Origin: Ilex aquifolium
Lineage: Eukaryota > Streptophyta > Magnoliopsida > Aquifoliales > Aquifoliaceae
DNA length: 64,000 nucleotides
NCBI GenBank assembly: GCA_951799425.1
Contig: OX637397.1
Span: 9,865,064 to 9,929,063 of the forward strand
Reading direction: 5' to 3'
How positions within the stretch are numbered: the stretch's first letter is position 1; every line of letters starts with the position of its first letter. Made by a program: the position numbers and the translations under genes. The notes beneath the pieces are model-generated. The model had not been told where the DNA came from. It saw only the letters and a program-made list of their open reading frames with translations, and made no database searches. Of the stretch, positions 1 through 64,000 are shown in pieces.

Positions 1-388
1 CACGTTGTGGCATCTATATCGCTTATATGAAGATACCATGTCAGTGTGGAATATTAACACTCAGATCCATGTTCTTGTTGCATAGGTTTCATATTTTCGG
101 GCACTACGAGAATCACTTCTTAGCCCCCTCTTTCGTATTCTTCCACAATATCCTATTCTAAAATGAGTAATCGCATCAGTTTAGATGTTTTTTGTACCCA
201 CTTCACTTTAGCACTGCTAAGTAGCCTCATCAATATGTACTTGCTGATCTGAGCATATGGACAACCTGATTAGCGAATCCCTGAACAGATCTTGGCTGTC
301 ATGCTGAGAATCTTCACAATTTTGGTCTGTATGGAGCCTGTCTTGACTCCATTAATGTGCTAACAATGATCCATCTGTTCTTTTGCAG
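1..388 (+). other. Intron of the glucosylceramidase gene
   Basis: No coding match is visible. The first exon in the window begins after the acceptor at 387-388, and the residues expected just before it in this family are not encoded here. The stretch is therefore intronic and the upstream exon lies outside the window. Confidence 0.7.
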
Positions 389-3300
389 GTACAAATTTAC
401 ATTATTTAATGAGCTGTATTTCTTGGTTGCTGGTGGGACTGTATGGATTGGTAATCATCTGTACTTAATTGCTTAGTTATTCCACTGCTTCTCTAACTGC
501 AAATAGATTCTCAATTGCATCTTATACAAGTACATGCGCTAGTCTTCTTGCTCTACATTTTGCTAGTAGTTGGTAAGTTTGCAACTTTGGTATGCCATAG
601 TCATTCTGGCATGATGTTTAGGGCACAGGGAAAGGGGTGTATTTTGGGGGTTGCAGGGAGGGACGGAGGGAGGGAGAGAGCGAGATAGAGAGGAGTTTCT
701 TGCTGCAGCTGTATTTGGGATACTATGTATTTTGGTACTAAAGACATAGCCTATAGGGTCTCAAATTTGTTGTGGTTGTTGCTGCTGGTAGTAATATGCG
801 TACGTTTGCCATCTTATGTGGCATCCACTGTTATTCCCAATGTGATTTAACTGCTGAAAATTCAAGGAAATGCGGGAGTAATTATGTAGAAGATGATTGA
901 GTTAACAATATTAAATTGTCCACAAATGTAGTCTTTACCCCCTTTTTCACTAGAATCGAGGTTGGTTTAATTGGATAATTGTAGTCTCTCTCTCTCTCTT
1001 TGTGTCTATCTATTATCTCTCTCTCTCTATATATATATATCTATCTTTCTGTGTTGCATATATGTGAGGGGATGGCGATAACACTATGGGTGATTTGAAT
1101 TTTCTATGTAGACTCTCCCTTACCAGCTGCAGACTTGGGGAGTGTTTGTCATCAAGCAGTAGCAGAGAACAAAGAACTTGAAGTAGATGAAGCGAAAGTG
1201 AATTGCAGCCAGAGTGCACTAGTTGAACAGGCAACAGTTGATGGTTATGATAATATTGCCAGTGCGAGTTTAGAGATTGGGGATGAAGTAAGCGTTATGA
1301 GATATTCTGATAAATATGAGTCGATGATTCCTCAGAGAAGAGATAGCAATTGTTCTCCAAATCCTATGAAGTTGTTGGACCCACACACTGACAGTGATGA
1401 TGTGGGTAGGTTTCTGTACTTGGAAGGGGTGGAATATATTATGTGGTGTACATATGATGTGCACTTCTATGCATCTTTTGCCCTTCTTGAGCTGTTTCCC
1501 AAAATTGAACTTAGTATTCAGCGGGACTTTGCAAAAGCTGTCTTATGTGAGGATGGGAGAAAAGTGAAGTTTCTGGCAGAGGGAAATTATGGGATCCGCA
1601 AGGTCAGGGGAGCTGTTCCTCATGATCTTGGAACTCATGACCCGTGGCATGAAATGAATGCATATAATATACACGATACTAGTAGATGGAAGGATCTGAA
1701 CCCGAAGTTTGTGCTTCAGGTGTACAGAGATTTTGCTGCTACTGGAGATTTCTCATTTGGAGCTGATGTGTGGCCTTCTGTTTGTGCTGCAATTGAATAC
1801 ATGGAGCAATTCGATAGGGACAATGATTGTCTCATAGAGAATGATGGATTTCCGGATCAAACATATGACACTTGGACAGTTCATGGCATAAGTGCTTATT
1901 GCGGTTGCTTATGGCTTGCTGCACTCCAAGCTGCGGCAGCAATGGCCGTTCAACTGGGTGACAAGCCCTTTGCTGAAAGATGCAAAGGCAAATTTATAAA
2001 GGCTAAGTCAGCATTTGAAGCAAAACTCTGGAATGGTTCCTATTTTAACTATGACAGTGGGTCAAGCAGCAACAGTAAATCAATCCAAGCTGATCAACTA
2101 GCCGGACAGTGGTATACAGCATCTTCAGGCTTGCCTGATCTTTTCGATGATTTTAAAATCAGAAGTGCTCTACAAAAAATCTATGATTTTAACGTTATGA
2201 AAGTTAGAGGAGGTAGGATGGGTGCTGTAAATGGAATGCATCCCAATGGAAAGGTGGATGAGACTTGCATGCAGTCACGCGAGATTTGGACTGGAGTCAC
2301 CTATGCTGCTGCTGCTAACATGATCCTTGCTGGGATGGAGGATCAGGCTTTCAGTACAGCTGAAGGTATATTCATTGCAGGCTGGTCAGAGGAGGGATAC
2401 GGGTGAGTATTATGCATATCAATTCTCTAAGGCAGATAAATGATAATCTCATCTCGATTTTTCCTTCCTTGGGTATTTTTCGAAATTCCAAATACTCTAT
2501 TGAACTGCATTATTTCAAAATGATGATCTCAAGAAAAATATATATTTGCATAGCCAACGAAATAACTAGAATATGATCATAATGTGTTAAATGCATATCT
2601 TCATCTTGTGCAACTCCAGAACTTGCCAAGAAGCAGAACCACTTTCTATTTCTTTCCCTCGAATAAAGACTGCTTGGCTTTTCAAATGAAGCTATTCAAC
2701 GAGCGCTATTTATGAACTAGCTAAAATTTCAGTAGATATGTCCCGTTGAATGGAACTCTTCCTTAAATGAGCCAACCAGTCTGTTCTAAATCTGCCATCC
2801 AGTATCTATGAGGTCGTGTGTAATCCTTGGCTGTTATCTCAATAATTCATATTTTGCAGGTACTATGTCCATTTATGTGGTATATGTGAAAATAAAAGAA
2901 TAGTGTATAACAAAGTCCACGTAAACCTATTAGTGAAGCCGGAATAGAAACACATTTTTATTGGTAATTTAGTGAAGTTTCTACCCTCTGGTAACATGCA
3001 TGAGAAAGCTTGTTTAGGATATTCCCCTTTAAATCTCAACTGATAATTTTGCTGAATTACATGCCATATTTTTTTTTTTTTGGGTACAAGGAACACTACT
3101 TTTTAGGTCAATACAGTCACTTTTTCCCATCCTTATTCCTCCTTGACTTGCTTCTATTCATCAATTTTTTTTTGGGGGCAGTGTCATTTATTTTTTCTCA
3201 TTCTGCAGATACTCATTTCAGACTCCGGAGGGATGGACAATTGATGGGCACTTCCGGTCTCTGCTATACATGAGGCCACTTGCAATTTGGGGCATGCAGT

Positions 3301-3470
3301 ACGCCTTATCCTTGCCTAAGGCTATTCTTGATGCCCCTACGATTAACATAATGGACAGAATTCATTTGTCTTCTCACAGTGCAAGATCTTCTCACAATGA
3401 GACTGGCGTGAGAAAGCTCACACACAAAGCAACTTGCTGTGGCAATTCTGTGTTTCACTGTGCATGTTGA
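389..3470 (+). CDS. GBA2: Non-lysosomal glucosylceramidase, GH116/GBA2 type (C-terminal part; 5' exons outside window)
   Basis: The enzyme hydrolyses glucosylceramide to glucose and ceramide at cell membranes. Three exons can be placed by GT-AG borders and continuous frame: 389-450, 1112-2402 and 3209-3470, with the TGA stop at 3468-3470. They encode about 538 residues, the C-terminal catalytic part of a family usually around 950 residues long. Visible family marks are [19 protein letters not shown] in the first exon, [14 protein letters not shown] near 1417-1480 (the GH116 nucleophile glutamate region), HDLGTHDPW, and [12 protein letters not shown] near 1840-1877 (the acid/base aspartate region). 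The last exon carries [26 protein letters not shown]. The splice from 2402 to 3209 completes a split Gly codon. Catalytic motifs are intact and I see no frameshift. Catalytic assignments come from family knowledge; the exons are read directly. Confidence 0.93.
451..1111 (+). other. Intron of the glucosylceramidase gene with simple repeats
   Basis: The donor GTAATC is at 451 and the acceptor TATGTAG ends at 1111. The 3' half holds short TC and TA tracts at about 987-1042. There is nothing else of note. Confidence 0.8.
2403..3208 (+). other. Intron of the glucosylceramidase gene
   Basis: The donor GTGAGT is at 2403 and the acceptor TTCTGCAG ends at 3208. It contains two T-runs (about 3069-3081 and 3165-3173) and no coding signal. 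Short ORFs on either strand have no family resemblance. Confidence 0.85.
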
Positions 3471-3996
3471 CTCTCACTTGTAAGTTTTCAATCTTTGTAA
3501 AGGTTTTTTTTTTTTTTTTCCCATCAAATTTGTTGTTTCTTTCTCGAACTGTCTTTCAGTAGAAGAAAAACTGAGGGAGGTTTGGGAAAGAAGAAAGATC
3601 TGGGCTGTAACTTGGTGGTTATAAATACAGATGTGCATTTTCATGTAATATAAATGAGATTTTGCAACACTAGATCATTTCAATGTTATCCAACTGTTAG
3701 GTTCACATCCCGATCATTGACTTGTGTGCGTTGGATAGATGCTCGACAGAAGCATTGTTCACCATTTTGGATGTGTTTAAACTTTAAACAAATAGGAGGA
3801 GGACAATAGATATCGTTATAGGATAGGGGTGACAATCGTGTTATATTGTATCCATGTCATGTCATTTTAGGTTCATCTCAAGAAAAAAATAGAAGGGATC
3901 TTCGCACGTTGGTATGAGATAAGGTGAATTGTAGTCCCTGGATATATCAAATTTATTTCCCCAGTTTTTAAAAATAAATACACAATATCATAGCGG

Positions 3997-4482
3997 GTAA
4001 ATTATATTTTATTCCCTCAAATTATTACATTTGTTTCACTTTGTATCTTCAACTATAAAATTTCTCATATTACACCCTAAATTATCAATTTTATTTTATA
4101 TTACTTCAATAGATAACGGCTATCAAATTTTTGACTCTGTGAGTGATTTGTACTGTCAATAAGCAATTGCTCATTGTACATGTGTAGGTCAAAAATTAAG
4201 AAAAATACTCATTCATGACTTTACTTTTCTTAAGCTTCAAATTTTCTTTCTCTGGCCAACTTTTTTTTTTCTTCTCAACAACCATTCAGTTACAAAAGAG
4301 ATAAAATAAAGTGGTTTTAGGCAATTGATGAGAAGTTCTTTGGGGTTTTCCTCCCTCTTTAGACATATTTTCAAATTTTTTGTTATCTATTTGAATAATA
4401 TAAAATAAAATTGATACTTTAAGGTGCAAAGTGAAATAAAGATAATAGTTCAGAGAGGTAAAATTTAATTTACTCTAACATA
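3997..4482. mobile_element. Foldback (MITE/MULE-like) element
   Basis: The ends form a long imperfect inverted repeat. GGTAAATTATATTTTATTCC near 4000, followed by TTTCACTTTGTATC, matches the reverse complement of the stretch ending near 4480 (TTTCACTTTGCACC ... AATTTTACC). There is no ORF and I could not define a duplication. The nearby elements at 54930-55240 share the CACTTTGTACC-like inner motif, which suggests related families. Confidence 0.55.
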
Positions 4483-4492
4483 CAAATTTTTA

Positions 4493-4929
4493 GGGCCTGT
4501 TTGGTACGTGGGTTTGGGGGCGTTTTAAAATATTGGTTGGAGAATAAACCCTCTCAAACCCATGTTTGGCAAATACACATCTAGTCCAGGGTTTGAAACT
4601 CAGCCCGCTTTAGGCCCGGTCATGAAACCCAAGTTCATGGGTTTTATGAAATCCCATGGGAGAGGGGTGGGTTTCATATGTGGGTTAATGGATTTAACAT
4701 CCAAATAATATTTATACCCCTCATACATTCTATATACTCCATATTAAATTGGTTAAGGGGTAAAATAATTATTTATATACAAATATATTATCATAATAGT
4801 CATATATCCCTGCGCATACCAAACATGGGTATGGACAACATTAAATATTGAATCCCATCATTTGAATCCTATCTTTGGGTTTAGACAAGTCAATCTAAAC
4901 TCTTCTCAAAAAACATAGCAAACAGGTGC
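4493..4929. mobile_element. PIF/Harbinger-like (Tourist) MITE
   Basis: The left end GGGCCTGTTTGGTACG and the reverse complement of the right end, GCACCTGTTTGCTATG, are inverted repeats. Both ends are flanked by TTA (4490-4492 and 4930-4932), the 3-bp duplication typical of PIF/Harbinger elements. It is 437 bp long and non-coding. Confidence 0.7.
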
Positions 4930-5763
4930 TTAATGGGTTTTCTCTTGTGGTTTCACTCAGAATTTCAATCTTACCTGCCTGACCCAATTGATTTGTTTTG
5001 GAAGAGCCAATCCGGTTCGACTTGATTAATCTCCCGAGCCCCACTGTAGGGAAAAAGCTAAGGTGTAAAGTGAAAAACAAAAGAAAATTTTAAAATGGCA
5101 GATTAGTTTATATTATGTTAAACCAAATGGATATCCGTTAAAGTTATTTGGAAAATTTTCGTATTAAATCAAGTATTTTATTTAAATTTAAATAAAAATT
5201 TGAGTTAAAGTTGGAGATTATGTTAGAAGGACAACCAAATAGGCTTAAAAAGGTTTTAGATGAGCTAGAACATAGGCCATCCATTGAGGTTTAACATCAC
5301 TATTGGTGATTGGTTATGTGCTCTATGCAATCCTCCAAAGCTTAGAGGTCATAATGCCATACTTTTCTTTGTCTTTTTATTATGACAGAAAGACATGAAA
5401 CTATAAAAGAGAGAAAAGTGAGCTTAGGTCCTTTTCCCCCTTAAAACTTTATGGTATATTTTCAAAAGTGATGTCTATGTGCAATGGTTAAGATATGGGT
5501 CCACAAGGACCACATTAATCAAGGGGGGCTCAATCTAAAAGAGTGGTGAAAAATATCCAAATGAATTGCCAAATTTTTGTTAGAAGATTTTGTTGGAGAA
5601 AAGAGGATGAAATATAAAAAAAGAATAGTGAATTTTTATATCAAATCAATGTGTATGATTGGATCAATTTTTTTTTTTATAGTGAAAGTTAATCGTACCA
5701 TCTAATCATACCTTGATTTAATGTAGGTATTTTGGTTATTGTGATGAGGAGTTTTCTGGCTAG

Positions 5764-6055
5764 AGATAATAATCGAGTCGAGATTTGTGAGTTTGAATCG
5801 AGCCTGTCGAACTCGTTTTTCTAAATGAACTTAAAAAATTATTCAACTTCGGATCGTTTAGAAAACTAGCCCAGCCCAAAACGAGCAGAATTCGAGCCAA
5901 GCCCAAGTTGCTCGACTATTTTACATATAAACGAATCGAGATTTGTAAGCTCGAGCTGAGTGCAAAATTGTTCAAGCTCGGCTCGTTTGAAAAACGAACC
6001 GAGTCTAAAACGAGTTCAAATGAGCCGAGCTTGAGTAACTCGATTCGATTATCAG
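5764..6055. mobile_element. Palindromic MITE-like repeat rich in TCGAGCTCG motifs
   Basis: The left end GATAATAATCGAGTCGAG pairs with the reverse complement of the right end, GATAATCGAATCGAG. The inside repeats motifs such as AGCTCGGCTCG and AAACGAGC in both orientations. The 66-codon ORF in it is a by-product of the repeat. No clear duplication was found. Confidence 0.5.
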
Positions 6056-6692
6056 CTCAATTCTTGACTGTCGCCTTTTTTTCTTACTTTAATATTTTGA
6101 TCACATGAAAAGTTGGCACACATGTATATATTGACAAGTCTCCTAATGCTTTCTTTGTTCTAGAATTTGGTTCAAAGTTCCCCCTTTTAAGAAATTATAA
6201 AGCATATTCAATTTGAAATCTTGTCAATTTTCATCAAATCAAATCCAATGGTAAATCTATTAATTACATAAGCATGTGTTTTGTAGGCTGCACAAACATA
6301 CAGTGGGATGCTATAGAATAGAGTTAGTTATCCTATGATATTTTATATACAATCATTAATTATTATTACAGTCTCACATCACTCTTTCGATAAAGTTTTG
6401 ATAAATCACAAATTCGAAAGAAGAACATTACAGAACCCCTAAAAAGAGAGGCTGAGAAGAATTTAATACAAATATGACTCTAAAATAAAAGTACACATTA
6501 AAAATTGATCGACTTCTTGACCTCATAGTTCAAAATATCAACTAACTAAGTTAGGCCTAATTGGTTACTATCATATGATTGAAAATAAACAAAATTACCC
6601 AAAATTTGAGAAAAATACAAAATCCAAGATGATGAATCCTTGACATTTTCTCAAATTTTGAAGGAGAAATTAGGAGTCTGTAAAATTCCTAG

Positions 6693-6694
<2 letters not shown>

Positions 6695-6752
<58 letters not shown>
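6695..6752 (+). repeat. (TC)29 microsatellite
   Basis: An uninterrupted dinucleotide run. It sits just left of the foldback element at 6818-7038. Confidence 0.98.
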
Positions 6753-6757
<5 letters not shown>

Positions 6758-6817
6758 TTGTTGCTGGAAAAATGGTTGGAAAGTGATTGCCAATAACGAA
6801 TTCAGAACTCTTCTATT

Positions 6818-7038
6818 ATTCCTTTCTTTTAATTTTCTCTAATATAATACTAAATGGGTGACATGTGTAAGATTTTAATTTTAATAGACAAGATTTTTTT
6901 CTTTATCAGAAAACTCTTTAACTATAGATAATACACCGCCACCAACAAAATGAATAATAAAATATCTTATCAATTGAAATTAAAATTTTATATATGTCAC
7001 CCATCTAACATTGTATTAAAAGAAATTAAATGGAATTT
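6818..7038. mobile_element. Foldback MITE
   Basis: The arms at about 6818-6893 and 6965-7038 are inverted copies. The AAATGGGTGACAT of the left arm (about 6852-6864) faces ATGTCACCCATCT of the right arm (about 6995-7007), and both arms contain matching ATTTTAATTT and ACAAGAT/ATCTTAT segments. There is a short loop and no ORF. Confidence 0.65.
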
Positions 7039-8460
7039 AAATCCGACAATAACTTGTAGCCATATTGGGGTTAGCTAGGCCACGTTTTGGCATTTGTTGC
7101 CTTATGTATTGTTATAATCAATTGAGACACGAGCTTCTCTAAAGTAGAAGATTATTCTGTGCTTTTTTCAGTCTATGATCCCATGGTAACTCTTTACACA
7201 CGTCTGGTTGGACCACTGCACAATAGTCCGCACTTTCTTCTTTGTTTTTTTGTTTTACGGTCAGGGGTATCTGAATCAATTTATGTATACTTCGATTAAT
7301 CATCTCTTCAGTTCGGTCAAAGATAAATCATTCATATCGGAACTAGAGTATTCATGAGGAAAAAATCTCTCATAGTCTATGATCTGACTGTAAGGGATAA
7401 TCGAAATTCAAACTCAGTGCATCTGAGTTTATAAGTTCGCCTCTGTTATCATTTGAACTATTTCTTCAATTAGTCTATATTTTCTTTTGCTTTCAACAGC
7501 AAAACCCAAATTCAAAGTATTTATTACAAATCGTATTTTAGTTTTTCTGATTTTGGCTATGTTGTACATAACTTCTGATTGTTTAATAAATATACATGAT
7601 CATCCAATTTTTTTTTTAATAATAATCATCTCGATTTTATTTGGACTAAAATGCAATGACTAATAGGATGTGCCATTATATGAAATGATGGATCTAGGAG
7701 AGTTAAGGGTAACAACCGTATTATCCCGTATGGACTGTTATCAAAATAAAATTATGTTTAATTTATTCCATTACCCTCTTAAATTTTTAAAAATTTGTAT
7801 AGTGACCCTAATTATTTTTTATTTTCAATAAGTTAGTAGTTCACTTATTCCCTAATCTAGTATCACATTTATTTTATTTTAGAACTGAGTAAAATAAATG
7901 TGAATTTCTTAACACATATATGATAACTAAAGATAATACCAATGCTATTTAATACATTTGTTCTTATTTTTTTTTAAATAATTATATAATTATCTCTAAT
8001 TCTTTTTCGATAAGTTAGTAACCCACAAATAAATGTAAATGATAAAATATACTGACCCAAAAATATTTATGCTTTTAAAAAAAAATTAAGTTCTCAACAA
8101 GATTATGAAATTTACAATATACAACATTGACTTAAAATTTTACTAACATTTGAGTAAATATTTAAGAAAAAGTTTAATTTGATACAAACCACTTTAATAG
8201 ACGAAGTCAAATTTAAATGAGGCAAAAGTCAAATTTAAAGAAGATTAAAATATGATCATTAGATCTTTAGAAGAGGATAAGAACTGACTATTAAATATTT
8301 GAGTCTCTCTTGATTGAAATAAAAAATTAAGTCCCTCTTAATTTAATATAGATTTTAAAAAAATAATACCAATTGATCAATTTTTTATTTATATTTTTGC
8401 CAACTCTAAATGATCAACAAGTTAAACCCAAAACTATATTCAAATCATTTGCAACACAAG

Positions 8461-8835
8461 AGAAGCCAAAAAAAAAGAAGAAAACTTGTCGTGGTTTAAG
8501 TGGTAACAATGATAAAATTTATTCCGAGTTTAAATTTTGATAATTCTTTGGAATTAGGTAACTGTAAGTAATTTATTTCTCATGAATATCATAGTTTGAG
8601 TGTGAATAGTCTATTTTTGACCGGACTCAAGAGGGATTAGTCGAGAGAAGCCAAAAAAAGAAGAAAATTCTTTGATAGCTCAAGTAGTAACAGAGATATA
8701 AACTTAGACGTTTTGAGTTTGAATTTTAGTAATTTTTTGGGGTCAGGCTACGAAGAATTTATTCCTCATGAATATCCTACAAAGAATTTATTCCTCATGA
8801 ATATCCTAGTCCCATTGATAGTCTGCACGGTTGAA
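8461..8835 (+). repeat. Diverged local duplication with a nested short tandem repeat
   Basis: Two related copies (about 8461-8640 and 8644-8830) each begin with GAGAAGCCAAAAAAAA(G)AAGAA, continue with a GTAGTAAC-like motif and GAGTTT(A/G)AATTTT, and end in TTATTCCTCATGAATATCC. In the second copy the closing segment is doubled in tandem. The layout is reminiscent of a tRNA-derived repeat, but I cannot assign it. Confidence 0.5.
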
Positions 8836-9497
8836 AAAAAACAAAAAAAAGAAGGAGAAAGAGAAGTTGAGTTGATTTCATTTGACCATCCAAACACACC
8901 CTGAGGTGATAGTCTGCTTCTTCGTTTTCACATTCTAGCATTCAACCCGCTCTGCCTTTGACTCACTCCCCTATACACATACATCCACGTATATTCAGGT
9001 CTGTCGTGGCTATTTTCTTCATCAATAACACTCTTTAAAACCCTTTTATTGGAAAAACAAAGCAACAAACCGAAGTATAAGCAGAGTACCCTCTGAGCAT
9101 TTTCAGCACTTTTGCTTTAACATCACATAGGTACATTCAACGATCCAATTCCATACCTGTTCTTTGTTTGGTTGCCGAGAATATGTGGGAAAAAATCTGA
9201 AGAGAAATAAATATCAATACTCAGTGATAATCACGGAGAGAAGAATTTAAAAGAATCAATTTTTAAGCATACCCATTTTAACTTTTTCTCCCTTGAAATG
9301 ATTTGGGTATTTGAAGTTTCAACATTAAAAGCCTTAACTGGGTTTTGATCTTCATGTAGGCCAGATCCAGATTTTCTATTTTCTTTTACTTTTCTGTTGT
9401 TTTCCATTATTTCCTTGGTGGCCAAACAGGGGACGATTCATTTATCAATATTTTAGATTTGATTTTGTTTATAGGTTGTGGATTTTGATTTATAATC

Positions 9498-12400
9498 ATG
9501 GCGAGAAAGATGCTAATTGATGGGGAGGTAGGCAATTCTACTGAAGAAGAGGCTCACTATGACTTTGATTTGTTTGTGATTGGGGCTGGAAGTGGCGGTG
9601 TCCGGGCTGCGCGTTTTTCATCTCAGTATGGAGCTAAGAAGGTATAGACCCACATCTAATCTGTATTTTTTGTACCTCGGGATCATGGCTCAGAGTTTTG
9701 TTTCCATGACACGATTTGTTTTGCCAAAAAAATGGAAATGTTTTGAAAACAAAACGTAAACATTCTGTATTTTGAAAACTAGTGGAATGGTACAGCACCC
9801 CTTTCCAGCTTCTTTCTTGAAGTAGAGAATGATTTCACTTTTACTGGGGACATATTTATTGTGTCAAGCTTTCTAATCTAAGGTAGGCTTGGGCTCGAAA
9901 GCAAGAAGCAATAGACTAAGAAGCCTGCGCACACATGTCTTTGAGCTTATCATCTTGGGTGTAAACAAATGCCTTTGGATTTGCTTGATCGAAATCATGT
10001 ACATCGCTTATGACCTTCTGGAGTATGGTGACCTCCCCCCTAGTCTCCAAAGCTTCTTTCCCTTCATTAGTAAAGCTTGAAATACTCCAAATCACAGACA
10101 TCGGGTTGCCTAGCCTCTCCGCAGTCTTCCGTAGTTAAAAGATTCATAGCAAGGAAAGTTTGCTTGGACTCGTATAGGATAGGATTGTGTGGTCCTTTCG
10201 CGTGTCATTTTGGCTGAGTTTACCTTACCCCTAACCCCTATGTTAGGCGGTGTTCTCTTTGGGTGACTCAGCGCAAAGGGTTAGACAGGTAGTATGGGCC
10301 ATCTGACTTCCTGCTCTGTGCTGAATGATCAAAACTTTTACTTGATAACAATTAAAACAATCAACAAAACATGACTGAAACAATAAAGCTGGGTAAACTG
10401 CAGTTTCAATTTTTTTTACATGGAATTGACTCTATAATAAATAATTCTTATCTTGGTTTATTGAAGGCTAATGAAATTATATAATATTTGTGTGATGTAT
10501 AAGTTCTAAGGTAGAGAAAACTTGAACCTTCTCTTACGGTGAATAATCTACCAAATTGGATGCTCTAATGTTACTCAAAGCCCATGCATCTAGATTCTAG
10601 AATCATTTACAGATTCACTATCACACATTCAAAGAAGAGCAGAAGATGTCTTTGAAGTCATATTAATAGATTATATATATCTTGTCTTCTTTGTAAAAAG
10701 AATACCAGACTGTAATATTTCTTTTGACGGTTCTAACAAACTGAACTGTTAGTTCTATTTGTTTCAAGAGGGGAGGACAGTGGTCACTATGATAGCTATA
10801 AAAATATCACAGAATGGTTTGTGTTCATAAGATCTTATTGTTACTAATGTTTGGCATTTGAAAAGTTATTGATCTGCTTGACGGTATATTTTTTATACGG
10901 AAACTCATTCTTGATTGCAGTTTTCTTGAACTTCTTGTCTGTCCCAGTTTTTTATTATATTGATTTAACTCCTTGTGAATTTGTACTTATAGTTTCATTC
11001 GGTTATCTGACAGCAACATTTGATAATTTGTATTTATAACCATTTTGAAATTGTGCTCTAAGGTTGGGATTTGCGAGCTTCCTTTTCATCCAATCAGTTC
11101 AGAAGTCATAGGAGGAGTTGGTGGAACGTATGTTTGTCAGATAATTAGTCTTTTCAGTCTTTGTCTTCGCTACTTTTACCTTTGCATCACTTCTTAAGTT
11201 TTTCATCTTTCTTGGTGGCTTTTGTGCGTTTTGATTTAGCTGTATCAACTTCACCTAAATTGGATTTGTAACATGTATATTCTCCATCTAATGGAACAAT
11301 ACGTTTATATTAAATTTTGAGGTTGAAACGATAACCAATGAAGGCGAAGCATTGCCCCTTAACATAGAATTAAGCATTGGCTATATGAATGGCCTGCAAT
11401 AACCCAGGCCCCACAGGAAGACCCTGTGCTAGCTGTGATGCATTCCACACGTTGTCTAGGGAATAGCTTTATTGCATACTGTTTATTAGATTGCAGAATG
11501 TGGGCATAAAATCAATTTGGATTCCATTCAATTGGAGGTGGGGTTTTCCAGTTTCAGGTGGCATTGAAGGTGGGTTTGTTTAGTATTTGACACTGAAATG
11601 AAAATCATATGAAAGACGAAATGTAAAGTAAAATTGCTTATGAAAGAGGCGGTTGTGATTATATGATGTGTGAGCAAAATCAAACTATGACAAAATCTTA
11701 AAGCATTTATCAAATCGTTTCCTGTTAAGTGTAGAAGATACACGAAACTTATGGACATTGTGCTAACAGTTGTAGGTTAAAGGGGAAAGAATTATGGACG
11801 GGGGTAGGTACATGCATGCATGCTGTATGGGAAAAGTGCTGATAATATTGGAATGGAAAAATATTTAGACCTGAGCATTTTCCATTATGGAGCTATTCAG
11901 GTTATGTGTGGGTTGCAATTGTAACTTCTTTGGTTCCAAATGTCAGTGAGCATGTGCAAGTGTTCCCTATGTAACATGATTTTTTTGTTGATTGGTAACT
12001 TCAAATAGGCACCCATTACTTATTTTGTGCCCTACATGCCATTGCACAAATTCTAAGGCTTAGGGAGTCTTGAATAATGAGATCTGCTATTGAAGTGCAG
12101 TGGTTTTCGATTATTTTACTTTTCAGTTTATTAGACTTTACATCCATGATGTAATTTTAAATACTGAAATAGCATATGATCATGATGTTTCTCATGTGGT
12201 GCAGATGTGTCATACGTGGTTGTGTTCCTAAAAAGATTTTGGTGTATGGGGCTTCCTTTGGGCCTGAACTTGAGGTGAGATTATGATTTATATGACAGAT
12301 TGTTTGAAAATATCAGTTTTGTATTCAGGTCTCTTCTATTTACTGCCAAAGGCTATTTTCTCAGTTGAATAAAGTGAAACAAGTAGAAAGTATCTAAATG

Positions 12401-15400
12401 GTCATGGATTGAATTGAACCAAAATGCAGAGAGATAACTTCATGCAGGGTGGAAGATTAACATTTTTGTTGAGATAGATTAATGATTAAATTTGTTCTTT
12501 TGGTCTGAAACTTCTACATTACCTACTTATATTTTAATGTGTCTTATCCTGTCCACCATCATGGCAAAGAAATCTGTGCCCAAACTGAAGACTGAGATTC
12601 TGGGATATATCATGTAATGGAACCCATAGAAAATGAGATTACATTCAGACATACACATCTGGCATTTCTTATTGTTTTACGAGTTTGTATGTCAGTTTGA
12701 AGCATATGCATCTTTCTGAACTCCCCAAGAGAGGTTGTGTTGTTACCTGTTCGCAATCTCTGAGTTTGAATTGATGTTCGTTTTTATTTTTTATTTTTCT
12801 CTTGCATCTATACTTTAATCTTTCATTTTAACTGTTTGGAAATAGAATGTCATAAACGTTTTTGATTCAGATTCATTTATGGTATGGTTTGATCCATCTA
12901 TACTTTTCATTTTGTAGGATGCCAGGAATTATGGGTGGGAAGTAAATGAGAAGATTGATTTCAATTGGAAGAAACTTTTGCAAAAGAAGGTTTGTGTCAA
13001 ATTGTGTGTAGGATTTTGTGCATAGGATCAATGTATTGTCATTCAGATCTCACTAGACTCCTATGTTAGCAACTGTCTGTGGTCACCTTGTTTCATCAGT
13101 ACCGAGAGAAAATGCAATAACAAAGCAACTAGTATTTTGTTTGTAATTCTTATGAAAAAAATTATTAGGTGCAAAACTTGCCCACTGGCTTTGAAAAGAA
13201 AATTAAGGAAACCATGACCTACTTTCCTGCTCGGTTTATTTCAATAGTTGGAAATGAACTATCAAATGTTAAAGTTCTGTAAGTTTAATTTTCAATTGTA
13301 CTTTGCGTGTTTTGAGCTCCAATTGAGGGCTAAACTAATTGGATTGCTAACTAAGGCTTGATTTATTTATATACAAACTCTGACAGTTTTCGGCTTTTAT
13401 CATTATCTTAGTTGCCTCATGGAGTTTTTTTCACAGAACGTGCCTGTTGGTTATTTATTATACATATTCTTTATAGTTTGAAATACAGTAAAAAGTATTA
13501 TCACTTGTCTTCATAAGTAGGTGAGGTAGAACAGGCTTTGGAGCCTATAATTTCATGACCTTTTTTCCTTCTTTATCTTTTCCCAAAATTGCAGACAGAG
13601 GAAATAGTCCGGCTAAATGGAATCTACAAGCGATTACTTTCAAATGCAGGGGTTAAACTCTTTGAAGGAGAGGGGAAGGTAGTTGGTCCCAATGACGTAG
13701 AAGTGACACAACTGGATGGCACTAAATTGTGCTATTCAGCAAAGCACATATTGATTGCAACTGGCAGTAGGGCTCAACGTCCACCTATTCCTGGACAGGT
13801 AGAGTTTCTGATTTCATTCCAATTGTAATTACTGACATAACAAAACTATCATAATTAAAACAATGCGTTGATAATTTAATCGGTTTGCTCTCTATTTGCA
13901 TCGTTTTACCTGGGAACATTAGCACATACTTTTTTTGGTTTTAAGTATAACTTCAATTATTTTGAACAGAAAGTAGAACTTCAATTGTACTGCATTTTCA
14001 ACATCTTCGGTGCAGTTAACTAGTCATCTTACTTCCATAGTTTCCTCATTTTCACCGACCTCACTCTTTCCCCCCCCCCCCCCCCCCCCCCCCCCAACCC
14101 ATCCAAACCACCACTTGTCCTATTTGACACCTCCTATTAATCCGTTACATTTTTTGGGTTGGTATTTCAGGAGTTGGCTATAACTTCTGATGAGGCTTTG
14201 AGCTTGGATGAGTTACCCAAGCATGTTGTCATACTTGGTGGAGGGTGTGCTTAACTTTTCATCTCTCTGTGATGTTACTTTTGTTCAGCATGGTTGGTTT
14301 TTTATATTACTCATTTCTTTTCTGATTTAGGTACATTGCTGTTGAGTTTGCTTCTATATGGCGTGGAATGGGTGCCACAGTGGATCTATGCTTCAGAAAG
14401 GAACTTCCATTGAGGTTATAACACTCTTGATTGTATTTGTGTTTTTCTTGGCAAATTACACTAACACCACTTGTGGTTTATGTTGTTGTTTTTGAAATAA
14501 TACCAATATCCTTGATTATATTCTTTCCTCCAATGGAGTTAACAGAACGTTTTTGTTCCCAATTTTTCCCTTGCATGTAAGTAAATTACTTTTCATGAGG
14601 GTTAATGACACTTTACCCTTCAAAATGTGCAATGAGTTGCACTTTGCCTGCGCCCTGAAAAAGAAAAAACTCTCACTCTACATCTTTGATCTTAACATCT
14701 ATTGCAATTTTCCTCTTTGCCAAATAACATTGGATTTTTTATTGCTAAACACAAAACATGCCAATCACATTGGGTAATGGAGGGCATAATTGTAATTTTA
14801 CTTCTTTTTTTTTTTTTCTGTAATATGTTGTAGTTATTTATATCCACCACCTCCAATGTCCCTTGCATCTCTTTTGCTTTATCAAATTTCAAGGGTACCC
14901 TTGTTTTTTTAGAATAACACTGTCATACCTTGTTAGACTTTGCCTCTCAATAGCGTTAACGGGATGATTCCAACACCCAAATACCCTCACATCTCTCAGT
15001 TTCTTTTCCCTCTATATCTCTCCCTAGATCTTGCAATCCTGCCTGGCACCCACCCCCACCCCCAATGCAACCCCCAATTTTCTCCCCCGCTCCTACCCTA
15101 GATCTCCATGTTTTCTATCCCCCTCTTTTCGTCTCTCCCTAAAGTGGAATAAGAAAGATGAATCACTCTCTTTGGAACTTTCTATCTCTCTCCCTTCAGT
15201 TTATGTATCTTTTTTTTGTGGTGGTGGAGATATGGTGATGGCCTGACTGAGGGAATTGGGTACTTTGTGCAAAAGATAGTCAGTGTTAGTAGTTTCAGAG
15301 TTTGACCCTACTAGTTGACTAACGGAGGAGTATTGTATGAAATATAAAACCCAAATCAGAAGGGTGTAGTGTTATTTCCGAAATGTCAGGGATACCCTTT

Positions 15401-18400
15401 GAAATTTTGATAAACCATGAGGGGTGTCAGTGTAATTTGTCCTTTTCTTTTTGACCAATAGCAGTTTACTCTTCAGCTTCTGGCACACCATCATTTCTTT
15501 TCCTGGTCATTTTGTTTATGAGTTTGTCAAGGCAGCGTCAACCATCTTAGATGCTTTGAATCATAAGTTTGAAAACTCATGTTAGTTAGACTGCCATACC
15601 TTGCTTTTAGGGCCTGTAATGGATAACCCTGACTATGTTGTGTAAACTGTAAACTAAACACAACTAACCAAAGCCTTGGTACAATTGTTTTGCATATATG
15701 GGTTCTAGTGATTTCCATTTTGTGCTAGTATATGCCACTTGGTTTATGAACATGTAATGTAATTAACAATTCCAGGCAGGTGTAACTATATCAAAAAAGG
15801 ATAGCTATCAACTTGGAGAAAAGTGCCTAAATTTTTTAAACTTAACACAATCGTGATGTGACAATGTAATAGTGAACCATCACAGAGTATGCACTTATTC
15901 ATTTCTGTTACCTGGGTACTTTTGCTCTTGTCAAATATTACAGCTTATTCATCCTTTTACTTGTATATAGCAGCTCTGTTTATGTGTTCTTGGCAAAGTA
16001 TATATTTCCTGTCACTCTTTTATCAATCACATCGTGCTAGAGTCCAAACCTGGAATTGGAAAGCATGTATCTTTCAACTTGTGCACAATGGCCTTATCTT
16101 GCCAATGTATAGCTTGTGGAAGTTATAGATCACTTTCTTGTGTTGTACGTTAGTTTGAGTTGAAACTTGAATAATTGTGTATTATGGTTTAGGAAAAGAA
16201 AGAAAGTGAAAGGAGATAGGAAGAAAGAGATTATGAAACAATATTGTGTGTAGTGTGTATGTTGCCGACACCCTATCATCTATTTATATTAAATTAATAT
16301 TGACGACAATTACAATATTAGGAATAGAATAATGGTAGAGTAACATAATAGAAAAAGTAGAGCAATAGGAAAGTAACACTCTTAACAATTTGCTTTCTAA
16401 GTATTTGATGCACATTTCTTGTTTCTCGAAAAGTGTGTATGTTAACAGCATTGTTAATGCATTTTATGTGAAAAAATTTCAATGGCAGAGGTTTTGATGA
16501 CGAAATGAGAACACTGGTTGCAAGAAACCTGGAAGGCAGGGGAATTAATTTGCACCCACGGACATCCTTGACAGAGGTACTTTTGTATCATTTGATGTTA
16601 TGGGATTCATGTATTCTGAATTAAAAGGTTTATTGTTTGCCATTCCATTGATCACGAGTTTCTCTATTCCCTGAAGCATTTTTTTAATGATGAGATTGGT
16701 TATTCAGCTGGTTAAAACAGAAGATGGCATAAAAGCTCTCACTGACCACGGTGAAGAATTGGTGGCTGATGTTGTACTATTTGCCACTGGTAATTCCAAG
16801 ACCTGTTCTATTTGTATTGCATAGAAGTAATGCGTGAATGCTTGCATCAAATATGGATATTGCTTGCATCGGTTGTTAACTTCTGATCAAGAGAGTTGCA
16901 TATCAAAGTATATAACTACTGATAACCTGGTGGCATTTTCTGTCTTCTATTGGCTAATGTGCATTATTACCCTCTTGATAAAGCTAACTATCACGTTGTT
17001 GCTCAGCAGGCTAACATATCTAAATGTTAGATACATAAAATAGCATAATACTAAGAATTAGATGTAATTTGCTCTCCTTTTTTACTTAGCGAGCAACTTA
17101 GATTCGTTTTGATCTCTATTTTTTGTGATAATAGCAACGGAGTACATTTTATCTTGTCATATAGTTCTGGATTTTTATGTTGGTTTGTTAACTTCTCTGC
17201 TGAATGATCTGGAAAAATATCATGATAACTTTATAGATGCTGTTGCATTTGCATAAGGGATTTTAAATTTCTATTTCTTCTTTTCCCAGTCTATTCTATG
17301 ATGAGAATTGCAGGATTCTGAATTATTGTGAATTTGACAAACTCATGGGTTGGAAAGGTGCTTGCAGTTAGTGTTCGATGCTCATTGCTTTAGTTACCAT
17401 TCTTTTTGCAAAACAAAAAAATAATAAAATTGTGTTAGAAACATTAAATATGGACTTATCTTTGATCGTTTTACTTGACACCTACATTGTTTTCTTCATT
17501 AAAACTGTATCTGCAACATCTTCATTATCTATATCTCTACAAGAAGATAAAATGGAGATATCTTGAATTCATTTAGTCAAATCATGTGGAACTATGGAGA
17601 AAGCAAATATTATTGAGTTCTAGCCTCCGACTAAGTCCTTTACTGTGGGTGGGAAAATCTTGCAGCTTGTGCTATTGATTCATTGAATTATAACCTGTCT
17701 AAATTTGCTTCTTCTTTTTTTCCCTAGATTGAAACAAGCTGAATATATTAATTTAAAAGTAGTACATCACCATATATACAATGGTGGACAGGATATCCAA
17801 CCTAAAATAAAAAAAGAAAACAAAACAAACAATACATAAAATCTATGAATCACATAAAGCATTCCAATCCGTAACTTTGCTAAAAAGGCGGAATTCCCTT
17901 ACAATCCTTGGTAACCGAAGCCCAAAACACTGCTAAAAAGTGAATGCCATTCCATAAGCCTTCAACCAACTCACATCAGTTTTCAAATATTCTAGCATTC
18001 CTGTGTTTCCAAATTACCCAAACAGTAGCGAAGATTGCACAATTTTACAGAGTCATCCCTTTATTATTTCTCCCAAAAACCCCTTAAATCCCCCAACAAA
18101 CAAAGAAAACAATGACCAGGAATCACCCACCATGCCATAACTGCAAGGCAATGCAAGAATAAATGGTGAACGCTTTCAATATCTAGATTTGCTTCGTGAA
18201 GCTTATGAGAAATTATTTATGGTTGGTTTTGAATCTTTACCATTCCGTGGACAGTAATATTCTTTTTAATTGTTAGAAAAGCTTTGACTTTATTTTTTGG
18301 AGTTCTAATGATTTCTTTGCGATGCGTAGGCACATTAATTATAATCTAAGGATATTAATAATTTTCTCTCTGTCTTCCCCTTTTTTCCTGGTTTAGTTTT

Positions 18401-21400
18401 TCATTTTAACAGTCTTTTATCATTGGTTGCAGGTCGGGCTCCTAACACAAAGAGGCTAAATTTGGATGCTGTAGGTGTTGAGCTTGACAGGGCACGAGCT
18501 GTGAAGGTAGCTTTTTCTTTAGCATTTTCTGGATTGGTATCTGTTGAATGATCTGCAAAAATCTAGGAAGTGTCCAAAATGTGAACAAGGGAAAATGGGA
18601 ATCGAGAATAGTTACTAGGGTGTCAAGTTCTAAACTACGTCATCCATATTTAATAGAAAAAAAATCTATACAACAGAATTTCATTTGTTAATGGATGTCT
18701 AACTCATTTCTTGACATCATAATAAAGTGGTTGATTTGCTCTGTCTCCAACACATCTGCATCTTAGTTGGCAGACGGTGATTGATGAGTTGGCTTATGAA
18801 CTCAATGCATTTTTCCCTCCGTCTTTCTTAATTCTTGCTTCTCCTTAGTATTCCTTTTTTGCATGTATATTGGATTTCCGAACTTCCACTTGAAATTCCA
18901 GCGTAACTTTTATTTGAAGTTGACATGCTTGGCCATTGAAAATTTTCAACATATTGGTGCATCCTCTTGAGTGTTCCTGAAAATATTCTTCTAAAATCCG
19001 TGCTTTTCTTGTTTCCATTAGTTTTTACTGGAACTGCAGCCATGTTGGTTCAATAGCAGCTCTTAGTGGTTTATCCCATGTCACATATATCTATTTGGTT
19101 TAATTGGATTTTGTTGGCATGTTACCTGTAATTTTTGGCGTTTCCCGTTCTTTGTTCATCATCTGGCTTCGTTTTAGGAGCCATCTATTTGCGATTTTTA
19201 CCTGTTGTTTAGTCTTTCCAAGTCAAGCTGTGTATTAACTCTAAAGGAGAAGGTACAACAGATTTATGCACAGGCCTATGTAGTTGTTGGTTCTCCATTA
19301 AGTTGTCCAAAGCACAAGTTTTTCTTGTTGTTTCTCCATTAAGCTGTGTAAAGCACAAGATGATTTTCTGATTCAACCAGCAACTGACAGTGAAGGAGGG
19401 ACTGCAGATTCCGCAAATGCCGATGTATTCTCATTCCTTCAAATCTGGCTTCATTTAATGGCTCATCTAGTGATGATTTTTAGTAGTCGTCGGCTGCTCT
19501 TTTTAAGTCAAGCTGTGTATTGACTTTGAGATGGAGATTATTCCTATTCTTGTATTGTTAGGCCATGTTTGGGTTTCTATACATTGTCCGAGAGTATCTT
19601 GTTAAGTTCTTATTTGGGTTCTCTTATTGTTATTTTATTGTTTGTCCATTGTGATATAAATTTGTTATCCTTCTTTATTTGCGGATAATTTTGTATTAGT
19701 TGATGAAAGTAAAGAAGGAATTAATAATAAATTAGAAATATGACGAGAAGCTCTAGAATAAAAAATATTTAGGATAACTAGGACTAAAGTTGAATATATA
19801 AAATGTAACTTTGGTGAAAGAAGGTATCACAACTGAGATGTAGTAAAAATTGAAAATTAAGAGATATGGAGGAGTGAACACTTTAATTTTTTGGGGTCTA
19901 TTATTCGAGCGTGAGATTGGTGACGATGTTACCTATAGAATTAATGCAGGATAGACTAAATGAAGAAAGTATATGGTGTATTGTGTGATAGACGCATATG
20001 CTTTTAGTTAAAAGAAAGGTTCTATACAATGGCCATAAAACCCGCTATGCTTTATCCTACTGTTAGAATTAGGAATGAATATATCCCAAAAAAAGTAAAG
20101 GTAATACATATAGGTGATAAATTAAGGGAGAATCGAATTAGGTGGTTTGAACATATTTATAGATGGCCTACTATGGCACCGGTGAGAAAGAGTGATATGA
20201 TAGTTATTGACGGCAAGTGTAGAGGTAGATGAAGACTAATATTAACTTTAGAGGAACTTGTAAAGAAAGATATAATAGCTTATTCTTTAACATAATGGTG
20301 AAAGAGGGTTGATGTAGTAGACTCAAAAAATGTTGGGACAAGGCTATGTTATGTTGAGTTGAGCTCACATTGACACAAGGAAGTTTGCGATATTATTGTG
20401 AAGATATTGTTTGCGTCAAGTTTTATGTATGTTGGGGCCTTTTTTTTATCATCTCTTACAGGTTGACGAGTACTCACGCACCAGCATACCTAGCATATGG
20501 GCCATCGGTGATGTTACAAATCGCATAAATCTCACTCCTGTGGCCTTAATGGAAGGGACCTGTTTCGCAGTATGTGTTCCTACTGGACCTTCTTCAACTA
20601 TCATTGTTGAGATTCTATTGCCTATGTTATTATTGATTGATATCTTCTGTTTGGCCAGGTATGTAATTAGTTTGTTCATGTTCATTCATTTTTTTGGCAT
20701 TGCCTGCCTGCAGAAAACTGTTTTTGGTGGAGAGCCTAGCAAACCGGACTATAGTAACGTACCTTGTGCCGTGTTCTGGTACCAGCTCTCTTTTTCTTAC
20801 ACAGTTTCTCTATTGCCTTTTCTTTTGTTATTGAAACCATGTCAGATTCATCATCTGGTGAAGGTGCTTATATTAAATATTCGTCATTTTTTCTTTGTGA
20901 TTTGTAGACCGAAATATTCTTCGTCCACTGCAATCTGTTTTCGGTGGGATGACTACTCTGTTTATATCCCTTGCTGGAATAAGATCCCATCCATTGTCAG
21001 TGCTTGTGCAACTCTAGTAGAGTTGACTTTTAAGGTGGACAATTCCTTAAGTATATTTGAAAAAAATTTAAATGGACATATATTACTTAAGTTTGTCATT
21101 TTAGTATGGTAGCTTTCACACATATACACAAAATAGAGACACATAAAGATTTCTCGTAACCTTTGAGGGTAATCTCCACCCTGCGTCAAATCTTTTTCTA
21201 TTTTCCATTTATTTTCTCTTTTGAATGGAACTTTAGTTTTTTTTTATTTTTAGTTTCTTTGTTAATTTTTTAGCTCTTAGTGGAATGGGATTGTTAATTT
21301 TTTAGCTTTTGAACCCCGGCTTTCGGATTTAACCTTATTTGATGGTGTTTACTAGAGGTTTTTCTTACCTTTGTCTTAAGCAAGGCCTTTAGAGGGCTTA

Positions 21401-24400
21401 GTTGACTCACCAATTTTTTGTATTTCGCTTACTTTTTGTTTGTTTAAAGAAAAACTCTGTCAATTCTGATTCTCTTTTGTTCTCTTGATTCTTTTCTAGT
21501 TGAGATGCATGGATCCGTATATGCGTCTAAATAGAAAATTTTCTTGGTTTTAAAAAAGGTGCGTACCACTCCCTTTAGCAATGTCCACAAATTTGGAACT
21601 AGGTTTGAAAGCCATATTTTATTTGGGATGTTTCTGGGAAACCATCATAATCAGGGGCGGAGCTAGGATTCTGTCCTAGTGGGGGCAAAAACATGAATAC
21701 AAAATATAACCAGATAGTATTAAAAAAATTTCCTGCATATCAATTAATAAGGACTAAATTAGGTGCAAATTTCACACAAAATTCCTAAGTTCACACCATG
21801 AGAATTATGTTAAGATCAAAGACTAAATGAAAATTAAAATAAAAATTAATTCAACAGACAATGAAATATTTAATTATTTTAGTAGATTAAGATATGAGTG
21901 AACTACTAACTTACTAAAGATAAAAAAGACTAGGGGTACTATTAAAATTTTCCAGAAAATTAAGGGTGGCAATGAGGTAAATTGGTCATAGTTTTGTTGC
22001 CATAACAGTGTATATTTGGTAATCCCTCTAAAGTAACTGGGGGCAACAGCCCCCACACCTACACACGTAGCTCCACTCTTGATCATAACCAATGAATGGG
22101 TACTGCCATTTTGTGGATCCTTTTTCTTTGGGAACTTTATGACTTGGTCTGCTTTAGTGTCTTTCTTTTACATTATAGTTGAATCTTCATGGCTAGTAGA
22201 CAATTAAATAAACCACTACTTTATTTTCTGTTTTCACTTACATTTTACCCCCATTTTTGGACTTTGGAGTATGGATGACTAGCATGTTACAGACCTTTTA
22301 CTGTAGCACCTTGACATGACATGACATGACATGATCAGCGTGTTGGTTCAGGAATTAATCTTTCCTTTTGACCACTGCTGTGGTGGTGGAGTAGCAGTAC
22401 ATTTGAAACCTGAAATTAATTTAATGGTTGAAAGGGATTAAAGTTGTGCAGCCCATTTATTTTCGTTAGGATTGTCATACAGTGATAATATTTCTAAGAC
22501 TTGCCATTCATTTATTTTTGGATTGACCATTTACAGTGTAATTTGATTATTCAATACTGTATTCTGTCGTGTGTTTAGGAGACATATCTTTGTGATCCTT
22601 TGCTAGTTGATAAATTGAGGAAATTTTGAATAAGAGCTCTAGAATATTTTTTTTGGGTAAATAGGAGCTCTAGAATTTTATTCATCTCTTGCTTGAAAAT
22701 TATTGACATTTGTGTTAAACTCGCATAAATGCTATGATCTAAATGTTTATAATTGACTGAGGCGGGCTATAGTCAATACAATCTCAGTCAAGAAAGGATG
22801 CTTCCTGGATGCGTTTCAGTAATTGCTGTGACACCTGACCCTCTGATTCCTTGACCTTTTTGACAGTTCAAAAACATAAATTTTGCTTATGATCAATTCT
22901 TTTATTTACTTGTTTAGACAAGTACAATATTCGATGCTTTCATGCTTGTTTAGTAATGCATCTTCACGTGTTTTCCACCAAAAATAACGACCAATTTAGT
23001 CCCATTAATAGGGTTCTGGGTGGGTTGATTAGTACAAACCTAGCGGCTGACACTATTTACACAATGTTCTACTAATTTGTTTATTTGCTTTTTTCAGTGT
23101 TTTTTCCTTCCCTTTTCTTTGGGGTGTGTGTGTATGTGCGCGGGTATTTATTTAATTTTAAATTTTTTTTTTTGGGGGGGGGGTGGGATTAGGAAGAGGG
23201 TGTGAAGTGATTATCAGTATAACTCTTTTGAAAGAATCTAGTTGATTATGAATATCTGTCATTGCCATACCAAACTCCATGCAAATATTTTTTTGTGCAT
23301 TTGTTGAACATTGAGTACATTTGCTAACAAAATCGAAAAAGGTAAAATCAATTGTGGTCAAAAGGGTCATTACCCAATGTGTCCCCTTTCATTGGAGTGC
23401 TGCTAGGATGAACTGGATGAAAATCAAACATTTGTTGTTACTTGCAAAAAGTGGCTATTTTCAGATTCGGCCCCCACTCTCATAGTTCGAACCCGATTGA
23501 ATTTGGTGTGCTGTTGAGGATAAAATTTGGTTTGTGGGGAAGTGTATTTCATGTCATCTATTTTGGTCATGGCATGATCCTTGCATCATGTCCCACATCG
23601 ACTCCTTGTGTTTGTATCAATTTTATTATGTCATATTGAGGAATATCATTCATATTGTTTGTATGCACGTGATGTTAAGTGTTTGTATGCACATGATGTT
23701 AAGGTTGAGAGTACATTTATCACTATATATTGATTTTCTTATTTTCACTCTTATGCTGCTCATGAATGCTGAAGATGTATTTTTTCCGGCTAATGTATCA
23801 CCTCTGATTTTTTTTTCGTTTTGTAGTTGTTTGTGAAATGATTAATCTTTATCTTCTGTTACTTCTCAGCATACCACCTCTTTCTGTAGTTGGACTAAGC
23901 GAAGAAGAGGCTATAGCGCAAGCAAAGGGTGATATCTTGGTTTTTACATCAACATTCAATCCTATGAAGAACACCATTTCAGGGTATGTGATTGGGCATC
24001 AATCTTATTTTCCTAGTTTAGAAATGAAACATAAAATCATGGATTCTAAAATTTCTTTACCTGGTTGCTTGGGAGAATAAATCACCTATAGAAAGTTGCC
24101 AGACATGTAGACTATGGTAAGCTACAACAGGCAGATGATGGTTATAATGATTTAGAGCTATATATGTCAGCATATTAGAGCATTTTGGTTGAGTTTTATG
24201 CATGAGCTGGTTTCTCTTGAAAACATGTCAACAATTGTTGTACGCTTTTGTCAATCATTTGCTAGCCTGATTAACACGTGCAGTTTCCATAGATTGGTAG
24301 AACATCTTTAAGCATGTCTAATCAGTAAAATATTGTGTGAAATTTTATATTGTTCCTATAGACGGCAAGAAAAGACGGGTATGAAGCTTATTGTTGATGC

Positions 24401-26885
24401 TGAAACGGATAAAGTTCTTGGTGCATCCATGTGTGGGCCAGATGCAGCCGAGATTATGCAGGTATTGTTTCTTGCACTATGCAATCTTGTATAAGGTTTA
24501 TTGATTCAGTTAAATCTAGGTTTTTGCATTAATAGTTTCCTCTATAATGTTAAACTGGATTGTTTCTACATCAGTCATTGATTCGGCTAATTCTAGGTTT
24601 GCATTAATGGTTTCCTCTATAATGTTACACTGGGTTGTTTTTACATTAGTCATTCAAAATGATTCTACAGATTATAGATCTCAACTTTCTGAAAAATCAG
24701 AAAGATTATTGAACATACTGGGCATGAGGTTCGCTTAATTGGTTTTCTAGTTCCCACGACTTCCGGATGAATGTTCTGGCCTCTAGAGAAAGTTATCACA
24801 AGTTCTCATATATACATAGGAAGATCTTCTGAATCTTTGTTTAACCCTATGGATCAATTTTATCCAGTCCCTCCATGTAAAGCAAATTTTTGTCTGTGAA
24901 ATCTAAGGTTTGAGGGTTCATGCGCAGTGATTTTTTGATGGTTTAAATTAAAAGTTGAAAAACAAAAGCCTTTTTTCTGAAGGAAACATTGGAAAGAGAT
25001 ATGAAGAAGAAAAAGAAAGAGATCGTCTATAATCTATTTAACCACTTGTTATGGAGATACAGTTCTCAATTAAATAACAGCTGATTAGAAAATTATTTTA
25101 TAAACTAAACAACCTTACCACATTGTTTAGAAAAATAATGACAGTTGAAATGTCATTGAAAGAGGCCTACAAACACTAGTGTAGTGGTTTGATAAAACTC
25201 ACATTCTGCTATAAAATTCACGCCATTGATGGATCAAGTAAAACTAGCCAGGTTAACTTGGTAACTGTATGCTCACTGCTCAACCATTGGTAATGAGGAC
25301 CACCATTTTTTGATAGCTTGTTGCTGCTAACTTGGGTGTGGAGTATCAATTTTTGGTGTTTTTATATACATTACCTTATTGTTTCGGGGATGTCTTTAAC
25401 AGGGTATTGGCATTGCACTCAAGTGTGGAGCAACCAAAGCACAATTTGACAGCACGGTAAGCTGGACTTGACTCACCAGAACTATATAGCGTTGATAGCT
25501 CATATCACTAGCTTTTATCTTCGATATTTCAACTACCCATGTAAGAGTTTGTACTTAGCATCTAAGAAGCACGGACACGGACACGGACACGGACACGGAC
25601 ACGGACACGGACACGGACACGGACACGGACACGGGACACGGATATGACACGACACGGACACGCCGACACGAAATTTTTCAAAAAAGTAGGACACGGACAC
25701 GTTAGCGATACGTTAAATAATATTTATTATATATATATATTTATATAAAATCATGTGATAAAATAAAAATATTATAATAATAATTTTTTAATTCATCATT
25801 TCCCTAATTCTAAAAATTCACATCATAATATCACTGCATAAAATGTACAATATAAGATATATTGATACACATTCAACATTAACATCCATGATTCAATAAT
25901 CAATGACTTCTACAACTTTTATTTTAAAAAATATTCCATTTCGTAATACTAATTTTCATCAAATTCCAAGAGCTCCAATTTTGTAATCCCATTTTTTTCC
26001 ACATTACTTTCATATTAAAAGACTATTCCATTTGTATATAAGTTCGTATTCGTATTCGTATCCAAAATTATGTTAAATTAATGTCCTATGTTCAATGTAG
26101 TGATTATAACTTTTTTTATATTATGATTGTGACTCGTATCACTTTAAAATTATAAAAATAAATCTTAATTATAAAATTATCTAAAAAATTCTCAAAAAAT
26201 GGAAAATAAATCTCAAAACGTGTCCCTCAGCGTATCCCAACGTGTCCTGAACGTGTCGGCCGCGTGTCCCCAACGTGTACTAAAAAAAAATTAGCAATAA
26301 AAAAATCGGACACTCATTTTAACGTGTCCGGCATGTGTCCGAGCGTGTCCGTGTCCCAGACGTGTCCGACACCGACACTTTGCCCAAAATGAAGTGTCCG
26401 TGCTTCCTAGCTTAGCATCACAGCTTCATAGTTGCTGACTGCTACAAATATTGTTTGGAGTTTTGCTATACAAAAGGGGTTGTGGCAAATGTGTCCCACT
26501 CCCTATTAGTGGTCTGTACTTTGTTCAGATGAAGTCAGGCTACTCTTTATGTGTTTCCATTGGAGGAACGCTACCTCGTATATTTAGGAAGCCAGAGTAT
26601 AAATTGGTTTGAAATCAGTTCTTCCAGTTTCATTTGTAATCATCTCTTTATTGTGCTTATTGTATCGTAGACTACTCCAAACTTACTGGGAGAAGTGTGT
26701 GTAACAATCTTTAACTTATTTTCATAGCTTCTTCAGTAATTTCTCTTGTTTTATTGTGTTGTGTTGCTGAATAATTTTTACTTCTATCCCAGGTGGGTAT
26801 TCACCCTTCTGCTGCAGAAGAATTTGTGACAATGAGGTCAGTGACAAGGCGTATCGCTACTAGTAAACCAAAGACAAACCTCTAA
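9498..26885 (+). CDS. GR1: Glutathione reductase, cytosolic/peroxisomal type (16 exons)
   Basis: This NADPH-dependent flavoenzyme reduces glutathione disulfide in the ascorbate-glutathione cycle. Exons: 9498-9641, 11063-11127, 12205-12274, 12918-12989, 13595-13798, 14171-14244, 14331-14414, 16489-16576, 16708-16789, 18433-18506, 20462-20569, 20714-20778, 23870-23983, 24362-24461, 25403-25456, 26793-26885. All have GT-AG borders and join in frame to 496 residues, the usual length for cytosolic GR. Motifs: FAD site GAGSGG (about 29-34), redox pair Cys71 and Cys76 in CVIRGC, NADPH fold GGGYIAVE (208-215), second FAD motif WAIGD with Asp336, and the C-terminal HPSAAEE with His470 and Glu475. No plastid transit peptide precedes the core, and the protein ends in K-T-N-L, a known type of weak peroxisomal signal in Arabidopsis GR1. 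A likely AATAAA is at 27197. Several introns are swollen by transposons. Confidence 0.97.
9642..11062 (+). other. Glutathione reductase intron 1
   Basis: The donor GTATAG is at 9642 and the acceptor CTCTAAG ends at 11062. The part at about 9884-10320 is richer in GC than its surroundings, and its minus strand has a 61-codon frame with no family I recognise. It may be an old gene or element fragment. Confidence 0.6.
14070..14095 (+). repeat. Poly-C tract (26 C) in glutathione reductase intron 5
   Basis: A run of 26 cytosines about 75 bases upstream of exon 6. The transcript would carry a C-run; the opposite DNA strand carries a G-run. Confidence 0.9.
14450..15442. mobile_element. MULE-like terminal-inverted-repeat element in glutathione reductase intron 7
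   Basis: The left end GGCAAATTACACTAACACC matches the reverse complement of the right end, GGACAAATTACACTGACACC, and the similarity continues inward through GGTTTA. Both flanks are T-rich (TTTTTCTT and TTTTCTTTT), so the exact duplication is unclear. It is 993 bp with no transposase ORF. It accounts for nearly half of the 2-kb intron. Confidence 0.7.
17735..18195 (-). pseudogene. LINE retrotransposon 3' fragment in glutathione reductase intron 9
   Basis: Read on the minus strand, the stretch encodes a broken frame with pieces such as [11 protein letters not shown] followed by [13 protein letters not shown]. These match the zinc-finger (zf-RVT) and tail region of plant LINE ORF2 proteins. Stops and frameshifts interrupt it. 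It lies antisense to the host gene. Confidence 0.65.
19700..20370 (+). pseudogene. Degenerate LINE reverse-transcriptase C-terminal remnant in glutathione reductase intron 10
   Basis: The + strand gives pieces typical of the end of a plant non-LTR reverse transcriptase: [36 protein letters not shown] and APVRKSD. They are interrupted by stops and frameshifts. Between AMLYP (about 20056) and RIRNEY (about 20070) the block normally found there, with the MRMLRWM motif, is missing, so it also carries an internal deletion. The longest open piece is 20029-20232. Confidence 0.8.
21652..22081. mobile_element. Non-autonomous hAT-like element in glutathione reductase intron 12
   Basis: The left end CAGGGGCGGAGCTAGGA and the reverse complement of the right end, CAAGAGTGGAGCTACG, are inverted repeats. 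They are flanked by ATCATAAT (21644-21651) and ATCATAAC (22082-22089), an 8-bp duplication with one change. It is 430 bp and non-coding. Confidence 0.82.
25562..26410. mobile_element. Non-autonomous hAT-like element with subterminal hexamer arrays, glutathione reductase intron 15
   Basis: The left end CTAAGAAGCACGGACAC matches the reverse complement of the right end, CTAGGAAGCACGGACAC, at 16 of 17 bases. The 8-bp sequence CTTAGCAT flanks both sides (25554-25561 and 26411-26418); a ninth base also matches. Just inside the left end is a run of about ten ACGGAC units (25571-25634). The right end carries many degenerate GTGTCC units in the opposite orientation. The middle is AT-rich and non-coding. 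Confidence 0.82.
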
Positions 26886-28277
26886 AGAATTTGAAAAAGG
26901 GTTAGGGATAAAGCATACCACATGGTTGGAAGTGGTACTTGGGTTCATGCAATTAGAAGGTTTGTCCTCAAGAAACTGAAGCAGCTTTAATGTCAAACAA
27001 TTGTGATTCTGAGGACAATATTGTTATTCAATGCATTTGCATAAGACTAATGGAGTGATGGGAAAAAAAAAAGGGAAATTGAAACATACATTGTTGGTTA
27101 TAAGAAATGGTGTTTTTGAATCTTTCCCCCCTTTTATATTGAATATTTTCTTCTTCGAATAAGATTGGGGTTACTGTTAAGACAGTTGTATGTCTGAATA
27201 AATTGTGATTACTAAGCAATGCTACATGAACTTAATTTACGGACCTTAATGAATCAATGTCGTTGGATTGACAGTGCATGATTATGAAGTTTTTCTCTAT
27301 TAACCTAATCCACCGCATATTGGTTCGCGTAAAACCAACATTTGTTTAACTATACAAATTGGTATGCTAAACCAAGAAATAACAAAAGCAAAACTAAATG
27401 TTTTCTTCAAACAGTACCAATAAAACACCAATATGGTGTCAAAATTGAGTTATTCTATTTGAAGCTATAATGTCCCATTTATAGTTCTTGTTAACTAGAA
27501 CTATTATTTTTGGGTTTGTGTTAAGTAATATAAGCAGTAGTGCAAAAGATTACCATTCCTCTTTTGCAATCGCATTTACAATACATATTTGCATGTATAT
27601 AAGTATATTATTTATGTACTCTGATGCATATAAATAATTTTTGCGAAATAATATATTAGTAGTCAAACATGTTTTCGCTTTAGTCACAAAATTGTTTTTT
27701 TCTTAGCACAAATGTCAAAAAAAAACTATCGAATTGTACAAATATCTTTTATTATTAGAATTCTGGGTATAGCTAAAAAATTCTAATATCAAACCACCAA
27801 ATACACAATAACAGAATCAACTCAAACTCTGAAAGTCCTAGCTCAAATTCCCAAGTCCCAAACTTACTTCCCCAACTCCCCTACATCCCAACACTCAAAT
27901 CTCATCTACCATGAATTGTTGCTATGTACCAGATGCCCCATTCATCTAGCTAGAGTATGATCTAGAATAGCCAGACCTAGCCATTTCAATACCACAAAAC
28001 TTGGGAGTAGATGTCAAAATTTACTTGGGAAAATAGGGAAATCATGGATCTACAACCATATAATATCAATGCTAGCAAAAGGTTGATGGCAAACTGGACC
28101 TCTTTTTGGCAGTTCAATGATCTAACAAAGAACAACTAGAGTCATAGCTTGACCTTAACCCCACCAAGTCACTAGAAGCAAATCGACAATATATTTCCTG
28201 TGAATCGAACCTAAGTAATTATTAGCAGGACGATTCTTACGGGATGGTATCTTCCCACTAGACTACTAAACTCGTGA
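26886..28277 (+). other. Glutathione reductase 3' UTR and empty spacer
   Basis: The 3' UTR probably ends shortly after the AATAAA at 27197-27202. Beyond that the DNA is AT-rich, and I see no gene or repeat with definable ends. Confidence 0.6.
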
Positions 28278-28285
28278 TTTAGTTG

Positions 28286-29519
28286 CAGTGCCGGCCCAAC
28301 CTTTAGGCCACTTAGGCCATCGCCTAGGGCCCCAAATAGGAAGAAAAAATTGCGGCTCAAAAATAAAATAAACAATGATATATAATTAAAATTTTAGAAT
28401 ATAATTTAAATACTCAATATATTTTAATCATTGAATTAATAGTGAGTGCTAATTTTAAACAAAATTCACTATTTATTTAATGTATTTGGTCCTCAAATTA
28501 AGTGCAACTAGCATTATTTTGTAAAAAAATTTAGAACCTCTTTCAAAAGAATTTAGGGCCCTAAAGTTCAACTTATTTTTTTATCTCTCCCGATATTTAT
28601 ATTATATATATTATCACTTTATCAGTGTTATTATTAAAGTCAATTGTCTATCGTATGATAGGTATGAATAATAATTTTACATTTGTATAAATTAAATTTG
28701 AGGTAATTTTTTAATAACTTTGTTTATGATGCATAAGATGACTATAAAATAGAGTGAGTATAAGTAGTGCATTAGTTATGTTTTTTATTTAAAAACAATT
28801 CTTTTTCTCTATGATATCTAACAATTAGGTGTAACTTATGCTTGAAGACATGGTGCAACGTAAGTGAGAAATGATGGATTTAGGGGGAAATTCAATTTGA
28901 ATGGTTTTGAGAGAGATATTGGTGGTCTTTGGATAAGTCTATTTGAGACCATTGGATGAGTTTATTGAAGTCTGTCATGTTTTATATTATAGATATAGAT
29001 GTCTCATTTATTTTAGGACTACTAAACTTGTATAAATTCCTATATTTATATACATTTAGAAAAAAAAATCATTTTAATAGTTTAACAAATTTTCAATTAT
29101 GTTTCTTTTTTATCTTAAACAAATAGTATGGATTATTGTATTTGATCTCACACAATTTTTATTTGTAAAATTTAAATTTAAAATTTGAATTAAATATCTC
29201 AAAAGACAAAACAAATAATTTGTAAATAAACATATTTTATTAAATATTAAATATTACTATTATTACTTGTGCTCCTCTTTATTTGCTCGTGTTAACGACC
29301 ATGAAGACATACATAAAAAACAGATGAGAGAAACGTTTGATAAACGATGATTGAAGATTGTAGCATATTTTTTATAAAGACATTATTAGACTACTATATT
29401 TTTGAAGCAAAATTCGGCCAGCGCATCGACCTGGTACAAAAGGGCCATACTGAATAAATATTTATAAGATCTCGTATAATATTTTCGCCTAAAACCCCAA
29501 ATTAAGTTGGCCGCCCCTG
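28286..29519. mobile_element. hAT-like element (GGGGCGGCC family), non-coding copy
   Basis: The left end CAGTGCCGGCC pairs with the reverse complement of the right end, CAGGGGCGGCC. A perfect 8-bp duplication, TTTAGTTG, flanks it (28278-28285 and 29520-29527). The left part, with TTAGGCCACTTAGGCCATCG and CCTAGGGCCCC, closely resembles the start of the element at 57710, so the two belong to one family. It is 1234 bp with no transposase frame. Confidence 0.88.
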
Positions 29520-29691
29520 TTTAGTTGAACAGTCTTGAAGACGTCACTATGGCCGGAGGAAGGCCAAAAAAAATAACATGGGCCGAATCAATGAGATAAA
29601 ATGGACATGATAGGCTGTTATTTAATAATGGACATAGTCAAAGATATTGCCAAATTGCAAAACTGAGTTGTGTAGGTGTACTAACATCCAG

Positions 29692-29978
29692 GGGAAACTC
29701 TACGATACTCACAAAAAAAATTTGTTATAATACCGTCGGTTATTATTTTGTATGGTAATGTTATAACTTTAAAAAAAGAAGTTATAACGGTTTAAGAGAA
29801 GTCATAATCGATCACAGACACTCATAATCGATCATGAAAAACGCAATATCGATTCCAACATTTTATAATCGATCATGTCTTTTGAAGTTATAATTTATAC
29901 CTTAAAAAAGTTATAACTTAACCTTAAAAAATTATAATTTTTGGCACCGGTACCACCGATGACACCGTAAAACTTCCC
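29692..29978. mobile_element. Short MULE-like MITE with repeated ATAATCGATCA motif
   Basis: The ends GGGAAACTCTACG and (reverse complement) GGGAAGTTTTACGG are imperfect inverted repeats. They are flanked by AACATCCAG (29683-29691) and AACATCTAG (29979-29987), a 9-bp duplication with one change. Inside, ATAATCGATCA occurs three times. It is 287 bp. Confidence 0.62.
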
Positions 29979-29987
29979 AACATCTAG

Positions 29988-32900
29988 TAAACGATTGATC
30001 GACAAAAATCAAAATACTTATGTCTGGATTTTAGGTAGCTGTCATGTCCAACATCTGCCCACTGAACAGTAGCCTTACAGTTATGGTCATGTTCGAATAG
30101 GTTAGCTAAATGTTTAGAAAAACACTGAATATGCATTTGCCTGGAAGCATGTGTATCAACTTTCTTTTATTACATTATTACATTGTTAGAGATCTTATTT
30201 ATTTTTATATTATTATGATTGTAGGGTAATACCATAATTGCCTATTGTTCAAGGAAAAATCTCGTACCTTCAACATGTGACAATGTGGGATTTAGATTGA
30301 CTAAGAACATGAACAAAATTGCACTGCTCTCCTTGTAAAACGAGTAAACTGCCAAAGACTGGAGGTAGGCAGGTCGGATTCTAAGAATAAGCAAACCAAC
30401 TAATAGGAAAGAGAGTGCGTACCTTAGATTAAGTATTACCCGGTATTTATAATACTACATGGTAGCTTTCTTCTAGGGTTTCTGCTACTGACTGTGTAGG
30501 TGGCACACCTATTTTCCAGTCGAATCCTTCTTAATTGATGTTGGGCTCTCTTCCAATCTTCTTTACCATTCGTCTACTCTTTAGGCCACATTTATAGTCC
30601 AACTTTAATTTAGGCAACTTTCCTACCTGTTTATCATCACCTCTGATTCCTCGGGATAGCCTAGCTATCACCTTTATTGTAGGTTGACTCTGAATATAAT
30701 CCTAACTACTCTAGCTCGGTTAAGCATACAACTTGGCCTTATTAGCAGATCACTTCCGCTATTTGCTCGGTTGATTGTGACATTGGTTCGGCTGGCAAGC
30801 TTGCCGACTTTGGGAGAAGCATTCTACTTCCCCCACGTGTCGCATGTGTGTGATATTTTATTATGTGCCTTCGAACACGTGACTTTATTAATTGGTTCAA
30901 TCGTGCACAATCATTCTATGTCCCGTCACCTATAATATCAATCTATACTACTTTAAAATATCAGAATACATGAAAAACATTTTTATCCCACTTTTACCCT
31001 CCAACAATACACATATGACATGTTTATCCTCCAAATTTACTTCCACATTAAACCTATATTACCTCAGTCCAAAGCCTTCCCAATTCTCAACCGTTACCCT
31101 CTCTTTCTCTCTCTCTTATTTTCAGCCGTCTCTCTCTTTCTCTCTCTCTCTCTCTCCCATTTATTCACCAACATCCATTATACAGCTAGAACTTATTTCT
31201 TTCATCTGTTAGAAACAAAAAAAAAACTCTACAGATTCTGCTGCTACATTTTCAATGATCGGTCAGTTATGAACTCTTCCAGATTCTCCCTCCCTCCAGC
31301 TTTCTTACTGATATATTCCTTTTTTTACCATGGCAGTACCAATGGCAATGAACACCAGCACAAGAGATTTTGAAGGCAACTCTTCCAGAGGCTGCTTAGG
31401 AATTATAGAAAATTCTTCTATGAGGTACACTATCTATTCTTTATAATAAAATGTGTGAACTTTTCTTTGTTTGTTGATTGATTGATTTCCTCCATAGAAA
31501 AATATATCCTCTGTAACAAGTTACTTCCTTTGAATTTTAATTTTTCTAAATCAATTTGCTTTCTTCTCTTTATAGCTTTTCTTTCTTCTATTAGCGGCTT
31601 CTTATATTCTCCGTTTTATAATTGAATATAATATGTTTTAAAAATTTTACAATTCAATATAGTATGTTTTACAATTCATCATGATCTTCATGAGCAAATT
31701 TTACTGGGTTGTGCTTCCATTCATCGAATTTTGCCTTTAGATAGGGATCATTTGATCGACCCTATGTTTTGATACATTACAAGCATAGTTTTTGATCATC
31801 TCATACAGAAACTTCTGGAGGGGAATGAGAGAATACGGAAACTGAATCAATCCCGATGCCCTTTCCGCCGTTTCAGCTTTTGGGTTAGTTGCAATTTCAA
31901 AGAGCATTGCTACCTTTTTAACATATCCGACAATCAAGTTCCTTACTATCCTCTCATGCTCTATTTCCGGCAATCAAGTTCTCCACTATGATTTCATGCT
32001 CTATTTCATTTAACAACTTGAGTATATTTGAAGTGTTTAATAATGAGCACAAGCAGGTGTAAAGTCATGATCCAAGCTGAAGACTTATGTGATGATGGCG
32101 TTAAGAAAGAACCACAAAAATGAAAAACAATATTTGTTATTCTTCATGATATTTGGAGAAAAGAGAGGGCTATATTAATTGAGATGCCATGTTTCCTTCG
32201 CTTCTTGTTATAGATAAAAAAGACTACTACATTTTTATTTTTATTTTTTTCGTTTCGGTGGAATGTGTTCGATTTTTTTAATTATGTAATATTATACTTG
32301 ACATTCACACAACCACAAGGCATAGTTGCATATTTCATTGGTTGTCATTAATTATTCAGGTCTGGTTCATTTAAATTTTTAGCAGTTTTTGTGATGCAGC
32401 TGAGGCTGGTATCTTTGGATTCCAAAATTATTTAGTTATATTTGGCATAATCCTATAGCTCATGTTCCTCAAATTGGAGGAGGATGTGGGAATTAAGAAT
32501 GCATTTATCTGTAGTTAAATTGCTTTTTAATGTGGGCTTGATCAACTTAGTAAGAAAAATGGGGACCAATTTTTACACAAAACAAAAAATTAAGAAAATA
32601 AGTGTCCCATTCCTAGACCTCTCTCTCTCTCCTTTTCTCCAAGTCTTATACATAGGCCATGTCAATTTACCATGACCAAATAGAGTGTTGTCTCTCCATT
32701 AAGATAGATAGTTCACTCTTGTAACATAAAAGTAATGCTACGGATAATTTGGACCCAATCTAATCAATTCTTGAGAATGTCATTAAACTAAAAACTACTA
32801 CTTGTGAGCCAGATAGTTGCTGTAAGTGGCCCCATCAAGTTATTAAATGTTTTGTTTCAGGCTTTGCCTTATGAATTAATTGGAGCTCCGCCACCTTCCG

Positions 32901-34738
32901 CACGATGGAATAAAAATTTAAGTTATGTTTGTTAATCATTAATCTTCTTTTTAGGGTTTAAGATTTAGAAAAATAGAAAAAAAATTGAAAAATTGTTTGA
33001 GTGTGAGTTTGTGTCTGGGAAGTAATGTTTTGCTCTCAAACTTTTCTTGTTTATTCATTTTTACTTTTTACACATGCACTATTGGCAGTCAGATTTTTTG
33101 GTTGCATACTGAGTTGCATAGTTATTGGTCATTGTGATATGGAGGGAGGAAAAGATAATTATATTCTGAACCATCTCATGTATTCTTAAAATGGGCTCTA
33201 AGTGAACAGTATGTCACCATCTTCAGATTCTCCTCAAAAGAAGACCTACTGAAAATGTGGTAATATGTTGATTGGCTAGGGCAATATTATGGTGATTGTG
33301 AGGGAAATTGTACACATGCATGTGTTTAGGGTACAAAAAATCTATTTTTCCTTGTGTTTATGTATGTATACTCATAAAATAATTATATATAGTTTGAAAT
33401 TTGCAAAATTCAAGAAGAATAATAGAAGCATGTATATGTTTTAGTCTCAAATCGAACTTTATGGTTCTCTGATGCTTTAGCATTCTTATTGTGGCTATGT
33501 GGAAACATGGTTGCTCACATAGCCAAATTAGATCTACAACTAATCTAGGTGAGAGCGTGAATGTGGGTGAGGAAGCAATATATAAAATAGTATGAGATGA
33601 GATGGAATTTAAGTATGTGTGAAACAATAAAAGTATAATGGATGTGATTAAAAAAAAATTAGTTTCTAATGTGTAAGGGTCATTTAGATGGCATATCCGC
33701 CTTGTAAATATGACGGTAAGAATAGTATTGTAATTAATGCGGGCATGGTTGTTGTTTCTTTATATTGTAGTTATGGTCCTTTAATTGCCGCAACAAACAA
33801 GGCTAAATAAAATAAAAAATTGCTGCAAAACACATGGAATTATTGGTGATTTTTAGATATTTCTGTAAAATATTGTCATATAATGCTTTTACAAGTCTGA
33901 CAAACGTATAATATCGTAATATTAATTTTCAGACAGTCTATATCATCCTATAAGAGAATTTAAGAACAGATGAAGTCCAAGAAATAAGGGAACTTTTGGG
34001 TCTCGCCTTAAGTGATTGAAGTAATAAATGATATTCATGTGGTCAAAATTAATAATACCAGCCAAGTCATCGGTCCACACTCAAGAATTTAAAAGAAGTA
34101 ATCAAATGAATTGATGGACGGATGAGAAGCACCAATGTTATCATAAAAAAGAAGTTGAGATTGCAATTAAAGAAGTCTTCCAGTCAATTTGCTTGGGATG
34201 CAACATAGCCAAATAGGAAAATAAAGAAACAAAGAAGCATGCTTTCGTGTTCATAATTGTTGTTTCTCCATGCTATGGGTGCATTTCTTGAGATTCTATT
34301 TGCAGTTCCAAATGGTAAATTATGATTGGTGTTGGGAGTGTGTTGGATAGACGTCAGTCATCATGAAATTTTCTCGAAGAATTGAGTAAGGAAAATATTA
34401 ATTTCGAGTCCCAAATGAATAGGGATCCTTGGATGAGTGGGTCCCGTTAAAAAAACTAATTTGTCTTTGCTAATTTAAGAATTTCTATGCATTTGGTATC
34501 CAATGTGATTGTTAGAATGTGTAGGTGTCAGTCATGGTAAAGATTTCATGAGGAATCCGATATTATTATGCGTTGATTTGCCCTATGTGAAAAAACTATA
34601 AAGGTGCATGTTGTTCAAGAATTATGCTTTGTGTCAATTTTAGTCATTCTAATATTAATGGAATTGATATTTTTGCCATGCTTGAAGATTTGAATTAAGA
34701 GTTGGGATTATGATCTTTTGTCTAATTCTTTCCAAGAC
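29988..34738. other. Gene-free spacer with a possible LTR-like stretch
   Basis: No gene can be supported. About 30283-30945 is richer in GC and includes a TATAAATA on the minus strand near 30450, so it could be a decayed solo LTR, but no clean ends or duplication were found. About 31080-31160 is CT-rich. An ATG at 31330 opens 95 bases up to a donor-like GAG/GTACAC at 31424, with no recognisable continuation. A short TC tract lies near 32620. Confidence 0.45.
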
Positions 34739-34751
34739 AGCTCTTTATGGC

Positions 34752-34886
34752 TCCAATGGGCCTTTGGTCCAATGGTACTCTTTGCCTTGTGAAGGCTTTC
34801 TTTTCTTGAAGTCAAGGGTTCAAGTCCCCCTTCCCCTCCCCCCCCAAAAAAAAAAATAATAATAATAATAATTTTTTTTAAAAAAA
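34752..34886 (+). mobile_element. tRNA-derived SINE
   Basis: The body has a box A-like GGTCCAATGGTAC and a box B-like GGGTTCAAGTCCC about 50 bases later, then a C-run, an A-run, AATAAT repeats and a final A-tail. It is flanked by a perfect 13-bp duplication AGCTCTTTATGGC (34739-34751 and 34887-34899). Size, layout and duplication all fit a plant SINE. Confidence 0.88.
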
Positions 34887-34899
34887 AGCTCTTTATGGC

Positions 34900-35502
34900 A
34901 TACAGTTTAGGTTGAAAATTTATTTGAAATTACTCAATAATGTCTACTACAATTGATCTGGGAATGACTAAAATGTTTGTGTTAAAATGGAAAGTAGGAA
35001 ATGTTGTTTTTTGTTTTTTTCTATGGAAGGCATTGTCTAATTCAACTAAACTAACCTATAAAATTCATTTTCTCTTTGAGAAATAAATACTATGAAAAAT
35101 AAGTCATTTCTTTTTAGAATCCGCTTATAACAAATGGAGAAAATAAAATGAGCTTACCTAAACATTTAACATTATTTAAGTATTAATGTGTGAATACAAG
35201 TCTTCAAAGTCAACATTCAAAGAACATTAGAACCTAATTTTATATTATGCTTCTTGCCCGGGTACTCGCCAATTTTGATAAATTCACATATCTTTTATCA
35301 GAGCCATAAACAAAATCATCCCATTTTGTTGATCGGAAAGGTGTCTACTCACATATAATCGTTGCTTCTGCTTCATTTGGTAAAACTATACAATGTTTCT
35401 CCAATTATGCTATGAGAACTTCAAAATTATGGAGTAGCTTGAAAACAAGAATGTATCAAAAACTTGAAATATAAGGTCGAATGCAAAACAATGCATTTGT
35501 AC
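34900..35502. other. AT-rich spacer left of the large retrotransposon
   Basis: I see no gene or definable repeat. The retrotransposon-derived sequence begins abruptly at 35503. Confidence 0.6.
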
Positions 35503-36242
35503 CAACTTCTCGATCCTCGGAATCCGATTCTGAGGAGGAAACGACCCGCTTCCCCATCAAAGGTTCGGGCCGTAAACCGGAGTGGAGGGAAGGAAAGTGT
35601 AAAGCACAGTCCGTCAAAAATAGCGGTCTCAAACACCAACCTCGAAGGAAGGATACCCTAAGCAAAGTAGGATGGTCCACGAAACACGTAAGAGGAGAAA
35701 GGTCGTCGGAGTGGTTCCTGAAGTAGCTAAACCTCCATATCAAGAAACGAAACCCAAAACCCCACCATGGAGGGTTGAAGGGATCCAGATCGAGCAAGAA
35801 TAAAGAAAGGGGGAAGACGTACCTAGTTAAGGTGCTAGATGCAGAAAATAACCGAGAACGCAGAAACCCTAAGAATCGCCTGAAAGTCTGAAGCGAAGCA
35901 CCTCGAGAGCCAATGGAAGAGAGAGAAACGTAAGGAAATTCAAAAAGCGCAAGAATGACAAAGGCAAGGGGACTTCCCCGCTTTTATACGAAACATTCAA
36001 TGCCCTGAAAAGCTAAACTACAGGGCTCGCCTCAGGAACCGTACCGTCGGGTTCACCCGATGATGACACGTGTAAAAACCATCCCATCACAGCCGGCAAA
36101 TACCGAAGCACGCCGAACCAACGCAAAGCCTCCTGACCACGCATTCTGCCACGTATGATGTCTATGAAGAATTCGGAAAAGACACTATCTATCCCCAGGT
36201 CAGAGAAGACGTCATTCTCGTGACCAGGGGCTGGGGGGCAAC
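35503..36242 (+). mobile_element. Extra copy of the retrotransposon's 3' internal end, in front of the 5' LTR
   Basis: This 740-bp stretch matches 49815-50554, the part of the internal region just before the 3' LTR, and runs straight into the 5' LTR. It holds the promoter-side end and first 18 codons (ATG at 35557, minus strand) of antisense gene A, then breaks into host DNA at 35503. A normal single insertion would not have it. It reads as the remainder of a tandem copy (internal-LTR-internal-LTR) truncated on the left. Confidence 0.85.
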
Positions 36243-36923
36243 TGATGAGGATAGGTTTTTGGGCCTGGGCCGCCCTTAGGACCAAGCCCAAAGACCTCCG
36301 GAAAATGTTGGGTGAAAGCTCCAAAACCCAAGAAGGAATGGTCCCAACCGGCCCGTATTCGTCTCTTAGCCCACGACCCGAGTTAAAGCCTGTTATGCCA
36401 CGTGCTCCAAGGACAAAGGAAACCGGCTCTGATTTCTCAGAGTTACTCCCTGCAAAAAACAGAGAGAGGTGGAGCCGAACGAACACTGGCAGTCGTGGGC
36501 ACAGCATCGCCGGCGGTCAGAATGGCTTGCAGGAAAAGGACGAACGGTCCCCACAAGATCAAAGAGAGGAAGAAAAAGAAACCCTAAGAAAAGGGGGGAT
36601 ATAAATAGAACAGTAGAAGAGAGGGAGGCATCCAGTTCCAGGCTTTCCTCCCCAGTACCCTAGACCAGACAAACGGAAAACATTGTATATGGCCCTGCGC
36701 CTATAATTTCCTGGTAGTCAGCCAGATTCAATATACACAGTCAAGGAGCAAGAGCCTCCATTACAGTGGACGTAACCCAAGCTCTTCGGCTAGGGTGAAC
36801 CACTTATATCAGTTGCCTGCCATAGTTTAACAGCAATCTCCTTAGAGAACCAATTTCGTAAAAACAAACCCAAAAACACAAGATCCACTTGGGCCGGAGG
36901 GATTAATTTCCGAGGACCCATCA
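36243..36923 (+). repeat. 5' LTR of the Tat/Ogre-type retrotransposon
   Basis: 681 bp, starting TGATGAGG and ending ACCCATCA, so the ends are TGATG...CATCA. The same sequence occurs at 50555-51235 with a constant offset of 14312. The start is set by the purine-rich tract before it, the end by the primer-binding site after it. A TATAAATA promoter element is at 36600-36607. Confidence 0.92.
36600..36607 (+). promoter_or_regulatory. TATA box of the 5' LTR
   Basis: TATAAATA follows a G-run in the middle of the LTR, so U3 would be about 36243-36630. The same site in the 3' LTR is at 50912-50919. The distantly related LTR at 53433-54203 has a matching TATATAAATAG on its sense (minus) strand. Confidence 0.6.
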
Positions 36924-36925
36924 GT

Positions 36926-36941
36926 TGGCGCCGTCTGTGGG
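36926..36941 (+). other. Primer-binding site of the retrotransposon
   Basis: TGGCGCCGTCTGTGGG begins three bases after the LTR end. A sequence of this form is common directly behind the 5' LTR in Tat-lineage gypsy elements. The tRNA partner is not determined here. Confidence 0.75.
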
Positions 36942-36980
36942 AACGGTTTTCATCGTTCTCTTGTGAATCTTATATACTTG

Positions 36981-37184
36981 ATGGTCTCCACTCGGAATAT
37001 GAGTAAAGCTCCAGCCAATCCTCAAGGCCACCCAAACTTGCCGGAAAACTTTCCGGCGCACATGGAGGACGCTGAGGGTCACCCCCCAGCGACGAACCTC
37101 CCACCCCTCAACGAACTAGAAACGTACCATAGAACTACAGTACAGCTGATGAAACAAAACCAGGAGCTGATGGATTGGATATAG
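36981..37184 (+). pseudogene. Gag N-terminal segment ended by an in-frame TAG
   Basis: The ATG at 36981 opens 67 codons, ending in an amber stop at 37182-37184. The downstream gag-pol frame is in the same phase and stays open with no further stop to 42513, so one stop separates the N-terminal segment from the rest. This may be a recent point mutation or a readthrough site. The peptide is rich in Pro and Asn and has no known domain by eye. Confidence 0.7.
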
Positions 37185-37427
37185 GCTCATCAGTTCCCTC
37201 TTCCCCGATTTCCCCCGGCTCGACAAGAGCCACCTCCGCTCCAAGAAGAGCACGGCGACGATCCCCCGCTCCAAGAAAGACAAGTTCCGCCCAACGGGAT
37301 AACTGAGCTCCATGAGCGCAGCCATTCTGGCGAAAACCACCGAAGAAGACATCCCGAAGAGCGGGACGACGAAGCTCAGAGCAGGGCAAGGGCCGCCTAC
37401 CAAGAAGATAGGCCCTACCCCCAGAAC

Positions 37428-40400
37428 ATGAAGGACCATGCTTGGGAGCAGGAAATCCGTGAGCTCCAGCGAGAACTAGGCAATATGAAAGAAGTGGTTA
37501 AGGGGCGGACCCCCGACACCATGGACGCTTTGGTTCAGCAAACGGAGTCACCATTCGCCCCAGAAGTCCTCCATTTCCCCCTCCCTCAAAAATTCCGGAC
37601 CCCTTCGATAGAGGCATTTGACGGGACCAAAGACCCCGTTGACCATCTAAACCTGTATAAGAATCAGATGGAGCTTCAAGGATACCCGGATCCTATCCGC
37701 TGCCAGGCATTTGCCATCACCCTCAGAGGGTCGGCCATAGCCTGGTTTAACCAGATACGACCAGCGTCGATCTCGTCCTTCAGAGAACTGTCCATACAGT
37801 TCGTGTCCCACTTCATCGGGGCAAGAACTTATAGGAAGCCGTCCTACCACCTACTGAGCATAAAACAGGGACCCAACGAGTCCCTCCGAAGCTACGTACA
37901 ACGCTTCAACCAGGAGTGCCTGAAGGTAGAAAGCGTGGACGACAAGTTCGCATTGACGACCTTCATGTCCGGACTTGGGGTCCAGTCCAAGGATCTTCTC
38001 TTCTCGATTGCGAAGAATCCTCAAGCCACCATGGCCGAAGTGTTGGCGAAAGCCGAGAAGTACATAAACGGCGAAGAGGCCCTCCGCCTGAAGGGGAGTA
38101 CGGCGACGACGGACGGAGAGAAGAGACGGAGGGATCACAGTCCCAAGAAGGAAAAGAGACGCGACCGATCTCCGAGGAGGGATCGCTCCCCAAGAAGAGG
38201 GAGAGAACCTTCCCCTAAGAGGAGAGGGAACGTACGAGATCGCCTGGGACCTCCTCCCCAGGAACTGCAACAGCGGTATGCGCCAGCACGGCTCCCACCC
38301 CTCGTCACCTCAATAGCCCAGGTTCTTCATGAGGTGCAGAACGAGAGGTTCGTACGGTGGCCACCACGGATGAAGTCCGACCCCGGTAGAAGGGATGCCA
38401 CCAAGTACTGCGCTTACCATAAAGACACAGGCCACGAGACGAACGACTGCATCCAGTTGAAAAAGGAGATCGAATACTTAATTCAGAGAGGCCATCTCCG
38501 CCATTACATAGCAGGAGAGCAGAGAGCACAGAACAATCAAGGGCGAGAAGCCCGAGCTGTAGCCGAGCCACCGCAACATCAACAAGCCATCGGAGAGATC
38601 CGAGTCATCTCCGGAGGTTTCGCCGGCGGAGGCGAATCAATCTCAGCTCGGAGAGCGCACGCCAGAAAGGCCCGGTCAGACGACTTCTTCACGGTTCAGG
38701 CTGTCAGCAAAGTGCCCCGCCGAGATGTAGAAATCACCTTCTCGGATGCAGACCTAGAAGGATGCCAGCACCCTCACGATGACCCTTTAGTCATAAAAGC
38801 AATCATAGCAAACAAGACCATACATCGGGTGCTAGTTGATAACGGCAGCTCAGCAGATATCATCTTCTTGGCGACCTTCGAGAAGCTTGGAATAGAGAGG
38901 TCGAGACTGGAACCCGTGAAAACCCACCTCTTAGGATTCTCGGGAGAAAGAGTCCTGCCAGTCGGATCACTACCGCTGGTCCTCACCATAGGAGACCCGC
39001 CCTGCCAAGTCACCACCACCACCCGTTTCCTAGTGGTGGACGCCCCGTCTGCCTACAACGTCTTGTTGGGGAGGCCGTCCCTCAACTCCATTAAGGCAGT
39101 GCCCTCTGCGTATCACTTGGTGATGAAGTTCCCAACCGAAAGTGGAGTGGGGGTGGTGAGAGGGGACCAACGCCTCGCCAGGGAATGCTACGTGGCCTCC
39201 ATGCGGCAGAAGGAGGTGGAGTCAGTGCAGCTGGAGGACTTGGATATGAGGGATGAGGTGGAAGCCCGACCTTCCCCCTCAGAACAGTTGGAGCCAGTGC
39301 AGCTGGGGGAGGACCCGGAGCACGTGGTCTTTGTGGGCTCCACGCTGTTACCAGTCATCAAGGAGAAACTCATCTCCTTCCTAAAAGAAAACGCCGACGC
39401 CTTCGCTTGGAAACAAGAAGACATGGAGGGGATAGACCCCGCTGTGATCGTGCACCGTCTCAGCGTCGATCCCAATTGCAAACCGGTAAGGCAGAAGAGG
39501 AGAAGCTTTGCGCCAGACAGGCAAAGGGCGATCAATGAAGAGGTAGACAAACTATCACGCGCCAATGCCATCAGAGAAGTCGACTATCCGACCTGGCTAG
39601 CTAACGTCGTCCTGGTGAAGAAAGTGAACGGCAAATGGCGGCTCTGCATCGATTTCACGGACCTCAACCGAGCATGCCCAAAGGATAGTTTCCCACTGCC
39701 TCGGATTGACCTCATAGTCGACGCGACAGCCGGTCACGAGCTCCTGAGCTTCATGGATGCCTTCTCAGGATACAACCAAATCCGGATGGACCCAAGTGAC
39801 CAAGAAAAGACCTCCTTCGTCACAGAACAGGGGACCTTTTGCTACCAGGTGATGCCATTCGGACTGAAAAACGCGGGAGCCACCTACCAGAGGTTGGTTA
39901 ATCGAATGTTCAGAGAGAAACTAGGCTTAACCATGGAAGTATATATAGATGATATGCTGGTGAAATCGCTTAAAGCCGAGGCCCACATTCAGCACCTCAG
40001 GGAGTCGTTCGAGATCATGAGGAGATACCGAATGAAGCTGAACCCCGCAAAATGCGCCTTCGGGGTGTCAGCAGGAAAGTTTTTGGGCTTCATAGTCAAC
40101 AGCCGAGGCATCGAGGCAAACCCAGAAAAGGTGAGAGCGGTCCTCGAAATGAAGCCCCCCACCACCACCAGAGAAATCCAGCGCCTAACAGGGAGAATAG
40201 CCGCGCTCAACCGCTTCGTATCGCGCTCTAGCGATAAATGTCAGCCGTTCTTCAAGGTTCTTAAAGCAGCCTTCCAGTGGGATGAAAAATGCGAAGAAGC
40301 CTTCCAGGCCCTAAAGGTCTACCTAGCGTCCACACCCGTGCTGGTAAGCCCTCAAGAGGGAGAAGTTCTGACACTCTACCTCGCGGTCTCAGACTTCTCG

Positions 40401-42515
40401 GTCAGCGCCGCACTGGTCAGAGACAAAGACCGGATCCAGCTGCCGGTCTACTTCTGCAGTAAAGCCCTTCGAGGCGCCGAAGAAAGATATCCAAAGATGG
40501 AAAAGCTCGTGCTGGCCCTGCTAGTCGCCGCTCGGAGGTTAAGACCATATTTTCAGGCGCACACCATCGAAGTCCCAACAGACCAGCCGATGAGGCAGGT
40601 CCTGCACAAACCCGAAGCCTCGGGACGGCTGATAAAGTGGGCAATGGAGCTTAGCGAATTTGATGTCAAGTTCAAGCCTAGGACCGCCATCAAAGGACAA
40701 GTCCTGGCAGACTTTCTCGCCGAGTTTACCTCCCCACCCGAGGAGAACGAAGAAAGCCAAGACCATGTCTCCGACCTTCCGACCTGGAAATTAAGCGTAG
40801 ATGGGGCTTCAAACGTGCAGGGAAGTGGTGCCGGGCTCATCCTGACATCACCAGAAGGATATGACCTGGAGTATGCCTTGAGGTTCGACTTTCAGGCATC
40901 CAACAACGAAGCCGAGTATGAAGCCCTCATAGCGGGTCTGAACTTGGCCCTTTCAATGGAAGCTCAACAGATCGTGGTGTACAGTGACTCGCAACTGGTA
41001 GTCAGGCAAGTCGAAGAAGAATATGCCGCCCGGGACGAGAAGATGGCGCTGTACCTAACAGAAGTGCAAAGACTACTGAGGAAATTCGTCTCAGCCGAGC
41101 TCATCCAAATCCCCAGAGAAGCCAATCAGCGGGCGGACGCCCTTGCCAAGCTGGCCATTACCGGCAGTAAAGACTTACCAGGGCAAACGCCCGTCGAAGT
41201 CCTAGCTCGCCCCAGCATTCAGCCTGAGGACGAAGCAACCACGGAAGCCCAGGCTATGCCAGTTGAAGAAGAGGCTTCATGGATGGACCCCATCATATCC
41301 TTCTTACAGGACGGAGTACTGCCAGAGGACCCGAAAAGCGCCTCCAAACTAAGAACCAGGGCGGCAAGGTTCACACTGATCCAAGGTAATCTATACAAAA
41401 GAGGTTTTTCTTTTCCCTTAATGAAATGTGTGTCAGGAACGGAAGCAAACTACATCCTGAGAGAAATCCATGAAGGCATGTGTGGCAATCACATTGGTGC
41501 AAAGACATTAGCCAGCAAAGCCCTACGGCAAGGCTACTTCTGGCCGACTATGTCCAAGGACGCCAAAGAAATAGTGAAGAAATGCCAAGCTTGTCAGCTT
41601 CATGGGAACCTGCCACACTGCCCACCTGAACTCCTCACCCCGGTGGTCAGCCCTTGGCCCTTTCAACAGTGGGGATTGGACATCTTAGGACCCCTACCAG
41701 TAGGAGTTGGGCAGTGCAAGTTTGTCGTGGTCGCAGTAGACTATTTTACCAAGTGGGCCGAAGCCGAACCTCTGGCAAAAATCACAGCTCAGAAGGTCAA
41801 GAGTTTCGTTTGGAAATCCATAATTTGCCGCTTCGGAGTCCCCAGAGCAGTGGTCTCGGATAACGGGAAACAGTTCGACAATCCTATGTTCATAAATTTC
41901 TGTAGCAATTTGGGAATCAAAAATTTCTTCTCGGCACCAGCCCACCCGCAGTCTAACGGGCAAGCCGAGGTGACCATCAGAACCATCAAACTGGCACTCA
42001 AGACCAGGTTGGAGGCGTCTAAGTCCCAATGGGTAGACTACCTCCCCGCAGTGTTATGGGCATACCGAACAACTACCCGAACTGCGACTGGCGAAACCCC
42101 TTTCAGTCTGGCATTCGGAACGGAGGCAATGGCTCCCGTAGAAGTAGGGGTGTCCACCGCGAGAACCGAATTGTTCAATCCAACACAGAACGAAAGATCC
42201 CTGCTGGTCAACCTTGACCTCCTGGACGAGAAGAGAGACGAGGCCCTACAACGAGTCTCCTCCTATCAAAGGAGTACGGCAAGGTACTATAACAAACGAG
42301 TAAGAAGCAGAGGCTTTAAACCAGGAGATCTAGTGTTGAAAAAATTGCTCCCAGCCAGGAAAGACCCGGCCCACGGCAAGTTGGGACCAAACTGGGAAGG
42401 GCCATACGTGGTGAAAAGGATCATCCGACCTGGGAACTACCAGCTACAAACTGAGGAAGGCAGGGACCTGCAGCACTCGTGGAATGCGGACCACTTGAAA
42501 CGATATTACCAATAG
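37428..42515 (+). CDS. Gag-Pol polyprotein, Tat/Ogre-type Ty3/gypsy retrotransposon
   Basis: 1695 residues from the first ATG after the amber stop; the frame is open from 37185. Domains in order: retrotransposon Gag (about 50-215); an Arg/Ser-rich basic linker (230-275); a zinc knuckle C-x2-H-x4-H-x4-C at 328-341; aspartic protease with DNGSSAD at 471-477; reverse transcriptase with YIDD at 839-842; a first RNase H (about 980-1100); a second RNase H-like domain (about 1118-1245) with Asp1125, Glu1163, Asp1187 and Asp1237; and integrase with its His1348/His1355/Cys1386/Cys1389 zinc site and a DD35E triad Asp1418, Asp1478, Glu1514. No chromodomain is seen. The double RNase H and the lack of a chromodomain place it in the Tat lineage (family knowledge). 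All catalytic residues are present, so the pol part looks intact. Confidence 0.96.
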   Translation: MKDHAWEQEIRELQRELGNMKEVVKGRTPDTMDALVQQTESPFAPEVLHFPLPQKFRTPSIEAFDGTKDPVDHLNLYKNQMELQGYPDPIRCQAFAITLRGSAIAWFNQIRPASISSFRELSIQFVSHFIGARTYRKPSYHLLSIKQGPNESLRSYVQRFNQECLKVESVDDKFALTTFMSGLGVQSKDLLFSIAKNPQATMAEVLAKAEKYINGEEALRLKGSTATTDGEKRRRDHSPKKEKRRDRSPRRDRSPRRGREPSPKRRGNVRDRLGPPPQELQQRYAPARLPPLVTSIAQVLHEVQNERFVRWPPRMKSDPGRRDATKYCAYHKDTGHETNDCIQLKKEIEYLIQRGHLRHYIAGEQRAQNNQGREARAVAEPPQHQQAIGEIRVISGGFAGGGESISARRAHARKARSDDFFTVQAVSKVPRRDVEITFSDADLEGCQHPHDDPLVIKAIIANKTIHRVLVDNGSSADIIFLATFEKLGIERSRLEPVKTHLLGFSGERVLPVGSLPLVLTIGDPPCQVTTTTRFLVVDAPSAYNVLLGRPSLNSIKAVPSAYHLVMKFPTESGVGVVRGDQRLARECYVASMRQKEVESVQLEDLDMRDEVEARPSPSEQLEPVQLGEDPEHVVFVGSTLLPVIKEKLISFLKENADAFAWKQEDMEGIDPAVIVHRLSVDPNCKPVRQKRRSFAPDRQRAINEEVDKLSRANAIREVDYPTWLANVVLVKKVNGKWRLCIDFTDLNRACPKDSFPLPRIDLIVDATAGHELLSFMDAFSGYNQIRMDPSDQEKTSFVTEQGTFCYQVMPFGLKNAGATYQRLVNRMFREKLGLTMEVYIDDMLVKSLKAEAHIQHLRESFEIMRRYRMKLNPAKCAFGVSAGKFLGFIVNSRGIEANPEKVRAVLEMKPPTTTREIQRLTGRIAALNRFVSRSSDKCQPFFKVLKAAFQWDEKCEEAFQALKVYLASTPVLVSPQEGEVLTLYLAVSDFSVSAALVRDKDRIQLPVYFCSKALRGAEERYPKMEKLVLALLVAARRLRPYFQAHTIEVPTDQPMRQVLHKPEASGRLIKWAMELSEFDVKFKPRTAIKGQVLADFLAEFTSPPEENEESQDHVSDLPTWKLSVDGASNVQGSGAGLILTSPEGYDLEYALRFDFQASNNEAEYEALIAGLNLALSMEAQQIVVYSDSQLVVRQVEEEYAARDEKMALYLTEVQRLLRKFVSAELIQIPREANQRADALAKLAITGSKDLPGQTPVEVLARPSIQPEDEATTEAQAMPVEEEASWMDPIISFLQDGVLPEDPKSASKLRTRAARFTLIQGNLYKRGFSFPLMKCVSGTEANYILREIHEGMCGNHIGAKTLASKALRQGYFWPTMSKDAKEIVKKCQACQLHGNLPHCPPELLTPVVSPWPFQQWGLDILGPLPVGVGQCKFVVVAVDYFTKWAEAEPLAKITAQKVKSFVWKSIICRFGVPRAVVSDNGKQFDNPMFINFCSNLGIKNFFSAPAHPQSNGQAEVTIRTIKLALKTRLEASKSQWVDYLPAVLWAYRTTTRTATGETPFSLAFGTEAMAPVEVGVSTARTELFNPTQNERSLLVNLDLLDEKRDEALQRVSSYQRSTARYYNKRVRSRGFKPGDLVLKKLLPARKDPAHGKLGPNWEGPYVVKRIIRPGNYQLQTEEGRDLQHSWNADHLKRYYQ

Positions 42516-42616
42516 AGCCTTCTCGTGAAGGAAGAAGAGTTATTGTAAAAAGATCCGATTTTATCAATGAAGAGATACTAAAGTTTTCTGAAAGTTTGCA
42601 CCGCACAGTATCAACA

Positions 42617-43441
42617 GACTTTTCAGTCTAAGGGCTCGTAAGCCTAAGAGCTCGTAAGCTCAGGAACTACAGACTTTTCAGTCTAAGGGCTCGTAAGCCT
42701 AAGAGCTCGTAAGCTCAGGAACTGCAGACTTTTCAGTCTAAGGGCTCGTAAGCCTAAGAGCTCGTAAGCTCAGGAACTACAGACTTTTCAGTCTAAGGGC
42801 TCGTAAGCCTAAGAGCTCGTAAGCTCAGGAACTGCAGACTTTTCAGTCTAAGGGCTCGTAAGCCTAAGAGCTCGTAAGCTCAGGAACTGCAGACTTTTCA
42901 GTCTAAGGGCTCGTAAGCCTAAGAGCTCGTAAGCTCAGGAACTGCAGACTTTTCAGTCTAAGGGCTCGTAAGCCTAAGAGCTCGTAAGCTCAGGAACTGC
43001 AGACTTTTCAGTCTAAGGGCTCGTAAGCCTAAGAGCTCGTAAGCTCAGGAACTGCAGACTTTTCAGTCTAAGGGCTCGTAAGCCGAAGAGCTCGTAAGCT
43101 CAGGAACTACAGACTTTTCGGTCTAAGGGCTCGTAAGCCCAAGAGCTCGTAAGCTCAGGAACTGCAGACTTTTCCGTCTAAGGGCTCGTAAGCCCAAGAG
43201 CTCGTAAGCTCAGAAACTGCAGACTTTTCAGTCTAAGGGCTCGTAAGCCCAAGAGCTCGTAAGCTCAGTAACTGCAGACTTTTCAGTTTAAGGGCTCGCA
43301 AGCCTAAGAGCTCGTAAGCTCAGGAACTACAGACTTTTCAAGTCTAAGGGCTCGTAAGCCCAAGAGCTCGTAAGCTCAGGAACTACAGACTTTTCAGTCT
43401 AAGGGCTCGTAAGCCTAAGGGCTCGTAAGCTCAAGTTCTAC
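42617..43441 (+). repeat. 15-copy 55-bp tandem array in the retrotransposon 3' untranslated region
   Basis: The unit begins GACTTTTCAGTCTAAGGGCT and contains GCTCGTAAG twice. Copies are nearly identical on the left and carry a few substitutions plus one single-base insertion (near 43341) on the right. The array starts about 100 bases after the pol stop and ends before an A-run at about 43520. Variable 3' UTR tandem arrays are a known feature of Tat/Ogre elements and a suspected source of satellite DNA. Confidence 0.95.
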
Positions 43442-43635
43442 AGAAAGACAACGAGTTTGAAAGCTCGATAACTCAAAACAGGCAGTTTTCCCAGTTCAAC
43501 AGATGACCACATTACTTAGCAAAAAAAAAAAAAAAAAAACAACAACAAACAAAACTGGGAAACAAAAGCCCGGAATTCTATTTCACCATGAGTGAACAGT
43601 TCGAAAGGAACAAGTACATAGAAGTTATACAAAAA

Positions 43636-44699
43636 TCAGGCCCCCTGGCCTCCTACCCCTCCTAAAGTTTCCTCAGCCACCCCCTCCATCGGGGTATCTC
43701 CCTCCTCCGCCTTCTGAAGTCGAACAGCCGCCACCTTAAGCCTGGCATTCTCCTCCTTCAGAAGATCTCTCTCTCTCTCCACCTCCGCCAACTTCCTCTT
43801 CAGGACCTCCACCTCAGTATCCTCCGGATCCGCCTCCTCAGGCTCATCAACAAAGGAGAGCGAGCACTGAATCCTGGTTGAGCTTCCCCCGATCCCGTAA
43901 CGGATTAGGTTCTGGGGAGTAGCAAGAGCAGAGTAAGGACGGGGAGAAGCTTTCTCCACCATCCCAACATGGAAGGTCTCCAATGGAGTAAGAGCTGGAA
44001 TACCTGCACAGCACATAAAAGGTTAGCAAAGTTGATTACTGTTCAGACAAAAAAAAAGGGTGGAGATCAAGGAAGTGGATTAGCCCGTTTGTGGCTACCT
44101 CTCTCCCGAAAGCTCGTCCAAGAACGAGGAACCCAAACATGTCCTTCAGTCCCTACGGCAGATTCCCAGGAGTCCCCCGAGACGAAACAGAAGCGTCTAG
44201 ACCACCCCTCAGGGGAAGTGGGAATATCAGCAATCAATGGTGGATGAAAATACCACTTAAAAGAGAGAGAGCTGAAGAAAGGAGGAAAGTCGAAAGAGAG
44301 ATCAAGGAAGTAGAAGAACTCGGAAACTGTTGGAAAGGCTTCAAAACCTTGCATACGCCAGAAAATGAAGAAACTGACCATGGTAGCCCACCCCTGGGGG
44401 GAAAGACGAGAAGGACACAGTCCATGGTGAGACAAGATCCGGGCGAAATCTGGATGAAGAGGGAGTCGAAGACCAAACTCAAACGCATCCACAAAAAAAG
44501 AGACCTCGCCCGGAATAGGCATACTGCAAGGTTCATCAGGAGTAGGAGCCCTAACTCCCAGATCCGCCGGAAGGTCGTATTGTTCCTTCAAATCAGCAGC
44601 TTCCGCGCCCGTAAGCTGAGAAGGAAGAAGAAAGATAGAACACCAGTCTCCCTTGAGTGACTCACGGGCTCGCTGCTTGAAAAGGGGAGAAGAATCCAT
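43636..44699 (-). CDS. Antisense gene C: putative gypsy-type transposon protein (PF04195-like)
   Basis: Two exons on the minus strand: 44699-44099 (200 codons plus one base) and 44003-43636, joined in frame by GT-AG borders, encode 322 residues. Exon 1 carries the family core (about residues 30-195): FGLRLPLHP, RLSPQGW, SPEGW..RFCFVSGDSWE and VPRSW. Exon 2 holds an acidic then Glu/Lys/Leu-rich segment likely to form a coiled coil. It is shorter than the two related genes upstream and lacks their conserved C-terminal motif. Its place within a retrotransposon, antisense to pol, matches the known antisense ORFs of Tat elements. Function is unknown. The ATG was chosen because no in-frame ATG precedes the conserved part; upstream in-frame sequence has no similarity to the related genes. 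Confidence 0.75.
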
Positions 44700-45145
44700 C
44701 GCTGCAAAAGTACGAGAACACAGAAAGCCTTTCTGAAAAGCGATAAGACAAACAGGTATTAATAGTGTCCAAAGATGACTGTTGAGATCCCGCAATGAAA
44801 GCAGCATTGAATATTCGCTCAACTTACGAAGCAGTTGGTAAGCCGCCTGGGGGGCTGGCTTAAATCCAAGTCAAATATTGTTAAAAAAAAACGTATACAT
44901 ACGTAACTTATGGCAGGTACTTGCAGCAAATCCAAGTAAGGAAGCCCAGACCTCAAGAAATAATACTACTCCAAACAGGCCAAGGCCTCCTCGGAGTAGG
45001 GGGGCACAGGAGTATATAACACAAGGAACAACTAACAAGAACACCACAAGTTTGGTTTTCCATTCCAAAAAGGGAAGTTCTACTACAAAATACGTCAACT
45101 AAAGAAGAAGGTTACAAAAAATATCAGCTATGAAGATCCCGGTTC

Positions 45146-47113
45146 TCAAGACCGATCTGCAGGAGGGGTAGCATCAGTAACATCAGGAGCCCCGCCACTT
45201 GAAGAAGCATCAAACCTTGGCTGAAATTGCTCAAGGTCTAGATCGGGATATCTCTCCATCGCCTGGTCGGCAAAGTTAAAGAACCCGTCGACAAAAGCCG
45301 TGGCCGCCTCCAGCCTCGCCTTCTCAAGCTCTTGTCGTTGATCTTCTACAAGCTGGTGTTCGGCAGCTAGAGACCTATTAAGCTCGGCAGCCTCAGCCCG
45401 GGACTCCCTTAGCTCATTTCCCATAAGAGTGCGAGCAACAGCTGCATTCAGTAGTTTTTCCTTGTCAGCCTCCCGCTCTTCCTTTAAACAGGCGAGTTCG
45501 TCCCTTAGAGACACTTCAGCAGATGTACTGGCAATCAGTTGTCTGAAAGTACGAGCCCGCTGTTCGAGGACCTGCTCCAATTCCCTCTCAGTGGCCAAGC
45601 CCCAATGCAACAGCTCGTTGCCTTGCCGACGGGCGTCAAGAACCTCGGCACCTCTGCTCTGAACATCGCTCCTCAGCATAAAGATTTCCCTCCCAAGAGC
45701 GCAGACGTGCGTCGCCGACTGAAAACATAAGGGACAATGTAAGATACCGAGAAGTTCGAAACAGATAAAAAAAAAAAAAAAAAACACCAAGGCGTACCTC
45801 CAGCAGGGCATGAAGGGCGTCACGGCTCCGGATTTGGAATGGAAGATCCACGGAGCGACGCAGATCAGCTCGGGGAATCAATTCCATCAGAGCCCGGCTA
45901 CTCAAACTTACGTCCCGAAGTAGGCCGGCCTCTGGGTCAGCAATAGAGGCCCGGGGGGCACGAAGCGAGCTGGAACCAGCTGCAGCAGATAAAATAGTGC
46001 CTCGCCGAACAGGCCCTCCAACGGGGTCAATCGCCACAGTACCCGCAGTGGCTTCACTGACGACCGGCTCAGATGTCAACTCCGGGGCCTCGGGAGAAGG
46101 AGCAGGAGCACTGGATCCAAGAACAGGAGCCTCGGCGGCCGGAACAGGGACCTCACCAGAAGTGGTACCCTCTTCCAACCTCGTCCTCTTCGCCGGGGGT
46201 CCTACGGCCCTACCCCGCCTTCTTTCATCTATGCGCTCCATGATCATGTGGCGCTGCATCACCAAGTAGGAAGGAACTACGCATACAAAGATCAAAAAAT
46301 TAGCAAGGTTCCGAACTAAGGAGCAGAGAGATAAAGGGCATTGTCTATATGCAATCACCTGGCGCCAAGGGGACTCCGGGATGCAACAGCTCAACATAAG
46401 AAAAGGGCAGACGAGCGCGGGCTTGGTCAACTCGGGCTTGCTCAGAAGAGTCAAGGGGCGGGAGCTCTCCTGCATTAGGAACCGGTGTCACTGTTAGTAC
46501 ACGAGAACAAGCATCCGCCAAAAATCAAGGTAAAAAGCTTACTTAAGTTTCTGCGGCTCCCCCAGGCGGTAGGAACTCTAGCGGACCCCGGAAACTGGGA
46601 ACCAAACTCCCAGCCATCTCCAGAGATGAAGAAATATCTCCTTATCCACCCCTCAGGATTCGGCGGGAGATCCCGGATGGGAATTTCTCCCCCTCGCCTG
46701 GGGACGAAGTGATAAAACTCGGATACCTCCTCGGGGCGGAAAAAGTGAAGAAACTCCCTCAAGTTGGCCCTAGCCTGAGGAAACATCCTCCCCCATGCCG
46801 CGATGAAGGTCAGTAGCACCGCCCAGCCAGATGGGAGGAGCATGGCGGGACAGAAACTGAAAAAATGAAGGACCTCTCGTATCAAACTGGGCAGGGGAAA
46901 CCGAAGTCCTAGCGAAAAGGGGGCCTCGAAGAAGCAAGCTTCACCAACCACCAAGCTGTGAAACCTGCGCAAGTCCGCAGAACGCACGATAACGCCGGGG
47001 GGAAAAACGAAGCGCCTAGCAAGGAGCTGGGCCTCCTCCCCGTCAATTTCGCTTGCTTCAACATTTCCGAAGACTCGCTCCATGATTTCGAATGAAGAAG
47101 AAGGAGAAGCCAT
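45146..47113 (-). CDS. Antisense gene B: putative gypsy-type transposon protein (PF04195-like) with coiled coil
   Basis: Four exons on the minus strand: 47113-46543, 46469-46359, 46276-45798 and 45718-45146. All have GT-AG borders and a continuous frame, for 577 residues. Exon 1 carries the family core (about 25-185): LGLRFPLP, LLPSGW, NPEGWIRRYFFISGDGWE and VPTAW. Exons 2-3 are a Pro/Ala-rich linker with a basic patch (AKRTR). Exon 4 is a long Glu/Arg/Leu-rich coiled coil closing with FVDGFFNFADQ and PDLDLEQF, a motif shared with gene A. A weak TATA-like CTACAAATAGG lies about 80 bases upstream (around 47195, minus strand). No stop or frameshift is seen. Function is unknown. Confidence 0.78.
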
Positions 47114-47677
47114 GAATGTAGGAATCAGAGAAGATTTTTCAGAAGCTGGGATTTTGCACGGTTAATGAAGAACAATCATTCCCCGGAGGCCTATTTGTAG
47201 GCACTGCAGGACAAGCCTTGCCACTGACGCCGAAGGGAGTTAATGCACGTCTCTCGCCATTAATGAAGTGAACACGTGGCGTCGTGGGGTTTTTCAGGCG
47301 CCACGATCGAGGGACCACTAAACCCTCTGACGGCGCACGTTCTCAAGCAAACAAAACCGTCGGATCACCACTACAAAAAAGGCATCTGGAAAGGACCAAA
47401 ATAGCCTTAAAGAAGTTCAAAGGACCCAAGGGGAAAGCGTGAAGGTCAGCTCGGTTCAGAGAAGCTGAAGTCAGTGCTAAAGGAAAATACAACGCAGCAA
47501 CAGGTCAAAGAAATTTGTAGCAAAGGCACTACACAACAATCATAAGAAAAGAAAAGGGAAAAACTACAAGAGTTTTCATTTCAACTTATAAAGAGATTAC
47601 AATCAAGCGTTCCGCAAAAAAGACTACTTGAAGAGTCACAAGAAAGTTGAAAACAGCAGGAAGGCCTCAAATCAACC

Positions 47678-49869
47678 TCAGGAAGCAATCTCTTCATCAC
47701 CTGCCCCCTCACCAGAAGCCTCTGCTGGCGTACATGGTCCCTCCACCGCTGCCACCACAGGCCCAGGCACCTTCTCGGCATCGGGAGCCATACCCTCAGG
47801 GATATCAGAGGTCCCGGCCTCCTCAGCCGCCACGACAGCCTCCTCGGAGTCCAGCATTGGTACGAAAGGGTCCAAGTCCAGCTCAGGATGAGCCTCCTCA
47901 AGTTGATCCTTAAGGTTTAGAAAACCCTTCACAAAGCCGGAGGCGCAGTCCTCCTCGAGCTGCGAAACACGAGACCGCAAAGACAGCAGCTCAGAATCCC
48001 TGGCAACCAGGTCAGCCTCGGCGGTCTTGAGTTTGTTCTCCTTGGAATCCATAACCTTCACAAAATCCTGAAGGCGAGCATCCATCTCGTCGTTAATCCT
48101 CTTCAATTCAGCGGCCTCTGAGGTCAGAATCTTCACCTTCTCCTCGGCGGCCTCCTTGCTCACTAAAAGGGCGGCCCTGGACCCCTCTGCCTTCGAAAGC
48201 TCCTCGTTGTAGTGGAACCCAAGCATTTTTACGCAAGCGAGCGTCTGAGAAGAAAAGAGGGTCAGTTAATAGCCTCCCCGGAGACCTCGGTATGAAGAAA
48301 TACAGGAGAAAAGGAAAAGACAAGGATAGAAGATACCTCTGCCATGCCCCGAATAGCGCGATCGACCTTCCTGTCAAAAGGAACCCGCGTGGCTACCCCG
48401 GGATCTGGAATTGGAACAAGGTCGGATAGCGCAGCGACTGCAACCTCGGGATCACGCAGAAAACCATCCCCTTTATCCCTAGGCGGGGATCGAGCCAGGC
48501 CCGTTTTCCCACCCTCCTGAGGGACGGAGCGGGAGAGAGTTCCCGAAGCCTCGTGTTGTTTCTCCGAAGTTCCCCCGGTCAATGATTCGCCCCTAGGAGC
48601 TTCAACGGGGAGCAAGGGGAGAGGCGCATCCTCGCGGGGAAGGCGGACTTCTCCCTTCTGCTCAGAAGTAGTAGGTGGGAGGTCAGGAACCGACGCACCA
48701 GTAGGTAACAGATGGGAACCCGTCACCACCTTCCTTTTCTTCCTCGACTTCTCGGCATTAGTGAATACCGCCATTACCAAATCTTTCTTCATAGGGGCAG
48801 TTGGGGGAGCAGGGGGTGATGAAGGTACTGAGGATTGCTCAACTGGAGGCCCAAGCTCGTAGAGAGCTAGATTTTCGTCCGTCACCAAATCGAAGAAAGG
48901 CTGCAACCCAAAATCCTCGGCTCTAGCAACCCTCGCCGCTTCCTCGACCCCAAGGACAGGACGGTAATCTGCAAATTAGAAATAAAGTCAGTAACAGAAG
49001 TGCAGGGAAAGTAGGAGACGCAGCTAAAATTAAAAGGCCTTACTTATGTTCCTTGGGGCCCCCCAAGACCTGGGAATGAGAGGAACGTCCCCTGGTTTCC
49101 CGGAAAGCTCCCAGGAATCACCCCTAACAAAGAAAAACTTGGGTTTCCACCCTTTGTTGGAAGAAGGAAGCCCGGTGATCAAATTCTTCGCTTTAACCCT
49201 TTTCGAAAAATAAAGAAAACCCGCGGAAGGGGATGACTTGAGTTGAAAAAGGGAGGCAAATTCATTAATGGAGGGCTGAGAGTCGTTCCCACTCTTCAAC
49301 CAATGAACGAGAAGTCCGATCAGAAGACCCCATCCATTTGGAGATAGCCGGGCAGGGTATATGTTGTAAAAAGAAAGAACAATCCGGATAAAAGGATGAA
49401 CAGGAAACCGCAAACCAGCTCGGAAAGTGGATTCGTAAAAGCAAACCAGGCCAGGAATAGAGGAATTGCACCTCTCTTGCTTTTCAGGAGAATGTAAGAG
49501 GACGGAGTCAGGGAAACAATACTCCCGCCTCAGTTCGTCTAAGTCCTCATCGCTGAGACAACTGGGAGTCGATGCGGCACAACAGGCCACGTCGGCTTGG
49601 TCCCGACGAGCTCTTTTCCTAGGAATAGGGGAAGGAACTGGTTTTGACTCTTTAGTCTCCGACGCAACAAAAGAATCTGGAGGAAGCGAGGAAAGAGGAT
49701 GAGCTTCTTCTACAAGGGCGGACCCAGAGGCAGAAACTCCGTGAGCGGATCCCGACGCGGCCCTATCAACAGAACTACCGCTCTGAGAACCTGGAGTACC
49801 TACCTCAACCTCCTCAACTTCTCGATCCTCGGAATCCGATTCTGAGGAGGAAACGACCCGCTTCCCCAT
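47678..49869 (-). CDS. Antisense gene A: putative gypsy-type transposon protein (PF04195-like) with coiled coil
   Basis: Three exons on the minus strand: 49869-49044 (275 codons plus one base), 48968-48337 and 48244-47678, giving 674 residues in one frame. The N-terminus is Ser/Glu-rich with a basic patch PRKRARRD (83-90) that may be a nuclear signal. The family core follows at about 105-270: AGLRFPVHP, RLSPNGW, SNKGWKPKFFFVRGDSWE and IPRSW. Exon 2 is a low-complexity linker with KKRK; exon 3 is a coiled coil ending in FVKGFLNLKDQ and PELDLDPF, as in gene B. The only in-frame ATG before the core is at 49869; frame without ATG extends to 50109. A TATAAAAG on the minus strand at 50293-50300 could drive it, leaving a 5' UTR of about 400 bases. 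Function is unknown. Confidence 0.8.
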
Positions 49870-50292
49870 CAAAGGTTCGGGCCGTAAACCGGAGTGGAGG
49901 GAAGGAAAGTGTAAAGCACAGTCCGTCAAAAATAGCGGTCTCAAACACCAACCTCGAAGGAAGGATACCCTAAGCAAAGTAGGATGGTCCACGAAACACG
50001 TAAGAGGAGAAAGGTCGTCGGAGTGGTTCCTGAAGTAGCTAAACCTCCATATCAAGAAACGAAACCCAAAACCCCACCATGGAGGGTTGAAGGGATCCAG
50101 ATCGAGCAAGAATAAAGAAAGGGGGAAGACGTACCTAGTTAAGGTGCTAGATGCAGAAAATAACCGAGAACGCAGAAACCCTAAGAATCGCCTGAAAGTC
50201 TGAAGCGAAGCACCTCGAGAGCCAATGGAAGAGAGAGAAACGTAAGGAAATTCAAAAAGCGCAAGAATGACAAAGGCAAGGGGACTTCCCCG

Positions 50293-50300
50293 CTTTTATA
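50293..50300 (-). promoter_or_regulatory. Candidate TATA box for antisense gene A
   Basis: Minus-strand TATAAAAG lies between the 3' LTR and gene A. Its copy in the extra left segment is at 35981-35988. The distance to the ATG is about 430 bases; a donor-like AG/GTACGT on the minus strand near 50135 hints at a 5' UTR intron. Confidence 0.4.
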
Positions 50301-50537
50301 CGAAACATTCAATGCCCTGAAAAGCTAAACTACAGGGCTCGCCTCAGGAACCGTACCGTCGGGTTCACCCGATGATGACACGTGTAAAAACCATCCCATC
50401 ACAGCCGGCAAATACCGAAGCACGCCGAACCAACGCAAAGCCTCCTGACCACGCATTCTGCCACGTATGATGTCTATGAAGAATTCGGAAAAGACACTCT
50501 CTATCCCCAGGTCAGAGAAGACGTCATTCTCGTGACC

Positions 50538-50554
50538 AGGGGCTGGGGGGCAAC
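50538..50554 (+). other. Polypurine tract of the retrotransposon
   Basis: A G-rich tract, AGGGGCTGGGGGGCAAC, directly precedes the TGATG start of the 3' LTR. It is interrupted by pyrimidines but sits where second-strand priming is expected. Confidence 0.6.
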
Positions 50555-51235
50555 TGATGAGGATAGGTTTTTGGGCCTGGGCCGCCCTTAGGACCAAGCC
50601 CAAAGACCTCCGGAAAATGTTGGGTGAAAGCTCCAAAACCCAAGAAGGAATGGTCCCAACCGGCCCGTATTCGTCTCTTAGCCCACGACCCGAGTTAAAG
50701 CCTGTTATGCCACGTGCTCCAAGGACAAAGGAAACCGGCTCTGATTTCTCAGAGTTACTCCCTGCAAAAAACAGAGAGAGGTGGAGCCGAACGAACACTG
50801 GCAGTCGTGGGCACAGCATCGCCGGCGGTCAGAATGGCTTGCAGGAAAAGGACGAACGGTCCCCACAAGATCAAAGAGAGGAAGAAAAAGAAACCCTAAG
50901 AAAAGGGGGGATATAAATAGAACAGTAGAAGAGAGGGAGGCATCCAGTTCCAGGCTTTCCTCCCCAGTACCCTAGACCAGACAAACGGAAAACATTGTAT
51001 ATGGCCCTGCGCCTATAATTTCCTGGTAGTCAGCCAGATTCAATATACACAGTCAAGGAGCAAGAGCCTCCATTACAGTGGACGTAACCCAAGCTCTTCG
51101 GCTAGGGTGAACCACTTATATCAGTTGCCTGCCATAGTTTAACAGCAATCTCCTTAGAGAACCAATTTCGTAAAAACAAACCCAAAAACACAAGATCCAC
51201 TTGGGCCGGAGGGATTAATTTCCGAGGACCCATCA
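50555..51235 (+). repeat. 3' LTR of the Tat/Ogre-type retrotransposon
   Basis: 681 bp, TGATG...CATCA, the partner of 36243-36923. I found no difference between the two LTRs by eye. The flank after it is GCTTT; no matching 5-bp duplication exists at the left edge because the left side is truncated inside internal sequence. Confidence 0.92.
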
Positions 51236-51236
51236 G

Positions 51237-51813
51237 CTTTGGTTGATATACTAGTTCTCTATTAACAAAAATAAAAGATATTTTATACATTTTTGGTTAT
51301 TATTTGCATTTTCATATGATTATGATTTATGAGCATCATTCACTAGTAGGTGATGGAAATATGTGAAAAACATATTGAATTTGTTAAAACATCAAGTGAG
51401 AAGTATTTTTTTGGCTAATGGAAAAGTAGGGAAGTAGTAAGATACAACAAATGAATGAAAGAATCACAAGATAGCCCATGAAGTAAGAAGTTGCATGCAA
51501 CAATTTTGTTTATCAACGTGGATGTAAAATGTCTTGGGGGCAAATGTGTCTTTACACAAGCTTTAATTAAGTTTTTTTTAAAAATAAAATGTTGGGTTTT
51601 TAATAAGCAGGGTGAGAGATACTTTTTTGGGCACTATAGCGTGTTATATTATGTTGTTTTGCCAAATTGTCTCAAAATTAATTATCATATTACCAAGTAA
51701 GGTGTATGATTGTTATTCAGAATAAATGAGCGCTTTTTCTCCTTTTCTAATTATAATTTAATTTGTAATAGTTTTATCAAAATGTATCCATAACCACTTA
51801 CTGATTTTTCTGA

Positions 51814-51875
<62 letters not shown>

Positions 51876-52207
51876 TTTTAGTTTCATTCGATATGTGTGT
51901 GTGTGCTCGTATAACATTTTTTTATCGTTTTCTGTGTGTGTGTGAGCCCATATAACATTTTTTATCGTTTTCTGTTATACGCGCACACACATACATATGC
52001 ATATACATATTTGTAGGATTATTTCAAAAGGAATTAATATCTTGAGGTATTTTCAAATTTTTCTCCAAAAAGTGTAGTCAGTCTAATTTGAAGAAAGTCT
52101 TGGTCTGATCACATTGGTTAAAGATAATTTCTTTAAGTGGTTCTTACATAGAGACATTCGTTACACATTCACTTGGCACAAAGAAGAACATAATAGATGC
52201 TAGTGTG
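51237..52207. other. Spacer with compound microsatellite
   Basis: No gene is seen. A (TC)n-(AC)n compound repeat covers about 51817-51876, with short GT runs after it. Confidence 0.7.
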
Positions 52208-52215
52208 GCTAAGTC

Positions 52216-52853
52216 TAGGGGTGTAATTTGGGCGGGTTGAGGGGTTAATTCTAACCCAACTCGAGTATTGTCCAAGTTTAATTCGGGTTGGCTCGAGTTA
52301 AATTCAGGTTACGTAATTCGGACAAATTTCAGATTGAAATTCAGGTGGGGTTCGGGTTACGTAATTCGGACTGATTTCGGATTAGAATTCTAGTTGGGTT
52401 CATTCAAGTCCGAAATCAACTTGTTGTTCTAAATCTGGTACATACTATGTAGTATTCACCTAAAGTAAAAACCATCAACTTCAATCAAATGTTTAACTTA
52501 AAGACCATAGTATTTAAAACATAAAAATCAATGTTTAACATAATGACATAATAAACAAATGTTTAACATAAGTCTGAACTAGAAGACTGATTCATAGTAT
52601 TTTAACTTGTAAGTTATATTGTTATATTGATTTATATATTTATTTTTAAATACATTCGGGTTGAGCCCGATTTATATATTCAGGTTGAATCCAGTTGTCT
52701 GAGGCCACAACTCGGGTATTGTCCGAATTCAATTTGGGTTGGTGTTTTTCTGCCCAGGCTCAATCTAAGTATTAAAAACCTCAATCTAAGCCCTGTTTTT
52801 CTTGGATTGAGTTTGGGTTGAATTTGAATTGACCCACCCAAATTGTACCGCTA
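52216..52853. mobile_element. Non-autonomous hAT-like element (TAGGGGTG type)
   Basis: The left end TAGGGGTGTAATTTGGGCGGGT pairs with the reverse complement of the right end, which opens TAGCGGTACAATTTGGG. A perfect 8-bp duplication GCTAAGTC flanks it (52208-52215 and 52854-52861). The inside repeats GGGTT(A/G)-type motifs in both orientations. It is 638 bp and non-coding. Confidence 0.85.
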
Positions 52854-53432
52854 GCTAAGTCCGACACACGCCCAAAGTTGCATTGGCACTACACGCACAT
52901 TACACACGTACATGAGCCAATTGGGCACATTTCAGGTGCTAGTTTGACTAGTGACAATTTAGATTGTAATTTTTTTTGGACAGAAACAAATGTTACATTT
53001 GCAAAGGTTGTAATTATGCTTGATGCCTCATGGTTCATCATAAAACAGAACAAAACCACATTTCTCTCAATCCAAGTTTTTAACAAGTTGTTATCAAATA
53101 CTTTTGAGTGAACCCACCACCACCCGAAAGTCGATACCGTTAGAGAAGAGTAAAAATCATATTTTTTCTACTTCGCTTGCCGGACATGAATTCTTTGATT
53201 CAAGATCCCCTTCCCTTACGCCATGCCGTGAAACTGTAATAAAAAACGATGCATTCTATAAAGGCTTAAATTAGCTAGCGAACCGTACCCATCAACTCAG
53301 CCAAGGTTATAGGTCTACAAATCGTCCTTACCCGGAGAAATTCAATGAAATAGATTTGTGAAAAAAGAAACAACTCTTCCCTATCATTTTCAGAGTGTCA
53401 AAACCATTTATGAACTACAGTTCATTGTTTAC

Positions 53433-54203
53433 TGATAATGCTCAAAATCCTTTCACCCAGTTACAGAACAGCGAAGGGGTTTGGGCCCAGTGGGGGCTCT
53501 ATGTGTGCTTGAGACAGTGTGAGGTAAACGCTTGAAGAAGAAACAAAGACAAAAATATAAGTGGTTTATCTCAGCCGAAAGGCTAAGGTTATGTCCACTG
53601 TAATGAAGATTATTGCTCCTGAGGTAATGGTTACAGTAATTTGACTGAGAGCTTTTTACAGAGTATTTTTTAGACTGTCTATGGTGATTCCCTTTTTACA
53701 GTGGCTTCATCTTCTATTTATATATTTGGCCGTGTAGGGTTTCTGCAATTCTTCATTTTCTGGCTGATTATGTGGTCCCCTCATCCTTTGTCCTGTAACG
53801 GGGTCTACCAGTTTGACGTCTTCCACGCCCATGATCCTTGAAACAGAATGTGTGCGATATTCCCTTTGTTAGGATATTCCCTTTGTTAGGTAATATTTGT
53901 TCATTAGAGTTGTCAGACATTGTCCTCTTCTCCTCTGGCCACGTGACGCGACCGGGGTTACTTGAGGCATGCCTTGTGCCGAGCTCTTTATCCTTGAGCA
54001 GGTACCTACCGTGGAGCTTGCTGGGACCAAGCTGGTATATATCCCGAGTTGGACAATCCTGTGCTTCCATGGCCCTGGGCTACGGCCCAGTCTTATGATA
54101 TGGTGGGTGTTATGCAGATGGGTCATTTGGATTGTTCTTTAACTAGCCCATTGAGTATTTTGGGCTCTAAGTGAAGGCCCTGACTTTAAATCCATCATCA
54201 TTA
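53433..54203 (-). repeat. Probable solo LTR, distant relative of the large retrotransposon
   Basis: On the minus strand it carries a TATATAAATAG (about 53713-53723) and, about 110 bases downstream, a CATTACAGTGGACATAAC segment. The intact LTR has the same order and spacing (TATAAATA at 36600, CATTACAGTGGACG near 36758). Its ends are near TGATAATG (left) and CATCATCA (right). TTTAC occurs on both sides (53428-53432 and 54204-54208), but the CA end is three bases short of it, so the exact border is uncertain. Confidence 0.65.
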
Positions 54204-54208
54204 TTTAC

Positions 54209-54929
54209 AAAAGAATTTCGTGACCACTTTAATTTATGAGTTCCTATTTTCATGGTACAAGGATCATTTAAGTCCTAAAAACTGAATATGAGAGAGAGAG
54301 AGAGAGAGAGAGTCATTGTACCACTGGTCCCTTCAAAGTTTCTTTACAATAGTTTTGGACATTTTTGTTTTCCAAACCAACAGATCTTGATTTTATTTAT
54401 TGTCAAAGTCAAGTTGTGTTTGTCAAACACAATTCTAACAAGGGATTTTGTCCTCCACCTATAAAGTCGTAGAATTAAGTCACTTTCTAAGTAATTGTTT
54501 TGCCAAGGATGATTGTGGACTAAGGGTGTCAAAATCTTACATAACACGAATATTATATGAAATCAAAGAGTTTGAGTTTTTTTAAGACAACCGTTTAATA
54601 AACGTGTGAACTAGACATGACAAGATTAATAAATGAATTAAGTATAAGTGCATCGGATATAAGTAAAATATTTTTTAACCTTAGACCTTTGTATAGAAGA
54701 GTGTCCCACCAATTTTTTTTTTTGCCAAATCTCGAGTCAGAGGCCGGAAAAATAATCTTTTTTTTTATATAAAACTTTTTGGGCTATGACAGTTTTATAA
54801 TCATTGCTAATTCCAATTCTTGAATTATAATTTTACTTAATAATTAGTAAAAAATTATTAAAATTAATGAAAAATTGAAATGCTTGTCTACTTTAGACAA
54901 GAAATTGTGAACTTATTTTTAAAAAAAAA
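54209..54929. other. AT-rich spacer
   Basis: A short (GA)n repeat lies at about 54290-54312. AAGGGTGTCAAAATC near 54523 looks like one end of a decayed element. There is no gene. Confidence 0.55.
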
Positions 54930-55240
54930 AGGAGAATCTCACTTTGTACCCTAAAAGATTTAAGAATTCTCATTTTTATAGTTTTAAAGATTAAAATTTT
55001 CACATTACCCCCTCAATATATCAAAAGTGTTGTAATATGACACTTCTGTTAGATTTCCTTATTTATTCCGTCAGTTTCAATGAGAAGGTTTTTTATGAAC
55101 AAAATAACAGACGTTAACATAAGGGTCACATTATAATATTTTTAATACATTTAGGGTATAGTATAAAAAAATTATCTTTAAAGGTACAAAATAGGAATCC
55201 TTAAATCTTTTTAGGCAGCAAAGTGCAATTTTTTCTTTGA
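54930..55240. mobile_element. Foldback element (MITE/MULE-like)
   Basis: CACTTTGTACCCTAAAAG near the left end and CACTTTGCTGCCTAAAAAG (reverse complement of the right end) are inverted copies, continuing through GATTTAAG. It resembles the element at 3997-4482. The flanking duplication is obscured by A/T runs. Confidence 0.55.
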
Positions 55241-55286
55241 ACTTTTTTTTGTTAAGTAGAAATACTCAACTTCATCTTAATTCCAA

Positions 55287-55982
55287 GGGAGAAATACATC
55301 CAAATCCTCTGCGATTTCTCACTTAATTACTTAGATTTCTTAATATTTAAAATATTATACACAAACCCTTGAGGTTTGTATGTCCGTAATATTTAGACTC
55401 CTACTGGCAATGTTCATTACTAAATTGTTAGTAAATTATACTCAGATCTCCTAAAGTTTATAAGGGTATAATACTTAGACCCTTTAAATTTAAAATATTA
55501 TACTTAGACTATTTATTAGTTACAGAATTAACGAAATCTATTAAACAACTAAATGATCTCAATTAAAGATAGAAGATATTATATTCATTACAGTTTGACC
55601 CCTTATTTGATTTTCTAATTTTACTAATTATAATTTTTTTAAGAAAAAAATAAATTTTTATTTTTGATTTTATTTCAATAAATGACATAATAGAACATAA
55701 ATTTTAGTTTTAAAATTTAAAATATTTGATATTTTATCTTTAATTTGAATATTTTTTTTCTAAATATAATATTTTAAACTTGATAAGTCTAAATATTATA
55801 TGCCTAAAAACTTCAGAAGATTTGAGTGCAATTTATTAACGGATAGACTAACGGACATTAATAACAAGAGTCTAAGTGTTACGTGCGTACAAACTTTAAA
55901 AGGTAAGTATGTAATCTTTTAAATATTAGGGAGTCTAAGTGATAAAGTAACAAACTTCAGGGAGCCTAGGTGTAATTCTCCC
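55287..55982. mobile_element. MULE-like element with 9-bp duplication
   Basis: The left end GGGAGAAATACATCCAAATCC(TC) and the reverse complement of the right end, GGGAGAATTACACC, start a long imperfect inverted repeat. A perfect TAATTCCAA flanks both sides (55278-55286 and 55983-55991). It is 696 bp and non-coding. Confidence 0.8.
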
Positions 55983-55991
55983 TAATTCCAA

Positions 55992-57701
55992 CGTGGTCAG
56001 GAGCGTGATAGTTACGGCCTTTTGATTGCTGTGGGTGTAAATAATTAATTGAACTTTCCACGTGGCCACTGAAAGAAGGGTATCCAATGCTTAACTCTTT
56101 CGTGAGTCTTGAGAAGTTGTCGGCTATATATCGTATCGCGAGTTAATGATGTCACTGGGTTTCACCTTTCACGAAAACACTATGTATATATCTTGACGAA
56201 AATATCGATGTGAAATCGAAAAGTTACCCAAAAATTTATTTGAAATTATAAATCTTTGATTTAAGTGATTTAAAATCATTGATTATGACAAATAAAAAAT
56301 GTAATAATTAGAAAATAATAAATTTCATATGTGTCACTTTATGATTGGACATAATTGATATCATGATTAAATTTATCTAGAAGTATCAATCGTATCGTAT
56401 TGTATTACTGCGAGTTAGGTCTCGACAACGGGTCGGACCGGGCCGGTCCTACCTGATATTTTTCAGCTCATAGCCCGCACTATGGGCTGTCATATTGGGC
56501 TAAAACGGGCCGGGGCCTTATGGCCTGCCCATTATTAAAAAATTATTTTTTATGTAAAAAATACAAAAAGAGATCGACTAATTTATTTTTATATAAAAAA
56601 TACAAAAAAACATCAATTACATGAAGTTGGTATGAAAAAATAAATTAACAACAAAATTATTCATATTGATTGAATTTAACAAATATTCATATAGAGTTAC
56701 AATATTACATTACAAATTGATTGACGGGTGAGACTATTTTGCATCACTACAAATTGAGTATATCCTAATTAGATCGACACCGACACAATTGTCAATCATT
56801 TGCAAATCTCAACCTATAAAAATTATAAATCAAATATCAAATAAACAATACAAATAAGAAATATAATCTAATTATTTTATTGGGCTAATGGTGGGCTAAA
56901 GGGTTTGTTAACGGGCGGGCCCGTGCGGGCCCTCGACCCTAAAAAACACGGTCCCAAGCCCTACCCGTCGGGTTAGCGGGCTACGCAAGCCCTACCACGT
57001 GTACGAGTCGGGCTGCCCGTTAGCCCGTTGGCCTTCTGGGCCGTGGGCGGCTCATTGGGCTTTGAGCTTTTTGGTGTGGCTTATTACGAGTTCATGTCAA
57101 GTAATATTTAAATTATCGTGTCGTGTCAACTGACCTATTTATTTTCGTGTGGAGTTCGGATTCGTGTTCGTATTGACTCATATAAATCTCAAATAAAGAA
57201 CTTAACGCTAATATTTAAGTATAAGATTATATTATCAATTAATTGGATCCATATCCATACATTTTCTATAAATTAAAAATCAACTTAATAAACATAACAA
57301 TAATAATGAGTAAAAATATATTTTTTGTACATTAATTATGTCAATGCTTAATAAACAAGAACAAATAATTAGCATGTTATTTCTATAATATTAGTTAAAC
57401 GTATTAATCGTGTCAATTTCGTATTGTCCGTGTTTGACACTAACTCAACCCATTTATTATTCATATTATCGGGTTCGTATTGAAAAATGATCAACTCTAA
57501 CCCGTTAATTTCGTGTCGAGTTTGAGTTCGAGTTCGAGTCGTATTTTCGTGTTGTGTCAGAAATTATCATCCCTAAATTTAACTCTAATTTTTTATTTTG
57601 TTATAGGGTATTCAGGTTTGCGCCGACTACTATCTCCAGCTCTGAGACCAGTCACAGTAGCTCGAACTAGTTTAAGGACATGTTCTCGGAGAAGCAAGTG
57701 G
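55992..57701. other. Repeat-derived spacer with GC-rich GGGCCCGCCCG clusters
   Basis: About 56404-56545 and 56880-57075 are unusually GC-rich and full of GGGC/GCCC words in both orientations around an AT-rich core, probably one nested non-autonomous element. About 57110-57580 repeats CGTGTCGTGTC- and CGTATTG-like motifs and ends in AATTATCATCCCTA, the inverse of a TAGGGATG-type element end. I could not fix clean borders, and there is no gene. Confidence 0.5.
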
Positions 57702-57984
57702 GACTGATCCAGGGCCGGCCCTAGGCCTAGGCCACTTAGGTGGCTGCCTAGGGCCCCCATTTTTTGTAAAATTTTGGGGCCCCCAATTTATATTTTTAGT
57801 TATGTGTACATATATTTTGAATGGACTGATTTGAATAGGCCCAAAATTTATAAATAGGCCCATTAGTTCTATAACAACTTACCTAGTAAATTGCTCCACT
57901 TGCCAGTCGTATTAGACGCCTAGACTTCAGCAACAACGTCTCTCTCTTTCTTGTCTATGAAAAAAAGGAATTCAATTAACAAAA

Positions 57985-58929
57985 ATACGAAATGCTTTAA
58001 TTCAATTAGCAAAAATTAGTGAAGATCCTAAAACAAGAAGTGAAGTCACATGCTTAGCTACATATGAGACTGAAATTTTTGAATTTTTATTGGGTATGAA
58101 TATTTGATATGATATATTATTTGTTGTTAACACAATTAGTAAAAATTTACAATCCAAAGACATGCATATTGATGTTGCTATTGATCAATTAAAATGACTT
58201 CTTTCTTTTTTAGAATCATATAGAGAAAATGGATTTCACTCTGCTTTGATTTCATCAAAAGAGACTGCACTTGAAATGAAAATAGAACCAGTGTTTTGTG
58301 AAAACCATAAAATTCTGAGGAAAAAGTAACTTGGTGATGTAATTGAGAATGCAATAACACTATCACCTAAAGAACCTTTTAAGATTGAGTGTTTTTTATA
58401 TGTAGTTGATTTAGCTATTTCTTCAATCCAAAGTAGGTTTGAAAATTTCAAATATATGAAAATATTTTTGGTTTTTCATTTTGTTTTAAAAAATTAAAAT
58501 TTTAGATAATGATAGTTTGAAAATGTATTGTCTTTAACCTTGAAATTTTTTTGAAGAATGACTTATTTTCTGATATAGATGGTTTAGATTTATTTCAAGA
58601 ATTGAATGTATTAAGAAAGTCTTACAATATGAAATTAACAGTTCAGCTGAAACCCTAACTTATATAAAACGATTAGATTTTTTTTCCAAATGCATGTATA
58701 ACTTTTATAATATTATTAACAACGCAGTAGCTTCGGCCGACAGAAGTTTTCAAAACTTAAATTAATAAAAACTTATCTTCGATCAACTATGTCACAAGAA
58801 AGATTAAATGGATTAGATATATTATCTATTGAAAAGAATATATTAACAAAACTTGAATATAAAAATTTAATCAATATTTTTGCATCTCAAAAAGCAAGAT
58901 TAAATGAATATATTTCAATGATTATTTAG
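57985..58929 (+). pseudogene. hAT transposase remnant (zinc-finger MYM/DUF4371 type)
   Basis: Broken frames on the + strand encode pieces typical of plant hAT transposases. They include ATYETEIFEFLLGM and SKNLQSKDMHIDVAIDQLK, then ESYRENGFHSALISSKE at about 58210-58260. The C-terminal dimerisation region follows at about 58730-58929, with SADRSFSKLKLIK-like, STMSQERLNGL and EKNILTKLEYKNLI. Several stops and frameshifts separate the pieces and most of the catalytic middle is missing, so it is not functional. Confidence 0.85.
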
Positions 58930-58930
58930 T

Positions 58931-58931
58931 A

Positions 58932-59011
<80 letters not shown>
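58931..59011 (+). repeat. (TA)n microsatellite
   Basis: A run of about 80 bases of TA inside the right end of the hAT element. Confidence 0.95.
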
Positions 59012-59013
<2 letters not shown>

Positions 59014-59087
59014 TACCTATTAATAGGGACCCACATCATATTCTCGCCTAGGGCCTCTAGATCTGTTGGGCCGCCCCTGGACTGATC

Positions 59088-61003
59088 CAACGACAGTGTG
59101 AGAAGTAATGAATCTAAGACATGTTGCTTGCAAAAGAGAGTTTTAACTCTAATTGAGAGCAACTATTATATTGAAATTGGTGCTATTGCGAAAGATACAA
59201 AACAAGGATAAGGTTATAATCCAATTCGGTAAGGTTATGAATCAATTTGAGTCTTGTTATTGACTTATAATGTCAAATTATGTTAGCTCAAAAAAAAAAG
59301 TTATTATGATCCTAAAATATTAGAAATAATCGCAATGCTAGGAGCGATCCAAGGATCTTCTATTGAGTTGTAAGTTTACACTTACTTTGTAATAATTTTG
59401 GGTGTCGTATCCAAAATAAACATTCTATAACCTTTACCCTTTATTTTGCGTATGTATGATATTCTTTATAGCACGTGAAATCTTAATTCTAAATACATAA
59501 AGTAAGAGAGTTACATGTCCGATAGAAAACGCAGAAAATATCAAGAAGAATGACTTGTGTGAGACACTTTTCATCTTTGAAATTGTGTCATTTTGTTTTT
59601 AACTAGGAGTAACCCATGCCTGAAGACACGATACAATATGATTGATTTTAAGAAGGATATTGGTGGCCGTTAGATGAGTCTATTTGAGACCGTCAAATGC
59701 ACTTATTGAAGTATGCCCTACTTTATATTATAGATAATTAATTTTGCCGCACTTTCTCTTCTCCTAAATACCCAAGGGACATTTTCTCTCATGTATTCGT
59801 TGTTATGTGTATATGTTTTTGTTTGAATAATAAACATAAGTCACCTACATGATTACACAAGTATGGATTAAGGAAAGCTTGGAAGTAAATTGAAAAACAT
59901 TTAAGTTAATTCTGTCATTGCTTTTTTGAAAAATTATATATGTATGAAAACTGATTGATAGTGCAACAAATCTTTTCATTGCAAGCAATTTTTCATGTGT
60001 CGTGAGTGTTTATTTGTTGCATAGTCGACCCCAAATCTAGGTTAATGAAGAGGATCGAATTAGGTAGTTGACATGTGAAAACTCATCACCATATTAAGAA
60101 AAGGCTTCATCATGTGTTCTCCCAGTTTAGAGTGTCATAAGTGATTATTGGACTAAGGTGGTGTTTGATAAATGAAAGCTGAATACTATAAACTAAATGC
60201 TGAATTTTTGAATTCGCAAACTGTTTTAGTATCTACTAAAATTTAAGTATTGAATTGAATCAAATTGTTTGACAAATATAAAAGAATTGAAGTCGAAAAA
60301 TTGTTTGTATTCTAATTTTTGTCATGATTTTTAACCATCTCATCACAACTATCTTATTCCTACAACTAACATCACAATGGGGGTAACGGCAATGGTAGTG
60401 GCGGCGGCGGTGATGGTGACAGGGGCACAATGGTGGTAATGACGACGGCACAGTGTAGGTGGTGGTGGATGGAGGGTATTGAAAAGTTAAGAGTGTAAAA
60501 TGCATTGAGTATACATTTGTCCATTATGAGAAATTTATAAAATCTTACTGACTAACATTTTCAGTATTAAGTAACAAACAAGTGATTTGCTACTTAAAAT
60601 TTTAGTCTATTTTTAAGAATTATTTAAAATATTAAGTGGTATGAGTTTTAGGTTACCAACAGGTTTAATTCATTAAATTCTTAAAGTATTCAATTTTAAG
60701 TATTAAGTAGTGTTATTAAACAAAACAAATGACTTTTAATTTTAAAAGTTAAAAGAGACATGTTGTCGAGTTTAATTAAACACATGTGATTCTAAGTAAA
60801 GGAAAGACTCATAACCCTTTTGGGATCGAATCATATAACCGAAATAACATATTTGTTTGTTATTTACCCTTGAATTACTCTTGAATGGTACAATTGAACA
60901 CTAAAATTGCTAAAGGCAACAATTTCTCAAAATGAAAAATGCATAGAAAACTTTTGAGAAAGTTATGAAATAAAACAAATAAGTCATCTTCACACATAGG
61001 TTA
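59088..61003. other. Gene-free spacer with a possible MITE
   Basis: GGTGGTGTTTGATAAATGAA at 60152 and a matching inverted AACAAAACAAAT-like end near 60730 suggest a decayed MITE, but the ends are too diverged to fix. The GGCGG/ATGGTGG-rich stretch at about 60375-60475 is simple-sequence-like. No gene is seen. Confidence 0.4.
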
Positions 61004-61008
61004 CTTTT

Positions 61009-61608
61009 TGATGAACCAGGCCATATTGCCCAATTCATGTTGAAAGCCCGATCTTAATTAAGAGCCCAAGCTTGTAAAGACCCAGCAAGTCCAATGTGGT
61101 CTACGCCCGGTCAAGCTCATCAGGTTCAAAGGGCTACATCGCCAAGGAGTGTGCAGGGTCATCCCAGAGCCTCATCCTCGCCGCCTTGGGAAGAGTCAAC
61201 TCTCACCTCATCATTTGACCGAAGATCATGGAGAGCACCGCAATTGCCTCGCCCGTTGAGAAGAGGTCGTCAGCTCCACCAGAATAGCTATTTAGTTACT
61301 ATTAAGTCGCCTTAATCTGTTAGGGGACAACTATAAATTATAAGTTCCACCAACACTTGGGGGGCAGATCACACTCAGTCGAGCATAACTCTCTCCTATC
61401 TCTCTAAGCTTGTAACTCACTGCTCTCCCTACTCACTTGAAGTAATAAAGTACCTGGCGACCCTAGCCATTCAAAGTGGACGTAGGTCACGTTGACCGAA
61501 CCACTATAAACCTTGTTTTGCTCTTGTCTCCATCTCTTACTTCTTAATTACTACATTTATTATTGCTCATCTGACAGGTGGTGTACAAACTCAATTTGTG
61601 CATCATCA
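61009..61608 (+). repeat. Solo LTR with perfect 5-bp target duplication
   Basis: A 600-bp unit beginning TGATGAACC and ending CATCATCA, flanked on both sides by CTTTT (61004-61008 and 61609-61613). It has a TATAAATTA near 61330, an AATAAA near 61445, and a GTGGACGTAGGTCACG segment equivalent to GTGGACGTAACCC of the large element. The 73-codon ORF in it is incidental. It was left by recombination between the two LTRs of an earlier Tat-type insertion. Confidence 0.88.
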
Positions 61609-61613
61609 CTTTT

Positions 61614-63452
61614 AATCTCGTTTAATATTCAGGTTAAATATCAAGTAATATTATGTTTTACTGAATAAGTTTGAGATCAACTCTTTTTCAAAATAATATG
61701 TAAACACACTTTTGTTACAAAAATATTATAAAAGTAGTAACTTGATGAATATTCGAAAGGACCCGCTTGATGTGCAAATACGCTTAGAACATCAGTTTTA
61801 ACACACAAGTTTTTGATCAAATCTAATATGAAGACCCAATGTTAATTCAATGGCAATAACAAATTTGGTTCCTAAATTTGACGAGTAAATTTGGTCAGCG
61901 TAACATTAATTATTCCTTACAATAACAAGACCAGCAAAATTATTTAAGAAAAGCAAAGTTATTCAATTTACTCATTGGTCAACTAAGCATGGAATGGTAT
62001 GTTGATTAACAACAACTATTGACTCTCTTTTTACTTAGGGTGTTGTTTTAACATAGCTTGTTTCAACTTTCCTCATATATAGTAAGATTTCCTCACATAT
62101 AGTAAGATCTATTTTCTCATCAAGACATGTGTACCATATTTTTAAAACTTGCTTATGATTCAAAATATTTGCCACTATAGGTATGAGTGAATTGATTCAT
62201 ATTTGACTTAACATCTTTTGATTCGATATTTTTACAGATTTCGAATATCACGTAACTCAGTCGAGTCGTCCTAGATATCTCTGTGTCATCCCGAGTGGTT
62301 TGATTCAATGTCAATGTTGGTTGGTATCGTTTCACGATCTAAATCTCTCGTTGTGTCTAACTTCTTCATCTATGTAGCATTTTGTGCGTTTCGCAACATA
62401 CCACTAGATGTGTTTCAATAATCTGTAAATCAATGATAGATCCCACGACATATATATAATATTATAATTAGGTAGTTGAATTTTTAACTTATAAAAGTAA
62501 AAGAAAGGTGAAAAATTGATTTAATTTGCATATACTTCGATCCAATGATGTAAACTTCATCTTAATTTTTTTTTCCCTCTTAAAAATATCATATTCTCTA
62601 CTCTGTTTCCAATATCAAACAACTCAATCAACACACTCTTCAATATTTTTCTTTTCCTTACTTATCTCTTATTTCGTGTCTATTCATTTTAATATTAAAC
62701 TACGTAATTAAAAATAATAGTAAATTATTATTTAAATTATAAATATTACACAATTAATGTTTGATTTTTGGTATTATAAATTGTCTTCAAACATAAAGTT
62801 ATTGCTAGTTAAACAAAATGTCTTTACCACATCTATCATAATAAACTCAATTTATTAACGCAATTCGTTGATTCTAGCAACCGATATTGGTAATTGACAA
62901 TAAATTTACAGACAATAATATAGGAAAGTGTTACTAATTCAACGACAATAATAAACTGATTCATAAAATTGAAATAAAAAAAATGTTATTCATAAAATAA
63001 AAAATACAAAATACAAAATTTAGGGAGGAAAAATACCTGCAAATAAATCAAAGAAAGAAAAAAGAAAAGGAAAGGAAAACAGTGTCATGAGTAGATGATA
63101 AATTCAATACCTATTAGAGGAAATATAGCATGAGATATTGGAAGTACAATCTCTCAGGCCACAAACCTGTTTTTTTTCTCCTTCTGTGTTCACTCTTCAG
63201 TCCTTTTTTTTTTTTGATCAGTCACTCTTCTGTCCTTGCCTTTCCATTCTTCTGCACAAAGCTAGTATCTCTCTCTCTCTGACCAACAACTGCAAACCGC
63301 TCCCCCTCAATTCTCCCTCTAACCATCAACAGAAACCCACCCACCTCTCTCTCATCCACCTGTTGTCTGTTTCTCTCCTAAAATCTCCACCTGTCTTCTC
63401 TCTCTTAACTCCATTAGAACGTTGTGTTAGACTCTCAGCTGAACGCACACAC
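61614..63452. other. Spacer and 5' region of the KRP gene
   Basis: No coding signal is seen. The last 300 bases (from about 63160) become rich in C and T, typical of a plant 5' UTR, with TC runs near 63270. No definite TATA box is visible; AAATATAGC lies near 63122. Confidence 0.5.
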
Positions 63453-63479
63453 ATGCAGAGCAAATGGGTAAGTACATGA
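63453..63479 (+). promoter_or_regulatory. Upstream ORF overlapping the KRP start codon
   Basis: An ATG 11 bases before the main ATG opens eight codons (M-Q-S-K-W-V-S-T) ending in TGA at 63477-63479. It is in another frame and overlaps the first 16 bases of the main ORF. Ribosomes starting here could not simply reinitiate at the main start, so it would be expected to lower translation, if the mRNA includes it. Confidence 0.6.
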
Positions 63480-63963
63480 GGAAGTCAAAGACAACAGGGG
63501 AGGTGGTTCTCATGGAGGCATCTCTAGGCGTTCGTACAAGGGCTAAAACCCTAGCTTTGCAACGCTTGCAGAAATCCGCCGCGGCGACGGTGGCGGTGGA
63601 GAACTCCGGCGGGTCATACCTTCAGCTGAGAAGTCGACGACTTGTAAAACCCCCAATCCATGTGGCCCACAGCGATACGAAAAGACAGAGACAGCCTCCG
63701 AAAGAGAGTAATTTACCGAGCCCTGGACCTGAAAACCCTAACCCAAACCATAGTTTTAGAGCCAGTTCGAGGTTGAGAATTGGGTCTTCTGTAAATTCTG
63801 GGTCTTTGAACAATGAGGAGGGTTGCATGGAGGAAGAAGAAAAGGTGGTGGCTAAAGTGGGGGATACAGAGAATCACGAAAACGACAACGAAGAGAAAAG
63901 TTGTGATGGGGTTGTTGAAGCTTCTTTTGGAGAGAATATGCTGGAATTTGAAGGTAGAGAAAG
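63464..63963 (+). CDS. KRP: Cyclin-dependent kinase inhibitor, KRP/ICK family (first exon; 3' part outside window)
   Basis: KRP proteins bind CDKA-cyclin D complexes in the nucleus and restrain the cell cycle. Exon 1 encodes about 166 residues beginning [18 protein letters not shown], followed by [15 protein letters not shown], both recognised N-terminal KRP motifs. A variable Ser/Pro/Asn-rich stretch and an acidic segment follow, then [12 protein letters not shown], the usual end of this exon. The donor AAG/GTGGGT sets the border at 63963. The C-terminal CDK/cyclin-binding domain would be encoded after the intron, beyond the window. The start is chosen because the first motif of the family begins exactly at this ATG. 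Confidence 0.93.
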
Positions 63964-64000
63964 GTGGGTTTTCTGGGTTTTTGTTAGTTCGTGTGTTTCA

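Follow-up and report, generated by a model that had tools for sequence, protein, structure and literature searches.

The window (the whole 64,000-nucleotide stretch of Ilex aquifolium DNA analysed here) contains a young Tat/Retand-type LTR retrotransposon with a single gag-pol open reading frame, a 55-bp tandem array and three intron-containing genes (C, B and A) lying antisense to gag-pol in the region preceding the 3′ LTR (Table 1). Pfam domains in the gag-pol product are RT (residues 811–971), RNase H (1032–1159), RVT_3 (1206–1324) and integrase (1421–1588). PMC6317226 gives as a Retand criterion, common with Ogre, a further RNase H domain located after the first one and before integrase, and this element has one if RVT_3 is interpreted as that domain. 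Another Retand criterion, a long pol–3′ LTR region with an antisense TRP28 ORF, corresponds to positions 42516–50554.

Table 1. Features of the retrotransposon and its antisense genes (window coordinates).
Feature	Position	Strand	Exons	Description
Extra internal sequence	35503–36242	+		740 bp, copy of 49815–50554 with one mismatch; outside 5′ LTR
5′ LTR	36243–36923	+		identical to 3′ LTR
Single gag-pol ORF	37185–42515	+		1776 aa: gag, RT, RNase H, RVT_3, integrase
55-bp tandem array	42615–43433	.		14.9 copies
Gene A	43636–44699	-	44699–44099, 44003–43636	322 aa
Gene B	45146–47113	-	47113–46543, 46469–46359, 46276–45798, 45718–45146	577 aa
Putative TATA box, gene B	47190–47200	-		CTACAAATAGG in window, CTATAAATAGG in four related copies
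Gene C	47678–49869	-	49869–49044, 48968–48337, 48244–47678	674 aa
Putative TATA box, gene C	50290–50301	-		GTATAAAAGCGG, identical in four related copies; internal region, outside LTR
3′ LTR	50555–51235	+		681 bp, TGATG...CATCA; GGGGCTGGGGGGCAAC just before

The 3′ LTR starts at 50555 and not near 49815. Starts at 49700, 49815 and 49910 were all rejected: each element, that of the window included, has the patterns at 49700 and 49784 a single time, and the patterns at 49815 and 49910 are doubled in the window alone. The 740-bp internal segment is doubled only in the window copy (three points tested), and no target site duplication was seen at the TGATG...CATCA ends, with these 740 bp extra on the 5′ side. 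A PBS-like TTGGCGCCGTCTGTGGGAAC follows the 5′ LTR at about 36925. With the LTR starting at 50555, the idea that gene C starts in, and is driven from, the LTR was abandoned. For three core motifs of the array, nothing else in the element comes close to matching; one 11-base motif has three one-mismatch matches elsewhere in the element and no such match in the window beyond it (raw counts), and one of the three, at 50343, is upstream of the gene C TATA box.

The three genes lie head-to-tail on the minus strand, at the positions at which they had first been noticed. GT-AG borders are present in all six modelled introns. Intron 1 occupies one and the same site, in phase 1, in all three genes; B and C also have a phase-0 intron in common, and the linker of B has one additional intron. 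A 5′-UTR intron of A was considered (donor conserved), but its acceptor is not conserved in three of four relatives and it is therefore not claimed. Patterns for the B exon 3–4 and C exon 1–2 junctions (two of the six, with up to three mismatches, detecting near copies only) gave no matches to intron-free copies. The longest minus-strand stop-to-stop frames are 421, 283, 267, 243, 237 and 228 aa; the longest frame in 300 Markov sequences has a mean of 155 aa and a maximum of 269, and is at least 187 aa in 39 of them, so that length by itself is weak proof for the shorter exons.

The product of gene C contains a TRP28 domain (PF04195, Transposase_28), two basic NLS-like stretches, a long helix and a C-terminal motif. 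That of gene B has a divergent TRP28-like domain, a basic stretch in the linker, a coil exon and the C-terminal motif, and that of gene A a TRP28 domain followed by a short second exon unlike those of B and C. The long coil exon and the motif FVxGFxNxxDQ...PxLDLxxF are common to B and C only, a correction to the order first proposed for all three genes.

Pairwise blastp among A, B and C gives E values from 8e-25 to 4e-39 (the latter for B against C), and Smith-Waterman scores are 35 to 53 standard deviations over the mean of 500 shuffles; together with the common intron places these uphold the mutual paralogy and intron-containing structure of the genes. Their assignment to the PF04195 type, for which the Pfam gathering cut-off is 26.2 bits, holds for A (32.3 bits) and C (37.5 bits) but not for B (21.2 bits). 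Relatives of A (33.4 and 36.2 bits) and C (42.8 and 42.9 bits) are likewise over the cut-off, and B is below it in three relatives (21.4, 19.0 and 20.4 bits). By sequence, B is a clear homologue of C, though no Pfam PF04195 member.

Copies were sought in the window's own genome (800 Mb; one plant genome) and chosen by B identity, which biases them toward intact B. The order C-B-A is present in 97 of the best-scored 150 B copies, and two wrong orders that were tried gave none. Against four copies of related families (L054, L056, L057 and L058), dN/dS is 0.15–0.19 for A and 0.19–0.22 for both B and C, compared with 1.08–1.67 in wrong frames; since L054, L056 and L058 are mutually close (dS 0.01–0.05), these are about three independent comparisons and the test covers about three families. 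All 24 introns in these four copies have GT-AG borders. Ratios among near copies (0.08 to 1.83, few changes) and among L054, L056 and L058 (0.39 to 1.03) are noisy. Left out of the ranges are L038 (B 0.51) and L055, in which A and most of B are displaced and the ratios are 0.60 and 0.68, with 0.22 for C. L026, likewise left out, duplicates the L055 copy and has a ratio of 0.61 for B. Gene order, dN/dS and introns together indicate that A, B and C are all maintained genes, and, judged by these ratios, purifying selection acts on each of them, as had been suspected from their open frames. SRKKRKVV in C and KRTRLEE in B, both basic stretches, have no change in the four copies, with the C linker around SRKKRKVV 76% identical to L056 and 82% to L057; in B compared with L057 the tail (0.83) is conserved no better than the linker (0.88).

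These data bear on whether antisense transcripts could work as RNA, through double-stranded RNA or siRNA control, with the frames incidental. PMC7264820 reports antisense transcription of comparable regions in both Grande and Retand, but low dN/dS in the coding frame only and splice sites conserved in three genes contradict RNA as the sole explanation and make it very unlikely; an additional RNA effect is possible. Three diverged, side-by-side genes under strong selection argue that the proteins are selected, beyond any antisense RNA.

In a tree built from 15 of 58 loci (matches of at least 120 residues), A, B and C each form one clade across element families. Between paralogues dS is saturated for A-B and A-C and greater than 2 for B-C, whereas between families it is 0.24–0.78. 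Paralogue distances that far exceed those between families, and clades that span families, place the triplication before these families; on this tree and these distances the set is old, with A, B and C having split before the related families did. The initial annotation had the element capturing one gene and then expanding it; this history is not supported, and nothing here favours the capture. Recent capture followed by multiplication would explain why one element holds three paralogues, but it is contradicted by both the clades and the dS values and is extremely improbable.

Exon 3 of C is predicted as one 117-residue helix (pLDDT 86–98, by tens of residues), compatible with the coiled coil first attributed to all three products, whereas A has a short, different exon and no long tail. 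Fold prediction of the TRP28 domain failed (pLDDT 50.5), which leaves DNA binding without structural support. A Foldseek search with the C tail gave three matches at E ≤10 and none at 0.001, and the PDB sequence search gave none. Pattern matches in viral_contigs (40) and genome_contigs (68) yielded no confirmed relatives. A bacterial promoter/terminator scan of the window is meaningless for plant DNA.

A, B and C are each probably a separate transcription unit with introns on the strand opposite gag-pol; the four related copies have all kept the TATA-like boxes of both C and B, which counts for this. Because the genes are antisense, their introns stay in the sense genomic RNA. The products would be TRP28 proteins. 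B and C combine basic, NLS-like stretches with a long helical tail, through which they should self-associate or pair with each other, and A would be a short form without the tail. Antisense transcription, splicing, a nuclear location, oligomers and a regulatory role are what we infer for these genes, and the Grande antisense protein is described as nuclear with its own promoter (PMC7264820). That this is a Tat/Retand element with three ancient antisense accessory genes, most likely nuclear regulators of its own chromatin or transcription, has about an even chance of being correct. Points against it are the two junction patterns that gave no intron-free copy, the low-confidence TRP28 fold, the core array motifs not found again in the element, the missing long tail of A, a B tail conserved no better than the linker in L057, and the noisy ratios among close copies.

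Conserved NLS-like stretches and a helical tail would also suit proteins accessory to the retrotransposition particle or to the pre-integration complex, acting in nuclear import, tethering or integration and not as transcription regulators. Such a role of antisense ORFs is raised in a review (PMC7264820), but separate antisense genes seem an odd route to a particle part, and the explanation is rather unlikely, if worth keeping in mind. Regulation by the three proteins could also take the form of a three-part antisense control in which B joins C in a coiled-coil hetero-oligomer, the tailless A tunes it, and the proteins recognise, by their diverged TRP28 domains, different parts of the element (the 55-bp array, the LTR, one another's promoters) and hold off silencing by the host. 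This scheme is improbable; if true, it would give retrotransposons a counterpart of VANC, one with division of labour.

The trio had been put forward as the best candidate for an undescribed system. Antisense TRP28 (PF04195) ORFs are already a published hallmark of Retand (Vicient 2025, PMC11963269), but the three-gene set is additional, with no description of one in the portions of that survey available here. The survey counts 57 TRP28 ORFs of at least 600 nt, and a tally of its Table 1 gives a TRP28 ORF in 56 of 63 clusters, leaving at most one surplus ORF of that length (shorter or sub-threshold ones uncounted). It is quite possible, if somewhat short of an even chance, that many Retand elements ordinarily carry the trio and that surveys overlooked it, which is compatible with a regulatory function. 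B-type domains fall below the Pfam cut-off (19.0–21.4 bits in four copies), ORF finders such as the ORF Finder used in that survey are blind to introns, and its Smc, Mis12 and mitotic-checkpoint antisense ORFs may be coil exons; exon 2 of A has a weak Mis12 match (E 0.0021, below cut-off). These ORFs may, the trio suggests, be exons of TRP28 genes. The trio bears on what antisense TRP28 genes do in plant retrotransposons: it supplies three full-length proteins of defined exon structure, and its retention indicates that a single kind of such protein does not suffice for the element.

Several known systems are comparable by description. HTLV antisense genes such as HBZ also encode a nuclear protein, with no homology claimed, but their promoter is in the 3′ LTR whereas the putative promoters here are internal (PMC11963269, PMC7264820). 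VANC of VANDAL, an element-encoded accessory anti-silencing protein associated with tandem repeats, is a possible functional analogue, although the core array motifs here were not found elsewhere in the element (PMC5735166). PvRetro13 ORF2, antisense with a coiled-coil-like SMC domain, is perhaps comparable to C exon 3 or B exon 4, but is described as a stand-alone ORF, whereas here the coil closes a TRP28-type gene as its final exon (PMC7264820). Maize Grande gene23 is likewise antisense in the pol–3′ LTR interval, with its own promoter and a product reported as nuclear, but PMC7264820, as far as available, describes one gene and mentions neither an intron nor a paralogue set. The Retand elements of Vicient 2025 (PMC11963269) also have antisense TRP28 ORFs and a tandem array between pol and the 3′ LTR; in the window this region is 8,039 bp long, compared with 2,933–6,566 bp in that survey, and it contains three paralogous, intron-containing genes, each under selection.

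The Tat/Retand-type LTR retrotransposon in the window carries three predicted genes of spliced structure on the strand opposite gag-pol, in the order C, B, A from the 3′ LTR towards a 55-bp tandem array (see table). The initial annotation had placed three antisense paralogues at 43636–49869, and the models recovered together span exactly that interval. All contain GT-AG introns and no internal stops, and sequence comparisons indicate that the three-gene set is real, old and under selection.

Features of the element and its surroundings, in window coordinates.
Feature	Coordinates	Strand	Description
Open frame	1099–2406		Glycosyl hydrolase family 116 catalytic region (PF04685, E 1.8e-146); probable host-gene exon
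Open frame	20402–21112		Beginning matches end of Pyr_redox_2 profile (PF07992, E 2.4e-7); probable exon of a host gene for an oxidoreductase
Extra piece	35503–36242		740 bp of internal sequence outside the 5′ LTR; copies 49815–50554 with one mismatch
gag-pol ORF	37185–42515	+	Single open frame: gag, reverse transcriptase, RNase H, second RNase H-like domain, integrase
pol–3′ LTR region	42516–50554		8,039 bp
55-bp tandem array	42615–43433		14.9 copies, downstream of gag-pol ORF
Gene A	44699–43636	-	322 aa (predicted model)
Gene B	47113–45146	-	577 aa (predicted model)
Gene C	49869–47678	-	674 aa (predicted model)
3′ LTR	50555–51235		681 bp
LTR-like sequence	53555–53620		66 bp, inverted, 80% identical to part of LTR; possibly left by an older element

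Mutual paralogy of the three genes is borne out by blastp (A-B, 33% identity, E 8e-25; A-C, 33%, E 1e-36; B-C, 25% over 575 columns, E 4e-39) and by Smith-Waterman z scores of 35, 52 and 53, respectively, against 500 shuffles. Intron 1 is in phase 1 (the codon split after its first base) at an identical place in all three, a short distance past a conserved W(G/T)xxR; B and C have in common a phase-0 intron directly before the coil exon, and the B linker has one additional intron. A C-terminal motif, FV(K/D)GF(L/F)N...P(E/D)LDL..F, missing from the motifs listed initially, is likewise common to B and C. Of the coiled coil ascribed to all three products, a long coil exon is present in B and C but not in A, which also lacks the C-terminal motif. 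The second exon of A (frame 43636–44022) has a weak match to Mis12 (E 0.0021), under the cut-off. The profile check against PF04195 (Transposase_28; TRP28 hereafter) is similarly divided: A and C score above the 26.2-bit cut-off (32.3 and 37.5 bits), but B is under it at 21.2 bits. Relatives scanned give 33.4 and 36.2 (A-type), 42.8 and 42.9 (C-type), and 21.4, 19.0 and 20.4 (B-type); because B misses the cut-off in both window and relatives, it is classed as a homologue and not as a Pfam member.

Selection was assessed in 20 copies, comprising 15 near copies (L039–L053) and five of related families (L054–L058; 74.5–87% DNA identity in the main aligned stretches). With the window as reference, Nei-Gojobori dN/dS against L054, L056, L057 and L058 is well below 1 for A (0.15, 0.16, 0.19, 0.16), B (0.22, 0.21, 0.19, 0.21) and C (0.22, 0.22, 0.19, 0.21), as the proposal of retained function had anticipated, and 1.08–1.67 in the two wrong frames; since L054, L056 and L058 are close to each other, this amounts to about three independent comparisons, not four. 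These four copies retain the start ATG in 12 of 12 genes and GT-AG in all 24 introns (one in A, three in B and two in C per copy). In L055 a rearrangement displaces A and most of B, and its C keeps both introns with a dN/dS of 0.22. B in eight more copies (L030–L037) gives 0.13–0.23, with one or two stops in four of the eight and one splice acceptor lost in L031; the rearranged B of L038 gives 0.51. C exon 3 alone gives 0.15–0.33 in 14 loci, a set that includes L054–L058 again. Values within the near copies (0.08–1.83) are too noisy for use.

A, B and C are all free of stops and frameshifts in 10 of the 15 near copies (L040–L042, L044–L046, L048, L049, L051, L052), with 31 codons missing in frame from C of L049; near-copy lesions fall in A (L039, L047, L053) and B (L043, L050, L053). 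Within the related group, stops or frame differences occur in A of L054, L056 and L058 and in C of L054, L055 and L058, and all three genes of L057 are clean. The pattern suggests ageing insertions of a maintained family.

The gene order recurs across the window's own assembly (800 Mb, 103 contigs), where counts are lower bounds drawn from the best 150 scored matches to each gene (of 7191 candidates for A, 7018 for the first exon of B and 8182 for C). Sixteen of the best 150 B matches have 99–100% identity, window included. A C match lies 1–4 kb upstream of 123 of these 150 and an A match 1–5 kb downstream of 110; 97 have both and 14 neither, and the wrong orders tried (C downstream or A upstream of B) occur in 0 of the 150. 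Median spacings are 2540 bp from C to B and 2456.5 bp from B to A.

A tree of 30 TRP28 domains contains A and B clades that extend across elements with full support and a C clade supported at 92/91, although both support marks are reached on only 4 of 23 inner branches and the program issued a long-branch warning. The B, A and C clades stand on stems of 1.71, 1.45 and 0.46 changes per site, far longer than the branches inside them, and comparisons of one paralogue with another show either saturation at synonymous sites or dS above 2. Because the clades span elements, their stems dwarf inner branches and dS is so high, the data indicate that the A/B/C triplication is older than these element families, contrary to the initial suggestion that the element captured one gene and expanded it. 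Another TRP28 family of the genome (L001–L008) is 41–42% identical to C and 28–32% to A or B, and thus nearer C by identity; its joining point is not settled by the tree. For A, dS against L054, L056 and L058 is 0.77–0.78, more than twice that of either B (0.26–0.28) or C (0.34–0.37), an excess that may point to gene-cassette exchange between families.

Basic stretches in C (PRKRARRD and SRKKRKVV) and B (PPAKRTRLEE) can be read as nuclear localisation signals; SRKKRKVV and KRTRLEE are invariant in four relatives and PRKRARRD is slightly variable. Relative to L056 and L057, C is 91–95% identical in its TRP28 domain and coil and 76–82% in its linker; B is 94% identical in TRP28, 85–88% in the linker and 83–90% in the coil; and A is 83–93% identical in TRP28 and 68–85% in exon 2. 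Structure prediction from a two-row alignment gives C exon 3 as a single 117-residue helix (pLDDT 86–98), in keeping with a coiled coil, and yielded no fold for the TRP28 domain. We favour a role for the three products as regulators of the element, in which they would be nuclear accessory proteins able to self-associate; the main alternative is that they serve in the particle or in integration.

Putative promoters include a TATA-like box GTATAAAAGCGG ~430 nt before the ATG of C, kept in four relatives, and one ~85 nt before that of B (CTACAAATAGG in the window, CTATAAATAGG in the four relatives); a weaker candidate for A is TATTAATACC in the window and TATTTATACC in the relatives. Since the LTR begins at 50555, the putative C promoter would be internal, outside the LTR. 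At 50343, ~40 bp upstream of the putative C box, CTCAGGAACCG matches a motif found in the 55-bp array at all but one base, perhaps by chance or perhaps as a shared site.

The window copy is a young insertion with identical LTRs, the sole mismatch of its 1422-bp repeat lying outside them at 36187; no target site duplication is visible. The 740-bp extra piece is absent from every other near copy at the points tested and may reflect either an aberrant reverse-transcription end or later recombination. The LTR start pattern occurs 147 times genome-wide; among 100 places listed, 56 make 28 same-strand pairs spaced 11.2–16.2 kb apart, and all 13 near copies on contigs 1–13, window included, lie inside such a pair. 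Together with its left neighbour it occurs 72 times, among near copies at the 3′ LTR only, except in the window, where it is at both LTRs. The L053 array has ~20 units, compared with 14.9 in the window; the edge of the stretch truncates the array in most of the other copies retrieved.

In the parts of the literature covered, antisense TRP28 ORFs, identified with ORF Finder, are reported in 97% of Retand clusters, with tandem arrays in about half (Vicient 2025, PMC11963269). Table 1 of that survey tallies to 63 clusters, and subtracting two without TRP28 and five with short ORFs leaves 56 with a TRP28 ORF of at least 600 nt, against 57 such ORFs counted in its text; its antisense ORFs of Mis12 and Smc type may represent TRP28-gene exons that encode the coil. 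Neumann 2019 (PMC6317226) covers the position of the additional RNase H and gives Transposase_28 in 23% of Retand elements, a review (PMC7264820) describes Grande gene23 and says that antisense and spliced transcripts deserve attention, and the VANC anti-silencing proteins of VANDAL elements are described in PMC5735166. The titles and abstract openings listed in literature searches, which reached a minority of subscription papers, showed no comparable antisense gene sets. The pol–3′ LTR region of the window element compares with 2,933–6,566 bp in the Retand survey, and the trio, of a kind itself known, goes beyond the literature covered, which describes a single antisense TRP28 gene for each element.
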